Assembly: GCA_019058425.1 (NCBI GenBank)
Contig: JAHPYZ010000001.1
Location: 9,064-73,063 of the forward strand
Direction: 5' to 3'
DNA length: 64,000 nucleotides
Origin: Promethearchaeota archaeon
Lineage (GTDB): Archaea; Asgardarchaeota; Lokiarchaeia; Sigyniarchaeales; SOKP01
Shown here: positions 1 to 64,000 of the stretch, in pieces
Numbering within the stretch: position 1 is the first letter of the stretch
How the letters are laid out: each line of letters starts with the position of its first letter
Position numbers and translations under genes: made by a program
Notes under the pieces: model-generated
The model's database searches: none
Seen by the model: the letters and a program-made list of their open reading frames with translations, nothing else
Told to the model about the DNA's origin: nothing

Positions 1-905
1 AAGCTACTGACAAGAACACCTTCAAGAAACTCTTAATGTCCAATGTATTCAAGATTTTAACCTTAGGTACATCTCCTTTCTTTATGGGCGGATTTACCCT
101 GCTGGGAACGATACAAGTAGCCACAAATTTAGGCGGGAAAATTATTCACGCCCCACAGACAATTTCAAATTTTCGCACCGAACTTCAGAAGACGAAAAAA
201 GCACTCCAATGGAAACATACAGTTAAACAGACCGCATTAAGTCCGAATAAAATACCTTCTCTATGGGCTCTCACAGGAGTAGAGATCCCTACCACTCCAA
301 GAACGCCCTTTGTTAATCCCAATCCAAAATCTAAAACGGGGTTTTCAGTTATTGAAGAAGTTAATAATAAGATGCAGGTGATGCAACGAGTTTTGACTTC
401 TCATATGAGCGCTCCACTCATGGGAAGTCCCCTGATGTCTGAATTACAATTTGAAGAACAAATATCCACAATTGATCAAAACATTATAGAAAGTGAACAG
501 CTTTTAGAACAAAAGAAAGAAGATATTGAAGAAAATCATCAGGAACTAAGAGTTTTAGGTAAAAGTAAGGAGATTCGTATAAATATTGAAGAGAAATATA
601 AAGATAATCCTCCCGTTCTTGGGTTACCCCTTGATACCAATAAAATCTCAGCATATATTATCGGTACCGAAAGGGAAAAGGGAACAATTCAAATTAGCGG
701 GGAAGAGACAATTGCAGAACTCGAACTTAGAATTCGTCAAATGTTAGGATTTTCTAGTAAACTAGATATAATTTTAATTTATTTAGAAAATCATCTTAAA
801 ATAGGTGAAAAATTCAAGAATACACCTATAACTGAAAACACTAAAATAGTAGAATTAATAGGCGAAAATCCAAGCTCAAACTTGGTGATTTACCCTCAGA
901 CTCAA
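1..905 (+). repeat. Conserved module, copy 1 (long direct repeat)
   Basis: This stretch aligns almost base for base with 7446-8355 and, over its first 340 bases, with 5705-6043. It encodes the hydrophobic segment, Pro-rich linker, coiled coil and ubiquitin-like domain. Similarity ends abruptly after the beta-grasp domain, where the tails of copies 1 and 3 become unrelated at the DNA level. Such an edge fits recombination or gene conversion between cassettes. Confidence 0.85.
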
Positions 906-3900
906 GTGGCTGGAGGATTTTCTAAAGAATGGCAACAAGTTATTGACACCAAATCACTTGATAAGATATTCAATAATCCTCAAGTATCAGAATCCACTCA
1001 ACAAAAATTATCAGTTGAACTTGAGAAATTATATCAACAAGTTATTAATGAATTAGATTCAATAATATTGCGTGGGAAAGGTCTTGGTCAATTTGCATAT
1101 GATAATGTTCTTCAGAAATTTGAAAATGATTTAAAATCAATAGTAGAGAACGATAGAAGTAGAACACTTCTAAAAGAAAAATTTGATGACCAAGTTAAAT
1201 CAATACTAAGTGAAAAAGCTATTAATAGCCTTCAATCATGTTTAAGAGGAGCAATTTTAAGCCTTTTAATCGAAAATTCTAAAACAAAAAATCTTCAAAG
1301 TAGTGCGGATGTAGTTCCAGCACTATTAACTTATTTGGAAGGGAATACTATTGTAGGAGACCTTATGAAATCAGCATTAGATGATGTATTTATCTTAGAA
1401 ACTTACGCACAACTCTTTAATCCTTCAAATAAAAAGGGAATAATCACTTATGAATCTACTGTTATTGAACATATTGACTCAATTTCAAGAGCAGAAGTAA
1501 GCCATAATTTTATAGCTAGAATTTTAGGGTCAACTTATAATCAATTTCAAGAAGAGAATATTAAGAATTTTGAAATCAAGGATGGAAATACCTTTATCTT
1601 TTCGTTAGAAAATGACAAAAAAGTTATATTGTTCAATTCTTTAAGCAATCTGAATGGTATCGAGGCTACTCAAGAAGTAACCAAAAATACAATAGAACAA
1701 TTAGCCAAGATTTTCCAAAATGAGTTAATAGTTCAAGACCAACAAACAGAAGCAACTACTTACGAAGCTAATATCAATTTCCTTAATAACAGACATAATG
1801 AAGATGGGTTCACTACATTTGATAATTATTTTGAAGATGTACTGAAAAATTGGAAATCAGCCGAGATTTCTCAATTCATTACAGACGATTTTCAAGGCAC
1901 TCTTTCTAAACAGGATTATTTAATAACAGCAGAAACAATTACCATAGAACAATTAAAAAACCTTGGAATTACTAAAATATTTGATATTCGTGGCAGAGAA
2001 TTATCCTTGAGTGGAGAACTAAGAGGATCTTATAGAATTCTCACAAGTGAAGATGGTAAAAGTCGAGCGCTCATTGAAGTGACTGGAAAAACTGTTACAA
2101 CACCAGAAGGATGGGTCGATGGTATAATACTAGAAGATGATACAAAGATTCCAAACGCCCTTTTGACCAATAAAGAAGGAAACTTACTTTCAAGTAGTTT
2201 CTGTGATCCGTATAACCCTTTAAGATTTAAGTTAAAGAATGACAATTGGCTCGAAATTGAGTTCCTTCAATTCTTAAATGAAGCTGATAAGCATTATCTA
2301 TACTATGATGAGAACGGTAATCCCTGTGGCATGAAATTACTCAGTGTATTTTCGTTTACTGATGGAGATTCTAATTTAAACTTTGAAATGCTTGTGAACC
2401 TCATTAACCCAATATTCAGAACCGACTTACTGAAGTTTGAATTTTCGCAAATTAAACCATATTTCCTTGATATACAAATAAAGCAACAACCAAATATTAA
2501 TAATTTAGATAACATACTGGAAGTTCCTATAGTTAATGAGAAATTCTTAGAAGAACCATCAACAAAAGAAAAAATCTTAGATTTTTACTTATTCTTTGAA
2601 CAGTTCAAACTTTTGGTAAATAATTTAGACCTAGAAGTAAGAGACCTCAGTGTCACTACCGAATTGAGGAATTTACACAATCCAGATGGGACTTATGATG
2701 AAATATATTTTAATGATCTACTCAAAAATAATTTTGAAACTATATCCAAATATTCTTGGTTTACGATTAACAGAAAAAATGAGGTAGAACATTTTAATAA
2801 TTTATACTTTAAAGAATTCTGCAAAACTTATCTTAAATTTATTCAAGATAACCCTGAATTACTAGATAAATATTATTGGCTTTTTTCTCTTGAATTTTCA
2901 GGAGAAAAAGATTTTACAAATGAAGATTTAGCTCTACTCCAATTACTAGATGATGCCATGATTGACATATTTGGTTACGTTAATTATATATTACTCCAAA
3001 TGGGTATGCTAAATTTTGGTAAAGATAATCCTGGTCGATTTTTTAAATTTGGATCTCATATGGATCCAGAACAATATTTAAAGATTTTAAGAAAGACAGG
3101 TATTTCCTGTTTGGATGGTACAAAAATCGATAAAAAAGATTTGAGTTCTGTTATTCGATCCCTTATCACGTTTGGTTTTAAAAGGACTGTGGAGTTTACA
3201 GATGGGACTACTGAAAGCTATATTATTCATCCTCCTAATTCTATTTTTGCTGATATTTTCAATGGGTTCAATCAATATAGCACTGATTCTACTTACCTTA
3301 ATAGGATAAATAATCTCATTGATTCAATAATGCTAAATCTAGGATATCTGGATAATAAATTTTTCAATTCTTTTCTCAGTGATACGAAGACATTGAAAAA
3401 ATTCTTAAATTTACCTATAAAACTGCAACTTGAGTTAAAAAACTTAGGGGGAACATTAGATCAGTTGAAAAGGATAACAACAGAAAAATATGATAATGCT
3501 ATAAAATATTTACAAGGAAAAAACAATTTACTTGATTCAACTCAGAAAAGACGGTTATTTAGAGATTATTTAAGAGATACCCTTTTTGACACACTCCTTG
3601 ATTATTATCTAGATTATGAGACTAAATATAAGAATCACGCAGAATATATAGAAAGCATTAATCCACATCCTTCATTGTCAGATTTGGATAATTACCCAGA
3701 TGATCATAGGCATAGTGCTATGGAGGGGATTCGGTGGAAAAATGATCCTAATATTCAAAGACTTCAACGATTATTTGATGGTATTCTAACTGATTTTAGT
3801 AATCCTCTTAATGGAGAACAGCAAAAAACAATTACATCTAATGGAATAGAAAGAATTGATTATTATAATTATTTGAAATCACCACTTCATCATTGGATGA

Positions 3901-4271
3901 CTGCAATAAGGTATTCATTCCAAGAAACTGGTCATGAAAATAAATATGATTGTCGGGATCTATCTGTTTGGACTATCCCCGCTGAAGGAACATATGGACA
4001 TAATCGAATAACAGGTGAGATTAGTGGGGATGAAACAGGTGCAAGAGGATTATTTTGGGAAAATGAATTTAGAAAGGTTATACCTTTTATACTTGACAAG
4101 AGATTACCACAACGCTGGAGTGATGAATTAGGTATTAAGAATTTCAATGATTATTTAAAAGATAAAGGAAACAGAGATGCAATAGATTTAGTTTTATTAT
4201 TTCTTAGTCATCAAGATAAAAATTATTATAATAGAATAATAAAAAGTGAATTTGAAAGCATAAATACTTGA
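3..4271 (+). CDS. Giant modular protein with ubiquitin-like domain, copy 1 (5' end outside window)
   Basis: The frame is open from base 3. The residues ahead of the ATG at 36 (ATDKNTFKKLL) match the interior of copy 3, so the true start lies upstream of the window. Counting from the ATG at 36, I see a hydrophobic segment at 5-38, a Pro-rich linker at about 66-100 (IPTTPRTPF, NPNPKS), a coiled coil at 138-172 and a beta-grasp domain at about 204-294. That domain shows the ubiquitin order: strand with ISGEETI, helix ELELRIRQMLGF, strand ILIYLENHLKIGE, ENTKIVELIGE, strand LVIYP, ending VAGG. The remaining ~1,100 residues, rich in Asn, Asp and Tyr, match no family I know. They share weak segments with copy 3 (AMIDIFG against ATIEIFG; DENGNP in both). 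The LRR gene starts 51 bases downstream on the same strand. Function unknown; a polymorphic effector is my inference. Confidence 0.75.
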   Translation, partial: ATDKNTFKKLLMSNVFKILTLGTSPFFMGGFTLLGTIQVATNLGGKIIHAPQTISNFRTELQKTKKALQWKHTVKQTALSPNKIPSLWALTGVEIPTTPRTPFVNPNPKSKTGFSVIEEVNNKMQVMQRVLTSHMSAPLMGSPLMSELQFEEQISTIDQNIIESEQLLEQKKEDIEENHQELRVLGKSKEIRINIEEKYKDNPPVLGLPLDTNKISAYIIGTEREKGTIQISGEETIAELELRIRQMLGFSSKLDIILIYLENHLKIGEKFKNTPITENTKIVELIGENPSSNLVIYPQTQVAGGFSKEWQQVIDTKSLDKIFNNPQVSESTQQKLSVELEKLYQQVINELDSIILRGKGLGQFAYDNVLQKFENDLKSIVENDRSRTLLKEKFDDQVKSILSEKAINSLQSCLRGAILSLLIENSKTKNLQSSADVVPALLTYLEGNTIVGDLMKSALDDVFILETYAQLFNPSNKKGIITYESTVIEHIDSISRAEVSHNFIARILGSTYNQFQEENIKNFEIKDGNTFIFSLENDKKVILFNSLSNLNGIEATQEVTKNTIEQLAKIFQNELIVQDQQTEATTYEANINFLNNRHNEDGFTTFDNYFEDVLKNWKSAEISQFITDDFQGTLSKQDYLITAETITIEQLKNLGITKIFDIRGRELSLSGELRGSYRILTSEDGKSRALIEVTGKTVTTPEGWVDGIILEDDTKIPNALLTNKEGNLLSSSFCDPYNPLRFKLKNDNWLEIEFLQFLNEADKHYLYYDENGNPCGMKLLSVFSFTDGDSNLNFEMLVNLINPIFRTDLLKFEFSQIKPYFLDIQIKQQPNINNLDNILEVPIVNEKFLEEPSTKEKILDFYLFFEQFKLLVNNLDLEVRDLSVTTELRNLHNPDGTYDEIYFNDLLKNNFETISKYSWFTINRKNEVEHFNNLYFKEFCKTYLKFIQDNPELLDKYYWLFSLEFSGEKDFTNEDLALLQLLDDAMIDIFGYVNYILLQMGMLNFGKDNPGRFFKFGSHMDPEQYLKILRKTGISCLDGTKIDKKDLSSVIRSLITFGFKRTVEFTDGTTESYIIHPPNSIFADIFNGFNQYSTDSTYLNRINNLIDSIMLNLGYLDNKFFNSFLSDTKTLKKFLNLPIKLQLELKNLGGTLDQLKRITTEKYDNAIKYLQGKNNLLDSTQKRRLFRDYLRDTLFDTLLDYYLDYETKYKNHAEYIESINPHPSLSDLDNYPDDHRHSAMEGIRWKNDPNIQRLQRLFDGILTDFSNPLNGEQQKTITSNGIERIDYYNYLKSPLHHWMTAIRYSFQETGHENKYDCRDLSVWTIPAEGTYGHNRITGEISGDETGARGLFWENEFRKVIPFILDKRLPQRWSDELGIKNFNDYLKDKGNRDAIDLVLLFLSHQDKNYYNRIIKSEFESINT

Positions 4272-4322
4272 GTTTAAATGATTCAAATCCTAAATATAAA
4301 CTAAAAAAAATACATTTATATT

Positions 4323-5162
4323 ATGTCAGAAAGAATTTTCAAAGGAAAAGATCGTGCTGGAATTTCACTAGAAGAGTTAGACACTATAGAAGAAATTGAG
4401 ATTGGTGCAAAAGAAAAAGTATTTTTAATTGTAAATAAAGAAAACAAAATTCTTGAATTAGAAATTAAAAACTGTGGAATTACACATATTCCTAAAAGTG
4501 TCCAAAACTTAAAGTATTTGAAAAGTATCATAATTGATGATAAAAGTTTAAAATTTTTCCCTAATTCAATTGGAAACTTGTCAACTTTAGAAGAAATAGT
4601 TATTTTTGCAAGCAGTATTAATTTAATTCCTAATACTATCAATAAACTATATACATTAAAACATTTGCGTGTCGCAGATAGCTACATTAAAGAGTTTCCA
4701 AAACAAATTTGTCAAATTGTAAATTTAAGAACATTAAGCTTAAATTCAAATCAGATCACAAATATACCTGAATGTATATACGAGCTTAGTAAGTTAGAAA
4801 ATTTTTTCATCAATAATAATAAAATAAGCTCTCTCCCCGGTTCCATATGCACCCTCGAAAATTTGCAACAACTATCAATTGAAAATAACTTATTGACAAA
4901 ATTACCTTCAAATATAGGCGATTTGAAAAATCTTCAAAGTCTAAAATTAGGGCATAATAAGCTGGAGTCCCTGCCCGAATCATTTCAAAATTTTAAATGG
5001 TTGGCGGGTTTAAATTTAAATAATAATCGTTTTAAAGAATTTCCAGAAGTTTTAAAGAAGTTAAATCTGTATGAGCTGGATTTATCTGGTAATCTATTTA
5101 AAAACTTCCCAAAAAGTCTTCCTAAAGCTAAATACATTGGAAATGGACGTTATATTGGATGA
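4323..5162 (+). CDS. Leucine-rich repeat protein
   Basis: A 279-residue protein made almost entirely of ~23-residue leucine-rich repeats of the IPxxIxxLxxLxxLxLxxNxL type. About nine repeats run from residue 55 to 265 (for example NLRTLSLNSNQITNIP, NLQSLKLGHNKLESLP). The first 50 residues are a short acidic cap (SLEELDTIEEIEIG). No signal peptide or membrane helix is visible, so it is probably a cytosolic binding protein. It follows copy 1 of the giant gene by 51 bases on the same strand and may be co-transcribed. It ends in TGA, after which the same frame stays open for 156 codons that resemble a toxin-type deaminase. The position between an effector-like gene and a toxin-like fragment suggests an immunity or recognition role, but that is inference from position only. 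Confidence 0.85.
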   Translation: MSERIFKGKDRAGISLEELDTIEEIEIGAKEKVFLIVNKENKILELEIKNCGITHIPKSVQNLKYLKSIIIDDKSLKFFPNSIGNLSTLEEIVIFASSINLIPNTINKLYTLKHLRVADSYIKEFPKQICQIVNLRTLSLNSNQITNIPECIYELSKLENFFINNNKISSLPGSICTLENLQQLSIENNLLTKLPSNIGDLKNLQSLKLGHNKLESLPESFQNFKWLAGLNLNNNRFKEFPEVLKKLNLYELDLSGNLFKNFPKSLPKAKYIGNGRYIG

Positions 5163-5630
5163 AAACTTAGAATTTTTGATGAAATAGGTTCCACTATAGA
5201 AATATTCAATAGACTTCGCCAAGAAGAGGGATGGGTATCTACTTTTAGAAAAGATTCTGGAAATATTGCATTTTTAAAGTTTAAATTTAGATGTTCTGAT
5301 AGGACTGTTAGGTCTGAATATTTTTTTACTCACAATCGGATTCAAATTATGCCTGATATAGTAGCAACAAAGACACCAAAATCTTATTATAAACCCCTTG
5401 GGGGTGACTACTATTTAGATCCAACCCATTGGGCAAATAAATTTTTTCCAGCTTATGAAGTCAATGGAAAATCCCGTCATTCAGATAGTGAAAGAAAATT
5501 AATCTTAGCATTTCTTGACCAATTTAACCATCTTCTACCATATTTAATCGAAGCAGAGATTGAACTATATTCCGAGCGATCATTTTATCCATCATGCTTA
5601 GACTTAATAGCTATGTTTAAAGAAATGTAA
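5163..5630 (+). pseudogene. Fragment resembling a polymorphic-toxin cytidine deaminase
   Basis: The frame is open from the LRR stop codon (TGA, 5160-5162) to TAA at 5628-5630 but has no ATG, GTG or TTG until the ATG at 5349. From that ATG the 93 residues contain HSDSERKLI (44-52) and, 22 residues later, ELYSERSFYPSC (72-83) followed by LDLIAMFKEM. This order resembles toxin deaminases of the cytidine deaminase superfamily, where an H/D-x-E helix is followed by a strand and an LYTExPPCpSC helix. The first zinc cysteine would be Tyr80 (codon TAT, 5586-5588), reachable from TGT by one transition; Cys83 is kept. The stop falls four bases before copy 2 of the module begins. I read it as an orphan, probably inactive toxin tail. 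The family call is from motifs only. Confidence 0.45.
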
Positions 5631-5633
5631 AAG

Positions 5634-6043
5634 TCACTCTTTCAGCCCAACAAAAAGCAGAAATTTTCTCAGAGTATAAGATATCCCAAGAATTACTCAA
5701 GTCTCAAGAAGCTACTGATAAGAACACCTTTAAGAAATTCTTAATGTCCAACGTATTCAAGATTTTAACATTGGTACCTCTTCTCTCTTTATGGGCGGAT
5801 TTACTCTGCTTGGAACTATACAAGTAGCCAAAAATTACGGAGGGAAAATTATTCACACTCCGCAAACAATTTCAAATTTCCGCACTGAGCTTCAGAAGAC
5901 GAAAAAAGCACTTCAATGGAAGCACACTGTCAAACAGACCGCATTAAGTCCCAATAAAATACCTTCTCTATGGTCTCTCACAGGGATAGAGATCCCTACC
6001 ACTCCAAGAACACCCTTTGTTAATCCCAATCCAAAATCTATAA
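5634..6043 (+). repeat. Conserved module, copy 2 (partial direct repeat)
   Basis: Corresponds to 7371-7784 of copy 3 and, from 5705, to 1-340 of copy 1, with scattered third-position differences and one base missing near 5773. It starts and ends without any neighbouring similarity, so both edges are probably recombination points. Confidence 0.85.
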
Positions 6044-6933
6044 CTCAGCTTTCTGTTATTGAGAAAGTATCACAAAAAATGCTTGAATCCCCCCAAGAAC
6101 ATTTTAACACTCAATTTGATACTTTAAAGACTCAAAAACAAAAGTCAGTAAATTTACTAAAAAATCTACAAAAACTTAGATCAATCCAAGGAAAGGTAAA
6201 TTCAGAGTCTGATTTCAATGAAAATTCCTTTGAAATTTTTGTAGCAGAAGCTGCCGTGAAAGCTGACCCCGTTGTAGAAATAAACGGCATGAGAATATGG
6301 ATTCAACCGCTTCGTCCTGAGGATTATAACTTAAAAAAAGGAATGACTTTAAATGACTTTTTAGATCTAATAGGTGTACTAAATGATCCTGCAAGACAGG
6401 CAGTAGTTAATGGTTATAGACTCCAAGAAGGGACAGAAATTCTCACTGAACAAGGAATCATTCGATTAGATGGAAACATGCTTCTTGTTGAGGCATTAGA
6501 TCTTGTGGGATATGAAAGAACACCAGCTTCCTTATTACTTCAATATCATGGCATTGAACCTTGTATTTTAGTTGTAGATATTGATAACCAAATAAATCCT
6601 CAACGGATTTTTGAAGAGCAGGTTGCTAACATTAATGAAAGGATTTTAGAACAATTCCACATAGATATGGATTATTTATTAGATTATATATCTGAATTTT
6701 ATATCTTAAGAAATGTCCAACCTTATCAAAAAATCAATTTTTATAGAAAATTTCTGCAGGTATATGAAAAACTAAAATTAGATTTAGAATATACGTTTAA
6801 TCTCCCGATATCAGATATAATTTATAATAAGCTCTTAAATAGCTTACCAACCGATCCAGAATTTGAATTTACCAAGCCACCAAGCAACTTCCCACGTACT
6901 TCAAGATTATATGAATGTATATACGCATGCTGA
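5634..6933 (+). pseudogene. Giant modular protein, copy 2, truncated and frameshifted, with MoaD/ThiS-like segment
   Basis: Bases 5634-6043 repeat the conserved module, but the copy begins abruptly in its middle (TLSAQQKAEIF) right after the deaminase-like fragment. It has lost one G at 5771-5775 (TTGGTAC where copies 1 and 3 have GGGTAC or AGGTAC), which breaks the frame before the hydrophobic segment. Downstream an intact frame runs from ATG 5791 to 6933 (380 codons). Counted from that ATG, the tail after residue 84 differs from copies 1 and 3. It has a predicted coiled coil at 105-132, then about 160-240 a segment with TLNDFLDLIG, AVVNGYRLQEG and RLDGNMLLVEAL, which matches the helix, VNG strand and DGD-type strand order of MoaD/ThiS proteins. 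The last codons overlap the start of copy 3 in another frame. Expression of a short product from 5791 is possible but unsupported. Confidence 0.6.
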
Positions 6934-7696
6934 TGTTGCTGGAATGATGACCGCTGAGATCGGATACACGGGGATTATGACTACGATCTCTACAGCTATG
7001 AGCGTCGCTTTAATTGCATTTGGTTCATGGACTGCCTCTGCAATTGTAGGTAAATTTGTGGAAGCAGGCTCTCAATCTGCTGCGGCGCAAGCGTTATATA
7101 CGCTTACCAAAGGTATAACTTTAACTTCAATCGCTAAGGGTGTAATTAGAGGAGTTGTAGAGGAATCATATGAAGAAATAGTGTTGGACGGACTTATCGA
7201 AGCTGTTATCGAGAACGCTATTGAGACAGATTTTGGCTTTTGGCTTTCAAGCCTTCTCACTTCTATCCGTGAGACCGCAAGTGGCACCGCTCAGCGTAAT
7301 AGAGGTCAACAATTACAGCTTTCAAGGGTAGATCAATTACTTTCCATGCAATTAGCTCCTGAAGTAGTAGCCACTCTTTCAGCCCAACAACGAGCAGAAA
7401 TCTTTTCAGAGTATAAAATATCCCAAGAATTACTCAAATCTCAAGAAGCTACTGACAAGAACACCTTCAAGAAACTCTTAATGTCCAATGTATTCAAGAT
7501 CTTAACCTTGGGTACATCTTCGTTCTTTATGGGCGGATTTACTCTGCTTGGAACTATACAAGTAGCAAAAAATTTAGGCGGGAAAATTATTCACACCCCA
7601 CAGGCAATTTCAAATTTCCGCACCGAACTTCAAAAGACAAAAAAAAGCACTCCAATGGAAACATGCTGTCAAGCAAACCGCATTAAGTCCCAATAA
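6863..7696 (+). CDS. Giant modular protein, copy 3, 5' part before the frameshift
   Basis: This 277-codon frame (TTG start; ATG at 6911 is an alternative) carries the longest version of the conserved module. It has a hydrophobic Ala/Gly/Ser-rich stretch at about residues 27-62 (MTAEIGYTGIM, VALIAFGSW), a conserved-looking EESYEEIVLDGLIEAVIENAI helix pair, a polar region with QLSRVDQLLSMQL, and a second hydrophobic segment after MSNVFKIL. It then runs out of frame at an eight-A run (7639-7646). Copies 1 and 2 have six A after ACG in the same place, so copy 3 holds one extra base. Removing it joins this frame to the 7758-12464 frame as ALQWKHAVKQTALSP. The upstream boundary is uncertain because the frame overlaps copy 2, and some of the true N-terminus may be missing. 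Confidence 0.6.
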   Translation: MNLPSHQATSHVLQDYMNVYTHADVAGMMTAEIGYTGIMTTISTAMSVALIAFGSWTASAIVGKFVEAGSQSAAAQALYTLTKGITLTSIAKGVIRGVVEESYEEIVLDGLIEAVIENAIETDFGFWLSSLLTSIRETASGTAQRNRGQQLQLSRVDQLLSMQLAPEVVATLSAQQRAEIFSEYKISQELLKSQEATDKNTFKKLLMSNVFKILTLGTSSFFMGGFTLLGTIQVAKNLGGKIIHTPQAISNFRTELQKTKKSTPMETCCQANRIKSQ

Positions 7697-8360
7697 AATA
7701 CCTTCTCTATGGGCTCTAACAGGGGTAGAGATCCCTACCACTCCGAAAACACCCTTTGTGAATCCCAATCCAAAATCGAAAGCTGGTTTTTCAGTTACTG
7801 AAGAAGTATCTACTAAGATACAGGTGATGCAACGAGTTTTGACCTCTTCTATGACTGCTCCTATCATGGGAAGTCCCCTGATGTCTGAATTACAATTTGA
7901 AAAACAAATATCCACAATTGATCAATTCATTATAGAAAGTGAACAGCTTTTAGAACAGAAGAAAGAAGACATTGAAGAAAACCATCGAAAGCTAAGAGTT
8001 TTAGGTAAAAGTAAGGAAATACGTATAGATATTGAAGAGAAATATAAAGATAAACCTCCAGTTATGGGGATACCTATTGATACCAATGAAGTCTCAGCAT
8101 ATATTATCGGTACCGAAAGGGAAAAGGGAATAATTCAAATTAGTGGGGAAGAGACAATTGCGGAACTCGAACTTAGAATTCGTCAAAAATTAGGATTTTC
8201 TAGCAAACTAGATATAATATTAATTTATGAAGAAAATTATCTTAAAGTGGGTGAAAAATTCAACAATATACCTATAACTGAAAATACCAAAATAGTAGAT
8301 TTAATAGGCGAAAATCCGATCTCAGACTTGGTGATTTATTCTCAAGCTCAGATAGCTGGT
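7371..8360 (+). repeat. Conserved module, copy 3 (long direct repeat)
   Basis: Matches 1-905 of copy 1 and 5634-6043 of copy 2. It is the only copy with the upstream hydrophobic portion of the module inside the window (6911-7370). The close DNA match to copy 1, compared with tails that share no obvious DNA similarity, indicates recent duplication or ongoing gene conversion of the module alone. Confidence 0.85.
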
Positions 8361-11300
8361 GCTGAGAAAGATTGGGAGATTAAATTAAATGATTTAAAAG
8401 ATGCATATCAACCAAGTGCTGGAGTAATTGATATTGCGGAGTCTTTTACAGAAAGATTTTATAAGATTATGAGAAATAATCCTGATAATTTCTTTACTGT
8501 TTTTGATCGAAAAGAGTTTTTTACTGAATATCTTAGAGATTTGGATATTTTAGTTAAAGAGTCTTTCAATATTTTTGAAAAAAACGGATTTTATGGTTTT
8601 ACTAAATCTTTGGAAAATTTATTAGTTGAAAATGCAAGGAAACTTGATTCTACAATTACTAAAGGAGATGATAAATATAACCAGATAGTGAGTGAAGCTA
8701 AAGAGATTACTAAAAGAATTCGAGAAAGTTACCAAAATACCGAGAATCCAGATGAGGTCATAAAACATGCTATTTTAACGGGTATTGTGAAAGAGATTTG
8801 TGATTTTTGTGAAGAAGGTGAACTTTCTCCTGCAGACTCTAAACGAGATGAGACTTTTGATTTGTTGAAAAAGAATTTGTGCTATTTTAAGGAGAATAAA
8901 TATTTTGAATCAAATCAATTTATTACATTATCAATTCTGTCTTGTACAACTCATACATTCGCCGTATCAAATGATAATCTTTATGTTCAAGAAGGTTTTG
9001 ATTCAGGAACAGAATTAGAAGTATTTTCCATAACAGAAATCCTTCCTCAACAGCAAATTTGGATGTTAGAAAACAAATATAAATTAGTTGATTCGATCCA
9101 GTCTAGAATTCATGATATCAATGTAGAAAATACAATAAAAGTATTTAAATTCGGTCCAGCAACTTTAAGGTCTACATCAAGAATCCTTTCTGATGATGCT
9201 GCTTATTTTGATGTGGGAAAATTTTATTATCAAAATGATAAAGGAGAGGTATGTATAGTCTATATGCCAAATAAAAATTCAATGGGGATAGATAAAGAAC
9301 AGATAGACGGAAGTGTCGAGAATGTTCTTAGAGCAGTATATGAAACAAACAACGATATGATTGAGGGAAAGATTCCAAAGGCATTAAAGACAGAAGTGAT
9401 ATTAGTAGCACCTTTCTTTAGTCAAGAAAGTATTTATAATACTTATATTTCATTTGGAAATAATTACCTTCCCAAAGTAGCTAAGGGTGTTGATTTAGGG
9501 ACAGGGTGTTGGCAAGAGTCTAGAGAAAGATCGAAAGGGAAATTATCAATTTCAGATGGACATAAATTCAATAGTATTAGTCAAATAAATGAAATTTTGG
9601 GATTAAAGGAGGATTCTAATGATGAGATTTTCACACAATTTGAAACCGACTTTTCTAATAGATATTCAAGATCCACTGATGATTTTATTCCAAATTTAAT
9701 TGGTAATTTAGAGCAATATTGGGGAATCCAATATAATTCTAAAGGTGAAAAACAATTTGGACTTACACTTCAAGGATCTATTCGAATGTACATGGATACA
9801 GGGCAAAAATTAGAAGTAGAGCAAATAAAACCATTCTTGGATGCTGAGGAGGGTCTAAAGAATATTAAATTAAGTGAAGATGGTAAACACATAGATGAGG
9901 CATGTGTTCTTGGGTTTAAAATGGATGAGAATGGTAATCCAATTTACCGCTTTTTCAGTGTTCAAAGAATAAAGGATGGATTACCTAGGGATAGTGTATG
10001 GCAGTTAGGTTATCCAAGAATAATCAATCATAATGAAGAATCAGGGAAAAACACTTATAATATCATTCCTCAAGTAGTTATCACTTATGATAACGGACAT
10101 ATTTTACGAGGAGAATATGCTTTACATGAAACGGATTATTTTATTGTTAAGGATGGTATTTATCAATTACAAAATTATGGAGAAAAATGGTGTACACCTG
10201 ATAAAAATTCTGAAGAAGACTGGTTTGAGAAGAATATTTTGGAGGATTATAGGAAGGAAAAATATGGATTTAAAACCCTTTTTTATGAGGTAACTCGTTA
10301 TGGTAATTTTTATAAAATTTTAGGAAATGAACTCGATTTAACTACCATGAAATTGAAATTTGATATTAATAGGCTTTATAATAGAGACAGATTTAAGGAT
10401 GAGAGTTTTGAGAAAAGGTCGCTACCTAAGAGAAGCTTTATACCTGCTTTCAGCTATTTTAGGGAATATCCTATTACTGAAGAACTAAATAATTTAATCA
10501 TTGATTTGAGGAAAGATAATTTACTACCAATTTTTGATCTTGCTAAAGAACAATACGAATTTCTATCAAGCGGTACTACAATTTCAGATATTTTACGGAT
10601 AGAACCGGTAATATTAAAGGTTTTAAATTCATATATCGATGAGAGTGGTTTATTACATGAAGGGCAAGGGTATAATGAGTTAAATTTTCTTTTCAAATAT
10701 TTTATTGGGCTTACGAGAACTCAAATTATATGTTTCAATACCTTCCATTCTCGAGTTAATAATCCAGGATCAAGTAATTTAAAATTTAATTTAAAGCAAT
10801 CAGATAAAGACTGGTTTAAAGCAATACTTGATGCATTTCAATCATATGAGAGCCCCCCTGATTTGATAAACCCCACTTTAAAACAATTAGATAAAAAGAT
10901 ATTAGAATGGAAAATGCGATTCATTAAACCAAATGGTAAGAACAGAATTTTTTCTGATGGTCCAGATTTGAAACAATATGATAAATATGAGGATGGAACT
11001 TTGGCAGAATTAGTATATGAAGCTACAATTGAAATTTTTGGCAGATTTACTTTTTCTAGTATGATTAGAGGAGGTATATTTTTTGATGGTCAGTCAGTTG
11101 ATTTCATTAAATTGAGTTTGAATACCTATAGACAATCCTTTATTCATAATAATAGATTGATGTTGGACTTTTTTTCAGTTAAGAATCAGCTATTAGGAGT
11201 CCCTCCAGCATTACAAGATTCTGAAAGTTCGCTGCCTTATATATTCTATAGCATAATGTTTGGTCCAATATGGAATTTGAAAATTATTCAAGAACTCAAC

Positions 11301-12464
11301 GAGCAATCTGAAGATCTATTACTTAGAACTCCATATATTCCAACAGATTATTGGAATCCTTCGTTTGTTAGTGATCGCGATATTATTAGCAGATTAGGTT
11401 ACAATGAATTAGTTCCATATTCTAGCTTTTTGTGTACTTATCTATCAGATATTTTTAATTTTAAAGCGAGTGTTCAAAGATATGATCTCTCAGGAAAGAT
11501 AAATATTAGAGATACAACACGTATATTATTAAATTATATATACTATAAATTTAAGGAGGGAGAAACCATTAAGAAATATACAGGGGAGAATAAAGATTAT
11601 TATTTAAATCTTGTTGAGGTTGCTCTTTACAATCTTCTATTCTTAAGAACATCTGAAGAATATAATAAGGAGAGAAGTAAAATTATGGATTTCTTAACTG
11701 GTAAAATTGATACAGTAATTATATCATTAAGAGATTTAATATTAGAGTCAGAAGTTCCTGATATATTTAAGTCTGTTACCTTAACTGAATTAGATCGCGT
11801 TCATTGGAGAGAAAGCGGAACTTATGAAATGTTTATCAAAAATTTTAGAGTCAATGTTAGAAAGGCGGTAGATTTAAACCCCTTAACTATAATTAATGCT
11901 TTAGAAGAACCAATCTCAAGATTTGGCAAAACAATAAAGGATCTAGCAATTAGATATGCCAATCCTAATGTTGGAAATTCTATGAAATTATATATTATTC
12001 CATTGACTGAATTCTCCCATGGTAGAACTCAATCAGTGTCTCGAAATCACCAGAATAAATATTTAATGACTGCTAAAGATACAATTTCTATTAGTGGCAT
12101 TACTTGGTATTGTTGGGAACTTGATGGAACCAATAAAGCTAGTTTAGACAGATTTAAAAACAATTATAATTTTATGTTATGGTGTCTCCTCGAAGGGCAA
12201 GTAGCTCTTTCTATTGTTGCTCGAGATGAAGTTACTGGAGAGATTATCCATGTTGGCACATTTAATATTCTTACTGGAGCGTTAGAGCTAAATCAAATTT
12301 CTCCCTCAGATAGGAGAGATTATAAGACAATCACATATACAACAGAGTATGACATGCAATTTTCTGATGAAATTAATTTAATTATGGAATTATTTAGACA
12401 AATTTCTTTACCTTTTGTAACGGCAAAAGAAGATAATATTAAACTTTATAATTTTATTTTTTAA
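7758..12464 (+). CDS. Giant modular protein with ubiquitin-like domain, copy 3, main part
   Basis: A 1,568-codon frame from a GTG at 7758. The same frame is readable upstream from 7647 and carries the expected linker residues, so this is the 3' part of a gene split by the 7639-7646 run of A. Residues 45-85 form a coiled coil, and about 113-202 are the ubiquitin-like beta-grasp domain (ISGEETI, ELELRIRQKLGF, ILIYEENYLKVGE, ENTKIVDLIGE, LVIYSQ). Here it ends AGAEKDW, with Ala in place of the second Gly of copy 1. The rest (1,360 residues) matches no family I recognise. No signal peptide is visible. The stop codon lies six bases from the end of the convergent LRR gene. If the extra A is a sequencing error or is bypassed by slippage, the whole protein would exceed 1,830 residues. 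Confidence 0.65.
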   Translation: MNPNPKSKAGFSVTEEVSTKIQVMQRVLTSSMTAPIMGSPLMSELQFEKQISTIDQFIIESEQLLEQKKEDIEENHRKLRVLGKSKEIRIDIEEKYKDKPPVMGIPIDTNEVSAYIIGTEREKGIIQISGEETIAELELRIRQKLGFSSKLDIILIYEENYLKVGEKFNNIPITENTKIVDLIGENPISDLVIYSQAQIAGAEKDWEIKLNDLKDAYQPSAGVIDIAESFTERFYKIMRNNPDNFFTVFDRKEFFTEYLRDLDILVKESFNIFEKNGFYGFTKSLENLLVENARKLDSTITKGDDKYNQIVSEAKEITKRIRESYQNTENPDEVIKHAILTGIVKEICDFCEEGELSPADSKRDETFDLLKKNLCYFKENKYFESNQFITLSILSCTTHTFAVSNDNLYVQEGFDSGTELEVFSITEILPQQQIWMLENKYKLVDSIQSRIHDINVENTIKVFKFGPATLRSTSRILSDDAAYFDVGKFYYQNDKGEVCIVYMPNKNSMGIDKEQIDGSVENVLRAVYETNNDMIEGKIPKALKTEVILVAPFFSQESIYNTYISFGNNYLPKVAKGVDLGTGCWQESRERSKGKLSISDGHKFNSISQINEILGLKEDSNDEIFTQFETDFSNRYSRSTDDFIPNLIGNLEQYWGIQYNSKGEKQFGLTLQGSIRMYMDTGQKLEVEQIKPFLDAEEGLKNIKLSEDGKHIDEACVLGFKMDENGNPIYRFFSVQRIKDGLPRDSVWQLGYPRIINHNEESGKNTYNIIPQVVITYDNGHILRGEYALHETDYFIVKDGIYQLQNYGEKWCTPDKNSEEDWFEKNILEDYRKEKYGFKTLFYEVTRYGNFYKILGNELDLTTMKLKFDINRLYNRDRFKDESFEKRSLPKRSFIPAFSYFREYPITEELNNLIIDLRKDNLLPIFDLAKEQYEFLSSGTTISDILRIEPVILKVLNSYIDESGLLHEGQGYNELNFLFKYFIGLTRTQIICFNTFHSRVNNPGSSNLKFNLKQSDKDWFKAILDAFQSYESPPDLINPTLKQLDKKILEWKMRFIKPNGKNRIFSDGPDLKQYDKYEDGTLAELVYEATIEIFGRFTFSSMIRGGIFFDGQSVDFIKLSLNTYRQSFIHNNRLMLDFFSVKNQLLGVPPALQDSESSLPYIFYSIMFGPIWNLKIIQELNEQSEDLLLRTPYIPTDYWNPSFVSDRDIISRLGYNELVPYSSFLCTYLSDIFNFKASVQRYDLSGKINIRDTTRILLNYIYYKFKEGETIKKYTGENKDYYLNLVEVALYNLLFLRTSEEYNKERSKIMDFLTGKIDTVIISLRDLILESEVPDIFKSVTLTELDRVHWRESGTYEMFIKNFRVNVRKAVDLNPLTIINALEEPISRFGKTIKDLAIRYANPNVGNSMKLYIIPLTEFSHGRTQSVSRNHQNKYLMTAKDTISISGITWYCWELDGTNKASLDRFKNNYNFMLWCLLEGQVALSIVARDEVTGEIIHVGTFNILTGALELNQISPSDRRDYKTITYTTEYDMQFSDEINLIMELFRQISLPFVTAKEDNIKLYNFIF

Positions 12465-12470
12465 ATTTTA

Positions 12471-13838
12471 TCACATTAACATAAAAAGCCCTTTCTTTTT
12501 AAGAAAGTCTATGGTTGTTTTATCTAAGGGGTTATTCGCTACATAAACCATCTTGAGTTTTTCTAGATTTTCGAGTGATTTAATGGGAAGTGTACTTAAA
12601 TTATTCCACCCCAAATGTAAGATCTTTAGATTTTTTAAATTCTCAATAGAATTAGGAATTGATTTTAAATTATTTGCTCCTAATTCTAGTGTCTCAAGCA
12701 ATTTTAAATTCCATAGGGATTCTGTTAATTTTAATTTTGGATTACCCCATATCGAAAGATTTCTTAAAGAATTTAAGTTTTTTATCGATTTGGGGATTTT
12801 GTGTAAATTAATATCATATAAAATCAGACTTTCTAGTTTTGTTAACTTACTGATCGATTCGGGTAAATTCTTTAATTCTAGTTTTCCAATAATTCCAGCT
12901 GATATGTCAACTCTATAATCATTTTTTTTTTCAATTTCATTCCCATAAACTGCAATTTCTATAACTTTTCTATTTTCAAATCTAAAGACCATAGGTCCAT
13001 AACTCGTGCTAATTTTCTCTATAGGTTTAAAATATTCAAAATCATCTAAATTTTCTTTATAGATTCTTTTCCCATCGTCTATATAATACTTTTTTATTTT
13101 TTTTTCTATTAATTCTAGTATTTCACCATCAGGACCGAACAAATTCCAAAAATCTTCTCTTGTTATATATCTTAAATAATTTCCTTCATAAAAAAAGTAA
13201 GCATCGTAATTTAGATTGGAGATACTTTTTAAAATATGCTTTTTCAGAGTTTTTAAAGCTTTCTCATCTTTTTTTTCAACAAGCTTCTTTAATAAGGTAT
13301 ATTTAACGTCTAAATATATATCTCGAGTCTTAAAACTTTTTTCTTTAATATCTTTTATGACAAACCATATTTCTTCTTCATTAAGATAATCAATACATTC
13401 TTCTTCAAAAAAGAATTCTATTACTGGATGATATCCTATGATAAGTCGTTTTATTAACTCCTCTTTAAAAACTTGCTTAGCTAAATGATCTCCAATATCT
13501 GTTAACCTTTTTAATAAGGGAAATGCTAGATTGGAATGAATTAAGCTAATATCATAATTATATTCACACCACACCTGTAAATTACTACAATGAGCCCAGA
13601 ATTCAACCTCTGGAGATATATCTATTCTTTTTAAAGGTTTTCCATTCTCTAAAGAATGATCTAATAATTTTGACGCATCATCTATAGATTCAGCGTTGTT
13701 AAAAGTAAGTGTGTCATGTATTGGGATATTTAATAATAAATATTTGCATTGTAGAAATCTTTCTCCAGCTACAAATAAAACTGTTTTTTTATCTTCTAAT
13801 TTCAATGTAATAAAATTATTCACTTGAAATTCTTTCAT
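12471..13838 (-). CDS. Leucine-rich repeat protein with alpha-helical N-terminal region
   Basis: A 455-residue protein, convergent with giant copy 3 (six-base gap). The C-terminal third (about 320-450) has five to six leucine-rich repeats (KLESLILYDINLHKIP, LETLELGANNLKSIP, LKILHLGWNNLSTLP). Residues 90-270 are helical and charged, with acidic/aromatic helices such as PVIEFFFEEECIDYL and Lys-rich helices that could form HEAT-like repeats, though the periodicity is not clear enough to assign. There is no signal peptide or transmembrane helix. It is longer than the other LRR protein of the locus (4323-5162) and resembles it only in the repeats. Together the two LRR genes bracket copies 2 and 3. 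Binding or immunity function is a guess from context. Confidence 0.85.
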   Translation of the reverse strand: MKEFQVNNFITLKLEDKKTVLFVAGERFLQCKYLLLNIPIHDTLTFNNAESIDDASKLLDHSLENGKPLKRIDISPEVEFWAHCSNLQVWCEYNYDISLIHSNLAFPLLKRLTDIGDHLAKQVFKEELIKRLIIGYHPVIEFFFEEECIDYLNEEEIWFVIKDIKEKSFKTRDIYLDVKYTLLKKLVEKKDEKALKTLKKHILKSISNLNYDAYFFYEGNYLRYITREDFWNLFGPDGEILELIEKKIKKYYIDDGKRIYKENLDDFEYFKPIEKISTSYGPMVFRFENRKVIEIAVYGNEIEKKNDYRVDISAGIIGKLELKNLPESISKLTKLESLILYDINLHKIPKSIKNLNSLRNLSIWGNPKLKLTESLWNLKLLETLELGANNLKSIPNSIENLKNLKILHLGWNNLSTLPIKSLENLEKLKMVYVANNPLDKTTIDFLKKKGLFMLM

Positions 13839-13954
13839 TTCTAATATATTACTAAAGACTCACAATTATATATGTTTAGACTAAGATCATTTTATAATTT
13901 AAATGTTAATTTCACTCTTATTTTTAAGTAAAACTTTTCAGATACTCAATATAG

Positions 13955-14380
13955 AAATACTCAAATCTTATTCAATTTTCAAACCTACTCAGAGATGAAA
14001 GCAGTTTTGAAGTATATACGCGAAAAATTGGCAATACTTTTCGTGATTGGGGAATCTCTACACCAGTTAGCATAATAAATGTAAGAGAAGTTACTAATAA
14101 ACTTATAATTGGAACTGGTGGTTTGAGAAATGGAATAGATATTGCCAAAGCAATTGTTTTAGGAGCTGATATTGGTGGTTTTGCATTTAAATTTTTAAAA
14201 ACCGCATGGCAAGATTATGTCAATAATACTCAAATAAATTCTATAAAAGAAATAAAAACTTTGAAACAAGAATTAAGATCCTCTCTATGGTTAATGAATG
14301 TTGGAAATATTGGTGATCTCAGAAATAATAACAACAAAAGAGTTTTATTGGGTGAATTATATCAATGGATAAATCAATGA
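13955..14380 (+). pseudogene. Remnant of type 2 isopentenyl diphosphate isomerase (C-terminal third)
   Basis: The frame is open from just after TAG at 13952 and reads TFRDWGISTPVSI, then IGTGGLRNGIDIAKAIVLGADIGGFAFKFL, the FMN-phosphate-binding glycine-rich end of type 2 (FMN-dependent) IPP isomerase, then a helical tail LRSSLWLMNVGNIGDLR. The intact family is about 350 residues. Only about 140 remain, with no start codon before the TTG at 14123, and the N-terminal half of the barrel is missing. It sits at the border between the giant-protein locus and the isoprenoid genes, so arrival of the accessory DNA may have destroyed the 5' part. It probably once belonged with the polyprenyl synthase and reductase genes downstream. 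No functional product is expected. Confidence 0.8.
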
Positions 14381-14422
14381 ATTCTAGACTTTATCAAAGA
14401 ATAATAGAAATAAAGGTATAAT

Positions 14423-14809
14423 TTATTCTGGCTTCTTTTCTATAGAATCCTCGATTTCTTGCTTAAAATCAGAAAAAGCACCAATTTTACCTTTAAAGGT
14501 TTTTAGCTTTTCAGAATATAGTTTAAAAAATTTTTTTGATATCTTTTTTAATTCTTTACTTACTTTTTTTTGATTGACTTCTCTAGAGGAATTCGCTACA
14601 AATACAAGCCCACTCTGCTTTATTATGGTAAATCTTGTATTTTGTAATTCAAAGTTTGACATACCTCCCTCAGCTAGTTGTTCAGCAAAATGATCTAAAG
14701 CACTCATCATTGCTCCAAAAAGTTGAGGGGATACAGCTTTATCATATTCTCTATGGAATATAACTATCCCCGATTTTTCTAATATCCAAATATCTTGGAG
14801 TACTTTCAA
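14423..14809 (-). CDS. Longin-like domain protein
   Basis: 128 residues with the alternation expected of a longin or adaptin-sigma fold: two strands (IWILEKSG, IVIFHRE), a long helix (PQLFGAMMSALDHFAEQLA), three strands (MSNFELQNTRFTIIKQSG, LVFVANSS), then a basic helix pair (VSKELKKISKKFFKLYSEKL) and an acidic tail. Longin domains are found in eukaryotic SNAREs, adaptor complexes and GTPase-regulator complexes, and are known to be expanded in Asgard archaea. There is no membrane anchor, so it is a free soluble domain. The soluble tails of the two seven-helix proteins at 32357 and 33669 share the same layout. The fold call is from pattern, not alignment; a roadblock fold is the main alternative. 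Confidence 0.65.
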   Translation of the reverse strand: MKVLQDIWILEKSGIVIFHREYDKAVSPQLFGAMMSALDHFAEQLAEGGMSNFELQNTRFTIIKQSGLVFVANSSREVNQKKVSKELKKISKKFFKLYSEKLKTFKGKIGAFSDFKQEIEDSIEKKPE

Positions 14810-14948
14810 TAAATATCCTCCTTAAAAAAATCGATATAATCTGAAATGGGATTCATTAAATTATTTATGTTAACAAAATTATTAATTGTTATTAAGATTT
14901 TACGATACTTAATTGCGTGAAACAGTCGGTAATTACAAATATAAATTC

Positions 14949-15506
14949 TTATCTTTTGGAGTCATCTCCCCACCTTTTTATATCGCTTTCAATTCCTACA
15001 TGGTCTAATATTCTACCAACTGTGAATTCAGTAAGTTCCTCTACACTTTGTGGTTTAATATAATAAGATGGGATGGGAGGTAAAATAATGACTCCAATTT
15101 TTGCTAATTTAAGCATATTTTCAAGATGTATCGCACTGAAGGGAGTCTCTCTAACAATTAGCATTAGTTTTCTCTTTTCTTTTATCATTACATCTGCGGC
15201 TCTAGTAATCAAATTATTTGCATATCCATTCGCAATTGCGGATAATGATTTCATTGAACATGGAATGACAATCATTAAATCCTCTTTATGGGATCCACTA
15301 GCAGGAGGGGCTAATAAATCATCAGCATCATAATTGGTTTCTGCTAATTTTTGAATATCAGAGATTTTATAATCAGTTTCAACAGTAATCACTTTCTCTG
15401 CATTTTTTGAGATAATTAACTCTGTCTTGATTTTTTTATCCCTCAGGGTTTCAAGAAGTTTAATAGCTAAATCAATTCCAGTGGCTCCAGTAATGGCAAT
15501 TAACAT
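14949..15506 (-). CDS. ubiX: UbiX-type flavin prenyltransferase
   Basis: 185 residues, the usual UbiX/Pad1 length. The family joins dimethylallyl phosphate to FMN to make prenylated FMN, the cofactor of UbiD decarboxylases. The N-terminal MLIAITGATG is the flavin-binding start, IPCSMKSLSAIANGYANNLITRAADV matches the conserved PCSM...GxxxxLixRAAdV core, and IVRETPFSAIHLENMLKL matches the RETPls.ihl.Nm element. No UbiD partner is inside the window. The isoprenoid neighbours (polyprenyl synthase, geranylgeranyl reductase, idi remnant) fit a link to quinone or lipid metabolism. Confidence 0.93.
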   Translation of the reverse strand: MLIAITGATGIDLAIKLLETLRDKKIKTELIISKNAEKVITVETDYKISDIQKLAETNYDADDLLAPPASGSHKEDLMIVIPCSMKSLSAIANGYANNLITRAADVMIKEKRKLMLIVRETPFSAIHLENMLKLAKIGVIILPPIPSYYIKPQSVEELTEFTVGRILDHVGIESDIKRWGDDSKR

Positions 15507-15603
15507 ATATTATTAATTCAATAATGATTTTTAGCTCTTATCATTTATGTTAATGAAACAAAAGAGAATGATAAATAGAGGGAGATCTTTTAACTCTATA
15601 TAT

Positions 15604-16020
15604 TTAAATAGTGGCCTTTTGATCTATATGAGCTAAAATGTCATTAAAATCAGAAAGATCAAAAGGTTTTTTTAAATAACCATCAGCTTTTGTTTCTAGT
15701 GTCTTAATAGCGATCTCTGCTTCGGGAACACCAGTAAAATAATAAATAAGCGTGTTTCTTTCTTTTTCAGTTGCTTTCACCCTTTTACAGAACTCATAAC
15801 CGTTTGAACCAGGTAAATTTACATCTAGAAATATTAATTTTGGTGAATGTAACTCTAACTCTCTCTCTGCTTTTAAAAGATTATTAACCGCTTTACAGAT
15901 AAATCCTTTTGATCTTAAAATTTGAGTTATTAAATCTATAATATATTTACTATCATCCACAATGAGAATGTCATAATGATTATTCTCCATATTTTTATCA
16001 TTTGTACTCAAATCACTCAT
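15604..16020 (-). CDS. Stand-alone response regulator (receiver domain)
   Basis: 138 residues consisting of one CheY-like receiver domain: acidic pair D22/D23 (VDDSKY), phosphoacceptor D66 (FLDVNLPG), switch threonine T96 (YYFTGVP) and conserved lysine in YLKKPF (117/118). No DNA-binding or enzymatic output domain follows. The frame could start at the ATG of residue 1 or 11 without affecting the domain. No histidine kinase lies in the window, so its partner must be encoded elsewhere. It is flanked by isoprenoid genes on the same strand, but gaps of about 100 and 160 bases speak against a tight operon. Confidence 0.93.
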   Translation of the reverse strand: MSDLSTNDKNMENNHYDILIVDDSKYIIDLITQILRSKGFICKAVNNLLKAERELELHSPKLIFLDVNLPGSNGYEFCKRVKATEKERNTLIYYFTGVPEAEIAIKTLETKADGYLKKPFDLSDFNDILAHIDQKATI

Positions 16021-16181
16021 CTTCTAAAATTTTGTAAGTTAAATCGCTAATATAACATTATTTTAAGTAGAATATACATATTTCTAACAAAAGAAGTATT
16101 ATATAAAGTTGAGTTTTTTGAAAAAGTTGAGTAACAAGATCATGAAATTATATAAAATAGGATCTTTTACCCATATTTGTT

Positions 16182-17249
16182 TTAGAATTTTCTCTCAACA
16201 ACAAAATTTAATAAATTTTCAAAGAATTCAATTTCAGACTGATTGATACTATTACTTAGTTTATCAAGTGAGAGTTTTGCTTCATTGTAGTATGATTTTG
16301 CTAAATTTTTGCAAGAATTTAGGGCATCTGCTATTAGAAATAAATCTTTAATTTCTTGAACATCCTTTTTTGTAATATTTGGATTTTCGATAAGTTTTTC
16401 TAATCGATTCTTATCTCCCTGATCTAATTTACTCAAGGCTTCAATTAGCAAGCAAGTCTTTTTCCCTTCTATTATATCAGAATCTGTTGGTTTTCCAGTA
16501 ATTTTTTCATCCCCAAAAGTTCCCAAAATATCATCAATTATCTGAAATATTATCCCTAGATTAGTACCATAAGTGGAGAGATGTCGCCTATACTTTTCAT
16601 CTACTTTAGTATAATTTGCACCTATTAAAATAGATTTTTCAATTAGTGCTCCTGTTTTAAGTGAAATCATTTTTATATAATCTGAAATTGTAAGATTCCT
16701 TTGATTTACCATATCCGTTTCTATCAAAACACCATCTGCTATCTCTATAAAGGCTTGTTCATAATATTTAATTGCGTTCAAGTTAAGGTCTTTTTCAAAC
16801 TCGTTGAAAAGATACGCTTCTAAACCCAAGAAAAAAGCAGAATCACCTCCAATAATACCTATTGAATTACCATAATCGGTATCAATCATCTTCTTCAAAT
16901 TGTATTTCTGATGGTAATTATGGAATCGAAAATGAAAAGCAGGTTTTCCTCTTCTAAAATCATCTTTATCGATAATATCATCATGAATTAAAGAAGCATT
17001 ATGAAGAAACTCTACTCCAATGCTAGGGAGAACAATCTTATCATCATGTTTATCATTGAAAGCATTAAAAGTAGCAATACATAATAATGGTCTAATTCTT
17101 TTTCCCCCTGATAAGAAGTAATCTTTTAATTCTGAATAATAGTCTTTCAGAAAAGGATTTTGCACACTATCTAATTTTCGGTCATAGATTATTTTGATAG
17201 AGTTATTTATTTTAGGAATATAATTCTTTGAATATTCTATAAACTTCAT
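16182..17249 (-). CDS. Polyprenyl (geranylgeranyl-type) diphosphate synthase
   Basis: 355 residues of the trans-isoprenyl diphosphate synthase family, which condenses IPP onto allylic diphosphates and in archaea supplies C20 or longer chains for ether lipids. Visible motifs: GGKRIRP (48-54), first aspartate-rich motif HDDIID (89-94) followed by RRGKPA, KTG (198-200), second aspartate-rich motif QIIDDILG (236-243), and KPTDSDIIEGKKT. All catalytic aspartates are present. Product length cannot be fixed from sequence alone. It lies 138 bases upstream (in its own direction) of the response regulator and follows geranylgeranyl reductase on the same strand, as expected for a lipid-biosynthesis neighbourhood. 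Confidence 0.93.
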   Translation of the reverse strand: MKFIEYSKNYIPKINNSIKIIYDRKLDSVQNPFLKDYYSELKDYFLSGGKRIRPLLCIATFNAFNDKHDDKIVLPSIGVEFLHNASLIHDDIIDKDDFRRGKPAFHFRFHNYHQKYNLKKMIDTDYGNSIGIIGGDSAFFLGLEAYLFNEFEKDLNLNAIKYYEQAFIEIADGVLIETDMVNQRNLTISDYIKMISLKTGALIEKSILIGANYTKVDEKYRRHLSTYGTNLGIIFQIIDDILGTFGDEKITGKPTDSDIIEGKKTCLLIEALSKLDQGDKNRLEKLIENPNITKKDVQEIKDLFLIADALNSCKNLAKSYYNEAKLSLDKLSNSINQSEIEFFENLLNFVVERKF

Positions 17250-17387
17250 ATTATGTCACAAATTTCAATTGATAAAAGAATTTTATAATCAGTATACTAC
17301 ATTTTGTTTGATAAAATAAAAGGAATTTCAGATTTTCAATACTCTTAACATTTAGAAAAAAAAAAAACAAACTAATTTTCCATTAAT

Positions 17388-18506
17388 TTAAATTAATTTT
17401 TTCATAACAATTTCAGAACTACGATGTTTTTCCCAAAGTCTGAGGAAATTTTTTAAACTCTCATCATTTTGGAATATCTGATCACGAGCTATTCGTTTTG
17501 CTTTAAGAACACGGAGAAATTTTCTATCTAAGTTTTTCTCATAAACGGAACCAAGTTTATTCATCTTATCCCTTTTTTCACAAGATTTAATAGTCTCAAT
17601 TGCGATTTGACCACTCATCATTGCGTAAGGGATTCCTTTACCACTAATAGGATCCACAATCCCCCCAGCATCACCTACTGCAAATACATTGTCTTCATAG
17701 ATTTTAGGTCTTAACCCTACTGGAATGAGGTGAGGTTTGAAAATCTTCAATTCAGAACCTTTAATAGCGTTTCTAACAAATGGAAGATTTTCAAATTTTT
17801 TAAACTCTTCTCTAGAATTTTTAACTAGGTTTATTTGGTTACCCCATCCTACCGTAATTGTTTCTGCCTTTGGAAATAGCCAAGCATAACCAATAGGAAT
17901 AAGATTTTTTATACCAAAAAATGCATGTATTGCATCTTTACCCAACTTTTGCTCAATAATATCACTAGAGATTTTCATTTCTTTAGTAATTGTCAGTATT
18001 ATATTCTTCTTTTCGAAATATGGCCATCCTAATAATTTTAAAGTTGTAGAAGTGACTCCATCGCTAGCAATGATGTATTTTGCAGTGTACTTTCCCTTTT
18101 TAGTGCTAACTCTATAAAAATCATCTCTTTTTTCAATTTTAATTAAGGGTTCATCTTCTTTCAATAATACTCCACTTTCAATTGCCATATCGCTTAGAAA
18201 CTTATCGAATACATTTCGCCAAATTGTAGCTCCTTTTCCCTTCTTAGAGGATCTCTCCCCGTCAACATGATGAAGTTCCAATGATTCAAAATAACGGCTA
18301 ATTTTGTCTTCTGGATAATCAATCTCTTCAATTAACTCCAAAGCTATAGCGCCACCGCATGCTTTATACCGTCCTTTATCTCCAATTATATCTTTTTCAA
18401 TAATACAGGTCTTATATCCATTTTCAGCAGCTATCTTTCCCGCAATGGAACCTCCAGGACCTGCCCCTATAATAAATACATCATAATCTAGGTTTAAATT
18501 TTTCAT
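17388..18506 (-). CDS. Geranylgeranyl reductase family flavoprotein
   Basis: 372 residues. The FAD-binding Rossmann motif FIIGAGPGGSIAGKIAAENG starts at residue 12, the second flavin motif is FAVGDAGGIVDPISGKGIPYAMMSG near 275, and YKACGGAI matches the conserved Cys-Gly-Gly of archaeal digeranylgeranylglycerophospholipid reductases. These enzymes saturate the isoprenoid chains of archaeal membrane lipids. No transmembrane helix is present, so the protein is peripheral or soluble. It lies directly upstream of the polyprenyl synthase gene on the same strand, so the pair covers chain synthesis and reduction. Confidence 0.92.
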   Translation of the reverse strand: MKNLNLDYDVFIIGAGPGGSIAGKIAAENGYKTCIIEKDIIGDKGRYKACGGAIALELIEEIDYPEDKISRYFESLELHHVDGERSSKKGKGATIWRNVFDKFLSDMAIESGVLLKEDEPLIKIEKRDDFYRVSTKKGKYTAKYIIASDGVTSTTLKLLGWPYFEKKNIILTITKEMKISSDIIEQKLGKDAIHAFFGIKNLIPIGYAWLFPKAETITVGWGNQINLVKNSREEFKKFENLPFVRNAIKGSELKIFKPHLIPVGLRPKIYEDNVFAVGDAGGIVDPISGKGIPYAMMSGQIAIETIKSCEKRDKMNKLGSVYEKNLDRKFLRVLKAKRIARDQIFQNDESLKNFLRLWEKHRSSEIVMKKLI

Positions 18507-18595
18507 AATTAATCAAAATACTTATGTTAAAAAATATAGAATATTCAACCCTTTTTAAGCAATTTCAAACAATAGAAATTATTAATATAATGAAA

Positions 18596-21388
18596 TCACT
18601 CCAATAAGTCATTCTCAATTCTAATTGTAACAATTACGTGTGGCTCAACTGTTAATTCAAGGATATTATTGATATAGTTCTTAATTTTCGCTCTAATTTC
18701 ATTTTTGGGTTGTTCTTCAAGAAGATTTACAATTTCAGCATTTTTTATCAAAATTTTCTCATAAAATGTTAATCTTGCATTTTGAGGTTCAGATGTTATA
18801 TTATAAACTCTAATAATAAGATTATTTCCTTCCTCTGATTTTTTTAATGCACTCAAAACTATACTTTTATTATCAATTTCAAGGAAACTAAGAGAAGCTG
18901 GAAGGAAAGTATCAATAGTTTTCTTTTTAGGTTTAAAATAGTAAGACATAACACCAGTTGGTCTTAATATAACTTTATCTGATACCCTAAAAGGGCTATA
19001 GGCCATTGCGGGAAAAAGAGGTTTTAAGGGATTGTTAAATTCCTTACCTCTAAGGTGTATATCTGAATCTAACCAACTTGATTTTGATGTTGTTATAATT
19101 GATAATTCAAACGATTGATTACCAAGACATTGAGCTCTTGGAGTTTTAAAACCAGGACCAGCATGAGACATTCTGCTAGCAAAATCATCACGAGATAACC
19201 ATTCAACACATCGTAATAGAGTTATTGCGAATGTAATGGTACCATCCACATTTACTATAGCTTCATATTCAGGTAATCCTTTGTTTAATACAGCAAAAGT
19301 TCCTGAATTATCGCTAACCGAAACAAAATCCTTTTGATGATTCATGGGTAAAGGCTTTTGAGCCCAATGATCCCCATTAGGCAATCTAACTTTTCTGGGA
19401 AGGACATAGAAATGACCATCAGTATTTATAATTTCAGATTTTATTTTTGTAGGAAATTTAACACGTATTCGATGATCTTTGCTATTATTTTCTAATATAA
19501 TTTTAAAATCTATTCTTTTAACTCCTTTATATAAAGAGATAAATATGGATATTTTATTATCCACTAAATACTCTTCTCTATTATATCGATCTTCAGTTAA
19601 TGAATAAGGGAGTTTTAAATTAAGCCTCAGTTTAAAAGTCTTCTGAGTAGGACCATCAATATGTACTGACCTTTCAAACACTGCTACATCTTCAGAAGTA
19701 AAAGTCATATCCGATTGGTTCTCTCTTGGCCCAGAATAGTCATATTCATCTCCCCAATCTCCTATATCTTCAAATTCACAGACGTTCTCATATAAAAACT
19801 CTGTCTCCTTATCAAAAATATCAATAAAACCATTCGATTTTATAATAATTCTATAGTATACATTTTCTAAGTAATCTCGAGTAATTTTAAAAGCATCATC
19901 TTCACTGAATATAGTTTTTTTTTCAGATTCGGCTGGAAAAATATAATATGTTTTAAAACCTAAGGCAGGTATATCCGCTAAAAATGTGAATTTATGACTG
20001 ATATCTGTTGTTAGGGTAAATCTCGGTTCTTCTTCAATGAAATGATGCTGAAATTCAATTTCTCTTCCATTAGAGTCTATAAGTCTTATATTAAACGGAA
20101 ATTTTTCTCCACCTGTTTTGTTCCCTATAACATTAACCTTTACAACATCTTTCCGTTGCCAAGGAAGCGGATTATATATTATTAAGATATTCAAGTTTTT
20201 ATATTTAGGATCAGTATTTATATGATCACTTAGATAAGAGAAAGAATCCTTAAAAATTTCGTTTGCGATTTGTTCTGCCCAATCAAAACGAGTAATCATT
20301 TCATTATGAACCTGATCTATACTACAACCACAAATAGAGTCATGGGGAGCATTCTTCTGAAGCCACTTTAAACCTGTCAAGATATAATCTTTTGGGTAAA
20401 TAAATTTATTATATTTGTCTAGGATCCACGCAATTGTTGAAATTGGCTCAGAATATTTTTCATATTGATATTCTATGGCTGTATTTCTTTGCTTTATCCA
20501 CATGCGTGCTGAAAGAACTCCAGATAATATATGCGAAAACCTACCCCCCCTCAATTCTCCTTGAAACATGTTTAATTCTGGATTGGATTCAATGACTTTA
20601 TCCACATAATATTCAAAATCTGCTTGTTCTAAAGGCTTATCGGGATTAAAATCATTCCATTGTTTTACTATTTCTGGAATTTCAGATAGTGCTTCAAAAT
20701 GGTCTTCACCGTTACTCAGTAAAACATTTGGAGTGACTATAAATTCTTCGAATTTTTGAATTGTGTTTTTAATTGTTCGTAAAGCTGGTAAATATTTTCC
20801 CTTAATTTTTTTAATATTATGAAATATTAATGATCCATATCCATATCTTAAGAAAATCGCTAGAATAGATGCCGCTTCTCCGGGAGCATTCCATTTAAAT
20901 TCTATATTCAAATTCTTCTCTTCAAATTCATTTCCAAAACCTCTTTGAAACATTATAGATGGAATTTCAAATCCTTGAAGAATCTGTGGGAGTTGAGCAA
21001 TGTGACCAAAGGGATCAGGTATATATCCCACTTTCATAACTCTTCCGAATCTTCTTGCAATTTGATGTCCAATCAAAAGATTTCTAATAATTGATTCTCC
21101 GCTAACTAAAAATTCATCAGGAAGAACATACATAGGACCAATTGATAGTCTTCCTTGTTTTACATATTTCTTAATTTCTTCTTCTCGTTCAGGCCTCACT
21201 TCTAAATAATCCTCTATAGGGATTACTTGACCATCAAATGTGAAATTCTTATATTCAGGATCAGTTTTTAAAATATGTAATAGTTTATCCATCATTATTA
21301 CTAATCTAGCACGGAATTCTTGGAATGTTAAATACCACTCCCGATCCCAATGAGTATGCGGAACAATTATGACTTTATTAGCATCCAT
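18596..21388 (-). CDS. Glycoside hydrolase family 38 alpha-mannosidase
   Basis: 930 residues, typical for family 38 alpha-mannosidases. The N-terminal catalytic barrel begins with VPHTHWDREW (10-18, zinc ligands His and Asp). The nucleophile aspartate is in YIPDPFGHIAQLP (D125), and a late HDSICGCSIDQVH segment supplies further active-site residues. The C-terminal half holds the beta-sandwich domains (EFEDIGDWGDEYDYSGP; RVYNITSEPQNARL). There is no signal peptide, so the enzyme is probably cytosolic and acts on imported or endogenous mannosides such as archaeal N-glycan or storage oligosaccharide. It is followed on the same strand by the PHP and phosphodiesterase genes with gaps of 75-90 bases, which suggests a carbohydrate or glycolipid degradation group. 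Confidence 0.93.
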   Translation of the reverse strand: MDANKVIIVPHTHWDREWYLTFQEFRARLVIMMDKLLHILKTDPEYKNFTFDGQVIPIEDYLEVRPEREEEIKKYVKQGRLSIGPMYVLPDEFLVSGESIIRNLLIGHQIARRFGRVMKVGYIPDPFGHIAQLPQILQGFEIPSIMFQRGFGNEFEEKNLNIEFKWNAPGEAASILAIFLRYGYGSLIFHNIKKIKGKYLPALRTIKNTIQKFEEFIVTPNVLLSNGEDHFEALSEIPEIVKQWNDFNPDKPLEQADFEYYVDKVIESNPELNMFQGELRGGRFSHILSGVLSARMWIKQRNTAIEYQYEKYSEPISTIAWILDKYNKFIYPKDYILTGLKWLQKNAPHDSICGCSIDQVHNEMITRFDWAEQIANEIFKDSFSYLSDHINTDPKYKNLNILIIYNPLPWQRKDVVKVNVIGNKTGGEKFPFNIRLIDSNGREIEFQHHFIEEEPRFTLTTDISHKFTFLADIPALGFKTYYIFPAESEKKTIFSEDDAFKITRDYLENVYYRIIIKSNGFIDIFDKETEFLYENVCEFEDIGDWGDEYDYSGPRENQSDMTFTSEDVAVFERSVHIDGPTQKTFKLRLNLKLPYSLTEDRYNREEYLVDNKISIFISLYKGVKRIDFKIILENNSKDHRIRVKFPTKIKSEIINTDGHFYVLPRKVRLPNGDHWAQKPLPMNHQKDFVSVSDNSGTFAVLNKGLPEYEAIVNVDGTITFAITLLRCVEWLSRDDFASRMSHAGPGFKTPRAQCLGNQSFELSIITTSKSSWLDSDIHLRGKEFNNPLKPLFPAMAYSPFRVSDKVILRPTGVMSYYFKPKKKTIDTFLPASLSFLEIDNKSIVLSALKKSEEGNNLIIRVYNITSEPQNARLTFYEKILIKNAEIVNLLEEQPKNEIRAKIKNYINNILELTVEPHVIVTIRIENDLLE

Positions 21389-21478
21389 CTCAAATACCCT
21401 TTATTTACAATCCTAATTGAGTTTGATAAAGAATATTTTAATAAAAACTAATTGAATATTGATAAGAAGTAAGTATTT

Positions 21479-23641
21479 TTAATATTCAACCCATATTGGT
21501 CCAGCATAAGACATTCTTCCATTCTCTCCTACAATACGAATCAAATAATAGTTGTAACCTCCAGTATTTAGAGTACTTGGATCAATAGGATTATCACTAT
21601 ACGGGTTTATATAGTAATTATTTCCCCTTTTAATACAACTATTTTCATAGGTAGTTCCCATAATAGGTTCAGTATCAATAATAGATATATTAACTATTGG
21701 TGAAGATATTTGTTCAGTGTACCATAATTCCCCATTTTTGATAATCTCAATATCTGCATTCCAATTTGGAATCCAATTTGGAGTAACTGAAGCAGATTTA
21801 GATTTTAACGCAACTGGGGCGCCATCTTGAGCCACGAAGACATTTATTTCTCTATGATCTGTTGAGCTATTTGCTATAAATGTTGATCCATCGCCTACTG
21901 GAGTTCCATTTACCTTAAATGTAAGAATCGGGCGGCCATGGTCTGAATTTGCATATATCCTTTGGTTTTCAATACCGTTGAAAACTCCTTCTCTTGTAAG
22001 ATTATTGACATAGACAGCAGTCAATCCTCCGGGATATGGATGTTCGTTTCGGGTATGCCATAAGCTAAAAGGACGTTGATGTCCAATATAAGCTCTAGTA
22101 TGACTTAAGCTGTGACCTGGATGACCGTCATGTTCATCACTAGACCCATACATCGTCATTCTGTACCCCATAGTAAATGCATCAACTACAGAGGAACCAT
22201 TAGTATAGCTTGGAGGTGGATCAATAGCACTTACATAATTTAATTCATGGCGCTGCTCAAAGAGAAACTCACCATGAACAGAAGATACTTCTGCTATTTT
22301 AACATATTTTGGATTAGTATACGTCCAATCCTGAATATAAGCTTCTTTGGTTGAATGATGTGGTAATGCTAATGCCTTTACACCGTGAGATAATGTAAAA
22401 TCATCAAGAACATTCCAAAGAGCTTGGGGAGTCCTAACAGTAAAGTATGAATCTAATATTGGTGACTTTAATAAAGTATTTCCACTGAAGATGATAACAT
22501 AATGACCTGTCCTAACACATGTCCACTCTATACCATGGAATGTTACAAAATTATTGGGTTCATACCAGTTATTAGTACTAGATTCAAGAATGTTAAGTGA
22601 CCATGGAGAGAACATCATAATTTCAGCATGATCTGTTAGAGCATTAAAATCTAGGCACGCAATATGTTTTGCATAGTAGAACGAATGATCTGCTGTTCCT
22701 GTCCCATCGGAGAGCTGAGAGTGAGTATGAAGATCCCCCCAAACTATAAATGGATCTGATGAAGTATAATTATTAACTAAAATAGGATTGCTGTAATATG
22801 TATTTCTAGTTATGCTATCATTCACTAAAATATAATGAAAACCTGGTGTAGTAATACTAGCTTGAAATACATGTCTTCCATTATCCTTACCATCTCTGAT
22901 TTCATAAGCAATATCAGATCCAAATATTTGACCTGTAAATGTATATGAATCAGGCAAATTTGCTTCAGTATTTATGAGTAAATCAAAATTAGTGAGATTA
23001 TATGATTTTATAGAAAATTCTACATACCCTTTATATACAGCACTCAAACGTTCAAAAGGGTCCCAAGCTTCAACTGTGATATCAAATGTTACATCAGAAT
23101 TAACCATAGTTGGAGCATTCACCCATAAAAGCCTTGGATTATTATCAAACATTACTCCTAAATCAATACTCACGGATGTCCACATCGTTATAGGTATAAG
23201 TATAACAATTATTTCGATTGCCCTATGTTTTCTCTTTGATAATTTCTCATAACTATGATACCAATGAATTATTTTCTTAGATATAATTTCCTTTCGTTTT
23301 AAAATCTCTAAAATTAGTAAGTATATAGAGTAAGATATAAAAAAAATTACAGAATACCAAATTACAATAGTAAGAGGTGCAATATCATGGTAAAAATGCA
23401 CAAAAACTGTAACAAATCCAATCGCAATTGCTAGAACAATTCCATTTCGCTTCCAAGCATTATCTTTTAAGAAAATATAATATAGTCCTCCAATAATTAG
23501 ACCAATTACACACCAAAAATACCAAAAAAGTGTAACTATACCAAAACCATAAACCATTAATCTAGGCATACGCCTTAAACGAGACCATTCTCTTTTTGAT
23601 GCTGATGCTTTATTAATGTCTTTTTTTTTTCTTTTTATCAT
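21479..23641 (-). CDS. Membrane-anchored PHP/CehA-type metallohydrolase
   Basis: 720 residues. A basic N-terminus is followed by four hydrophobic helices (about 30-57, 66-84, 90-112, 141-162), then a beta-rich domain (170-295) and a PHP metallohydrolase domain starting WGDLHTHSQLSDGT (301-314) with TDHAE at 336-340, H in ALPHHSTKEA and SSDEHDGHPGH further on. These are the metal ligands of CehA/McbA-like PHP proteins. The catalytic part would sit on one side of the membrane, probably outside, since the following sequence is rich in N-x-S/T sites. Substrate unknown; phosphoesters or aryl carbamates are hydrolysed by relatives. It lies between the phosphodiesterase and alpha-mannosidase genes on the same strand. 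Confidence 0.85.
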   Translation of the reverse strand: MIKRKKKDINKASASKREWSRLRRMPRLMVYGFGIVTLFWYFWCVIGLIIGGLYYIFLKDNAWKRNGIVLAIAIGFVTVFVHFYHDIAPLTIVIWYSVIFFISYSIYLLILEILKRKEIISKKIIHWYHSYEKLSKRKHRAIEIIVILIPITMWTSVSIDLGVMFDNNPRLLWVNAPTMVNSDVTFDITVEAWDPFERLSAVYKGYVEFSIKSYNLTNFDLLINTEANLPDSYTFTGQIFGSDIAYEIRDGKDNGRHVFQASITTPGFHYILVNDSITRNTYYSNPILVNNYTSSDPFIVWGDLHTHSQLSDGTGTADHSFYYAKHIACLDFNALTDHAEIMMFSPWSLNILESSTNNWYEPNNFVTFHGIEWTCVRTGHYVIIFSGNTLLKSPILDSYFTVRTPQALWNVLDDFTLSHGVKALALPHHSTKEAYIQDWTYTNPKYVKIAEVSSVHGEFLFEQRHELNYVSAIDPPPSYTNGSSVVDAFTMGYRMTMYGSSDEHDGHPGHSLSHTRAYIGHQRPFSLWHTRNEHPYPGGLTAVYVNNLTREGVFNGIENQRIYANSDHGRPILTFKVNGTPVGDGSTFIANSSTDHREINVFVAQDGAPVALKSKSASVTPNWIPNWNADIEIIKNGELWYTEQISSPIVNISIIDTEPIMGTTYENSCIKRGNNYYINPYSDNPIDPSTLNTGGYNYYLIRIVGENGRMSYAGPIWVEY

Positions 23642-23715
23642 AACTCAAATTAGATTAAAGATGTTAATAAAAATTATTTTTCATTCACTATAAAAAAAAG
23701 AATTAAGAGAAATTT

Positions 23716-25251
23716 CTAAGGATAATTAAAGACAGATTTTCCAATAACACTTGAATGTGGTTTAATTCCTAATAATTCTAATAGAGTCGGAACCATATCT
23801 GTTGTTTTACAATATTTCAATTCTTTCTGTGGAAACTCAGGTGAACCTCCAATAATAAATGGAACTATCATACACTCTCTAATTCCAATATCATGAATAA
23901 AAGGTGAGGCACTTTGAGTTACTCCATGGTCATAATTGAAGCCATATTCTCCTAACGTTGAAATAATAATATCGCATGATCGGGGATTTTTAAAATAGCG
24001 AGGAATTTGATCAATTATTATTGGGAAGTTGATATGATTTGTAGCTTCTAACCATTCTTCGAGTATATGAAATTTACTATCCAGAATTTTTGCTGATTTC
24101 TCATTATCGCTGTATTGATAAAAATCATTGCCTTCATATGTATATTTGGCTTGTTGATCTTTTCCAAAACCTCTATATTCTATCATTCCATGTCTTTTTT
24201 TCCCAGAATTTTTATCCAAATATTCAATATGAATTATTCCTTTTTCTGGTTTATTTTCATCATCTCTATAATACATATATTTTACTCCAGGAATTTCCCA
24301 TAGAGTATTAAACAAATTCATTCCTTGCTTTCCCTTTCCACTAACCTTAAATTTCTGCATCTGTTGAATTGAAGGATGATGTTGCCATGTGTCCCCTGGA
24401 AAATTAAAAAAACCCATTGATCCAATATTACAATCAAAATCTCCAGTTCCTTTTTCGGGATTATATGGTATTAATCCTTTTTCTTGAAAAAATGGTTCAA
24501 GGTCGACAATTTTCTTTGCTTTGAAATTACCGTGATCAGAAATTAAGCCAATCGCAGTAGAATCATAATATCCTGTTTTTTTCAAAGTATTCATCAAAGA
24601 TCCTAGATATCTATCGCACTCAACTATTAAATTAATGTAATTAGTGTGGTCAAATCCTAATTCATGCATAAGATCATCAGTTTGAAAAACATAACCTACA
24701 CTTAATATTGGAACTTCCTTATTTGGAAAATAAGTTTCAGGATGTTCAAAAGCTTCTATGAGATGTTTAAAGATAGCCTCCACATCGTAGACACTTTTTC
24801 CCACAACAAAATATGCTCCACGAAATAAGAAGCAACTGGAACTTAAGATATTTCCCTCTGGTATTTGTTCAAAAATCGTTTTTACATTTTTTCCAATATC
24901 TTTATTTGCTTTTAATAATTGCGATCTATCTCCATAATTACGAATAAAAGGTGGCTTTTTACTGGTTGATGGTGGATCTTTCCTATTTAACCAATGATAG
25001 AGAGGAAGAGCATTCCCTTCTTTAGGAAAATATCCCGAATATGAGCCAGTAACTATATTACCATAACACGGAAATGTAATTGCAGGATATGAAGTAACAC
25101 AATTAGAACATGAAATGCCATTTTCTACTAGGTTTCTCATATTTGGAAGCTTTCCTTCATTTATTAATTTAAATAAATGTTCTGCGCGAACATCATCAAG
25201 AATAATCAGAATTACTTGGTTTACCTTTGAGTTTCTAACCATGATAATCAA
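23716..25251 (-). CDS. Alkaline-phosphatase-superfamily phosphodiesterase
   Basis: 511 residues of the nucleotide pyrophosphatase/phosphodiesterase type. Metal ligands and nucleophile are visible: ILDDVRAEH (D19/D20), the nucleophile threonine in PAITFPCYGNIVTG (T59), GFDHTNYINLIVECDRYLG, LISDHGNFKA and a late GVTQSASPFIHD. There is no signal peptide, so it is probably cytosolic. The start could be residue 1 or the Met at position 4; both are close to the first strand. It is the first gene of the minus-strand run that continues into the PHP protein and the alpha-mannosidase. Substrate not predictable; glycerophosphodiester, phosphoglycan or nucleotide diesters are all possible. Confidence 0.88.
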   Translation of the reverse strand: MIIMVRNSKVNQVILIILDDVRAEHLFKLINEGKLPNMRNLVENGISCSNCVTSYPAITFPCYGNIVTGSYSGYFPKEGNALPLYHWLNRKDPPSTSKKPPFIRNYGDRSQLLKANKDIGKNVKTIFEQIPEGNILSSSCFLFRGAYFVVGKSVYDVEAIFKHLIEAFEHPETYFPNKEVPILSVGYVFQTDDLMHELGFDHTNYINLIVECDRYLGSLMNTLKKTGYYDSTAIGLISDHGNFKAKKIVDLEPFFQEKGLIPYNPEKGTGDFDCNIGSMGFFNFPGDTWQHHPSIQQMQKFKVSGKGKQGMNLFNTLWEIPGVKYMYYRDDENKPEKGIIHIEYLDKNSGKKRHGMIEYRGFGKDQQAKYTYEGNDFYQYSDNEKSAKILDSKFHILEEWLEATNHINFPIIIDQIPRYFKNPRSCDIIISTLGEYGFNYDHGVTQSASPFIHDIGIRECMIVPFIIGGSPEFPQKELKYCKTTDMVPTLLELLGIKPHSSVIGKSVFNYP

Positions 25252-25383
25252 CTAGTGGTTAATTAAATTTTAAATTTTTTAATAGTATAAATAAAATTTT
25301 GAAAAATAGAGTTAAAATTTGAAATTTAAACTTTTCCTTTTTAATCGTAAAATTTTTGTTTCAGTACACATTTTTCAGATTTA

Positions 25384-26484
25384 ATGAGTGGATCTGTAGA
25401 GCATAATTTCATAGTAGGAATTTTTGGGGAAAATATAGAACACAATAAACTTATAGGACAAGCATTAGGAGCTCCTGGTACAAAATCAGATATTCAATTT
25501 TATAATCGACTTGATGCTGAGCTGAACCAAGTGTTTTGTGCTTTAACTCCTTTAGATTATCCAGATAAAATTAAACCATTTCTGCAAACGTTAGTATTAA
25601 CTAATATCCATGTTTTGGTTATAGATTTAAATATTGGATTAAACTCTATTATAGGTGAATTAATAGTTGGGATGGATTTATTTCACCAATTATTCAATAC
25701 TAAAGATTTAGTAGTTATTTCCGGTATCAACAAAAATAATGAATGGAAATTAATAGATTTTAAAGAAGAATTTAAAAAAATACTTGATACAACAAGTTTA
25801 AAAGATGCAGAAATATTCGATATAAAAACTAAAGAAGATTATACTCTATTGAAAAAGAAAATCATTGAAATTCATTTACAAACTCAAGAATTAAATACAG
25901 AAATTAATGGAATCACAAAAATTTTGATAGATCATGCCTTTCCAGTAAAGGGTATTGGGACTGTAATTTTAGGAATTGTCAAGGAAGGAAAAGTTAATAC
26001 TGGTCAGATGTTGGAATTAACTGGGTATGATGGCCCAAGTAAAAAGGTTATTATTCGAAGTATCCAAAAACATGATAGAGATTTTAAAATGGCTGTTAAA
26101 GGAGATCGGGTCGGTCTTGCTTTAAAAGGTAATATATCTGCAGATGAGATCAGTCGTGATAATATTTTAATTAATCAAGGATTATACAAATCAGAACACC
26201 AAATTAAAGCAAGAGTCTTTATCAATCCATCTTATAAACCAAAAAATAATGTAGTTAAACCAGGAAATGGAATCCAATATAATGCGTTGGTAGATTTAAA
26301 ATCTACACCATTTAAGTTTATTAATGGAGAAGAAATTCTTCCTGGAAGCTCCGGGATAGTTATTATGAAATTTGACAAACTTGTTTATCATAATGGCTCT
26401 GGATTAAAAGGAATTATAACAGATTTGAATCGATTTGATAATAAACTGAGAATCATAGGATATTTTAATCAATTATCAAACTAA
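25384..26484 (+). CDS. SelB/EF-Tu-like protein with degenerate GTPase domain
   Basis: 366 residues. Domain II is clear (KGIGTVILGIVKEGKVNTGQ, then IRSIQKHDRDFKMAVKGDRVGLALKG), with a wording typical of archaeal SelB-like factors, followed by domain III (RVFINPSYKP to YFNQLSN). The N-terminal 170 residues occupy the place of the G domain but lack a P-loop (GIFGENIEHNKLIGQALG has no GKS/T), lack DxxG, and have no clear NKxD. Archaea are known to carry such EF-Tu/SelB paralogues of unknown role. It is therefore probably not a working elongation factor. It stands alone, divergent from the phosphodiesterase gene. Confidence 0.75.
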   Translation: MSGSVEHNFIVGIFGENIEHNKLIGQALGAPGTKSDIQFYNRLDAELNQVFCALTPLDYPDKIKPFLQTLVLTNIHVLVIDLNIGLNSIIGELIVGMDLFHQLFNTKDLVVISGINKNNEWKLIDFKEEFKKILDTTSLKDAEIFDIKTKEDYTLLKKKIIEIHLQTQELNTEINGITKILIDHAFPVKGIGTVILGIVKEGKVNTGQMLELTGYDGPSKKVIIRSIQKHDRDFKMAVKGDRVGLALKGNISADEISRDNILINQGLYKSEHQIKARVFINPSYKPKNNVVKPGNGIQYNALVDLKSTPFKFINGEEILPGSSGIVIMKFDKLVYHNGSGLKGIITDLNRFDNKLRIIGYFNQLSN

Positions 26485-26673
26485 AAATTTTAAATTCCCC
26501 CTTATATCATACCAATTAAACATTCAATAAGAATACGTCAAGGATTATTAAAATTACTTGAATTTTTGTAATGCTACGACTTATCTCTATCTATTCTTTG
26601 ATAGTAATTTATATAAATTTTAAATAAAATATTATTGTATAGAATTTGAATTTTTAATCTTTGATCATCGAAA

Positions 26674-27738
26674 ATGGATACTACTCATAAAATATTTTTC
26701 AAAAATTCATCAGATATGAGTGAAGTAGAATCTAATTCTGTAGATTTAATTATAACTTCACCACCTTATCCTATGATTGAGATGTGGGATCCATTATTTT
26801 CATCTTTAAATAGTGAGATCAAGCAAGCACTTGAAGAAGGGGCAGGTAGAAGGGCGTTTAATCTAATGCATAACGAACTTGATAAAGTATGGAAGGAGGT
26901 AACCCGAGTGTTAAAAACGGGAGGAATTATATGTATAAATATTGGAGATGCGACAAGGAAAATTGGAAAAAATTTTCAATTATATCCTAATCATGTCAAA
27001 ATTGCCAATTCATTCTTATCTCATAAATTCATAGAACTACCGAGTATCTTATGGAGAAAACCAACAAATAGTCCAAATAAATTCATGGGCTCTGGTATGC
27101 TTCCTCCTAACGCCTATGTTACTCTTGAACATGAACATATTTTGATTTTTAGGAAAGGAAAATTTAAGCGAGATTTTCCACCTAAATTGAAAAATAGATA
27201 TCACAGCGCTTTCTTCTGGGAAGAAAGAAACAAATGGTTTTCAAATCTCTGGGAAGATATAAAAGGGACTTCTCAGAATCTAGAAATTAACAAAAATAAT
27301 CAATCTAAATTAAGAGACCGATCAGCTTCCTATCCTTTAGAATTACCCTATCGTTTAATCAATATGTTTTCATTATATAACGATACAGTTTTAGATCCAT
27401 TCTGGGGAACAGGTACAACAACATTAACTGCGATGATTTCTGCACGAAATTCAATTGGGTATGAAATTAATTCTGAATTCATGGAAATATTTAAACATAA
27501 TATAAAAAAAATCAAACAACTCAATAATATAATTAATACAAAAAGATTGAACAATCATCTTGAATTTATAAGAAATAGAATGGAGAATGTTAAAGATGTC
27601 AAATATACTTCAGTTCACTATAACTTTCCTGTTATTACAAAGCAAGAGATTGAACTTTTATTATATTCTATAAAAAATACTCGTAAATATGAGAAAAATT
27701 TAGTTGTGGACTATGAAAAATTTAAATTTGAATGTTAA
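26674..27738 (+). CDS. DNA methyltransferase, SPPY type (beta class)
   Basis: 354 residues. The catalytic motif IV (TSPPYP, 28-33) precedes the S-adenosylmethionine-binding motif (VLDPFWGTGTTTLTAM, about 247-262), the beta-class order. SPPY usually marks N4-cytosine methylation, less often N6-adenine. The central region (residues 100-240) should be the target recognition part. No endonuclease gene is adjacent, so it behaves as a solitary methyltransferase, although a second methyltransferase lies at 30270. The C-terminal ~80 residues form a Lys/Asn-rich tail after the core fold. Confidence 0.88.
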   Translation: MDTTHKIFFKNSSDMSEVESNSVDLIITSPPYPMIEMWDPLFSSLNSEIKQALEEGAGRRAFNLMHNELDKVWKEVTRVLKTGGIICINIGDATRKIGKNFQLYPNHVKIANSFLSHKFIELPSILWRKPTNSPNKFMGSGMLPPNAYVTLEHEHILIFRKGKFKRDFPPKLKNRYHSAFFWEERNKWFSNLWEDIKGTSQNLEINKNNQSKLRDRSASYPLELPYRLINMFSLYNDTVLDPFWGTGTTTLTAMISARNSIGYEINSEFMEIFKHNIKKIKQLNNIINTKRLNNHLEFIRNRMENVKDVKYTSVHYNFPVITKQEIELLLYSIKNTRKYEKNLVVDYEKFKFEC

Positions 27739-27928
27739 GCAGATTCTAAAAACATACTTGAAGAAGCATACTTTAATTTAAAAACATCAGAAAAATAAAA
27801 AATAAAATTACGGTTAAATATCTGTGATTATTATTTTATTAATTTTAGAAATCCTTTCTCGAGCAGAGTCTTCCTCAAATAACTTCCCATTAGAGGCTTT
27901 TTTATTTGAGTCATTAAAATGGATTCTT

Positions 27929-28789
27929 TTAATCACAATCTTCGGCTTGTTGGAGATTAATCTTTATGAATGCTTCTTCTTGAAGATTACGTTGTTCTGA
28001 TTTCACAGATCGATTAACTTGATGTAAATGTTTCATTGCATTATTTTTTCCTTCTTTAATATTTTCAATTAATTCTTCTTTACTGAAACCCCCGGAAAGT
28101 ACTAGAGCTGTTTGAAAAGTGTGTTCTGGTTCTAAAGTCATAAATTCAATTTGTAATGCTGATAAAATTTCACCTTCTCCTTTATATAAAGTATTAGAGA
28201 GATTCATATTATTTGGATCTATTTTGAAATCATTAGTTAAACAAGACTCATAGTTTGTTGATTTAGATATTGGAGAAAAACCACCATATAAGCCAGTATG
28301 GTCATATTGGTAAATAATGTCATTTTCTTCATCGTATCCAGATATATCATTATCATAACCTGCAAGACCGTTTATATCAAAATCAAAAACAAAATACATA
28401 GAAAAATCTTTCAACGCGAAATCAGAAATATTTTTTATTGTGAAAAAAGTATTAATATAAGGTACTTTAGGAGGATTGAAAATATCTTTGTATACCCGAA
28501 CAAATTGTTTTTTTTCTAAAGGAATTGATTGAATTCTCTTTTCTTGAACCAAATTTTTAAGATACTCTGTAATATTAAAATCTAGAGTAATTCTACTTAT
28601 ACTTTTGCCTGTACGTGTATTTACCATATTATAGATTGGTGTTGGTTCTACATTTTTAAGAACAACTGGAAGAGTTCCAATTTTTTTCCCTTCTAATTTA
28701 AAACTGAACCATGGTCCTGTTAAATTTTGTTCACTAAGATAAATAAGATAATTTCCCTTGTATGTCAGATCTTTAATTGAAAAACCCAT
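27929..28789 (-). CDS. Conserved-looking hypothetical protein, beta-rich
   Basis: 286 residues that I cannot assign. The sequence is rich in beta strands through residue 220 (YLIYLSEQNLTGPWFSFKLEG, PYINTFFTIKNISDFALKDFSMYFVFDFDING). It has an acidic Tyr/Asp loop (AGYDNDISGYDEENDIIYQYDHTG is its core, about residues 138-162) that could bind a divalent ion, and a helical basic C-terminus (FSKEELIENIKEGKNNAMKHLHQ). No signal peptide or membrane helix. It looks like a carbohydrate-binding or beta-sandwich protein, but that is only an impression of the strand pattern. Confidence 0.7.
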   Translation of the reverse strand: MGFSIKDLTYKGNYLIYLSEQNLTGPWFSFKLEGKKIGTLPVVLKNVEPTPIYNMVNTRTGKSISRITLDFNITEYLKNLVQEKRIQSIPLEKKQFVRVYKDIFNPPKVPYINTFFTIKNISDFALKDFSMYFVFDFDINGLAGYDNDISGYDEENDIIYQYDHTGLYGGFSPISKSTNYESCLTNDFKIDPNNMNLSNTLYKGEGEILSALQIEFMTLEPEHTFQTALVLSGGFSKEELIENIKEGKNNAMKHLHQVNRSVKSEQRNLQEEAFIKINLQQAEDCD

Positions 28790-28955
28790 AACATATCCAC
28801 GTGTATTTCAAGTAGCGAGCACATCATGCCAATGAACTTTTAAAACTATCTTTTTTTAACCTCCTCTTATTTAATTTAAATTCTAATATTAGATTGAATT
28901 GGTTTATTAATTATTAAAAGAAAGAAAATTCATAAAAAAGTTTGGATTAATAAGT

Positions 28956-29939
28956 TTAAAGAGATTCTACTACTCTATAAGCAATATATAAGAACGCGTC
29001 ATTAACATTCTCACCTGTTAAAGCTGATGTAAGAATATAATGAAAGTCGAATTGCTTGGCAATTGACTTTATAGCATCTTCACTTATTACAATATTATCT
29101 GCCAAATCAGATTTATTTCCAACTATAATAATTGGAATATTTCGCTTAACTGATTTTTTAATATCCTCAAACCATTTTTCAATACTATTCAAATTACCTG
29201 CTCGGGTTCTATCTATTACTATAAATGCAGCGTTAGCACCATTATAGAATTTAGCTCTATACGGAGCCATTTGTTGTACCTGTCCTCCAATATCCCAGAT
29301 TATAAAGTTCATTTTAGTTTTTTCACTTAACAATACTGTCTTTTTGCTTATTTGAACTCCTATAGTTGAGATATAATCTCTTTCAAACTTGTTTTCAACA
29401 AATCTTCTAATCAAAGATGTTTTCCCTACAGAATAATCACCTGTTAGAATGATCTTATTGGAGTATTCTCCTGATATATTTGGAAGTTGCCCTCCTCTAG
29501 TTTTTGATAATGCTTTGATTATCTCTGGAATTTTTGGGGAAACATCCACATTTCCTTCCAGAACTAATTCCACTTTAGATGCAATATGTTCCGAATAAAC
29601 TTTCAATTCAATATCTGTCGTTTTTTGTTCTGCTACAGTAGTTAGAATTGAATTAGGTCCCATTGAACTGAATACAAATTTCTTGTCTCCAGTTGACGTA
29701 ATATTGAAAAAGCTGTCAGTTGTTCCAAATTCAACTTTAATTCGGTCAATTAAAGAATCTAACATTGCTGAAATTGCACCAATTATCTCATCAGATTCGT
29801 TTTCATTTTCTTGTTTAGATTCAGAAGCAATAATAAAACCATTTCTATCACATATAGCTATACCTAATATCCCCTCTACATCATTGGAATAGTTTTTTAA
29901 TATTTCTTCTAACAACTCTGTGCTTGGAAGCCTCTCCAT
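28956..29939 (-). CDS. Roadblock/LC7 domain fused to a Rab/Arf-like small GTPase
   Basis: 327 residues. Residues 5-130 form a roadblock/LC7 domain (helix TELLEEILKNY, strands GILGIAICDRNGFIIAS, KKFVFSSMGPNSILTTVAE). Residues 160-327 form a Ras-superfamily GTPase with G1 GDYSVGKTS (167-175), G2 threonine T192 in YISTIG, G3 WDIGGQ (215-220), G4 GNKSDL (274-279) and G5 TSALTG (304-309). All nucleotide-binding motifs are intact, so it should bind and hydrolyse GTP. No C-terminal prenylation cysteine is present. In eukaryotes and bacteria, roadblock proteins bind or regulate small GTPases as separate partners; here both are one chain, which suggests built-in regulation or dimerisation. Such expansion is an Asgard hallmark. 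Confidence 0.93.
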   Translation of the reverse strand: MERLPSTELLEEILKNYSNDVEGILGIAICDRNGFIIASESKQENENESDEIIGAISAMLDSLIDRIKVEFGTTDSFFNITSTGDKKFVFSSMGPNSILTTVAEQKTTDIELKVYSEHIASKVELVLEGNVDVSPKIPEIIKALSKTRGGQLPNISGEYSNKIILTGDYSVGKTSLIRRFVENKFERDYISTIGVQISKKTVLLSEKTKMNFIIWDIGGQVQQMAPYRAKFYNGANAAFIVIDRTRAGNLNSIEKWFEDIKKSVKRNIPIIIVGNKSDLADNIVISEDAIKSIAKQFDFHYILTSALTGENVNDAFLYIAYRVVESL

Positions 29940-30085
29940 AGGTATTTCATCACCTTATTTGAGTTATTATGAATATAATATCTCTAAATAATAAATATAT
30001 GTATTGAGGTAATATGATAATCATATTTCGGAAAATATCACCGTACCATATTATTTTTAATATCGAATTTTATCATCATTTAATT

Positions 30086-30253
30086 ATGATAGAATCTTCA
30101 CATTCAGATCCAGATATTGTAAAGTATGAGGAAAATATTACAAGAATTTTAGATAGAGCGGTTAAACTCTTTAAAAGAACCAATCTAGATGAACTTGCTG
30201 ATAAATGGGATAGAATTTTAAAAACTTATAGCTCGAAAAAAAAAGTTCACTAA
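30086..30253 (+). CDS. Small helical hypothetical protein
   Basis: 55 residues from the ATG at 30086 (a longer frame opens at 30014, but its first 24 residues are hydrophobic and look non-coding). The product is a charged two-helix peptide (DPDIVKYEENITRILDRAVKLFKRTNLDELADKWDRILKTY). It is divergent from the roadblock-GTPase gene, with about 150 bases between their starts, and could share regulation with it. No family recognised. Confidence 0.5.
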   Translation: MIESSHSDPDIVKYEENITRILDRAVKLFKRTNLDELADKWDRILKTYSSKKKVH

Positions 30254-30269
30254 AGAAATCACATCAATT

Positions 30270-32141
30270 CTAGCTATTCATGGAAGTCAAATAATTCATT
30301 ATATACTTTTGAGTCTTATCCGAAATCTGATATAAATCAAAAACTAATAAATCAAGTTTTCTTTGGAGATGTTCTATTTCCTTTTGCTCCTTTAAATGCA
30401 TTTTTATATATTCTATTATTTTTTTAGCTATTTCTTTTTGATTATCAGAAATTGGGACTAGAATGGGGAACTCTTTTATTTTTTCAATCAAAATTCTTGG
30501 AAATAATTTTTTATATGTTCCAAAAGATTTAATGAAGTAATATGATAATAGAGTGGAATTAATTAGACCTAACAGATAGTAATTGTTAAATTCAGGTATA
30601 GGAGATTTCTGAATTTTTAAATTATAAAATGACTGGGACGTTAAGGATAGATCCTTATCATATGTTGCACAAATTCTACCATTTTGGTTAATTTGTCTTA
30701 TTATAATTCGATCTTCATAGTTTGAAAACTCCTTATAATTTATTCCTACTTTAGACGTATCTATAAATTTATAATGTATTTTCTGATAACGCTGTATTGA
30801 ATAAAGATATAATTTTAAATCATTATTCTTCGATTGATCTGGCTTTGTATCATGAATTATTTTTTCAATATTCTGTTTATCTAAGAGTGATTTACATTGA
30901 GTGCATTTTAATGATTTCTTTGGGATCGGTAAATATTTATTACACTTTTCGCAAAATATTATCTCTCCTGCTTTAGATAACTCAACTCCTCTACTCAATT
31001 TATAATGAATACCATATTTTATGCTAAGGTCCTTAAGTTTAGGGAAATTTGTATTTAAATTCTTAAGAATTAATGTATCTTTATTATTCAAATGTATTAA
31101 GAATTTATAACCCCAATTTTCAATATTCTTTTGAGGGACAAATCTTTCATGTTGATTTGATATTTTGATTTTAAATTGGTTTTTTTCCCTTTCTAATGCA
31201 TTATTTTCTTTTTCTAGAATGATAATAATATTTGAAACGATAGGATCATCAAATTTAGGGCCTATGTAATAGATTTCCTTGATTTTTGATGTATTATAGA
31301 TATATTCTCTTATAATAGACCGATAAGAGAGAGCTAATAATGAATCTGGAACAATATAACCTAATAAACCTCCATCATTTAATATTTTCAATCCAAGTTC
31401 CATAAAAATCTGATAATAATCATATTGACCAGTTATAGTTTCAAAACTTCTATTTTCAAGGATTTTTCTTTGATTACGTGGAATATCTCTAATAAATAAA
31501 TATGGAGGATTTCCTACAACATAATCATACTTTTCTGTTTTACCTATATTTAGTGAATCATGATTAAAAATATTGAAGAAGGGTAGTTGATAGTTAGGAT
31601 TGGATTCTTGGATAACTTTTAAAATTTCAAATAAGACGTAGTGAATATTCACCTGACATAAAATGCAGGCAATTCTACTAATATCAACTCCATAAATATT
31701 ATTTTTAATACTTGAAATAACTGTTTTGGCTTCTTCAATCGTTAATTCAGAAATTCTTTTTCGATTATAAATTTGAAGCCATCTATTAATCAATCTTCTA
31801 ATAGCTTGAATAATAAAACTTCCAGATCCACAACTAATATCAATTACCTTTTTGGTTTCAATCTCTCTGAAATAAGTATATCCTACGCTATCTAAGATAT
31901 AATTTACTATTGCTATAGGAGTATAAAATTCACCGAACTTTTTTTTTTCTTTATGATTTCGCACATTTTCATACAAACTAATAATATCATCATCATTTAG
32001 ATGATTTTTATTTAAAAAACTTAGATTTCTAAAAACTTCATTAAGAAAGATCTGCTCAACTTGATTATCATTGACTATATCATAAAAACTCTTTAAATTA
32101 CGAATGATATCCTTATCTAAATAATCAATGAATTCTTTCAT
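30270..32141 (-). CDS. N6-adenine DNA methyltransferase with internal zinc ribbon (Eco57I/TaqI-like)
   Basis: 623 residues. FGEFYTPIAIVNYIL (69-83) is the usual entry of type I/IIG-like methyltransferases, motif I is VIDISCGSGSFI (99-110) and catalytic NPPY is at 211-214. A CEKC...CTQC zinc ribbon is inserted at about 395-425, and the C-terminal part (DLSLTSQSFYNL onward) resembles TaqI-type target recognition domains. The N-terminal 60 residues are too short for the nuclease domain of type IIG enzymes, and no PD-(D/E)xK motif is visible. It thus looks like a methyltransferase without its own nuclease. It could be orphan or the modification part of a defence system whose other genes are not nearby. 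Confidence 0.88.
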   Translation of the reverse strand: MKEFIDYLDKDIIRNLKSFYDIVNDNQVEQIFLNEVFRNLSFLNKNHLNDDDIISLYENVRNHKEKKKFGEFYTPIAIVNYILDSVGYTYFREIETKKVIDISCGSGSFIIQAIRRLINRWLQIYNRKRISELTIEEAKTVISSIKNNIYGVDISRIACILCQVNIHYVLFEILKVIQESNPNYQLPFFNIFNHDSLNIGKTEKYDYVVGNPPYLFIRDIPRNQRKILENRSFETITGQYDYYQIFMELGLKILNDGGLLGYIVPDSLLALSYRSIIREYIYNTSKIKEIYYIGPKFDDPIVSNIIIILEKENNALEREKNQFKIKISNQHERFVPQKNIENWGYKFLIHLNNKDTLILKNLNTNFPKLKDLSIKYGIHYKLSRGVELSKAGEIIFCEKCNKYLPIPKKSLKCTQCKSLLDKQNIEKIIHDTKPDQSKNNDLKLYLYSIQRYQKIHYKFIDTSKVGINYKEFSNYEDRIIIRQINQNGRICATYDKDLSLTSQSFYNLKIQKSPIPEFNNYYLLGLINSTLLSYYFIKSFGTYKKLFPRILIEKIKEFPILVPISDNQKEIAKKIIEYIKMHLKEQKEIEHLQRKLDLLVFDLYQISDKTQKYIMNYLTSMNS

Positions 32142-32356
32142 TTAAAACTGTAAAATGGAATTGTTTTTTTAAAAATTAAATCATAAGAGTATTTCATTTT
32201 TTTTATTTGTAATTTAATAGTTGTAATTATATGCGGAGAAATTGTAATTAAATTGAAGATTTAAGAAATTGAGAAAGAAACTCTAAAATATAGCAAATTT
32301 AAATAATATTACACTATTAGTTTTTTGGTGGAGTAAAAGGAATTCATAGATGTATA

Positions 32357-33457
32357 ATGATAATCGACATATTTCTGATCACAACTTCAATAATTATTTC
32401 TATGATAGGGATTGGATTTCTCTATGTTAATCGAAGAAATTTTGGTAGTAGGGCGACTGTCTTTTTTAATGGGTTAATATATATAACTCTAGGTCTCTTA
32501 TTTTTCACATTTTTCTTTTTATCTTCAGAAGTATATTTCATAGAAGATTCTGCACTAATTTTCTGGTACATTTCGATAATTTTCTGGATATTTTCTGTAA
32601 GTTTACTAGGTGTTATACATAAATATATTATCAATTTTGAAAAAAAAGCAGTTTTATCAACTCTCTTTTATTCACTTATGATCGGGATAATCTTAGGGCT
32701 GTGTTTTATTCCGGATTCTTTTACAATTCAATTAAATTATGGTTCCTATAGTTATACTTTCGAAGACCAACTGCTTTTATTTTTTATTTTAAATTACAAT
32801 ATAATAATAATTGGTATAATGGGCTATAATCTCATAAAATATTTTAACAGAATTCGAAATGATAAATCAAGAAAATTGTTAATTACTCTTACATCGGAAT
32901 TTTCTATTATTATAGCCATCTATTCTTTGTATATCTTTACTCAATTATTCTTGTTCAAGTATCTTTATTCTATAGTTTATTTAATAGGAGCGTGCTTTGT
33001 TTCCTACTCTCTAATTAAAAAACCATTTCTCTTTATTGAACTTACTAATAAAATATATGATTTCATAATCTTTCATAGGAGCGGGATCCTATTATACTCC
33101 TATAATTTCGAAACTGGTAAAGAGATTGAAGAATCTATCTTGAAAGGCTCAATACTGATAGGAATTAACCACATTCTTTCCAATTTAATTAATAAAAAAG
33201 ATCAATTAGGTCTTATAAGGATGCAGAACAGAGATATTATTCTAGAATATGATAACAATCATGGATATGCTTTATTATTAACTACTAATCATAAAAATGC
33301 ATATATAGATAATGCTGTATCCAATTTTATGAAGAAATTTACTGGATTAAATCGAGAAAGATTGCAGAAACTGAGTGGTCTTATTGATATCTCAGAATTT
33401 AGAAATGCAAAGGATATAATATTAGAATTTTTTGAGCCTTTTATCATTAAAGATTGA
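32357..33457 (+). CDS. Seven-helix membrane protein with C-terminal longin-like domain (first of tandem pair)
   Basis: 366 residues. Seven hydrophobic helices fill residues 1-230 (first MIIDIFLITTSIIISMIGIG, last YSIVYLIGACFVSYSLI), then the junction IKKPFLFIELTNKIY. The tail (about 235-366) reads as a soluble alpha/beta domain: strands IYDFIIFHRSG and ILLYSYNFE, a helix GSILIGINHILSNLI, strands RDIILEYDNNHG and ALLLTTNHK, and a helix pair. This is the longin/roadblock order and resembles the free protein at 14423. With seven helices and a C-terminal soluble domain it could be a receptor or an anchor for GTPase-linked machinery. It is followed 211 bases later by a paralogue. Confidence 0.75.
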   Translation: MIIDIFLITTSIIISMIGIGFLYVNRRNFGSRATVFFNGLIYITLGLLFFTFFFLSSEVYFIEDSALIFWYISIIFWIFSVSLLGVIHKYIINFEKKAVLSTLFYSLMIGIILGLCFIPDSFTIQLNYGSYSYTFEDQLLLFFILNYNIIIIGIMGYNLIKYFNRIRNDKSRKLLITLTSEFSIIIAIYSLYIFTQLFLFKYLYSIVYLIGACFVSYSLIKKPFLFIELTNKIYDFIIFHRSGILLYSYNFETGKEIEESILKGSILIGINHILSNLINKKDQLGLIRMQNRDIILEYDNNHGYALLLTTNHKNAYIDNAVSNFMKKFTGLNRERLQKLSGLIDISEFRNAKDIILEFFEPFIIKD

Positions 33458-33668
33458 TATCTCTAAAATCAATTTAAAAGTAATAAATTTCTATATCCAA
33501 ATAATGTCAAAGACGTATTCAGGAAAATTATCAATAATAAAATAAAACTATATTTATGACCATATGTTCTATATTCAATAAGAACATTTCATTTAGTATA
33601 GTAGAAACCAAATAATAGATAAATGTAGAAACAGCAATTATTTTCATCTAAGAAATTAAAGGATTTAC

Positions 33669-34796
33669 ATGATTTTTCTAATAATTTTAATCACTGGATA
33701 TATTTTCATGCTATCAGTTGGTGCATATACTTTAATTCATATTTATAAACACCCTGAGGACTTTGGAATAAAATTAACATTCACATTAAATTTTTTAACA
33801 ATATTCAATGCAATTTTCGTATATTCGACTCTTTTCATGATCTCTATTATATTTTTCTTTTCTTTTAATACGAATTTAGCCCTTTGGAAACTCTCTCTCA
33901 TTTTTGGATTTATTGGTTTATTGTTAGTAGCGTTGATTTATACATTCTTGAAAGAATATAAAAAAATTCCCTATTTCCCATTCTTGTATTTTACTATACT
34001 ATTTGGTTTGTTAATTGGCTCCTTCTTTTCACCTGATTCTGTTAATTTAATCCTAGTTTCGTCATCCAACTTGATATTAGATCCATCACAAATAATTTAT
34101 TCATGTAATTTTTTAACTGGTTTAATTATCAGTTTATTCCAATTTTCTTTTGTTATATATTTTTTCTCACTTTCTTATATGATATACAAAAGAGCTAGAA
34201 AGAGAGAAATCATTAAAGGTTTAACTATCAATACGTTTATTTTTGTAATACCTATGTTGATGTATGTTTTGTACATTACTTTCCAAATAACAATTCTAAG
34301 AGAATTGCATATTCTCTCATTGTGGTTCAATATTTTATTTATGTGTTATGTCTTGATAAAAAAACCTGAGTTGTTATTAGAGTTAACTAACAAAATTTAT
34401 TATATCAATATTTATCATAAATCAGGAATTTTACTATATTCTTATAAATTTGATATATCCAAAAATGAGATAGATTCAACTATATGGGGGAATATACTAA
34501 TAGGAATCAATCACATCCTCTCTGAATTTGTAGATCCAAAAGATCAGATTGAAGTACTTCAAACTGATAATTCAGATATTATAGTCAACTATGATCAAGT
34601 GGGATTTGCAGTGGTACTTATAACAAATCGTAAAAATGCTATTTTAAAAAAACTGATGGAAACTTTTACAGTAGAATTCAAGAAGAAATACGCAAATGAA
34701 TTAAATGAGATCCAAGACCTTAATAAATTAATCAATGTTTCGGAATTCAAAGAGACAAAAGAAATTGTGGAAAATACTTTCCAAATATATCTCTAA
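33669..34796 (+). CDS. Seven-helix membrane protein with C-terminal longin-like domain (second of tandem pair)
   Basis: 375 residues with the same plan as the preceding gene: seven hydrophobic helices to about residue 240, junction IKKPELLLELTNKIY, and a tail with YYINIYHKSG, ILLYSYKFD, GNILIGINHILSEFVDPKDQ, SDIIVNYDQVG and AVVLITNRKNA. The tails of the two proteins are clearly homologous, while the membrane halves have diverged strongly, so the shared constraint is on the soluble domain. Gene duplication in tandem explains the pair. Each has its own upstream region of about 210 bases, so separate promoters are possible. Confidence 0.75.
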   Translation: MIFLIILITGYIFMLSVGAYTLIHIYKHPEDFGIKLTFTLNFLTIFNAIFVYSTLFMISIIFFFSFNTNLALWKLSLIFGFIGLLLVALIYTFLKEYKKIPYFPFLYFTILFGLLIGSFFSPDSVNLILVSSSNLILDPSQIIYSCNFLTGLIISLFQFSFVIYFFSLSYMIYKRARKREIIKGLTINTFIFVIPMLMYVLYITFQITILRELHILSLWFNILFMCYVLIKKPELLLELTNKIYYINIYHKSGILLYSYKFDISKNEIDSTIWGNILIGINHILSEFVDPKDQIEVLQTDNSDIIVNYDQVGFAVVLITNRKNAILKKLMETFTVEFKKKYANELNEIQDLNKLINVSEFKETKEIVENTFQIYL

Positions 34797-34916
34797 AAAT
34801 TTATTTCAGCAAAATTGGACTACAAAAGTCTTATATGAATTATAAATCATAACTTAATAAATATTTGAAATAATATCATATTAAAATTTAAAAAACTAAA
34901 TTGGAGAAAATAATAA

Positions 34917-35510
34917 ATGTCTTTAAAGTTCTGCCCTAAGTGTGGGGGTGAATTAGAGCCTGATTCAAGGTACTGCGTTTCTTGTGGAGCAGATTTAGGT
35001 AAAAGAAAAGAAGTTACAGAAACACCTTATACAAGTTTTCCCGAGAAGAAGGTTCAAACTGTAAAAGTTACTCCAGGGGCTGTTGAATATGGAGATTTCT
35101 GGTCAAGACTCGTAGCTTTGATTATTGATGGTATAATAATTGGTATAATCGGGTCAGTGATTTCTTGGATAGTCTTTTGGTGGGTTCCATTCAATATTTT
35201 TGATCCTTTCGGTGGATGGTGGTCAGTAGGTTTTCCATTAGATTGGTTAATAGGATTCATCTACTTTTGGGCAACTGATGTATATAACTCTGGTCAATCA
35301 GTTGGGAAGATGGCTATGAATTTAAGAACTGTAGATGAAAAAACTCTTGATATTGCATCATCTGGTAATTATGCTGTAAATAACCTTTTAAAGCCTTCTG
35401 GTTTATTGATATTGGATTTAATAATTGGTATCTTAAAAGGCTCTGAGGAAAAAAATCAATATCGTATAATGCAACAAGTTTCAGAAACAGTTGTTATTAA
35501 GACAAAGTAG
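34917..35510 (+). CDS. Zinc-ribbon RDD family membrane protein
   Basis: 197 residues. The N-terminal zinc ribbon is CPKCGGEL...CVSCGADL (Cys 6, 9, 20, 23), followed by a polar linker and an RDD membrane domain beginning DFWSRLVALIIDGIIIGIIG with the conserved Arg and Asp, then a second hydrophobic helix WLIGFIYFWATDVYNSGQSVGKMAMNLRTVD, a motif typical of the family. Function of RDD proteins is mostly unknown; some are suggested to be transport-related. The order zinc ribbon plus RDD is common in archaea. Confidence 0.88.
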   Translation: MSLKFCPKCGGELEPDSRYCVSCGADLGKRKEVTETPYTSFPEKKVQTVKVTPGAVEYGDFWSRLVALIIDGIIIGIIGSVISWIVFWWVPFNIFDPFGGWWSVGFPLDWLIGFIYFWATDVYNSGQSVGKMAMNLRTVDEKTLDIASSGNYAVNNLLKPSGLLILDLIIGILKGSEEKNQYRIMQQVSETVVIKTK

Positions 35511-35635
35511 AGATCCTTTCAAGTTTCAGAAATTTTAAATAAATTTTCTTTTTCTTACTTTTAATTCATTAGAAAACTATTACTATCTAAAGATTTATAT
35601 AGCTATATTTTTATGATTAACCCGAGGTATTGAAA

Positions 35636-35845
35636 ATGGAAGTATTAGAATATCAACAAGATTCTGCATGGGCGAATGATTGGGCTGTTATAGTAGGGAT
35701 TTTTGATACTATTGACCATTTAAACTTATTATTTAAAAAGCTGGATGTTACCTATTTAAGGGAAATACAGCAAAAAATGCTTATTCTAAATCTTGAGAAA
35801 TATGCATGGTCCTTACAAAATTATATTATTGAAAAATATTCCTAA
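35636..35845 (+). CDS. Small hypothetical protein
   Basis: 69 residues from the second ATG (MEVLEYQQD); an ATG two codons earlier is equally possible. It is predicted helical with conserved-looking aromatic residues (DSAWANDWAVIVGIFDTIDHL, YAWSLQNYIIEKY). No known domain. A TATA-like tract (GATTTATATAG, 35590-35600) stands about 40 bases upstream, consistent with a short leader. Confidence 0.55.
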   Translation: MEVLEYQQDSAWANDWAVIVGIFDTIDHLNLLFKKLDVTYLREIQQKMLILNLEKYAWSLQNYIIEKYS

Positions 35846-36004
35846 ACAATCATATATAACAAAAATCATTCTATAGAAAAGATATTACCTAATCAGATTC
35901 TTATCCTATAAATTAAAAGGTAATATTTATAAAAACTCAGATAGATATTAATTCTAATCTAATAATTTAATGAATAATTTTTGAGAAATGGTGAAATAGT
36001 TAAA

Positions 36005-37369
36005 ATGAGTGAAGAACAACGGTTTGGGAGACGTCAAAAATGGAGTTTTGGAATGGGAAGTTTTGCTCAGTGGTTTATAAATAGTGCTTTTAATATCTAT
36101 GTTTTTACATATTATTTCACGGTTGTAGGATTACATATTAATTGGTATGTGCTTGCTGCAGTACTGTGGACATTATGGAATGCATTTAATGATCCCCTTA
36201 TCGGCTATTTATCAGATCGTACACACACTAAATGGGGACGCAGAAAACCTTATATAATGCTGGGTTTAATTCCTATGTTAATATTAGAAATTATAATTTG
36301 GCTTCCTCCGACAGGAAATGATTTTCAAACTTTTTTATATTTGCTTATTATGTTGATCTGTTATGATACATTCTATACAATGATTGCACTTCCATATGAT
36401 AGCTTATTTCCAGAATTATATACAACAATAAAAGAAAGATCTGAAGTTAATACAATTAAACAAGTACTCTCTGTGGTAGGGCTACTTTTTGCTGCATTAG
36501 TACCGGGATTAGTTCTTGCGAATGAAGAAACACGAGGAACATATTTATTAAATGGAATTATCACTTCGACAATAATAGCAATTTCCTTAATAGTTTCTTT
36601 AAAATGGGGAGTAACTGAACGTAAAGAATTTAAACTTGATTATCAGCATGAGTTCAAATTTTTTGGTAGTTTGAAGTACACAATGAAAAACAAAGGGTTT
36701 GTACTCTATACGGCTATGTTCTTTTTATATGAATATGTATTATTGCTCCTTGCAACATTAGTTCAAATATTTGGTAGGCAAGTATTAAATATTGATGCAT
36801 TCGACACTTCTTTGATAATGGGAATTATGTATATTGTTGGTGCGGTTTCTGTTGTTTTATGGAGATGGTTAGATATTAAAATTGGAAGTAAAAAAGGGTA
36901 TGCTATTTCAATTGTTGCTTATTTCTTTGCCTCATTGCCACTCATGTTTATAGATGCGTATGGATCAGTATTATTGATTGCTGCTTTAATGGGCATTGGA
37001 TTTGGTGGGATGCTTTATTTTATCTATTTAATTATAGCAGATGTTATTGATGATGATGAAATAAAAACGGGAGTTAGACGTGAAGGAGCATTTTTTGGAA
37101 TAACAAACTTTTTTATGCGACTTTCAATGATAGTATCAATAGTGACAATTGGTACGGTGTTTGCTCAAAGTGATTGGGGTGTATATGATCCTTTAATTGA
37201 TGTTACCTTTGCTCTTAGGTTTCTATTTATTGTTATCCCCGGTATTGCATTAGGCCTTACATTGATATGCTTGTACTTTTACCCTTTTACAAAATCCAAG
37301 GTTGGGGAGATTAAAGAGAAATTAATTGAACTTCATAAAGAGAAGGGAGAAAAAGTAGAAGCAATTTAA
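36005..37369 (+). CDS. GPH-family sugar:cation symporter (MFS fold)
   Basis: 454 residues from the ATG at 36005 (MSEEQRFGRRQKWSFG); an upstream TTG at 35981 would add eight residues that fit the family less well. Twelve hydrophobic helices are visible. The conserved loop NDPLIGYLSDRTHTKWGRRKPYIMLG after helix 2 is the diagnostic signature of glycoside-pentoside-hexuronide symporters. The mid-loop and the EIKTGVRREGAFFGITNFFMRLS segment also match. The family imports oligosaccharides or glycosides with H+ or Na+. The glycosidase at 18596 is a possible metabolic partner, but the two genes are far apart. Confidence 0.92.
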   Translation: MSEEQRFGRRQKWSFGMGSFAQWFINSAFNIYVFTYYFTVVGLHINWYVLAAVLWTLWNAFNDPLIGYLSDRTHTKWGRRKPYIMLGLIPMLILEIIIWLPPTGNDFQTFLYLLIMLICYDTFYTMIALPYDSLFPELYTTIKERSEVNTIKQVLSVVGLLFAALVPGLVLANEETRGTYLLNGIITSTIIAISLIVSLKWGVTERKEFKLDYQHEFKFFGSLKYTMKNKGFVLYTAMFFLYEYVLLLLATLVQIFGRQVLNIDAFDTSLIMGIMYIVGAVSVVLWRWLDIKIGSKKGYAISIVAYFFASLPLMFIDAYGSVLLIAALMGIGFGGMLYFIYLIIADVIDDDEIKTGVRREGAFFGITNFFMRLSMIVSIVTIGTVFAQSDWGVYDPLIDVTFALRFLFIVIPGIALGLTLICLYFYPFTKSKVGEIKEKLIELHKEKGEKVEAI

Positions 37370-37454
37370 TAATTTTTTTTTCTATTGTTTTAAAAAGTTA
37401 AGTTAGAGAGATTAATACCTTTATTATTATAATAATCATCTGAACCTGGTAAGG

Positions 37455-38732
37455 TTATATTTGTTCTAATGCCTGATCTAGATCATCTATTAAATCTTCC
37501 GGATCTTCTAATCCTACTGAGAATCTAAAGTGTCTTCTTGAAATATTCATAGATTTACGTTCCCAGGAAGCGAGATCTATACCCGTCATTAAAGATGTAT
37601 ATTCTATTAAAGAAGTTAAATCTCCTAATGATACACCTACTTTTATTAATTTCAATAGCTCTATAAATTTGTTACTTGCTTCTACAGATTCCAGTTCAAA
37701 TCCAATCATCCCACCAAAATCTTTCATTTGTTTCTTTGCAACAATATGATTTGGATGTGAAACTAAACCAGGATATTGGACAGTAGTAACCTTAGAATGA
37801 TTCTCCAAATATTTAGCTATTTTCATGGCATTAGAGGAATGACGTGTCATTCGTAAACTAAGAGTTCTAATCCCTCGTAGTATTAACCAGGCATTAAATG
37901 GGCTGAGCACTTGACCTTGCGTTTCTTGCCAATAATAACGAATATTCAAAATATCATTTTTAGGACCAATAACAGCTCCACCTAGGCAGTCACCATGTCC
38001 GTTGATATATTTAGTAAGACTCTCTATTACAAAATCTGCTCCAAATTCGAGAGGTCGTTGGAGTGCTGGAGATGAAAATGTGTTATCTACTATACATTTA
38101 CCCCCAACTTCATGGATTAGATCTGCGCATGCTTGTATATCTATTACATCTATAGTAGGATTTGAAGGTGATTCAAGAAAGAGAAATTTAGTATTATTAT
38201 CAATTGATTTTTTTACTTCAGAAATATCACAGAGATTGACCCTTCTGCATTCTATTCCCATTTGAGGATAAATTTTCGTGAGAAGTCGATAAATTCCTGT
38301 ATATTGATTAACATGGATAAGTATATTCGGAATGATTTCAGGATTAGATTGAGGTAACAAATTTTTGATTTTATTTGGTCGAATACGCTCAACACGTCGT
38401 TGTAACACACTTGAACACGCAAGGTGGACAGCACCCATTCCAGAAGCAACTGAAATTGCGCTTTCTCCTCCATGCAAAGTAGCTAATTTATTATCTAAAG
38501 CAAAAAGAGTGGGATTTTCAGTACGTGAATAATAATAATGATTTTTAAAAAATTCGCTTGAAGTAGAATAAGTGTAGGATTTTGTAGCATAAATTGGGAT
38601 CCTTAGGCTATTTGAAGTTTCTGGATAAGGATCTTCTCCCGCACGAATTAATTGAGTATCAAATCTGAGTTTATCCCATTTACTACGATTTTCTTGATTA
38701 AGCTCCTGAACAGTTTTCTTCTTTTCTGACAT
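37455..38732 (-). CDS. Cys/Met metabolism PLP-dependent lyase or synthase
   Basis: 425 residues of the cystathionine gamma-synthase/gamma-lyase/methionine gamma-lyase family. The partner-subunit motif YYSRTENPT is at 68-76, VASGMGAVH at 95-103, the pyridoxal-binding aspartate is in IVDNTFSSP (D216) and the Schiff-base lysine is in ESLTKYINGHGD (K241). Residues 108-135 carry a basic insertion (QRRVERIRPNKIKNLLP) that most relatives lack. It diverges from the corrinoid protein gene with 133 bases between starts. A role in methanethiol, methionine or cystathionine turnover next to methyl-transfer genes is plausible; exact substrate not predictable. Confidence 0.9.
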   Translation of the reverse strand: MSEKKKTVQELNQENRSKWDKLRFDTQLIRAGEDPYPETSNSLRIPIYATKSYTYSTSSEFFKNHYYYSRTENPTLFALDNKLATLHGGESAISVASGMGAVHLACSSVLQRRVERIRPNKIKNLLPQSNPEIIPNILIHVNQYTGIYRLLTKIYPQMGIECRRVNLCDISEVKKSIDNNTKFLFLESPSNPTIDVIDIQACADLIHEVGGKCIVDNTFSSPALQRPLEFGADFVIESLTKYINGHGDCLGGAVIGPKNDILNIRYYWQETQGQVLSPFNAWLILRGIRTLSLRMTRHSSNAMKIAKYLENHSKVTTVQYPGLVSHPNHIVAKKQMKDFGGMIGFELESVEASNKFIELLKLIKVGVSLGDLTSLIEYTSLMTGIDLASWERKSMNISRRHFRFSVGLEDPEDLIDDLDQALEQI

Positions 38733-38865
38733 GATTTTCCCATTATTCAGTTATTTTATAATTTTTTACAGCTATGATTTCTCAATAATTAATCCTAAGA
38801 TAAACTTTTTTACAAATTTTCAATTATAGAAAGGATAGTGATTATTAATATAAATTGAGTTAAAA

Positions 38866-39516
38866 ATGGCAATAGAAGAAAAAATAAAAGAATTTGTCGT
38901 AGAATGGGATGAAGAGGGATTAAAAGAATTATGTCGTAGCACTCTTGAAAGTAATGAAGCGACACCAGCAGAATTATTGAAAATCATTGGAAAAGTAATG
39001 CAATTTGTAGGAAAGCAATTTGAAGAGGAAGAAATTTTTCTTCCAGATTTAGTAGGATCAGCAAATGTTGTGAAAAATACCATTGATGAAATACTAGATC
39101 CCGCCATTAAAAAGTTAGGTGGGAGCAAAGAAACTCTTGGAAAAATTGTTATTGGTACAGTTGAGGGTGATGTTCATAGTATTGGTAAGGATCTTGTGGG
39201 AAGCTTTCTTTTTTCTAACGGTTTTGAAGTATTCAATTTGGGTGAAGAAGTTTCAGCATCTAGATTTGTAGATAAGGCAGAGGAGGTTGGAGCCCAAGTT
39301 ATTGGTCTGTCATCTTTATTAACAATGTCCATGGGATTTCAGCGAGAGGTTATAACGGAACTTGATAAGAGAAATTTAAGAGATAAATATAAAGTGATCA
39401 TTGGAGGGTCTCCGACATCTATTGAATATGCAAATGAAATTGGTGCAGATGGATGGGCTGATGATGCTATTGAATCAGTTAAGCTAGTAAAAAAACTATT
39501 AGGAGTTAATAATTAA
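38866..39516 (+). CDS. Corrinoid protein of a methyltransferase system (MtmC/MttC type)
   Basis: 216 residues: N-terminal helical cap domain (1-88) and a B12-binding Rossmann domain with the cobalt-ligand signature GDVHSIGKDLVG (D102, H104, G107), followed by SSLLTMSM and GGSPTS, which line the corrinoid tail. It carries the methyl group from a substrate-specific methyltransferase to an acceptor. The MttB-family gene begins 14 bases after its stop, so the two form an operon. The ramA-like reactivator and the MtbA-type acceptor methyltransferase are not in the window. Confidence 0.94.
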   Translation: MAIEEKIKEFVVEWDEEGLKELCRSTLESNEATPAELLKIIGKVMQFVGKQFEEEEIFLPDLVGSANVVKNTIDEILDPAIKKLGGSKETLGKIVIGTVEGDVHSIGKDLVGSFLFSNGFEVFNLGEEVSASRFVDKAEEVGAQVIGLSSLLTMSMGFQREVITELDKRNLRDKYKVIIGGSPTSIEYANEIGADGWADDAIESVKLVKKLLGVNN

Positions 39517-39530
39517 GAGTTGCTTTTTAA

Positions 39531-41057
39531 ATGAAATTTAAAAGAATTGAAGTTCTTTCGAGTGATGAAATAGAAGCTATCCATTCTTCAACTTTAACAA
39601 TCCTCACAAAAATCGGAATTAAAATAGATTCACCGTCTGCGAGAACTTTGTTAAAGGAATATGGAGCATTAATTGACAATAATACCCTCTTTGTTAGACT
39701 CCCAGAGTCTTTAATTAAAGAAAAACTAAAGGAAGTACCAGATTCCTTTAAATTGCATGGACCAGATGGTAAATTTAATTTTGAGGTTAATACAAATTCT
39801 ACTCAATTTGCCACTATCGGAACACCAGTAAAGATTTATGACCCGAGTAAAAAGAGCGGTGTCAGAAAAACTGTTTTAGCAGATACAATCAAACAGATTA
39901 GGATTGTTGATTCTTTAAAAAATATTAACTGCTCCCATGTTGATGTTTGGCCTAATGATGTTAATTATCTCTCTCTCCACGGACATTGTATTTATCAATG
40001 GGTCCATAATACTCGAAAACCTTATGGACTTGGATGTTTAGGAAGAGTAGCAAGCCAAGATATGATGAATATGGCATCTATCATTGTTGGAAGTGAGGAA
40101 GAACTCATTAAAAACCCTCGTTTTGTAGGGTTCATGAACCCAACAAGTCCTCTTTATCTCCCTCAATTGATGACAAATGGTCTTGAAATATTTGCTAAAT
40201 GTAAGCAACCAACAATAATAGCCCCAGAAGCTTTAGCTGGGGCAACTGCACCCGTGACTTTAGCAGGGCTGATAACTCAAATAAATGCAGAAATCATCGG
40301 GGGAATTATTTTAGCCCAACTATATAATTCTGGAGCTCCAGTATTTTTCGGTACAGTTTCCACTATTACAGATATGAAATCTGGGAATGCCGCATTAGGT
40401 TCAATTGAAACAGGACTCATTACAACTGCAATTGCTCAGATGGCTCGATATTACAATATTCCCTCAAGAGGTCCCGGAGGTATTACAGATTCAAAAGTAC
40501 TAGATGTCCAATGTGGTTTTGAACGATTACAAACATTATTAATTGCGGCACAGGCAGGAATTAATTATATCACATGCGCTGGTACACTCGAAGAGACGTT
40601 GGTAGAAGCACTAGAACTTCTGGTTATTGATGATGAGTTAGTAGATATTGTAAAACGTCTACTGAAAGGAGTAAATGTAAACGAAGATACATTAGGATTA
40701 GATGTTATAGAAAAAGTAGCTTTAAATCCAAAAAAGGGAGTAAATTTCCTAGGTGAAGCTCATACTCGCAAATTTATGAGAGATGAATTATTTATACCTT
40801 CTCTAATTGATAGAAATCGGCGTTCAACATGGCGTAAAAAAGGATCAATGGATATAATTACTAGAGCTGGAATGAAGGTAGAACAAATTCTCAAATCCTT
40901 TAATCCTCCACAAGTTGATAACGATATTGAAAGTAAACTTTTAGAATATATAAAAGAAGTTGAAGCAAGAACTTTAGATTACTATCGAAAAGCTGAAGGA
41001 ATATCTACTGGAACAGTATCTCTCCCAGGTACAGAAATAGATGTAAAAGACATTTAA
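39531..41057 (+). CDS. MttB-family methyltransferase without pyrrolysine
   Basis: 508 residues, the usual MttB length, read through without any in-frame amber codon, so it belongs to the non-pyrrolysine group (MtgB-like) rather than to true trimethylamine methyltransferase. Family segments: HVDVWPNDVNYLSLHGHC, FVGFMNPTSPLYL, PEALAGATAPVTLAG, GPGGITDSKVLDVQCGFE and the C-terminal NFLGEAHTRKFMRDELF. Characterised non-Pyl members demethylate quaternary amines such as glycine betaine. The corrinoid partner is immediately upstream. The substrate here cannot be read from sequence. The last four bases overlap the convergent membrane-protein gene. Confidence 0.92.
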   Translation: MKFKRIEVLSSDEIEAIHSSTLTILTKIGIKIDSPSARTLLKEYGALIDNNTLFVRLPESLIKEKLKEVPDSFKLHGPDGKFNFEVNTNSTQFATIGTPVKIYDPSKKSGVRKTVLADTIKQIRIVDSLKNINCSHVDVWPNDVNYLSLHGHCIYQWVHNTRKPYGLGCLGRVASQDMMNMASIIVGSEEELIKNPRFVGFMNPTSPLYLPQLMTNGLEIFAKCKQPTIIAPEALAGATAPVTLAGLITQINAEIIGGIILAQLYNSGAPVFFGTVSTITDMKSGNAALGSIETGLITTAIAQMARYYNIPSRGPGGITDSKVLDVQCGFERLQTLLIAAQAGINYITCAGTLEETLVEALELLVIDDELVDIVKRLLKGVNVNEDTLGLDVIEKVALNPKKGVNFLGEAHTRKFMRDELFIPSLIDRNRRSTWRKKGSMDIITRAGMKVEQILKSFNPPQVDNDIESKLLEYIKEVEARTLDYYRKAEGISTGTVSLPGTEIDVKDI

Positions 41058-41767
41058 TTTTGTTTTCTTTTTTCTTTAACCTTTTGAAGGATATCTATTA
41101 TATTTACCCTTAACATTAGATATACTGTGATTACAGTGAAATATAAAGTTATTATACTAAATATCCAATTTTCTCCTCCTAAGAACATACAAATGTTTAG
41201 TAAATTGTAAGCAAATACAAGCATTAATCCAAGTTTTCCGAACCATACCCAAAAGATAGTCTTTTTTACATCATATTTTATTAATCCCAATGGTACTGTT
41301 ATCATATCATCATTTAAAGGGGTAAGTCCAAAAAGATATATGAGAAAGGGGGCAATCTTTGGATGATCGACTAAATATTGTTGATATTTCTTTAAATTTT
41401 CATTTCTTTCTATTGAAACTAATTCAGAAGTTCCCCTTCCAACTATATACCCGCCCATCTCTCCAACTAAACATCCTAGTGAAGCAGTAAATCCAACCAA
41501 TAACGGAACAAAAATATTTAATTCTCGGAAAGGTTGAGCACTAAAACATACTACAAAAGTATATGGTGTAGGAACTGGAAGTAGATTTCCAATCATACAG
41601 ATGAAAAAAGTAATGAGGAGTCCAGAACTTAAATCCTGAAATTGTGGATACATTGAAATATTTTCTATCGCTTCTCTATGAGAAGAATTTACTAAAAGAT
41701 CTAAAGATAGAATTGTTAAAATTATAAATGTAATAACAAAGATAATATCGATTTTTTTCAGTTCCAA
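41054..41767 (-). CDS. VTT/DedA-like membrane protein
   Basis: 237 residues with five to six hydrophobic helices. The first is IIFVITFIILTILSLDLLV. The core LVGFTASLGCLVGEMGGYIVGRG and the re-entrant-like PFLIYLFGLTPLNDDMITVPLGLIKYDVKKTIFWVWFGKLG match the VTT (SNARE-associated/DedA) pattern of small residues, acidic-glycine helix and FxxGxxPl..d motif. Bacterial and eukaryotic relatives act as lipid scramblases or flippases. It is convergent with the MttB gene (four-base overlap) and stands apart from the gelsolin gene upstream. Confidence 0.7.
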   Translation of the reverse strand: MELKKIDIIFVITFIILTILSLDLLVNSSHREAIENISMYPQFQDLSSGLLITFFICMIGNLLPVPTPYTFVVCFSAQPFRELNIFVPLLVGFTASLGCLVGEMGGYIVGRGTSELVSIERNENLKKYQQYLVDHPKIAPFLIYLFGLTPLNDDMITVPLGLIKYDVKKTIFWVWFGKLGLMLVFAYNLLNICMFLGGENWIFSIITLYFTVITVYLMLRVNIIDILQKVKEKRKQN

Positions 41768-41839
41768 TTTAAATTACACACTTTTCAATGATGATTTAGG
41801 TAAAGGATTTTGAATTAAATATTTAATTATTTAAGTAAA

Positions 41840-41989
41840 CTAACTAGAAAGTATTACAAAAAGAATCGAAAGTATAATACTCACTAAAAGTATTATCATA
41901 ACCAACAAACCGAGAAATTTTTTTTTCCTTTGTCTCTTTTTTACCATAGATTTACGCTGTGGAGTTGGTCTTCGTCTAACATGGGACAT
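41840..41989 (-). CDS. 49-residue single-helix membrane peptide
   Basis: Reads MSHVRRRPTPQRK, then a very basic stretch (VKKRQRKKKF) and one hydrophobic C-terminal helix LLVMIILLVSIILSILFVIL ending LSS. It starts 32 bases after the stop of the gelsolin-like gene on the same strand, so co-transcription is likely. Topology would be a cytosolic basic head with a C-terminal tail anchor. The arrangement recalls Sec61-beta, but the glycine/arginine signature before the helix is missing, so I do not assign it. Confidence 0.6.
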   Translation of the reverse strand: MSHVRRRPTPQRKSMVKKRQRKKKFLGLLVMIILLVSIILSILFVILSS

Positions 41990-42021
41990 TATTTTCTACC
42001 GCACTAGGAATAGGTTTGGAA

Positions 42022-42717
42022 TTAATTATCTTTTCTCTCGGATTTTTGTAGAAGTTCAGTTAAAACAACATTATTATAAGAGAAAAGCATTCTAGGGATA
42101 TAACTTTCAGCTAAATATGGACCATCCTCAATTTCTTCTTTTAATGGGAAGAGTTTTTTCTCTTTAATTACAGATCCTAAATAATTTCTATCATATTCTT
42201 TATAGCCAAACACTTTATTTTTGACTATGACCATCTTTCGTTCATATCCTTCAGGAACTCCCGCTTTTTCAAGAAGTAATAGTATCTTTTCTCTAGACAA
42301 TGATTCAATCAATTCTAAATCTTCAGCAGTTTCTTTATATGCAGGTCCAGTTTGGACTTCCTCATAATCAGGCTCTTCCTCTAACTTTGCAGCTACTTTG
42401 AAACCTAAAGTCTCGTTACCCTCATCAACAGCAGAAATTTTAAAACCAATACCATACCTGTCTCTAATACTAGGTGCTAATTTAGCGGCTATGAATTTCA
42501 TCCTCGTAGTTGTATTGCTTCCATGCCAAATCCAGACTCTATATCGAGAGGGATCAACAAAAAGAAGTATGAAATCTGGATCTAATAATTCAGTTATCTC
42601 AATATCTTCTTCTAACTCTAATTCTTGGAACTCATTCAATTGATCATTGTATTGGAAAACGATTATTTTCTCTTTTTCTTCTTCTGGGAACTCTTCTTCT
42701 GGCATGATACTAATCAA
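42022..42717 (-). CDS. Gelsolin-like domain protein
   Basis: 231 residues (or 227 from the second Met). Residues 45-105 match a gelsolin repeat: LLDPDFILLFVDPSRYRVWIWHGSNTT (strand, then the V-W-x-G strand end), a helix TRMKFIAAKLAPSIRDRYG, and the strand FKISAVDEGNE with the conserved acidic-glycine turn. Gelsolin domains bind actin and calcium, and Asgard archaea encode one- and two-domain versions that act on actin. The remaining residues 125-231 are helical and of unknown role. Only one repeat is clear. The protein is strongly acidic at its N-terminus. The basic single-helix peptide follows it and could be a membrane partner (inference). Confidence 0.8.
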   Translation of the reverse strand: MISIMPEEEFPEEEKEKIIVFQYNDQLNEFQELELEEDIEITELLDPDFILLFVDPSRYRVWIWHGSNTTTRMKFIAAKLAPSIRDRYGIGFKISAVDEGNETLGFKVAAKLEEEPDYEEVQTGPAYKETAEDLELIESLSREKILLLLEKAGVPEGYERKMVIVKNKVFGYKEYDRNYLGSVIKEKKLFPLKEEIEDGPYLAESYIPRMLFSYNNVVLTELLQKSERKDN

Positions 42718-42787
42718 ACGGTTTTCTATTTATAATACTATATAATTTTACTACTATATTATTATTTTGACTTTCACAAATAAAAAG

Positions 42788-42872
42788 TGCGGGAAGGGAG
42801 ATTTGAACTCCCGAACTCCTACGAGAATGGGTTCTGAGCCCATCGCCTTTGACCAAACTTGGCAATTCCCGC
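42788..42872 (-). tRNA. tRNA-Leu (anticodon CAG)
   Basis: Folds as a class II tRNA: acceptor GCGGGAA pairing with TTCCCGC, D arm GCC...GGC, anticodon stem ATGGG/CCCAT with loop CTCAGAA (anticodon at 42834-42836), a long variable arm, and T arm GGGAG/CTCCC with loop TTCAAAT. The discriminator base is A (42788), as expected for leucine. CCA is not encoded and no intron is present. It lies between the gelsolin-like gene and the divergently oriented ogg gene. Confidence 0.96.
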
Positions 42873-42943
42873 GAAATTTTTGTAATTAGCCAAGATAACT
42901 TATTTTTTTAAATAATAATTATTTAAAATTCCTAAAAATTTTA

Positions 42944-43606
42944 ATGATTACTTTTAAATTTGTTTCCACCTCCCGAAAAATGCAAGTACTGATAGATAAA
43001 ATTCTGAAGCTGAAACCAAGTGAAGTTAAAAATTTAGTTGATGCTCGTATTAAGGAATTTAGTGAATTTAAAAACCACTCTATCCATATAATATTTAATG
43101 AGTTATGTTTTTGTATTACTACCGCAAATTGCAGTGCAGAACGATGTATTGATGTTCAGAAAAGGATGGGTGATGGATTTCTTACACTTTCTGAAACAGA
43201 ACTTGCATCTAAGTTAAAGGAGTATAAATATAGATTTCCTAATGTGCGGTCCAAATATATCTTTGAAGCTAGAAAGAAAATTGGACAGTTAGAAAACATA
43301 ATAAAATCTGAATATGAGGAACAAATTTTGAGAGAATGGATTGTAAAAAACATAAAAGGGATTGGGTATAAAGAAGCTAGCCATTTCTTGAGAAATATTG
43401 GATATAATAATTTAGCGATAATTGATTTTCACATTATCGATCTTTTAGTTGAAAATAATCTAATTAAAAGACCAAAAACCTTAACAAAAACTAAATATCT
43501 TGAAATTGAAGAAATATTAAAAGAAATTGGAACTAGGCTAAAAATGAATTTAGCTGAATTAGACTTATATTTATGGTATTTAGAAACGGGAAAAATTCTT
43601 AAATAG
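42944..43606 (+). CDS. ogg: Archaeal 8-oxoguanine DNA glycosylase/lyase (Ogg2)
   Basis: 220 residues, the length of the archaeal Ogg2 group. The helix-hairpin-helix is IKGIGYKEASHFLRNIG with catalytic Lys143, and the catalytic aspartate is D161 in AIIDFHIIDLL. N-terminal segment CITTANCSAERCIDVQKRMGDGF is also typical. The enzyme excises 8-oxoguanine and cleaves the strand by beta-elimination. The C-terminus (ELDLYLWYLETGKILK) matches the conserved end of the family, where the final residues contact the base. It stands alone on the plus strand, 71 bases after the tRNA. Confidence 0.93.
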   Translation: MITFKFVSTSRKMQVLIDKILKLKPSEVKNLVDARIKEFSEFKNHSIHIIFNELCFCITTANCSAERCIDVQKRMGDGFLTLSETELASKLKEYKYRFPNVRSKYIFEARKKIGQLENIIKSEYEEQILREWIVKNIKGIGYKEASHFLRNIGYNNLAIIDFHIIDLLVENNLIKRPKTLTKTKYLEIEEILKEIGTRLKMNLAELDLYLWYLETGKILK

Positions 43607-43656
43607 TTAATATATTTAAACTTCAAATAAAAAATAAAAATAAAAAGGGTAATTAA

Positions 43657-44313
43657 ATGGATCCTACTTGCCACAAATGTAATAGTAGAAGTTTTTGCAC
43701 CTTAGGGAAGCCTAATAAAAACATGGAAAATTGTCCTATGATTTTGAGTCCTGAAATTGAAGATGAGGCACTAAAACTTTACAAAACTAATGAGAATATA
43801 AAAAAAACCACAAAAATAGCATCTATTATAGAAGCATCAGGATATATTCATTGGCCTCGCTTAAAAGATACAATAGAATTTGCCAAAGGAATGGGTTATA
43901 GAAAAATCGGATTAGCATTTTGTGTTGGTTTACAAAAAGAAGCAAAGAAAACAGCAGAAATCTTAATTGAATACAATTTTGATGTATGTTCAGTGTGCTG
44001 TAAAAACGGAGCAATTAAAAAAACGGATCTTAAAGTTCCTGAAGAATATACTATCTTCTCTAAAACAGGATATCCTCTTGGATTTGTTTCATGTAATCCA
44101 GTTGCTCAAGCATTATTGTTAAACAAAGCTAAAACAGAAATGAATTTGATTATTGGTTTATGTGTCGGACATGATATTACCTTTACTCAACTCTCAAATG
44201 CCCCAGTTAGCACTCTAATTGCAAAAGATAGATCTAATCCTCATAATCCTGCAGCCGTTTTATACACATCATATGGAGATTCTTATTTTGCAAAAGACCT
44301 TAGAATGAAATGA
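43657..44313 (+). CDS. DUF1847 cysteine-rich metal-binding protein
   Basis: 218 residues. The N-terminus CHKCNSRSFCTLG...NCPM is a cysteine cluster that should bind zinc or an iron-sulfur centre. Further cysteines lie in FCVGLQKEA, SVCCKNGAIKK, SCNPVAQALLLNKA and GLCVGHD, and the last part has APVSTLIAKDRSNPHNPAAVLYTSY. These are the DUF1847 signatures. Function is unknown; the family is scattered among anaerobic archaea and bacteria. It starts 50 bases after ogg and could share its transcript. Confidence 0.88.
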   Translation: MDPTCHKCNSRSFCTLGKPNKNMENCPMILSPEIEDEALKLYKTNENIKKTTKIASIIEASGYIHWPRLKDTIEFAKGMGYRKIGLAFCVGLQKEAKKTAEILIEYNFDVCSVCCKNGAIKKTDLKVPEEYTIFSKTGYPLGFVSCNPVAQALLLNKAKTEMNLIIGLCVGHDITFTQLSNAPVSTLIAKDRSNPHNPAAVLYTSYGDSYFAKDLRMK

Positions 44314-44570
44314 ATATAAAAGAAAGAAAATTAAACGATAATATTTTACATCTCTTTAATAACCAATTAAACTTAAATAATAAAGTGTGAAGTTCAACAT
44401 TAAGAATTAGTGTGAAAAAGAAGTGATTTAAAGTAAGATATCCAAATATAGTTATTGAATTAATTAAACAACTGCCTGAGGAACACTTTGGGTTAATAAA
44501 ACTACTTAAAAAAAATTATAAAAAGATTAATTTTGAGAAATTAAAACCTTTTAATTCTGAAAGTGAGTTA

Positions 44571-46280
44571 ATGGAAGTACAGACTTTTTATATGCAAGTC
44601 ATTAAAGAAATTCTTTTATCAAGTCCAGAAACAATAGATTTACTTATTGGTTTAAGTGTAATTAATACTGAAATAGAAACTAATATTGATAAAAAAAGTA
44701 TTAAAGCTTCTATTCAACTGTCTAATATTGAGAATAAATTTAAAGAATTATTAGAAACTGGAATAATAAAACAAAAAGATGAGAAAGTACAAGTATTGGA
44801 TTTCTCGTATCCCTTAATTAAAGAAGTTCTAGAAAACTTTGCTGAGAATAAGCATCATGAAAATGCTCTAAAATATTACGAAAAAAAGTTTAAAGGTGAT
44901 CTTTACGATCAGATTGAAATACTTTATCATAAAGCAAAATTAAAACCCTCTGCGGAACTTGTTGATGAATTCCTAACAATTGCAAACAATATAGAGCAAT
45001 TTAATGAGAGTCATAAAAGATTGATTGATATTGCAGAGCAATTATTCATACTTGAAGATAAATATAAAGCTCCAATTTTAATTGTACTTGGAACTTTGTT
45101 AGCTGTTTTAGGTAGTTCTGAAACAGCAGAAAAAATCTTTCTTAATGCTTTAGAAATTTATAAAAATTTAGCGAAAAAGTATTACAAAATATATCTACCA
45201 TATATTGCTGCAACTCAGAAAAACCTGGGAACCCTATATATAGATTCAAAACGATTTGATGAGGCTGAAAAAATATATAGTGATGCCTTAAATTCATACC
45301 AGGAGTTAGAAAGACAGTATTATGATGCACACTCGCCTGACTTTCACTCAAAAGAGTATAGTGGAATAGAAGAGTCATATGGTGATGATTTAAAGGGATA
45401 TAATGAGTTATTAAAGCGGTATTATGATATATATTTACCAGAAAAACCCCCTATTACGAGTGAATATGGAAAAGTAGGTATTGATTTAGACTTATTGGAA
45501 GATATTCAAGATGGTACCATTGATTCCATGGAAAATTACAAAAAATTGGCTAAGATGTCTTATGATATGTATTTACTCGATATTGCGAAAACTCTGAGTA
45601 ATCTTGGACTTACCTATACTGAATTAATGAGATTTGAAGAAGCAGAACAAATGCACCTTGAAGCATTAAAAATTAAAAAAAATGTTGCGGAACATTATCC
45701 TGATCAAGTCTTACCAGAACTAGCTCTTACTCTATTAGATATTGGTGATCTTTACGCTAGTTTAAATAGATTTGATGAAGCAGTACCATTTTTTAAGGAA
45801 GCATTAGAAGTTTCTAGACCTTTAGCATTAGAAAATCCAGATGTATACATGTATAATATTGCTATTATACAGAATTCCCTTGGTACTTTATATACTAGAT
45901 TGCAGCAATTTGAAGATGCTGAAAAAATATACCTCGAGGCTCTAAAAATTTTTAAAAATTATGCAAAAGTTGATCCTAAACGCTATAAATATAATGTTGC
46001 TGAAGTTCAGAATAATCTTGGCTATGTTCTCTTAAACAAAAAAGATTTTGATAAAGCGGAGTATTATCTAAATAAATCTTTGAAAAAGAATCCAACGGAT
46101 AGTGAAACCTTGTATAATTTCGCTTGTCTTGAAGCTCTTAGGGATAATAAATTAGTAGCCTTGGAGTTCCTTGCAAAAGTTATAATTCTTGATGATAATT
46201 ATAAAGAAAGAGCATTGAAGGATGAAAAACTTAATGGATTAAAGGACTTAATAGAATTTAAAGAATTAATTGGTGTGTGA
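44571..46280 (+). CDS. Tetratricopeptide-repeat protein
   Basis: 569 residues from the first ATG. The frame is open upstream to 44427, and those 48 codons (PNIVIELIKQLPEEHFG, LIKLLKKNYKKINF) look coding, so the real N-terminus is probably longer. A GTG at 44412 precedes them in frame but is separated by a TGA at 44424-44426. The N-terminal 130 residues resemble a winged-helix-like or helical domain. TPRs start near residue 150 and run to the end, with units containing AQTLSNLGxxY-type helices and EAEKIYLEALKIFKN-type partners (about eight to ten repeats, several 42 residues long as in kinesin-light-chain-like TPRs). It should be a cytosolic scaffold for protein interactions. Confidence 0.88.
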   Translation: MEVQTFYMQVIKEILLSSPETIDLLIGLSVINTEIETNIDKKSIKASIQLSNIENKFKELLETGIIKQKDEKVQVLDFSYPLIKEVLENFAENKHHENALKYYEKKFKGDLYDQIEILYHKAKLKPSAELVDEFLTIANNIEQFNESHKRLIDIAEQLFILEDKYKAPILIVLGTLLAVLGSSETAEKIFLNALEIYKNLAKKYYKIYLPYIAATQKNLGTLYIDSKRFDEAEKIYSDALNSYQELERQYYDAHSPDFHSKEYSGIEESYGDDLKGYNELLKRYYDIYLPEKPPITSEYGKVGIDLDLLEDIQDGTIDSMENYKKLAKMSYDMYLLDIAKTLSNLGLTYTELMRFEEAEQMHLEALKIKKNVAEHYPDQVLPELALTLLDIGDLYASLNRFDEAVPFFKEALEVSRPLALENPDVYMYNIAIIQNSLGTLYTRLQQFEDAEKIYLEALKIFKNYAKVDPKRYKYNVAEVQNNLGYVLLNKKDFDKAEYYLNKSLKKNPTDSETLYNFACLEALRDNKLVALEFLAKVIILDDNYKERALKDEKLNGLKDLIEFKELIGV

Positions 46281-46323
46281 AATACCAAAAATATCATTAA
46301 AAAAAATCTCTAAACTTAATTTA

Positions 46324-46428
46324 ATGTCAGTTTTACAATTAGATGTCAAACCAGAGCAGAGGAATTTAGTTGCTACTAATGCTAAATCAATAGCTGAGGC
46401 TCATTTCAATAAAGATGCATGGTTATAG
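46324..46428 (+). pseudogene. N-terminal remnant of a GNAT acetyltransferase
   Basis: A 34-codon frame reading MSVLQLDVKPEQRNLVATN, then AKSIAEAHFNKDAWL before TAG. It resembles the N-terminal strand and helix of spermine/spermidine-type GNAT acetyltransferases (xxxVxxeQexFVAsNxxSIAqA). The acetyl-CoA-binding part is missing downstream, where no open frame continues. The whole 46281-46602 gap otherwise holds no gene that I can support. Confidence 0.5.
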
Positions 46429-46591
46429 ATTACAATGCGATATTTAAATCTATTGTAGAGAGTAAATATTTGATATAAGTTCAACCTAAATAGAAAAGTG
46501 GTAATCAATAAACAGAGCCTCAAATTAAGCAATTATTACTGACACAAATGTATAAAAACTAAATTATCATAAATATACTTACAACAAATTT

Positions 46592-46599
46592 GAGGTGAT
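46592..46599 (+). promoter_or_regulatory. Shine-Dalgarno site for the SRPBCC gene
   Basis: GAGGTGAT ends three bases before the ATG at 46603. Most genes in this window lack such a clear site. Confidence 0.7.
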
Positions 46600-46602
46600 G
46601 AT

Positions 46603-47037
46603 ATGCCAAGAGTTGAAATTGAAGATGATTTGAAAGCATCTGCAAAAACAATTTATGATATCTTAATCGATGGTGACACATATGAAGTCAAATGGAACTT
46701 AACGGTAAATGAGTTAAAATCAATTGGGCCAAAAAAATGGGCAGTAAAAAGTACCATAGGAGATCTCACATCTACACGTGTAGAAGAGGTTGAAAATGAA
46801 AAGATTTCACTCGATATAGAAGGATCTATCTTTACTAAAATGGGATATATTTTAAAACCAAAAGGTGATTTCTGCCACGCTCTACTTTGGGGGGAGCATG
46901 AAGATGAAAAGAACACCAAAATTCTGACATCCGCAGGAAGTATGCTTCTAGATAGTTTAAAGAGATTTGCTGAATTTATGGAAGAAGGAGGAGATCCAGA
47001 AGATTTTGATAAAAAAGTGCTAACAGTATCTCCCTAA
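46603..47037 (+). CDS. SRPBCC (START-like) ligand-binding protein
   Basis: 144 residues with the SRPBCC/polyketide-cyclase pattern: first strand VEIEDDLKASAKTIYDILID (the signature 'helix-grip' entry), central strands around TSTRVEEVENEKISLDIEGS, KMGYILKPKG, and a long C-terminal helix SMLLDSLKRFAEFMEEG. These domains bind hydrophobic ligands in a pocket between sheet and helix. The ligand is unknown. It lies alone on the plus strand, convergent with the aldo-keto reductase gene. Confidence 0.8.
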   Translation: MPRVEIEDDLKASAKTIYDILIDGDTYEVKWNLTVNELKSIGPKKWAVKSTIGDLTSTRVEEVENEKISLDIEGSIFTKMGYILKPKGDFCHALLWGEHEDEKNTKILTSAGSMLLDSLKRFAEFMEEGGDPEDFDKKVLTVSP

Positions 47038-47102
47038 TTCTATTTTTTTTTCTTATTTGGAAGATCTCGATATAAAGTATAAAATATAAAGGATTAGAAG
47101 AC

Positions 47103-47996
47103 TTAATTGGTGGATGAAATATCTATTTCAGATGATACTATTTTTACATTATTCATGGTTTGATTAACATCATAGAATAGTTTAATATCTTCGCTTGATA
47201 GCTTAATTTCACTAGCTTTAGCATTCGTTTCCATATGCTCAATTTTAAATGCTTTCGGAATGGTAATCACATTCTCATGATTAATTAACCAAGCAATAGC
47301 AATTTGTTGAATAGTCGAGTTATGTGATTTGGCTACGCGATCTAATTTTTCTCTTAACTCTCCTTCTAATTTATGAAAACCACTATGTCCTAAGGGACTA
47401 TAAGCCGTCATAATGATTCCCTCATTTTGATAAAAAGGTAACGATTTTTTTATATGTTTTTGTCTTATAACGCTAGCATTTAATTGATTGTTAACAAGCT
47501 CAGTATTTTTTAGATAAGTCTGAGCTTCTTTAAATTGTTCTACAGAAAAATTACTTACCCCTATATATCTCACTTTTCCTTCATTGACAAGATCCTCTAA
47601 AACTCTCATTTGTTTCTTAATTGATATTAAAGGAGATGGCCAATGTATAAGGTAAAGATCTATTTGTTTAATTCCTAATCTTTTAAGGCTATTATAAGCC
47701 GCTTTTTTCATAGTATTGTATCGAGTATGCATTGGAAACAATTTGGTTGTTATAAATAAATCATCTCTATTATATTCAGAGATAACCTGTCCAACTATGT
47801 TCTCTGAAGTTCCTCTACCATACATTTCAGCAGTGTCAATATGAGTAATTCCAAGTTCAATGCCTTTCCTTATTGATTCTTTCCATTTTTCATAATATTC
47901 TTTCTTTCTAAAACTTTTAATACCCCACGTACCTTGACCTAGGATAGGAATATTCTCATCTGTTTTACCTAATTTAATTTTTTTCAAATTTATCAC
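47103..47996 (-). CDS. Aldo-keto reductase
   Basis: 297 residues, an (alpha/beta)8 NADPH-dependent oxidoreductase. The family tetrad is visible: D and Y in THIDTAEMYGRG, K in FITTKLFP, H in YLIHWPSPL. VRYIGVSNFS and the C-terminal IAWLINHENVITIPKAFKIEHMETN match the cofactor-binding end. Substrate not predictable. It is divergent in location from the metal ATPase only by a shared strand; a gap of 185 bases separates them. Confidence 0.93.
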   Translation of the reverse strand: MINLKKIKLGKTDENIPILGQGTWGIKSFRKKEYYEKWKESIRKGIELGITHIDTAEMYGRGTSENIVGQVISEYNRDDLFITTKLFPMHTRYNTMKKAAYNSLKRLGIKQIDLYLIHWPSPLISIKKQMRVLEDLVNEGKVRYIGVSNFSVEQFKEAQTYLKNTELVNNQLNASVIRQKHIKKSLPFYQNEGIIMTAYSPLGHSGFHKLEGELREKLDRVAKSHNSTIQQIAIAWLINHENVITIPKAFKIEHMETNAKASEIKLSSEDIKLFYDVNQTMNNVKIVSSEIDISSTN

Positions 47997-48181
47997 ACTT
48001 TCTTTATTAGAAATAATAAATAATAAAGAGATTTAATCTTGTTTGTTAAAAATTATTATAGGTCTGAAGTTTAAAATTCAAAAATGATTGCTTTTTTGGT
48101 AAGATTTTTATAAAATATAAAGCAATTTATTTCTGAATATAATTTTTTAATTTTCAAAAAAAACAAGGAAAAATTAGGAGA

Positions 48182-50164
48182 TTACTTTAATTCCAATTTA
48201 TTCTGACAATAAGGACAGTGAAGTGGCAATTGTTCATCGCAGGTCTCCAATTCCTCACTGCTTAGAATATTTTTCCAACAAATTAATTTGTCTCCTTTCT
48301 GAACCATATCTCGACCATGATGTTGAGGAATAATATCTTTAGTTTCACAATTTGTACATATAATAACTTTGGCTTCACTTTCTAAATCTTCATTTGAAAT
48401 TTCTTTATAAAAGAACTTATATCTGAAAATTGTTAAACTATTGAGTAAAACTAATAAAGAAATACCCATATCTCCAATCCCTACCGCGAGCCATAGTGTC
48501 ATAAATCCAATAACAGTTAAAATTGCAAATGAAACCTTCACGAGAACAGAAGTCCAAATATTTTGTTTTATTTTTTTATTCGTTTTCTTCGCAATGTCAA
48601 TATAGGTTAGTATTTTTTTCAAATCATCTCCAAGAATAATAATATCTGCAGTTTCTAGCGTAATATCCGTAGCAGAGCCTCCTATTGCTATGCCTAAATC
48701 TGAAAGCGCTAAAGCAGGAGCATCATTTATGCCATCACCTACCATTGCTACCCCCTTATATTTTTGTTTTAAATTCTTTATTTCCTGAAGCTTTTGATTA
48801 GGTAGTTGCTCACCATACGCTTGATCAATATCTAAACAAGCTCCAATTGTATTACATACTCTCTGATTATCACCAGATATTAAGATGGTCTTATAACCTC
48901 TCTTTTTTAACCCATTAATTAGAATAGGTGCTGAAACTCTTAATACATCTCTAATTGAGATGATTCCTATTAAATGCTTTTGATTTCCTAGCAGAATTGG
49001 TATTGTTCCTGAAGTTTCAATATTCTTAATATCATTAATTGGAAGATTATAGTTTAAATCTTCAATAAATTTTTGGCTTCCTAAATAAAAAATCTCACCA
49101 AGGATTGTTCCTTTTACTCCTTTACCTTTTATTACTTCAAAATTATCAACTGCTTGAAATTGTATATCCATATCTTTAGCTTGTTTAACAACAGCTTTTC
49201 CAATCGGATGTTCTGAAAGAGCTTCTAAACTGGCAGCAAGACTAATTATATCTGATTTTTTAGCTCCATTATAAGTATAAATATCAAAAACCCTTAAATT
49301 TCCTTCAGTTAGAGTTCCAGTTTTATCAAAGGCAAAGACTTCGATATCTTGAAGTTTTTCAATAAATTTATTCCCTTTAACTAAAATTCCTTCTCTAGCT
49401 TGTTTAGTTAGAGATGCTATATTTGCTAAAGGAGTAGATAAGGTTAAAGCACATGGACATGAAACTACTAATAGAACTAATCCACGATAGAACCAATCAT
49501 AAAAGTTGAGTCCAAAAAATGATGGAATAGTCATTACCAAAATGGATGATAAAAGAATTGCAGGAGTATAATATTTTGCAAACTTTTCAATAAATTTTTC
49601 GTTATCACTTTTATTTTGTTGAGCAATTTTCACGCTTTCTGCAATCTGAGCTACAATCGTATTTGTACTTTCTCTCATAACTTTAATATCTATAAAACTT
49701 TCAGAATTTAGGCTAGCAGCAAAAACTTCTTTACCTTCTTCTTTAAAGACCGGAACTGATTCTCCTGTAATTGCACTTTCATCAAGATAGGAACTCCCTT
49801 TAATAATAATACCATCCAATGGGACTTTCATTCCAGGCTTTATACCAATGATATCCCCAATTTTTACATCTTTTGAGGGAACATTCACGTATCCGTTTTC
49901 AGTTTTCAATAGAGCATCATCAGGAGCGAGTTCAAGTAGTTCCTTAATAGCATTCCTTGACTTTTCAGTTGTTATTTCTTCTAATTTTTCTGCTATTGCA
50001 TATAATAATAGTGCTGTTGCACCTTCTTGACCATGTAATATGAAGAATGATGCGACACCAGCTATCAACATTAACAGATTTGCCGTTATTTTTTTTTCAC
50101 TCAAATCTTCAATTGCTTCCTTAACAACTCCAGAACTTGAAAGAAGAATTGAGCCAATTGCCAA
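48182..50164 (-). CDS. P1B-type heavy-metal ATPase with C-terminal zinc ribbon
   Basis: 660 residues from a TTG at 50164, but the frame is open to 50335 and encodes a coherent N-terminus (CSSSICDLEEEE and a helix WYFIIPAAFLLGI), so the real start is probably an ATT at 50332 or 50329, just after AGGTGA (50341-50336). The core has TGES (133-136), the metal-site CPC (236-238), phosphorylated DKTGT (280-284), the SEHPIGKA His-Pro motif and GDGINDAPA. The CPC type exports Cu+, Zn2+, Cd2+ or Pb2+; the metal is not decided. Unusual C-terminus: about 70 soluble residues with CTNC...C...CPYC, a zinc-ribbon-like metal site that could sense or deliver metal. Confidence 0.92.
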   Translation of the reverse strand: MAIGSILLSSSGVVKEAIEDLSEKKITANLLMLIAGVASFFILHGQEGATALLLYAIAEKLEEITTEKSRNAIKELLELAPDDALLKTENGYVNVPSKDVKIGDIIGIKPGMKVPLDGIIIKGSSYLDESAITGESVPVFKEEGKEVFAASLNSESFIDIKVMRESTNTIVAQIAESVKIAQQNKSDNEKFIEKFAKYYTPAILLSSILVMTIPSFFGLNFYDWFYRGLVLLVVSCPCALTLSTPLANIASLTKQAREGILVKGNKFIEKLQDIEVFAFDKTGTLTEGNLRVFDIYTYNGAKKSDIISLAASLEALSEHPIGKAVVKQAKDMDIQFQAVDNFEVIKGKGVKGTILGEIFYLGSQKFIEDLNYNLPINDIKNIETSGTIPILLGNQKHLIGIISIRDVLRVSAPILINGLKKRGYKTILISGDNQRVCNTIGACLDIDQAYGEQLPNQKLQEIKNLKQKYKGVAMVGDGINDAPALALSDLGIAIGGSATDITLETADIIILGDDLKKILTYIDIAKKTNKKIKQNIWTSVLVKVSFAILTVIGFMTLWLAVGIGDMGISLLVLLNSLTIFRYKFFYKEISNEDLESEAKVIICTNCETKDIIPQHHGRDMVQKGDKLICWKNILSSEELETCDEQLPLHCPYCQNKLELK

Positions 50165-50328
50165 AATATGAGATATTAATTTAAGTTCAAATACTAATTC
50201 TAAAATTATAGAAATCCCAAGTAAAAATGCTGCAGGAATAATGAAATACCAGAATTTTTCTTCGAAAAAAGATTCTACTTCCTCCTCTTCTAAATCACAA
50301 ATAGATGATGAACATGCAATTGTCGTAA

Positions 50329-50341
50329 TAATTTCTCACCT
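50329..50341 (-). promoter_or_regulatory. Shine-Dalgarno and probable ATT start of the metal ATPase
   Basis: AGGTGA (50341-50336) is followed by GAA ATT ATT in the ATPase frame. Between here and the TTG at 50164 there is no ATG, GTG or TTG in frame, while the encoded residues look like a genuine metal-ATPase N-terminus. The TGA inside the site itself closes the frame upstream. Confidence 0.4.
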
Positions 50342-50467
50342 ATGTAACCATTGGATATACTTCAATTAGAACTTAACATTTATAGACTATAAAAGAATTA
50401 TACTCTGTATGAAGGCTTTAAATGATTTTTTAAAAATAAATTATTAAAAATAAAATTATAAATTTGT

Positions 50468-51874
50468 TCACTGATATCCATGAGTAATTTTAGTACTTCT
50501 TATATATCTGCGCTTTTGTAGCAAAAGCTCGATCTGTTCATCTATGCGTGCTAAATCCATGCATTCTGAAATCTTTACTCCCGACTCTTTTAATTTTTCC
50601 CATTTGATTAAATTTCTAGATAATTCTTCCTGTTCTTTCATTATAAGCTTACTCATTCGGTCTTGGCCATATTTTTCAGCTGAAAATAAAGCTTTCTCCA
50701 AAAGTTTTTGACTTTCACTAAATTCGAATGATATAAGCTTGAGCTTTGCTTGAAATGAATAACTTTCAACAAGTAACCAGAAAGACTGGTGACTAATGGC
50801 AATATCCATTAATTGAGTAAGATAAGGTTGAAGATCGTCTAGCAATTTTAAATCGTTTGTGTTACTTACTTCTTTTAAGTATGAATCACACAGATGTATC
50901 AGAGAAACATAATTAAACTCAGGGAATGTCCCTTCTTCATCAACAATTTGCTTAAAGATCTCTCTTGCTTTCATTTGGGCAATATGTTTAGGTTCATTTT
51001 TCAGTAATTCTGCCTTTATAAGACGAAATGCATCATCAAACCACTTGATGTCTACTTCACTTTTGATTTGTTTTACACGATTTAGGCATTGCTCAGCTTT
51101 ACTAAGATTCTTTATTTCTAGATATAATTTAAAAAGAGATGTAAGAACTGCAGCTGTTTTAAAACTACTAATTTCATCACATATTGATAAGGCTTGCTTC
51201 AAATAATCTAATGCTTGATTAAATTCCTCTTTTTCAGTGAGAATCATTCCCAAAATATTAAGAGCACCAATGATCTCTTGTTTATTATTTGCTTTCTTCG
51301 CTAGTTCTAAAAATTTTTCACCAATTTCAAGAGCCCTCTTATAATCACCCATATCTTCATAATTAAAGCAAATCATTTTTACAGCTTGTAATCTAAGAAC
51401 ATCACTTTTAATTTCTTTTGCAATTTTTAAAACATTATAGACATACTCTATTGAATGGTCAAAATCACCTTTCTTAAAACAAACACGTGCCTTACCTAGA
51501 AGTATAACAGCATTTTTCTCTTTAAATTCTTTTAAAGGCAAATCATTAAGTATTTGTTCAGCTTTAGTAAGAATCTTAAATGCCTCATCATTTTCCTCTC
51601 GAATTAGAAACAATCTACTCTTGAAAAGGAGAAAATCGATGATTTTAAGGTTATCTTTTATTTGAGATCTTTCCTTATCTGCTAAATCGATATAATTAAT
51701 AAACTCCTTAAAATGCCCGAGTTCAAAAAGAAGAGAAAGCTTCTGAAGATAAAGTTCAAATTTCTCTTCAGTCGTATAATTAAGGCTTTTTTCCAGCTCA
51801 TTAATAATTTGGAGAGCTTCCTTATATCTACTCTCATCCTTAAGTTGTTTGACTTTATAGAATTCATTTAACAT
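50468..51874 (-). CDS. Tetratricopeptide-repeat protein
   Basis: 468 residues, almost all helical. TPRs of 34-40 residues are recognisable from residue 15 to about 400 (YKEALQIINELEKSLNY, FDHSIEYVYNVLKIAKE, YKRALEIGEKFLELAKKANN, FNQALDYLKQALSICDEIS). The last 60 residues form a coiled coil with an arginine/lysine end (EQIELLLQKRRYIRSTK). No enzymatic or DNA-binding domain. The C-terminal coiled coil may mediate dimerisation. Partners are unknown. The next gene upstream (52096) is a regulator with the same orientation, 221 bases away. Confidence 0.9.
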   Translation of the reverse strand: MLNEFYKVKQLKDESRYKEALQIINELEKSLNYTTEEKFELYLQKLSLLFELGHFKEFINYIDLADKERSQIKDNLKIIDFLLFKSRLFLIREENDEAFKILTKAEQILNDLPLKEFKEKNAVILLGKARVCFKKGDFDHSIEYVYNVLKIAKEIKSDVLRLQAVKMICFNYEDMGDYKRALEIGEKFLELAKKANNKQEIIGALNILGMILTEKEEFNQALDYLKQALSICDEISSFKTAAVLTSLFKLYLEIKNLSKAEQCLNRVKQIKSEVDIKWFDDAFRLIKAELLKNEPKHIAQMKAREIFKQIVDEEGTFPEFNYVSLIHLCDSYLKEVSNTNDLKLLDDLQPYLTQLMDIAISHQSFWLLVESYSFQAKLKLISFEFSESQKLLEKALFSAEKYGQDRMSKLIMKEQEELSRNLIKWEKLKESGVKISECMDLARIDEQIELLLQKRRYIRSTKITHGYQ

Positions 51875-52095
51875 ATATTATACTCCACTAGTGATTGATT
51901 CTAAATATCTGCATTTTTGGAGTAAGATTTCATTCTGAGTAATTCTACATTTGATAATTCTGTTAGATTCTTCTTTATAATTTGCCTTTAACTTAATATT
52001 TTTAGAGATTTTGAACTTCGTGTATTTTTTTCTTACTAATTATTATAATTTATTTGATTATAACTTTTAGCGATTAAGGAGACAAAAGAAAAAAT

Positions 52096-52824
52096 CTAAA
52101 AATTTTTGATTAATGGTTCTAAATCAATTGCTATTTCCTTATTGATTCGAGCTTGTTTTATTTTTCTTCTTAATTCAAAAAGAGCAGCAAGAGGTAAAGA
52201 CATATCAAAATATACAAATGCTTCTCCACTATCTAATTCTTCCTCCATTGCAAGTCTGTGTAATTTGAAAACGTATTCTGTTCGTAAATCCATAAGTTTC
52301 TGAGCCCGTTTCTTGTCAAAATATAAAAAAATAGGCTCGTCAATATATGAGAGATATTTATCATAGGTATTTTTAGCTCTCTTAATATCTTCTAACTGCG
52401 CTTGAAGCAGATCTAACAATGGATCTAGGTAATCTAATAACTGTGTAATATTATAACTGAAATTTCGGTAATTATTGATTTCTCTTCTGAAAAATTGTGT
52501 GAGTTTCTCAGGATCTTTCGAAAGATCCGATTCATCGAGCCTTAATTCTTTTTTTTTAAATTTTGGATTAATTTTATAAACCTTTGGAGGAATTCTTCCT
52601 TTTACAGGTTGTTCGCCTATACTAGATATAAGAAGACCATCTTTCTCCATTAACTTAAGATGTCTCGCAACAGTCGATTTACTGTGTTCTATAAAATGAG
52701 AAATTTGAGTTACATTTAATTCTGTGTGAAGTTCAAGAATAGCCCAAATGTCAAATCGTAATTTATGCTTAGATACTAATTGATCCCATTCTTCTTCAAT
52801 TCTACTATTTTTTTTTACATTCAT
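52096..52824 (-). CDS. Winged-helix transcription regulator (ArsR-like)
   Basis: 242 residues. The N-terminal winged helix (about 22-80) reads WAILELHTELNVTQISHFIEHSKSTVARHLKLMEKDGLLISS with the ArsR/MarR layout, then a wing KGRIPPKVYKINPKF. Residues 110-175 are a helical dimerisation region (NITQLLDYLDPLLDLLQAQLEDIKRA) and the rest is an alpha/beta tail of unknown ligand specificity. No metal-binding cysteines are visible. It is divergent from the secreted-protein gene at 53215 with a 390-base intergenic region that has inverted repeats, so control of that pair is a reasonable guess. Confidence 0.85.
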   Translation of the reverse strand: MNVKKNSRIEEEWDQLVSKHKLRFDIWAILELHTELNVTQISHFIEHSKSTVARHLKLMEKDGLLISSIGEQPVKGRIPPKVYKINPKFKKKELRLDESDLSKDPEKLTQFFRREINNYRNFSYNITQLLDYLDPLLDLLQAQLEDIKRAKNTYDKYLSYIDEPIFLYFDKKRAQKLMDLRTEYVFKLHRLAMEEELDSGEAFVYFDMSLPLAALFELRRKIKQARINKEIAIDLEPLIKNF

Positions 52825-53214
52825 CTTATTTAACAGACCCCTTTCAAAGTTAGGTGTTGTTATTTTATTTAAATCTTATTTATTTTCTTTCTTAATACTT
52901 TTTCAAAATTTCAACCAATTAAATTTATTTAAGATCATATAGAACGTTATTTATTTTTACTTTTATATAAATTATATTGATTTAATCTATATAAATATGA
53001 TCGTAACATTTATATATGAAACGTCCCATTTTATATATGTTATGGCACGTTCATTCTTCGAAATACAAAAAGTATAAGAAAAAAGTATAGAGAGAGCATA
53101 TAATCCAAATTCTACGCTCTATTTAAAAATATGAAACCTAATGAAGGCAATAGTTTTGACCGTGTTATAAAATCAAAAAAAAAATTTAAAAACAAAATTT
53201 AGAGTTGAAGAAAA
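52825..53214. other. 390-base intergenic region with a long inverted repeat
   Basis: No gene is supported here. The segment is AT-rich between divergent starts. TAACAT (53004-53009) and ATGTTA (53037-53042) form an inverted pair around similar AT-rich arms (TTTATATATG and TTTATATATG), and ACGT-containing short words recur (AACGTT, AACGTC, CACGTT). A TATA-like run, TATATAAATATG (52989-53000), precedes them. These could be operators for the adjacent regulator; evidence is pattern only. Confidence 0.35.
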
Positions 53215-53973
53215 ATGAAAAAAACTTCGAAATTGTTAATATTAGCAGCACTAGGAATCCTCATTTTCAGCTTTACATCTTCTGTTGCAGCACTTGAAGT
53301 TACTAAAAGGCTGATAGAGGATTGGTTAGATCCAAATTATGCGGCTTTTCCCTGGGGAGAACAAAATTGGGCTTTTCCTGACTTTTACAGCCGAGATAGC
53401 TGGTTAGCGTGCAAGATGGGATTCCCCTTTCCTAAAGCCGGAATTGGTCTTTTTGTAAATGACTTAGTATATGAAAATAGCTTGGTAATAGGAGATACTA
53501 TAATTGATGGGTATCTAAAGGAGAGAGCTTTAAGTGATGGAACAGCTTTAATAACTTTGCATTTAGATGTAAAGAATGCTCCTTTAACGGTATATAACTA
53601 CATGGAGACGATGTCCTACTTTTTTGGTCTTTCAAGTAAACCTCAAGCCGTATTGGGTGAAGAAATAGATGCATATATTGATTATACTGTACTTATGAAA
53701 TTCATCATCCCTCACCCTGGAGCAGAGATACCCAAATGTACGTCTCTTTTTAGTAATTTCATTTCATTTGATATTCATGGTATTGGTTATGGAACTATAA
53801 CCGAACATGCAGTTGAACTTGGTTATGCCGAAACCGCTGGTGCACTAGGAATGGTAATATTTCACCAAAAGTGCCTTTTTAAACCAGATTTTGACGAAGA
53901 TCATCCTAATTATATGCCAAATCTTAACGGTTTATATCCCATTGAAACTGTGGAAATTCATGAATTGAGCTGA
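53215..53973 (+). CDS. Secreted protein, paralogue of the next gene
   Basis: 252 residues with a clear signal peptide (MKKTSKLLILAALGILIFSF, cleavage probably after VAA near residue 26). The mature part is beta-rich and aromatic (WLDPNYAAFPWGEQNWAFPDF), includes YLKERALSDGTALITLHL and a C-terminal GYGTITEHAVELGY. The same two blocks occur in the protein at 54173. Cys residues are few and paired late (CTSLFSNF, HQKCLF). No known family recognised. It should be exported or surface-associated. It lacks a lipobox and an S-layer domain. Confidence 0.8.
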   Translation: MKKTSKLLILAALGILIFSFTSSVAALEVTKRLIEDWLDPNYAAFPWGEQNWAFPDFYSRDSWLACKMGFPFPKAGIGLFVNDLVYENSLVIGDTIIDGYLKERALSDGTALITLHLDVKNAPLTVYNYMETMSYFFGLSSKPQAVLGEEIDAYIDYTVLMKFIIPHPGAEIPKCTSLFSNFISFDIHGIGYGTITEHAVELGYAETAGALGMVIFHQKCLFKPDFDEDHPNYMPNLNGLYPIETVEIHELS

Positions 53974-54020
53974 AAATAAAATGGCAGGAGAATCAATTGA
54001 GGGTTGAAATCTCTAAATTC

Positions 54021-54110
54021 AAATATAGAACAAGGAGGAAAAAGTTTAAATAAATGACTTCTCGAGTAATACCACCTAAACCAATTTACTTCCATTCTAT
54101 ATATTTTTTT
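54021..54110 (+). terminator. Hairpin/T-tract element, copy 1, after a secreted-protein gene
   Basis: A 5' arm AAATATAGAA followed by CAAGGAGGAA faces a 3' arm around TTCTATATAT, giving an eight-pair perfect core (ATATAGAA/TTCTATAT) with partial extension. The loop holds a conserved string CTTCTCGAGTAATACCAC then TAAACCAAT. The 3' arm runs straight into T7. The same arm, loop and tail recur at 54874-54961 after the paralogous gene. Termination is the simplest role; the conserved loop suggests more. Confidence 0.6.
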
Positions 54111-54172
54111 ATTTTTTAGTCTATTAACAAATGCCATAACATCATTTAAAGAAAAAAAATGAGGTAAAAAAA

Positions 54173-54823
54173 ATGAAATCAATAAAAAAAGCCTATTTAT
54201 TTGTAGCTCTAATGCTTATATTCTTTTGTTTTGCGCCAATAATAAGTGTGAATGCTTGGGGTCAACATGCAAAGGTGACATATAGACCCTTAAGCGACTG
54301 GACATTAAATAATCCTCGTGTGGTTTTAGGATACACTACTAATTGGGATCTTCTCCCAGAAGGTTGGGTAATACGACCAAATTTTGCTGTTGAAGATACT
54401 GGGCAATATTATGGCTATATACGTGAAGAAGAATTAGATGATGGACAAGCCGAACTCACAGTCTATCTTTATGGAAAAAATAGTCCTAGATCAGTATATC
54501 AATTACAAGAATGGTTTGATTTTTTCGGAGGTGAACAATTTCCTGGGGAAATTCTTGAAAATCTAAACATGGATTTTTTTGCAGAATATAAATTTATCCT
54601 TCCTGGGCCTGGTCAACCGATACCTTTTGAATTTGCTATAACTGAATGGATATCAGGAATTATAGTTGGTATTGCCTCAGGGACTTTCACTGAACACGCT
54701 GGGGAATTTGGATTTACAGCAAGTAAAGAAGGTATAGTTTTTCTATTACAAAGCTTTTATGTTGACGAATTGGGTGATTGGGTTTGGCCATATGAAATTG
54801 TAGATTTTTATGAAGTAGATTAA
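54173..54823 (+). CDS. Secreted protein, paralogue of the previous gene
   Basis: 216 residues with a signal peptide (MKSIKKAYLFVALMLIFFCF, cleavage after VNA near 29). The mature part shares the order of blocks with 53215: a Trp/Pro-rich start (RPLSDWTLNNPRVVLG), YIREEELDDGQAELTVYLYGKNSP, QEWFDFFGG and GTFTEHAGEFGFTASKEGIVFL. Identity is low but the spacing is kept, so a tandem duplication that has diverged is likely. No known family. It follows its sister after 199 bases that contain the conserved hairpin element. Confidence 0.8.
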   Translation: MKSIKKAYLFVALMLIFFCFAPIISVNAWGQHAKVTYRPLSDWTLNNPRVVLGYTTNWDLLPEGWVIRPNFAVEDTGQYYGYIREEELDDGQAELTVYLYGKNSPRSVYQLQEWFDFFGGEQFPGEILENLNMDFFAEYKFILPGPGQPIPFEFAITEWISGIIVGIASGTFTEHAGEFGFTASKEGIVFLLQSFYVDELGDWVWPYEIVDFYEVD

Positions 54824-54873
54824 GAATAAGCTTAAAGGAGAGATATTAACTAACGGGTGAAATATTTTATTTT

Positions 54874-54961
54874 AAATATAGAAAAAGGAGGAACATTTTT
54901 GGGAAAATAGCTTCTCGAATAACCACACATAAACCAATATTCCTCTTTTCTATATATTTTT
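54874..54961 (+). terminator. Hairpin/T-tract element, copy 2, after a secreted-protein gene
   Basis: Arms TATAGAAAA-GAGGAA and TTCCTC-TTTTCTATA pair over about 15 bases with a two-base bulge, better than in copy 1. The loop repeats the conserved CTTCTCGAATAACCACAC and ATAAACCAAT strings, and the 3' arm ends in a run of T. Position relative to the gene stop is the same in both copies. Confidence 0.65.
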
Positions 54962-55022
54962 TTTTAATTTTTATACTTGCTCAAGATTTTAAGGAAAAAT
55001 ATATCAAAAAATAAGTATAACT

Positions 55023-55916
55023 TCACTTTATAACATATACAAGTTTTTGACCCTCTTGTTCTTCAAGGTTTAACTCTCGTCTAATCGCATTTCTGATTAA
55101 ATAGCCCCCAACATGCAATATTGAATCTTTCAGGATAGAATCTTGGTCCATTGAAGCATTACAAGGATAAGCATGATGGGCTTTACTTATTCTTTCATTT
55201 AAGGAAAGTTCTCCGCTCTTTCCATTTTTAAAATACTTTGATTTTAATTGTTGACAAATATAATAAGTGCTTCCGCATGGGGCACTTTGAAGGATGCAGG
55301 CATCTTCAATCGATTCTCCATCCTTACTTAATAGAAATGAGACAACTGGTTCTCCAATTTTATAACAATCTATAAATTCATCAATATATTCATGTTCATT
55401 TGTCAGATGAAAGCCAATTTTGTTATAGTCATTTAACTCTTTACTTAAAGAGCAGAAAGGTTTAGGAAAGACTGCTTGAATACCATATTTTTCGAATTCT
55501 TCTAAAACCTGGACTTGAAGTCCGGCAGGAACCCATTTAGGATCCTCTATTGGTACAATCACGGCTTTTACTTCTTTATCTTTTAGATAATAAGGTAGAC
55601 CTGAAAGTAAATCTTGATGTATGCCTACAACCATTATAAAATCGACTTGAGGGAGACTTTTTGGAAGAAATTCCTCTGGATCTTCTACAAAATCGGGTAC
55701 ATTTTCTCCCACTTTTTCATAAAAATAAATAGAATTAGCATGGCTTTTCACATGTTCACGGCATTTATCACATTTTACATTTTGCTCTAATATTTCACAT
55801 GCTTTACAAAACTCTTCATTGTTAATAAGATTACCAACAAATTTCTGAGTTAACATTTCAGTCTCAGGACCAATACCATAAAGAACACCCAGTTTATACG
55901 TTTTCTCCGTCAACAT
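55023..55916 (-). CDS. DUF166 family protein
   Basis: 297 residues. Conserved cysteines: CKAC...CDKC near residue 38-57 (zinc-like), and APCGSTYYICQQL with AHHAYPCNASMDQDSIL towards the C-terminus, the DUF166 signature in archaea (sometimes annotated as thymidylate synthase-related without firm proof). The fold is alpha/beta with VDFIMVVGIHQDLLSGLP and VKAVIVPIEDP strands. It starts 78 bases after the QueD gene on the same strand, so the two may be co-transcribed. Function unknown. Confidence 0.8.
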   Translation of the reverse strand: MLTEKTYKLGVLYGIGPETEMLTQKFVGNLINNEEFCKACEILEQNVKCDKCREHVKSHANSIYFYEKVGENVPDFVEDPEEFLPKSLPQVDFIMVVGIHQDLLSGLPYYLKDKEVKAVIVPIEDPKWVPAGLQVQVLEEFEKYGIQAVFPKPFCSLSKELNDYNKIGFHLTNEHEYIDEFIDCYKIGEPVVSFLLSKDGESIEDACILQSAPCGSTYYICQQLKSKYFKNGKSGELSLNERISKAHHAYPCNASMDQDSILKDSILHVGGYLIRNAIRRELNLEEQEGQKLVYVIK

Positions 55917-55994
55917 AAAAATGAAATAATTATATATTTTTATTTGTATTTTTAATACTCTATAAGAAATATATTAATTTGGCTGAACATGTTC

Positions 55995-56450
55995 TTAATC
56001 ACAGTATTCAGCACTAGTGCTTTTGCTTTCACCCACTCTTACTAAGATCTTTTTGTTTTTATATATCTCTTTCAATTTATTATGAATATATTTTGCTAAA
56101 AGCTCACTTGTGGTAGCCGGTATTGGTATGAAAAATATATCAGTTCGGGGCAAAACGTATCTTTTATTGTACGCAATTACCTCAACAGAATCTTTCTCTT
56201 CTCGAATCTCTATATCGTCCGATTCTGTTGGGATTAAAACATAATGATTTAATGGTTCAACTATCGACTCCAAATTCTCTTTCAGTTCGATGAAGTTAAC
56301 AACAAAATGATTATCATTTAATTTGTCGCTAATCTCAACTGAAACATAGTAATTATGACCATGTAATCGTGCACATTGACTCGGTTCTTTTAAGAAGTGA
56401 GATGCACTAAATTTAATATTCGTTGATTCTAATCTTATTTTAAAACTCAT
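55995..56450 (-). CDS. queD: 6-carboxy-tetrahydropterin synthase (QueD/PTPS)
   Basis: 151 residues from the second ATG (MSFKIRLESTNIKFSASH); an ATG at 56465 would add five residues that do not fit the first strand. The zinc histidines are in FSASHF and LHGHNYY, the catalytic cysteine is in SQCARLHGH and the terminal Glu in VGESKSTSAEY. The protein converts dihydroneopterin triphosphate to carboxytetrahydropterin, the second step to preQ0. It is divergent from the SDR-QueC fusion gene with 182 bases between the coding starts, a fitting arrangement for archaeosine or queuosine precursor synthesis. Confidence 0.93.
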   Translation of the reverse strand: MSFKIRLESTNIKFSASHFLKEPSQCARLHGHNYYVSVEISDKLNDNHFVVNFIELKENLESIVEPLNHYVLIPTESDDIEIREEKDSVEVIAYNKRYVLPRTDIFFIPIPATTSELLAKYIHNKLKEIYKNKKILVRVGESKSTSAEYCD

Positions 56451-56632
56451 TGTAAATTTGCCCACAGTAATAATTTATTTGCTTTTATCATTTTTGTATG
56501 CAACAAGCTCTTTGATATTTTTATATTTTATGTTTAAAAACAATAAATATGAAAGAATTTTTCTAAAGAATAGAACACCTTTCATCAATAATTTGATTTC
56601 TATAAAATAATTATTTATAAGTCAAAATAAAT

Positions 56633-58243
56633 ATGACTTTTACCTTTCATAATAAATTCGAGGATGCTCATACGATGGAGTATAAGAAATTAGTAATAAC
56701 CGGAGCTAATGGATATTTAGGACAACAAACGATAATACAAGCTATCAAAAATGGTTGGGATGTTATTGGTATTGTTCGTCGAAAGGATGCTACAAAAGAT
56801 GTAGAGTCTTTGGGAGCAAAAGCGGTTATTATCAAAGAATTTAGTGTTAGTGAGCTCAGAAAAGTATTGGAGGGATGCAAAGCATTAATTCAATTTCGTG
56901 GTGTTGTGTGTGGTTCTGAAGAACTCTTTGAGAAGATAAATATTGAAGGAATGCGTGTACTAGCTGAAGCTGCTCATGAAGCAAAAGTAGCTAGGATAAT
57001 TTTTCCATCAGGTTTAGGAGTTGATAGATACGGAACAGAAGAATGGGCTACTGATGCATACTTTTATTCAAAAAAAGAAGCAGAAAAAATACTCGAAAAT
57101 GGAACCGTTCCTTATATAATTTTTAGACCTTCCTATATTTTGGGTCCGGATGATGAACTTATCCCTGAGATCATAAACCAAATTGGCAGTGGGATTGTTC
57201 AGGTTGCTGGCAATGGTAAAATTCCAATGCAACCTATTTTTGTTAAGGACGCAGTTCATGCTTTTTTAGCGGCGGCTGATGGAAAAGGGAAGAATAATCA
57301 AATTTATGATCTTGTTGGTCCCAAAATCATAAATATGCTTGATTTGATTGAATTAGTCGTTGAGAGTATGATTGCATTAGGTTTCAATATCCCTCAACCA
57401 CGAATTAACAATATAAGTTTTGAAAATGCTCCAGAACTCCTCGGGCTGTGTAAAGAAATGATTGATGTAATGAGATGCAATATAACCTCAGATGGTAATA
57501 TCGCAGCTAAAACACTTGGTTATAAATTATCTGATATAAATGATGCTATAAAAGAAGCAGTTAAAGCAAAAATCACTCCTAAATCCAAAGACAGTGGAAA
57601 GAAAGCAATAGTTTTATTATCTGGTGGGATGGATTCTGCTGTTGCGCTTTACAAGGCACATCAAGAAGGTTTTGAATTAATAGCTCTTTCAATTAATTAT
57701 CATCTCAGACCTGAAAATGAAAAAAAAGGAGCCAAAAAACTAGCAGAAAGTCTCGATATTAAAATTATTGAAATTCCAATACCATTTCTGAAGGAATCAA
57801 TAGATTTACGAATAGAAGGATTTCCTATACCAAATGTTCTCCATGCTCCTGAAGGATTTATCCCCTCAAGGAATCTCATTTTTTATTCAATAGCATCTTA
57901 TTATGCAGAAGTTTTTGGATGTAAATTTATAATAGGGGGACATATATCCGTTGATCCACAATATTTTCCCGATGCTGCTCCACTCTTTTTCAATTCTCTT
58001 GAGGATCTAATTAATAAAGGAAAGCACCTTGATGATATAACCACAATAAAATTATTATTTCCATTAGCAAAAATGTCTAAAGTAGAGGTAGCAAAATTAG
58101 CAAGAAAATTAAAGGTTCCTTTAAAATGGACTTGGAGCTGTTATAGCGATGGAGATCAACCATGTGGTAGATGTAGTTCTTGTCGAAAAAGAAGTGAAGC
58201 GTTCTCAAAATTAAATTTTTCTGACCAAGAATTTTCTTTATAA
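56633..58243 (+). CDS. queC: SDR domain fused to QueC (7-cyano-7-deazaguanine synthase)
   Basis: 536 residues, or 522 from the second ATG at 56675, which begins directly before the Rossmann motif and is the better start. Residues 17-310 are an atypical SDR/NmrA-like domain: VITGANGYLG (22-30), the YxxxK pair at Y143/K147 (YFYSKKEAEK) and RPSYILGPDDE. Residues 322-520 are QueC: ATP pyrophosphatase loop LLSGGMDSAVAL (328-339), FIPSRNLIF, GGHISVDPQYFPD, and the zinc cysteines C503, C511, C514 and C517 (CGRCSSC). QueC makes preQ0 from carboxydeazaguanine. I know no standard role for an SDR joined to QueC; it may act on a neighbouring deazapurine step. All catalytic residues of both domains are present. 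Confidence 0.9.
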   Translation: MTFTFHNKFEDAHTMEYKKLVITGANGYLGQQTIIQAIKNGWDVIGIVRRKDATKDVESLGAKAVIIKEFSVSELRKVLEGCKALIQFRGVVCGSEELFEKINIEGMRVLAEAAHEAKVARIIFPSGLGVDRYGTEEWATDAYFYSKKEAEKILENGTVPYIIFRPSYILGPDDELIPEIINQIGSGIVQVAGNGKIPMQPIFVKDAVHAFLAAADGKGKNNQIYDLVGPKIINMLDLIELVVESMIALGFNIPQPRINNISFENAPELLGLCKEMIDVMRCNITSDGNIAAKTLGYKLSDINDAIKEAVKAKITPKSKDSGKKAIVLLSGGMDSAVALYKAHQEGFELIALSINYHLRPENEKKGAKKLAESLDIKIIEIPIPFLKESIDLRIEGFPIPNVLHAPEGFIPSRNLIFYSIASYYAEVFGCKFIIGGHISVDPQYFPDAAPLFFNSLEDLINKGKHLDDITTIKLLFPLAKMSKVEVAKLARKLKVPLKWTWSCYSDGDQPCGRCSSCRKRSEAFSKLNFSDQEFSL

Positions 58244-58353
58244 TACCCACTTTTATCCAATCGATTCATTTTATATTTGGAGATAAATTTATAAAAAGCT
58301 TAGATCATATCATATACATACAGATCTTCATCCAATTCAGGCTCTCGAATCCC

Positions 58354-58983
58354 ATGAATGAAATAGTTGAATTAACCTCAAATGAAAGTTCTCACGAAAT
58401 TCGAGTAGTATGTCCAGTATGTTCAACTAGTAAAATGTTAAAGGTTCCCATAAAAGTAATTAAACAAAGTAAACAACTGACTACAATCTCAATACCTTCA
58501 AAATTATGTTGCGACCACAGCTTTCAATCTTTTGTAGACAAGAATTATAAGGTACGTGGATATCAAAAAGTCGATTTTGAAATCACTCATGTGGAGTATG
58601 TGGAATATGATCCAATAGCCATTTTTAGTTCAAAACCATTATTTCAGGAATTAATTACTATTTTAAGGAGTTATATAGATGATAAAGAAATCCTTGGAAG
58701 TGGTATGTTTACTCTGGATGGTCACATACTTTTCTCTTCAATTCACGATAACACATTGTTTTTAATAATAAAAGAACTTGAAGTGAGGAGTAAGCAAAAA
58801 TTAACCAGATTAAAGAAATTATTCTTAGAATTAGAGAATAAGCAAAAAATTCATTTGATTTATCATGATATAGACGGAATGAAATTCGTGTCTATCTTAT
58901 TTTTCTCCGACGAGGTTAGAGTTGGTAAAGCTAACTATTTTGTAAACGACTTTTTAAAAGAATTGAGAAAACTCGGTATTTGA
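58354..58983 (+). CDS. Zinc-ribbon plus roadblock-like protein (first of tandem pair)
   Basis: 209 residues. N-terminal zinc ribbon CPVC (residues 20-23) with CCDH about 30 residues later, followed by the aromatic block FQSFVDKNYKVRGYQKVDFEI. The C-terminal half (about 95-209) begins with a helix FQELITILRSYIDDKEILG, then GSGMFTLDGHILFSS, a helix, and further strands KFVSILFFSDEV, the helix-first order of roadblock domains. The next gene has the same plan. No GTPase is attached here; it could be the separate regulator of one. Fold call from pattern only. Confidence 0.65.
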   Translation: MNEIVELTSNESSHEIRVVCPVCSTSKMLKVPIKVIKQSKQLTTISIPSKLCCDHSFQSFVDKNYKVRGYQKVDFEITHVEYVEYDPIAIFSSKPLFQELITILRSYIDDKEILGSGMFTLDGHILFSSIHDNTLFLIIKELEVRSKQKLTRLKKLFLELENKQKIHLIYHDIDGMKFVSILFFSDEVRVGKANYFVNDFLKELRKLGI

Positions 58984-59134
58984 ACTAATATATAACCTTC
59001 AGTTAATATTAATATGAGCTAAATAATTATAGTTTTCCTTATAATGATCTTTATTTCTTGAAGGAAAGTTATTATAGACAAAAATATTATCATATAAATA
59101 TAGATTTTCAATAAGGGAAACATCATCGAATCAA

Positions 59135-59791
59135 ATGATCGATACTGAAGAAGTAAATTCAAAGGAAGAAGAGCAAGAAATTAACATCGTCTGTCCAACC
59201 TGTGGAAGTAAGAAAGCATTAAAAATACCTATAAAAATAATTAATCAAGCTAAGCAGTTAACTACAGTTTCTATTCCATCTGGGACGGTTTGTGAACATG
59301 GTTTTCAATCCTTTGTTGATAAAAATTTCAAAGTGCGTGGATATCAAAAGGTAGATTTTGAATTCTCTCATATGGAATTTTTTGAGAGAAGTGACATTGA
59401 TTCTACAGAAGCAAATGATCCTACTTCTGTACTTATATCACAGCAATTATTTCAAGATATCATAAGTTTATTGCGTTCTTACGTGGACGATAAAGAGATC
59501 CTAGGTAGCGGGATGTTTACTGAAGACGGACACGTGGTTTACTCGTCACTTCCCAGCAATACACTTTTCTCAATAACAAAAGAATTTGAAGTACGAAGTG
59601 AGAAGAAATTAAGTAGTTTAAAGAAGATGTATCTTGAATTGGAAAATGATCAGAAAATTTGTTCTAATTATCTTGAAATTAGAGGTATACGGTTCGCTTT
59701 GGTATTGTTTTTCTCCCCTATCGTTAAATTGGGGATGGGAAATTTATATCTCAATGATTTAGTAAAGAAGATAAGAAAACTAGAAAATTAG
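59135..59791 (+). CDS. Zinc-ribbon plus roadblock-like protein (second of tandem pair)
   Basis: 218 residues, clearly homologous to 58354: CPTCGSKKALK and CEHGFQSFVDKNFKVRGYQKVDFEF match the first protein almost residue by residue, and FQDIISLLRSYVDDKEILGSGMFTEDGHVVYSS repeats the roadblock-like entry. An insertion of about ten residues (SDIDSTEANDPTS) separates the ribbon from the C-terminal domain. Upstream DNA also shares words with the first gene (ATCATATA..., TCGAATC before the ATG), so promoter and gene were duplicated together. Confidence 0.65.
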   Translation: MIDTEEVNSKEEEQEINIVCPTCGSKKALKIPIKIINQAKQLTTVSIPSGTVCEHGFQSFVDKNFKVRGYQKVDFEFSHMEFFERSDIDSTEANDPTSVLISQQLFQDIISLLRSYVDDKEILGSGMFTEDGHVVYSSLPSNTLFSITKEFEVRSEKKLSSLKKMYLELENDQKICSNYLEIRGIRFALVLFFSPIVKLGMGNLYLNDLVKKIRKLEN

Positions 59792-59897
59792 AGAATTTTT
59801 CTTGAGATGCGTTATTTATTTCTTCATAAATAGTTATAAATATAGCTATAATTATGTGCTTTATAAGAGTACAAATAATATCTTATATTCCTAAAAA

Positions 59898-60734
59898 ATG
59901 GATCTTCAAAAGATAAAAAATAAAATGGTCCAAGATTTACGAGAGCAAATTCCTGAAATTAACGAAGACAATATTCAAATATTTGAGGTTCCGAGTAAAA
60001 AGAATTCTGTTATCCAATTAAAATTTAAAACGAAACCATCTAAATTACCGAATGAAGTTTATGTTAAAATTTTTAAAACGGAAAATGTTGCCAATGAGAT
60101 TAATATATTAAATAGATTAAAAAACCAAAAATTTCATGTTCCAAGTATACTATTTTTTCAAAAGCCCTATTTATTCCTTGAAAAAGTTCAAGGTACAAAT
60201 TTATGTGATTTTATCAATGAACCCTTAAAAGAAACTGAGAATTTAGACGATTTAGATTCTGATACAAGAACTCAAATTATTAATAGCGTAGAAAGACTTG
60301 CAGAATTTATAGCTCAATTTCATGAAAAGAATTTTGTTAGGAAAAGATATAAAGGTAAAAAGAAATTTGTTCTATGTAAGGGTGATACCAGATTGAGAGA
60401 TTTCATTTATGACTCTGAGATTAATGAAATATATGCTGTTGATTTTGAAGATGCATATGAAGGTAATCATATGGATGATTTAGCATGGATCTGTACTTCT
60501 CTTCTTGATACTGATCCAGGACTCTTTGAAATGAAGGAACCAAAACATAAAATAGACCTAATTAATATTTTCCTTAGAAAATATTACCGAACTAATCCAA
60601 ATTTCCCTTTTGAATTTAGCTACCTCGCAGAAAAAATAATTGAGAATTTAAATATCGTAATTGAAAGAAGAAATCTCCCATATGGTGTAGTCAGCAAAGA
60701 GAAGTTAATAAAGGATATTTCTAAAGAAATTTAA
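59898..60734 (+). CDS. Protein-kinase-like/aminoglycoside-phosphotransferase-like protein
   Basis: 278 residues with a kinase fold outline: VYVKIFK (Lys57, the VAIK lysine), E67, hinge YLFLEKVQGTNLCDFI (91-106), catalytic loop CKGDTRLRDF (160-169) and metal loop VDFEDAYEGN (181-190), then MDDLAWICTS as in APH-type enzymes. The catalytic loop has Lys in place of His before Gly-Asp and lacks the usual Asn, so activity may be altered, as in RIO- or Bud32-like kinases. Substrate unknown. It stands between the zinc-ribbon pair and the coiled-coil genes. Confidence 0.7.
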   Translation: MDLQKIKNKMVQDLREQIPEINEDNIQIFEVPSKKNSVIQLKFKTKPSKLPNEVYVKIFKTENVANEINILNRLKNQKFHVPSILFFQKPYLFLEKVQGTNLCDFINEPLKETENLDDLDSDTRTQIINSVERLAEFIAQFHEKNFVRKRYKGKKKFVLCKGDTRLRDFIYDSEINEIYAVDFEDAYEGNHMDDLAWICTSLLDTDPGLFEMKEPKHKIDLINIFLRKYYRTNPNFPFEFSYLAEKIIENLNIVIERRNLPYGVVSKEKLIKDISKEI

Positions 60735-60809
60735 TCTTTTTTTATCTTTCTAAAAATTTAATAATACTAACACTATTATTTTATAAACTATTTTAAAGGT
60801 GAAACTTAT

Positions 60810-61556
60810 ATGAGTATTACTGAAACTAAGAGCTCGCTCAAAAAGATACTTTCAATTATCGAGGAATTAAACAGATTAAATTCTGATTCAATTCCTAAAT
60901 TACAAGCTCAACCAACAAATTTATTAGAAGAAATTGGAAAATTTGAAGAGGTCAAAACGACTAATCTAAATAGTATTGAATCTAATGATGATGAGATAAA
61001 CTCACTAAAGAATAAAATATCTCAAAATCAGCGAGATATTGCTACATTAGAAGAAGGTAATGCAGAACTTAATAATCAACGACAAAATCTTCTAGATAAA
61101 ATTCAAGAAACACAAAACGAATTAAATGAAACCCAAACAAAAATCACGGCACGAAGAGAAGAGTTAGCAACCCGTAGTAGTCGCTTAGATGAATTAGAAA
61201 ATAGAATAATTGAGTTAAAGGACCTTCAGGAGAAATTTGATAATAAAATGAAAGAATTAGAAACTCAACTTCAAGAAGAATATAATAAAAAAGAGAAGTT
61301 TAGCAACTCGTATGCTATGCGAACTGCTGCGATGAAGTCTTTGATAAAAGCGGGGTATATACAATCAGCTCAATTAAAACTTATCCAAGCTTTACAACCT
61401 AATACAACTCTCGAACTAAAGGGTATTGTTCAAGCAATGGGCTTAAGGGAAGATGTGGCAAGAAGTATTTTAACAAAAATGGTTAATAAAAATGGACCGA
61501 TTGAATATGATGAGGGAAATGGAACAGTGACACTAAAGGGAGAGGTTGATTTCTAA
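60810..61556 (+). CDS. Coiled-coil protein with C-terminal winged helix (first of pair)
   Basis: 248 residues: long coiled coil (about 35-170, rich in Glu, Gln, Asn, Lys heptads; KDLQEKFDNKMKELETQL) followed by a short winged-helix-like domain (about 175-248) with AAMKSLIKAGYIQSAQLKLIQAL, LKGIVQAMGLREDVARSILTKMV and a wing PIEYDEGNGTVTLKG. Its TAA overlaps the ATG of the next gene by one base (TAATG), so translation is coupled and the two probably form a complex. The layout recalls ESCRT- or condensin-associated proteins, but I see no signature of either. Confidence 0.75.
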   Translation: MSITETKSSLKKILSIIEELNRLNSDSIPKLQAQPTNLLEEIGKFEEVKTTNLNSIESNDDEINSLKNKISQNQRDIATLEEGNAELNNQRQNLLDKIQETQNELNETQTKITARREELATRSSRLDELENRIIELKDLQEKFDNKMKELETQLQEEYNKKEKFSNSYAMRTAAMKSLIKAGYIQSAQLKLIQALQPNTTLELKGIVQAMGLREDVARSILTKMVNKNGPIEYDEGNGTVTLKGEVDF

Positions 61557-62284
61557 TGGGGTCACAAGAAATTTTGGCATTAATCGAACAATTTGAGACT
61601 GCCTATGATACATATTGGCAAGTTCTCCAAAAACATAATGAGGAAGTACTTTCACAATTAAGAGAAGCTTGTCGTTATATGCAAGCCGAACAAAAAGAAG
61701 AAGAAGGTATAAAAGAAAAATTATCAGCTCAAAACTCAGAATTGACAGAATTAAGAACAAAATCAGAAGAACTAGATAGTAATATTGAAGGGCTAAAAAC
61801 AAAAAAGGATGAATTAACTTCAAAGATTTCTGAATTAACCAACACATTGGAAACTAGTGTTAATGATTTAAAGAAACCTGCATTTGAACTTACTCAACTT
61901 GACGATAAGCTCAGCGTTGTAAATGAAAAAATCACTGCCAAAGAAGAAGATAAAACAGTAATGGATCAAAAAACAGTCGATAACGAAAACCGAGAGATGG
62001 AATTAAAAAATACCTACCAGAAAAAGATGGATGACCTTGAGGATAAAATTAACCAAATGAGACAAAAAAACTTCTTTACGTCCTTTTTAATCGAAAATTC
62101 AGATGAAGAAATACATGAAGTGGATATCATCGCTACTATCATGGATAAGGGGGAAGCAAAATTGGATGATTTAAAGAAACTTCTTGATGTTCCACCAATA
62201 ATGGCAGTGCGTACTATTAAGCAATTAGCTGTTAAGGGTATCCTCAATCTTGATGAAAATACAAATAGAGTAACTCTACCATAA
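61556..62284 (+). CDS. Coiled-coil protein with C-terminal winged helix (second of pair)
   Basis: 242 residues, the same plan as the gene it overlaps: N-terminal helix, coiled coil (about 40-185, ending KKMDDLEDKINQMRQKN) and a winged helix (about 190-242: EEIHEVDIIATIMDKGEAKLDDLKKLLDVPPIMAVRTIKQLAVKG, wing NLDENTNRVTLP). The two winged helices are similar in length and place but low in identity, consistent with old duplication and heterodimer formation. It has no membrane segment. Confidence 0.75.
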   Translation: MGSQEILALIEQFETAYDTYWQVLQKHNEEVLSQLREACRYMQAEQKEEEGIKEKLSAQNSELTELRTKSEELDSNIEGLKTKKDELTSKISELTNTLETSVNDLKKPAFELTQLDDKLSVVNEKITAKEEDKTVMDQKTVDNENREMELKNTYQKKMDDLEDKINQMRQKNFFTSFLIENSDEEIHEVDIIATIMDKGEAKLDDLKKLLDVPPIMAVRTIKQLAVKGILNLDENTNRVTLP

Positions 62285-62433
62285 TTGTTTTTTTTAATTT
62301 TTATTTTTCTATTTTTATACATGAAATATGAGAATTAGCAAGATGTACTTGGACAAATAAGTATATATACATAATTTCATTAATTGTCTAATAATTAGTC
62401 TAATTTTAAAATAAACAATTAGAGGGTGAGTAA

Positions 62434-63030
62434 ATGGCTCCAACTAAGCATATAAAGGTTGAGAATGCAGCAAAGAAACTAGGCTTTACTAATTTTCCTG
62501 TAACAATTTTATATGGACAACCTAAAAAAATAGGAAGTTATAGATCCGATTTTGATAAGGCTCTAATGTTTTTAAATTCAGGTGGTCACTCTTCAGGAAT
62601 TATAACTGATACAGCAAGAATTATCCTCGAAATGTTAGAAAAACAATATGAATATAGTTACGAAAAGTTTAAAAAAATCGACCAACCTTCAGCAAAACCT
62701 TGTTTTTTCTATGCATATGGAAGAGAAAAGAGAGTGCATAAGTATTATATTCTTATTCCTGCTGCAAAACTATATATCGAACTTAATAATAAAGTGAAAG
62801 AACCAGCGAGATTGAACTTGAAAAGGCATGGATTTCAGTTAAAAATCTATTCTCCAGAAGAGGAGCATAAATACAATATAGCTAATGCCATTAATAATGC
62901 TTATGAGGGTGGATTTCTCAATCGTGTAAATAATTGGGAAAGAATTGAGGAGTTTTTTAATGTTAAGGCTGACGAATGTGTTAAAGATTGGAATTCACTA
63001 TTAAGACCTTCCTTGACTCCTATGGCATAA
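62434..63030 (+). CDS. Hypothetical protein
   Basis: 198 residues without a family I know. Segments of interest: KLGFTNFPVTILYGQPKKIGSYRSDFDKALMFLNSGGHSSG near the start, with a His/Ser/Gly loop, and FFYAYGREKRVHKYYILIPAAKLYIEL in the middle, an aromatic strand pair with basic residues that could bind nucleic acid. The C-terminus reads CVKDWNSLLRPSLTPMA. No membrane helix or signal peptide. GAGGG (62422-62426) lies eight bases upstream of the ATG as a fair ribosome site. Confidence 0.7.
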   Translation: MAPTKHIKVENAAKKLGFTNFPVTILYGQPKKIGSYRSDFDKALMFLNSGGHSSGIITDTARIILEMLEKQYEYSYEKFKKIDQPSAKPCFFYAYGREKRVHKYYILIPAAKLYIELNNKVKEPARLNLKRHGFQLKIYSPEEEHKYNIANAINNAYEGGFLNRVNNWERIEEFFNVKADECVKDWNSLLRPSLTPMA

Positions 63031-63070
63031 TAGTTATTTCTCTAGTCGTATAAAGGCACTCTTCACTTTT

Positions 63071-63083
63071 TGACCCACGGTCA
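63071..63083. promoter_or_regulatory. TetR-type operator, site 1
   Basis: TGACC-CAC-GGTCA is a perfect 5-3-5 palindrome upstream of the TATA-like box at 63098-63107. The same half-sites recur in sites 2 and 3 in front of the TetR gene, as expected for autoregulation. Confidence 0.75.
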
Positions 63084-63088
63084 ATTAA

Positions 63089-63101
63089 TGACCAAAGGTT
63101 T
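63089..63101. promoter_or_regulatory. TetR-type operator, site 2 (half-degenerate), at the promoter
   Basis: TGACC-AAA-GGTTT keeps the left half-site and part of the right. It overlaps the purine-rich BRE and the start of the TATA-like run TTTAAATAC, so binding would block the initiation factors directly. Confidence 0.6.
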
Positions 63102-63131
63102 AAATACAAGAAATGTCACTAATATATTTAA

Positions 63132-63144
63132 TGACCCTCGGTCA
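63132..63144. promoter_or_regulatory. TetR-type operator, site 3
   Basis: TGACC-CTC-GGTCA, a perfect palindrome 61 bases after site 1. It lies about 30 bases after the TATA-like box, at the expected transcription start, and 30 bases before the TetR ATG. Confidence 0.75.
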
Positions 63145-63173
63145 AAAAGTTACCCATGTTCAAATTGATTTAA

Positions 63174-63869
63174 ATGTATAACGAGCGTAAAAAACGTATC
63201 CAACAAAGAAAAGAAAGAGAAAAAGAGCAACGGCGCTGTGAAATCATAACGACAGCTATGGATTTTTTTATTTCTAAAGGATTCAATGAAACTACTATGG
63301 AAGATATTGCTCTTAAGGCATCATTAAGTAAAGGTACCTTATATAATTATTTTGATTCGAAAGATGATCTTTACTTGGCTGTAGCAACAAGGGCGACTAG
63401 AAGACTAAACGATTCTTACGAAACTACTGACCTGACATCAAAATCAGAATTCCAATGTATTCTATCGAAAGGATATACCACTTATGAATTTTCAAAAAAA
63501 TATCCAAAACTATATATGATTGCAAGTGAGATTCGAAAAGAACCTGTTTATCTAAACATGTATAAAAAAGTAATAGAGAGAAAACCTTTAAACCGAAATG
63601 AAACAGAAATGAATGTTGAGACACAGCGATATCAACAACTTGTATTTAAACCAATAAAAGAAGCGATTGATAAAAAAATCATTAGAGATGACTTAGATCC
63701 TCGTTTCTTGACATTTGCACTAACATCTTTAACAGGGGGGTTAATTGATATTCTTAGAAATTTTCATACTCTTTATGAATCTATAGGAATAAATACTGAT
63801 GATATTTTTGAATTGGTGTTTGAATGGGTGGCTGAGGGTATAAAAACTAAAAGAAAAGAAGAGAAATAA
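63174..63869 (+). CDS. TetR-family transcription regulator
   Basis: 231 residues. A very basic N-terminus (KKRIQQRKEREKEQRR) precedes the TetR DNA-binding domain: FFISKGFNETTMEDIALKASLSKGTLYNYFDSKDDLYLAV (31-70), with the recognition helix KGTLYNYF. The C-terminal helical domain (80-231) binds an unknown ligand. The upstream region has three 5-3-5 palindromes, so it probably represses itself and the downstream gene. A gene for a probable membrane protein starts 33 bases after its stop with a strong Shine-Dalgarno, suggesting an operon, such as a ligand exporter under its control. Confidence 0.93.
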   Translation: MYNERKKRIQQRKEREKEQRRCEIITTAMDFFISKGFNETTMEDIALKASLSKGTLYNYFDSKDDLYLAVATRATRRLNDSYETTDLTSKSEFQCILSKGYTTYEFSKKYPKLYMIASEIRKEPVYLNMYKKVIERKPLNRNETEMNVETQRYQQLVFKPIKEAIDKKIIRDDLDPRFLTFALTSLTGGLIDILRNFHTLYESIGINTDDIFELVFEWVAEGIKTKRKEEK

Positions 63870-63888
63870 AAAATTTAACAAATTTAAA

Positions 63889-63897
63889 AGGAGGTTA
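63889..63897 (+). promoter_or_regulatory. Strong Shine-Dalgarno site
   Basis: AAAGGAGGT ends five bases before the ATG at 63903, the clearest ribosome site of the window; it supports that start. Confidence 0.75.
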
Positions 63898-63902
63898 TAA
63901 AA

Positions 63903-64000
63903 ATGGCTGCAGAAGAATTTTTATTTACTTTAGCAATGATGTCTAGCATTGCTTTCACATATGTTAGTATTAAAAGACACGAGTTGAAAAGGTGGCTTCC
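63903..64000 (+). CDS. Probable membrane protein, cut by window end
   Basis: Only the first 32 codons are inside the window: MAAEEFLFTLAMMSSIAFTYV, a hydrophobic helix, then a basic stretch IKRHELKRW. It directly follows the TetR gene and should be under the same operators. Family not assignable from this part. Confidence 0.65.
   Translation, partial: MAAEEFLFTLAMMSSIAFTYVSIKRHELKRWL

Follow-up and report, generated by a model that had tools for sequence, protein, structure and literature searches.

An IPK-IDI2 fusion gene cut short beside a giant-gene locus in a Lokiarchaeia assembly: probably an assembly gap with a false or strain-mixed join

The locus

The window, a stretch of 64,000 nucleotides, is positions 9064-73063 of contig C64 (125,880 bp) in an assembly of 143 contigs and 4.64 Mb from a lokiarchaeal member of the Promethearchaeota (listed as 97.6% complete and 7.4% contaminated). 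The features that matter here lie in its first 19 kb:

1..12464, + strand: giant-gene/cassette array with repeated N-terminal parts and differing C-terminal parts; an LRR gene lies within it at 4323-5159
12471..13838, - strand: LRR protein gene, of a family whose members come immediately after the giant gene in two relatives, G015 and G035
13955..14380, + strand: open frame for the last ~130 residues of an IPK-IDI2 fusion, stop included (IDI-2 profile positions 232-333)
13985..13997, no strand: breakpoint, where ipk-idi2 homology starts; no N and no repeat found
14423..14809, - strand: longin/roadblock-like small protein, a conserved neighbour of ipk-idi2 in relatives
14949..15506, - strand: UbiX-family flavin prenyltransferase (TIGR00421, 251.2 bits)
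15604..16020, - strand: response regulator receiver protein, syntenic in several relatives
16182..17249, - strand: polyprenyl synthetase (PF00348), with matches at 18 of the 20 loci from relatives
17388..18506, - strand: geranylgeranyl-reductase-like flavoprotein (GGR_cat below cut-off)

The fragment

The frame of interest comprises 141 codons (13955-14377, + strand) free of internal stops and is terminated by TGA 14378-14380. It matches the NCBIfam profile for type 2 IPP isomerase, TIGR02151, at positions 232-333 of 338 (E 5e-24, 84.9 bits) and has GTGGLRNGIDIAKA, the FMN-phosphate motif GG(L/I)R.G. The original prediction, that this is the C-terminal part of a type 2 isomerase and that part only, is thus correct. 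The score is below the full-length criterion (curated cut-off 281.3 bits). The predicted lack of an N-terminal half and of a start also holds: nothing of profile positions 1-231 is present, and the fragment's frame has no in-frame ATG, GTG or TTG upstream of TTG 14123. Isomerase homology begins abruptly at ~13985-13997, inside the frame open from 13955, so that the first ~12 codons of that frame are foreign.

What is left amounts to ~37% of the IDI-2 domain and ~20% of the ancestral fusion of ~637 aa; the N-terminal substrate-binding and catalytic region is absent from the window and from the rest of the genome. Among the solved structures of the family (2ZRU, 1P0K and 1VCF under TIGR02151), 2zru_A aligns with the fragment over residues 244-351 (E 5e-14). 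Like type 2 isomerases in general the fragment has the FMN-phosphate motif in the form GTGGLRNG; unlike the intact enzyme of a relative it is without the NRK..EH start and the HLN..E region. Its amino-acid identity to the corresponding genes is 57-80% across 20 relatives' loci, far above chance.

A kinase-isomerase fusion in relatives

Isopentenyl phosphate kinase (IPK) produces IPP from isopentenyl phosphate. IPP is isomerised to DMAPP by IDI-2, an FMN enzyme, and DMAPP primes polyprenyl synthase for membrane lipids. The two activities are encoded together in many relatives. An IDI-2 match above cut-off is present in 45 of 58 genomes (the present one counted among the 58), and among the matches listed the frame is 630-641 aa long in at least 15 genomes. 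The 637-aa protein P0002 of G002 begins with an isopentenyl phosphate kinase domain (NF040647, 220.6 bits; cut-off 120) and ends with an IDI-2 domain (351.7 bits). A second collection of 40 lokiarchaeal loci, with fusion status called from frame length and the IPK motif, divides into 20 fusions, 17 unfused frames with at least 236 upstream residues and three cut by a contig end; ipk-idi2 or IDI-2 is truncated inside a contig in none of the 40. [Fusions occur, for example, at L048, L049 and L060, and neighbouring unfused genes elsewhere, for example in G030 and G024.]

The fragment's best matches among the 20 relatives' loci are IPK-IDI2 fusions and, since fusions are also common in relatives, the ancestral gene here was such a fusion; some fifth part of it is left. 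The gene was originally named as plain idi, which is right for the C-terminus of the product and wrong for the gene as a whole. With P0002 the fragment is 78% identical over 130 common residues. Like the Lokiarchaeia fusions it ends LYQWINQ and has similar right-hand neighbours and gene order; unlike them it has neither the IPK domain nor the N-terminal part of IDI, here or elsewhere in the assembly. Among the papers listed by a literature search that took in IPK-isomerase fusions and the Asgard mevalonate pathway, with most subscription journals outside its scope, none describes this fusion, and this is no proof of novelty.

The mevalonate cluster and its absent middle

In close relatives the cluster order is uppS / HMGS, HMGR, UbiD, AcnX, MVK, IPK-IDI2 / longin, UbiX, polyprenyl synthase, with IPK-IDI2 the last gene of the mevalonate cluster proper. 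The genes of G002 run uppS (minus), HMGS, UbiX (minus), HMGR, UbiD-family decarboxylase, AcnX large and small subunits, mevalonate kinase and IPK-IDI2, after which a longin-like gene, a response regulator and polyprenyl synthase follow on the opposite strand. [UbiX, which in G002 comes after HMGS, is beside the longin gene in the window and in other relatives.] The assignment of AcnX as phosphomevalonate dehydratase and of UbiD as anhydromevalonate phosphate decarboxylase is from context, and the AcnX small subunit was recognized by eye; PMC10040528 and PMC9385802 served, in part, as reference for the pathway. Additional cluster genes at L048:7676-8704 and L056:2410-3618 resemble, by eye, mevalonate-pathway decarboxylases, despite the UbiD/AcnX route.

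The window genes right of the fragment, 14426-18512, are syntenic with this isoprenoid block in relatives, and UbiX, polyprenyl synthase and the geranylgeranyl reductase are retained intact. The left side has no such synteny. The fragment stands, as originally proposed, at the junction of an isoprenoid block and an accessory locus, and relatives with an intact gene beside the isoprenoid block and no giant locus, which had been suggested as a check, were found.

The other end of the cluster is on another contig. C45 (9735 bp) has uppS, an intact open HMGS of 562 codons and, up to where the contig ends, codons 1-16 of HMGR; its last 131 bases contain MKEFHSDISGFYKLSL, the very sequence with which HMGR begins in G010 and G015. 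These two genomes are the nearest relatives both of the C45 genes (80-94% identity) and of the fragment with its isoprenoid neighbours on C64 (79-90%), and in both of them genes of the C45 type and those of right-hand C64 flank one uninterrupted cluster. (A GH38-like gene farther right on C64, at 59-61% to G010/G015, departs from the pattern.) Of 17 relatives' loci, 12 have 6.7-7.1 kb between the start of HMGR and the breakpoint position; over all 17 the figure varies from 3.7 to 9.7 kb.

The corresponding ~6.7 kb is absent from the assembly. No HMGR was found in it beyond the 16-codon start on C45, no IPK or IDI N-terminus and no genus-type MVK, only weak GHMP kinases; thus the whole middle of the cluster is missing and not just half of idi. 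Recovery of an upstream part by correcting the assembly had been named as what would overturn the idea of a decapitated gene: C45 supplies the first gene of the operon and the start of HMGR, and the middle is still wanting. A length cut-off is ruled out as the cause, for contigs of ~3 kb were retained (5 of 12 sampled, the smallest 2,989). The GHMP kinases on C109, C121 and C27 were considered as replacement mevalonate kinases and dropped (25-38% identity); that of C109 and one of G007 are, by eye, in sugar-kinase/nucleotidyltransferase settings, and similar matches in G007, G022 and G035 were inspected.

These last three genomes (98%, 99% and 79% complete, respectively) have no match for HMGR (Pfam model), IPK-IDI2 or uppS. 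G007 and G022 are also without the cluster-type polyprenyl synthase, and that of G035 (L145) has different left neighbours. The gaps may reflect missing contigs or rearranged clusters.

Other routes to DMAPP in the genome

Another IPP isomerase had been expected elsewhere in the genome. None was found: by profile search the fragment is the sole IDI-2 in the 4.64 Mb assembly, and the region of TIGR02151 that it lacks, positions 1-231, gave only a chance-level match (E 0.26, positions 20-76, in a 507-aa frame). Matches to TIGR02151/PF01070 besides the fragment are FMN-family relatives only. For type 1 IDI (TIGR02150) the one candidate is a weak Nudix match of 35.3 bits against a cut-off of 105.8; it lies in a 384-aa frame (L047, G000:C88:23693-24091) that combines a Nudix domain with what resembles, by eye, a nucleotidyltransferase. 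IspH of the MEP pathway is absent from all eight genomes examined, this one included.

The left-hand locus

The contig begins with a giant-gene tail cut at its start (C64:1-8963), which is followed by a 100-N gap (C64:8964-9063) and then by the cassette array and LRR genes. The repeated N-terminal parts of the array are 64-93% identical in DNA. From its architecture the locus looks like one of polymorphic-toxin type; Pfam detected no toxin domain in it. Window positions 6839-7693 have matches in 12 further genomes; five of these carry the matching region, which lies before the variable C-terminus, in a frame of 11,376-14,833 aa (G014:C3, G015:C47, G035:C21, G002:C7 and G029:C69). The LRR gene at 12471-13838 is 42-51% identical to its G015 and G035 counterparts over the N-terminal part, and since its family adjoins the giant gene in those genomes it belongs to the left-hand locus. 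An LRR gene is directly behind the giant frame in G005 and G029 also (1,036 aa of the G005 frame was seen).

Giant gene and mevalonate cluster are on different contigs in G002, G005, G013, G014 and G015, and left of the fragment only LRR-family genes have matches in the relatives' mevalonate cluster loci. A short LRR-family remnant (L049:840-1073, minus) lies between uppS and HMGS in G002, and G025 has an LRR gene near uppS. The deletion from HMGS to IDI, starting from an upstream LRR gene, at which these two genomes hint was ruled out, the uppS-HMGS spacer of C45 having no LRR gene; that the LRR gene usually adjoins the giant gene also counted against it.

By eye, what follows the giant locus is a different set of genes in each of the six relatives inspected. 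With different genes around it in each, the giant locus changes place. Genes that flank it in relatives gave no informative match when looked for in selected stretches of the present genome, and a viral collection contained neither the exact junction sequence nor any relative of the LRR gene, of a 1568-aa frame or of the fragment. In tetranucleotide usage the left half is less typical than the right, as are the relatives' giant genes, and the comparison is not informative. Asgard mobile elements termed aloposons are described, in the part of PMC8813620 consulted, as tandem giant genes of 3,000-6,000 aa with integration at tRNA genes. In broad description the present locus resembles them: its giant genes, too, belong to an Asgard archaeon, and their sites vary. 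It is unlike that partial account in that no tRNA is at the junction (the only one is tRNA-Leu, 42787-42872) and that the relatives' giant frames reach 11,376-14,833 aa.

Has the fragment decayed?

The fragment has no stop or frameshift. Where the other 19 sequences all agree, it alone departs once (for each of the others the corresponding count is 0-3). Its pN/pS against eight relatives is 0.20-0.30, and among those relatives 0.15-0.26; mild relaxation would also produce the slightly higher values. In relative-rate tests against G015 it exceeded 3.84, and so differed significantly, with two of eight outgroups; of five genes on C45 and C64 used as controls, none exceeded 3.3 (a sixth, with no G015 match, was dropped). 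On these figures the tail evolved within a functioning gene, and any recent relaxation would be slight.

What happened at the junction

The beheading is probably a matter of an assembly gap and a false or strain-mixed join, and not of loss of the enzyme. The fragment would be the 3′ end of a functional IPK-IDI2 gene, the last of a mevalonate cluster, in the living archaeon. The right part of C64 would be one end of an intact cluster and C45 the other, and the ~6.7 kb missing between them would exist in the cell and run into the fragment. The left part of C64 would be foreign to the cluster, and its attachment at ~13990 either false or due to mixed strains. If C64 is misjoined, the true neighbour of the cluster should end on another contig, and C45 does so at HMGR codon 16. 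Repeats abound in the left-hand locus, and the scaffold that carries it is already interrupted by 100 N, which also counts for a misjoin. A misjoin of the simple repeat-driven kind is unsupported, since neither N nor a repeat was detected at the junction: no 16-mer is common to the junction region and C45. Against an artefact weigh also the retained ~3-kb contigs, by which length filtering fails to account for the missing 6.7 kb, and the slightly higher pN/pS of the fragment. The three other genomes without HMGR likewise weigh against it, and make real loss of the pathway in the family conceivable.

It is possible, though unlikely, that the giant-gene/LRR locus was really inserted into ipk-idi2, or moved there by inversion or translocation, in this lineage or one of its strains, the N-terminal part and the remainder of the operon lying unassembled beyond the left end of the contig. 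C64 is continuous across the junction, where no repeat accounts for a misjoin; the changing gene context of the giant locus speaks for a mobile position; and the slightly raised pN/pS of the fragment fits. The original prediction went further in having accessory DNA enter at this point. At the one border available there is no terminal repeat, target duplication, integrase, transposase or adjoining tRNA, and C45 holds the head of the operon as far as HMGR codon 16, which together count against entry here. Such a rearrangement would moreover inactivate the sole IDI-2 of the assembly, would leave the failure to assemble the 6.7 kb as a separate coincidence, and is at odds with the lack of clear decay. 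The bolder form, a real junction within the only IPP isomerase gene of a lineage or strain that gets its DMAPP without a known isomerase, is improbable.

Real deletion from HMGR to IDI, the cell using another isomerase or importing isoprenoids, is more doubtful still. An assembly that lacks HMGR, IPK, genus-type MVK, a complete IDI-2 and IspH is what it would leave, and the absence of HMGR from G007 and G022, at 98-99% completeness, is in its favour. Deletion would, however, fuse C45 to C64; instead C45 ends within HMGR with no new sequence, and the left of C64 is unrelated. Intact UbiX, polyprenyl synthase and geranylgeranyl reductase would also make little sense without precursors. That the frame is translated as a small protein of 85-141 aa with its own role is scarcely credible: open frame, possible TTG start at 14123 and conserved FMN-phosphate-loop motif notwithstanding, it is the last part only of a TIM-barrel enzyme, with no catalytic part and no start near the limit of homology, and no other short version occurs within a contig among the 40 lokiarchaeal loci.

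Implications

With an assembly gap and a false or strain-mixed join as the probable origin of the cut gene, this assembly provides no evidence for a Loki archaeon without IDI, nor for an integration site of the giant locus, and a false lead is removed. In work on the left-hand accessory locus, C64 should be handled as two pieces parted at ~13,990. The natural IPK-IDI2 fusion of many Lokiarchaeia is a concrete, testable candidate for a bifunctional enzyme of two steps in the archaeal mevalonate route.

Follow-up and report, generated by a model that had tools for sequence, protein, structure and literature searches.

Genes A and B, a tandem pair in the 64,000-nucleotide stretch of lokiarchaeial DNA analysed here (the window), encode paralogous proteins in which a predicted seven-helix membrane domain is followed by a C-terminal longin domain, the fold with which eukaryotes control the GTPases of membrane traffic. 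The most economical account of this combination is a prokaryotic seven-helix sensor in which a longin has replaced the kinase as output and of which a paralogous pair would form a GTPase-regulating platform.

Genes A and B are retained as a pair

An earlier note on this DNA had described two tandem genes with a common junction and homologous tails, and both open reading frames lie exactly where it had placed them (Table 1), on the forward strand and separated by 211 bp. Their products align end to end (33% identity, E 5e-49) and have in common the junction (LIKKP..ELTNKIY) and the tail motifs (the strand IIFHRSGILLYSY / NIYHKSGILLYSY and ILIGINHILS). Neither protein is covered by a Pfam or NCBIfam model. 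The relatives found by a sequence scan come from Lokiarchaeia metagenome assemblies, with 35% to 77% identity among B orthologues over the family.

Gene A is also present in 51 of the 52 genomes that have B (the lone exception being a fragment), and the two genes adjoin in constant order throughout the home family. Because the pair is kept as a pair across an archaeal family, its association goes far beyond chance. In a phylogenetic tree, A and B form a clade (support 0.998) that excludes the single gene of genus g2, and B's own node is unsupported; given this single-copy outgroup, it seems that one gene was probably duplicated and that both copies were retained. The arrangement is reminiscent of TRAPPC1 and TRAPPC4, two longins that are related to one another and sit in the middle of the active site of TRAPP (PMC10152722).

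Table 1. Positions in the window of genes A and B, their predicted domains and two other genes
Feature	Position	Strand	Evidence
Gene A, 7TM-longin protein, 366 aa	32357..33457	+	ORF with ATG start; full-length paralogue of B
Gene A, seven-helix sensor-like domain (putative), aa 1-219	32357..33013	+	Hydropathy, charge pattern, HisKA_7TM profile match
Gene A, longin tail, aa 220-366	33014..33454	+	A2 profile, aa 220-364, E 4.5e-48 (self-including match, A2 containing this tail)
Gene A, longin helix alpha-1, GSILIGINHILS	33146..33181	+	Near-invariant across A family
Gene B, 7TM-longin protein, 375 aa	33669..34796	+	ORF with ATG start; family-wide orthologues
Gene B, seven-helix sensor-like domain (putative), aa 1-229	33669..34355	+	AlphaFold2 helices, charge pattern, profile comparisons
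Gene B, longin tail, aa 230-375	34356..34793	+	AlphaFold2 models; Foldseek match to SRX; A2 profile against PDB
Gene B, longin helix alpha-1, GNILIGINHILS	34488..34523	+	Near-invariant in A and B families
Roadblock and Ras-family GTPase, neighbour	28956..29939	-	Pfam Ras 2.4e-37; Roadblock 4.5e-4, just under cut-off
Stand-alone longin, same domain family	14426..14809	-	A2 E 8e-13; Fuz_longin_1 (Fuz/MON1) above cut-off; weak SRP-alpha N-terminal match

Three lines of evidence support a longin fold for the tails

The tails had been called longin-like, and this reading is supported by a PDB profile search, Pfam matches of family members and a fold search. When a profile built from 49 diverse tails (A2) was searched against the whole PDB, the matches that made biological sense were Bet5 (E 5.3e-5 and 3.5e-4), followed by TRAPPC1 and Trs23, and no roadblock protein appeared. 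When the 49 members were compared singly with Pfam, 8 matched Sybindin (best E 2.9e-5), 7 Intu_longin_1 (Intu/CCZ1/HPS4) and 4 Fuz_longin_1 (Fuz/MON1); proteins A and B of the window, taken alone, had no longin match in Pfam. Profile similarity to solved or curated members of the longin superfamily is therefore found with Bet5, with Sybindin and, through the stand-alone longin of the window, with Fuz_longin_1 (Table 1).

Structure prediction, which the earlier note had proposed as a check, gave AlphaFold2 models of modest confidence (mean pLDDT 63 and 65; 10 sequences in the full-protein alignment, and helix alpha-1 poorly resolved in the tail-only model) that resemble longins. The best Foldseek match of the B tail alone was SRX of the SRP receptor (E 2.8e-5), and the PDB neighbours of both models were almost only longins and related roadblocks (SRX, sedlin, TRAPP subunits, AP sigma, Ykt6, and Mon1-Ccz1). 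The order of elements in the B model fits the longin pattern beta-beta-alpha-beta-beta-beta-alpha-alpha, with four clear strands and a weak third one. It is very improbable that the tail has a roadblock/MglB-type or other alpha/beta fold instead, since roadblock chains appear only among the weaker structural matches and Robl_LC7 weakly matches 2 of the 49 tails, whereas the profile and Pfam evidence favours Sybindin and other longins over roadblocks and the order beta-beta-alpha-beta-beta-alpha-alpha, which ends in two helices and does not begin with one, is of longin type.

Helix alpha-1 (G.ILIGINHILS) is near-invariant in both families. As its polar positions are conserved like its hydrophobic ones, the helix may well contribute to the core and at the same time expose a surface for interactions.

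Many members of the longin superfamily dimerise and bind small GTPases. The longin of SRX, the best fold match, binds the small GTPase SR-beta at the membrane; unlike the tails of A and B, it is N-terminal in its protein (SR-alpha) and has no polytopic membrane domain attached. Eukaryotic longin SNAREs (VAMP7, Sec22, and Ykt6) likewise carry this fold on a membrane-attached protein, but their longin is N-terminal and precedes a SNARE motif and, at the C-terminus, one membrane span or a lipid, without any seven-helix domain; this order is absent from A and B, where the longin comes after the seven helices and ends the protein. TRAPPC1/Bet5 and TRAPPC4/Trs23, the best profile matches, share the longin fold with the tails but are soluble subunits of a large complex without a membrane domain. 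The TRAPP longin subunits make up the greater part of the catalytic site that acts on Rab1 and Rab11, and their octamer is thought to be derived by gene duplications (PMC10152722).

The seven-helix part is a tentative relative of HisKA_7TM sensors

Hydropathy analysis finds seven segments ahead of the tail in A and in B alike, and the AlphaFold2 model of B agrees (residues 2-27, 35-61, 66-92, 102-120, 139-175, 179-205, and 208-231), so that the helix count first proposed holds. In family alignments of A and of B, loops 1, 3, and 5 and the junction carry on average 2.0 to 4.0 lysines and arginines, compared to 0.05 to 0.43 in loops 2 and 4 and around one in loop 6. This clean charge pattern points to an N-out/C-in topology, and together with the seven helices it makes a cytoplasmic location of the tail most likely. 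As previously remarked, the membrane parts have diverged more than the tails, both between A and B (24% versus 45% identity) and among orthologues of A (38% versus 65%) and of B (45% versus 68%).

Profile comparisons link the seven-helix parts of A and B to those of distant 7TM-longins from several Asgard families (group D0; hhalign 95-97%). These in turn match the HisKA_7TM domains of histidine kinases from Asgard archaea (93%, E 3.2e-7, 214 collinear columns), as does the joint profile of A and B (80%, E 1.3e-5), with controls (reversed profiles and MFS segments) at E 0.048 or worse. The HisKA_7TM model of Pfam itself (PF16927) gives no match above cut-off in A, B or 33 seven-helix domains, and we therefore regard the seven-helix part tentatively as a remote relative of this sensor. 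Like HisKA_7TM and other 7TM histidine kinases, which have an N-terminal seven-helix domain of around 220 aa followed by a cytoplasmic output, A and B combine seven helices and an external N-terminus with a C-terminal output domain on the cytoplasmic side, and the profile similarity is collinear across all seven helices; their output, however, is a longin and not a kinase. The putative receptor function that had been suggested for the pair gains support from this remote relation and from the other fusions described below. BtsS, a 7TM histidine kinase of the separate LytS type, is a receptor for pyruvate (PMC10653868).

Comparison of the seven-helix profile with the PDB provided no case for a GPCR or microbial rhodopsin (best match, beta-1 adrenergic receptor, 44 positions, E 0.23). 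Other sets of 7TM-longins (groups D1 to D4) could not be securely joined to the A/B group by profile comparison, and the architecture may therefore have arisen more than once.

Proposed mechanism

On balance, we lean towards a reading of A and B as a sensor with a longin heterodimer as its output, which at the membrane would bind a small GTPase or regulate it. The two proteins would be the halves of a heteromeric membrane sensor, each with an N-terminal, HisKA_7TM-related seven-helix domain whose N-terminus lies outside and a short conserved junction leading to the C-terminal cytoplasmic longin, placed where a kinase would have its output. The longin tails would pair like TRAPPC1 and TRAPPC4 to form a platform that binds a Rab/Ras-like GTPase through its central helices (ILIGINHILS), and a signal at the seven-helix part would then alter the recruitment or nucleotide state of this GTPase at the membrane. 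Sequence evidence supports the seven helices, the cytoplasmic tail, the longin fold, the paired retention, and the kinship among the seven-helix parts. The case is strong as far as the longin and the pairing are concerned; beyond these we infer a heterodimer, GTPase binding, a direction of regulation, and a ligand.

Longin-tailed membrane proteins are predicted across the Asgard archaea

A census of the tail domain in Asgard genomes, as the earlier note had recommended, found profile matches in 224 of 227 genomes. The home genome alone has 42 matching stretches (E 1e-5 or better), close to the 41 longins predicted for Lokiarchaeum, five of which are fused to Arf-like GTPases (PMC4917890). Asgard longins and longin-GTPases were thus known already and belong to the same domain family as the tails of A and B; unlike these, polytopic, MFS-like or single-span receptor forms are not described in the literature searched, and their apparent prevalence is new to us. 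Of the earlier statement that no described family has this combination, the part on the combination stands, as our literature search (with most subscription journals and preprints outside its range) returned no description of a 7TM-longin receptor architecture; the longin part, in contrast, belongs to a large known Asgard repertoire (PMC4917890, PMC10933270).

Membrane-built longins include 7TM-longins in many Asgard families, some of them with a C-terminal extension, 12-helix MFS-like proteins that end in a longin (MFS_1 E 1.4e-7, narrowly missing the cut-off), a form with 13 helices, and single-span proteins whose ectodomains reach around 1600 aa. Four single-span proteins of the home genome (L162, L165, L168, and L173; 753 to 1926 aa) have a large ectodomain and a predicted cytoplasmic longin with a C-terminal extension. 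The same longin is also found at the C-terminus of PAS-containing histidine kinases and of one CBS protein. The kinases at L059:3375-7829 (-) and L064:114-2030 (+) have the layout PAS-HisKA(-HATPase) before this longin and thus look like two-component sensors with a eukaryote-like tail, and L070:3140-3988 (-) encodes a CBS pair followed by the longin, possibly a nucleotide-sensing form.

Adjacent pairs recur among various architectures—besides the window pair, these are the MFS-longins at L038 and L074, a pair on home contig C121 (L158), and pairs in g8 and f4 (L227 and L230). A pair on contig C5 was not counted, as its 382-aa frame with a longin match had no ORF match in the scan. The tandem MFS-like proteins with C-terminal longins (L038:3233-6570 and L074:2547-6065) have 12 helices each, and the L038 pair is flanked by two low-molecular-weight phosphatase-like genes.

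Instead of sensing, the seven-helix part could be an anchor or tether that fixes a longin platform (a GEF, GAP or trafficking scaffold) at the membrane or a membrane domain. This would agree with the occurrence of the tail behind unrelated membrane modules (7TM, MFS-like, and single-span) and with a membrane part that diverges far faster than the tail and has few strictly conserved residues. However, fast divergence is common in sensors, a sensor-related seven-helix bundle of constant length exceeds what an anchor needs, and the tails are also found on sensory PAS-kinase and CBS proteins, so that we consider a pure anchor fairly unlikely.

Extended from the A/B sensor to the whole phylum, the same idea would be that Asgard receptors, together with sensors that resemble transporters (7TM, MFS-like, and ectodomain-single-span), pass their signals straight to small GTPases via fused longins, often as paralogous pairs, which is possible though in our opinion doubtful. 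If true, a receptor-to-GTPase system would predate eukaryotes, and membrane-bound regulators of GTPases such as TRAPP or SRX could have come from it. Asgard genomes encode scores of small GTPases and longins, which sensor- or transporter-built longins would link to the outside or to particular membranes. The proteins listed here are concrete candidates for membrane-bound GTPase regulators and offer a way to test if receptors in the membrane already controlled GTPases before there were eukaryotes.

Indirect links to small GTPases

The earlier note had proposed that the tails present a surface to small GTPases, an idea that draws support from a GTPase fusion, from GTPase genes beside some relatives and from the roles of known longins, all of it indirect. 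At L175, the same longin domain heads a fusion to a Ras/Arf-type GTPase. In eight genomes (g8; L044, L051, L052, L058, and L216-L219), a gene for a Ras-type GTPase of 183 to 186 aa lies 27 to 47 bp from a tandem 7TM-longin pair in convergent orientation. At L039, a GTPase-like gene is found 38 bp upstream on the same strand, and at L065 a stand-alone longin begins 13 bp after a GTPase gene. With around 84 Ras-type matches in the 4.64 Mb of the home genome, an immediate neighbour of this kind should be uncommon by chance at any one locus; the adjacency in g8 is probably one evolutionary event. Among the loci examined, no GTPase gene consistently adjoins the A/B pair, and most distant 7TM-longin loci, many of them single genes, have no GTPase nearby. 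Gene order in Asgard archaea is known to make it hard to pair GTPases with their regulators (PMC10933270).

A further alternative is that the tail, comparable to PAS or GAF domains, serves only in regulation or assembly through ligand binding or dimerisation, involves no GTPase and, for example, regulates a transporter-like seven-helix part. Longins fall into a broad PAS/GAF-like superfamily (PMC4917890), and both the tails on histidine kinases and a CBS protein and the neighbourhood of A and B, which holds no fixed GTPase partner, are in line with such a role. We nevertheless find it quite unlikely given that this longin family also occurs in a fusion with a Ras/Arf-like GTPase and that the nearest solved relatives, including TRAPP, SRX, and Mon1-Ccz1, are GTPase binders.

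The roadblock-Ras GTPase of the window (Table 1) had been named as a candidate partner for A and B. It lies near the pair in 13 of the 19 loci examined, is missing from the surroundings of A and B in several genera, and in the window is found 2.4 kb away on the opposite strand; its presence goes along with general synteny, and we found no specific support for it as a partner. Beside this GTPase lies a gene for a conserved 286-aa protein (window 27929-28789) to which no function is assigned. The most constant neighbour of A and B across genera is an Eco57I-type methylase gene (window 30270-32141, reverse strand) that is divergent from A.
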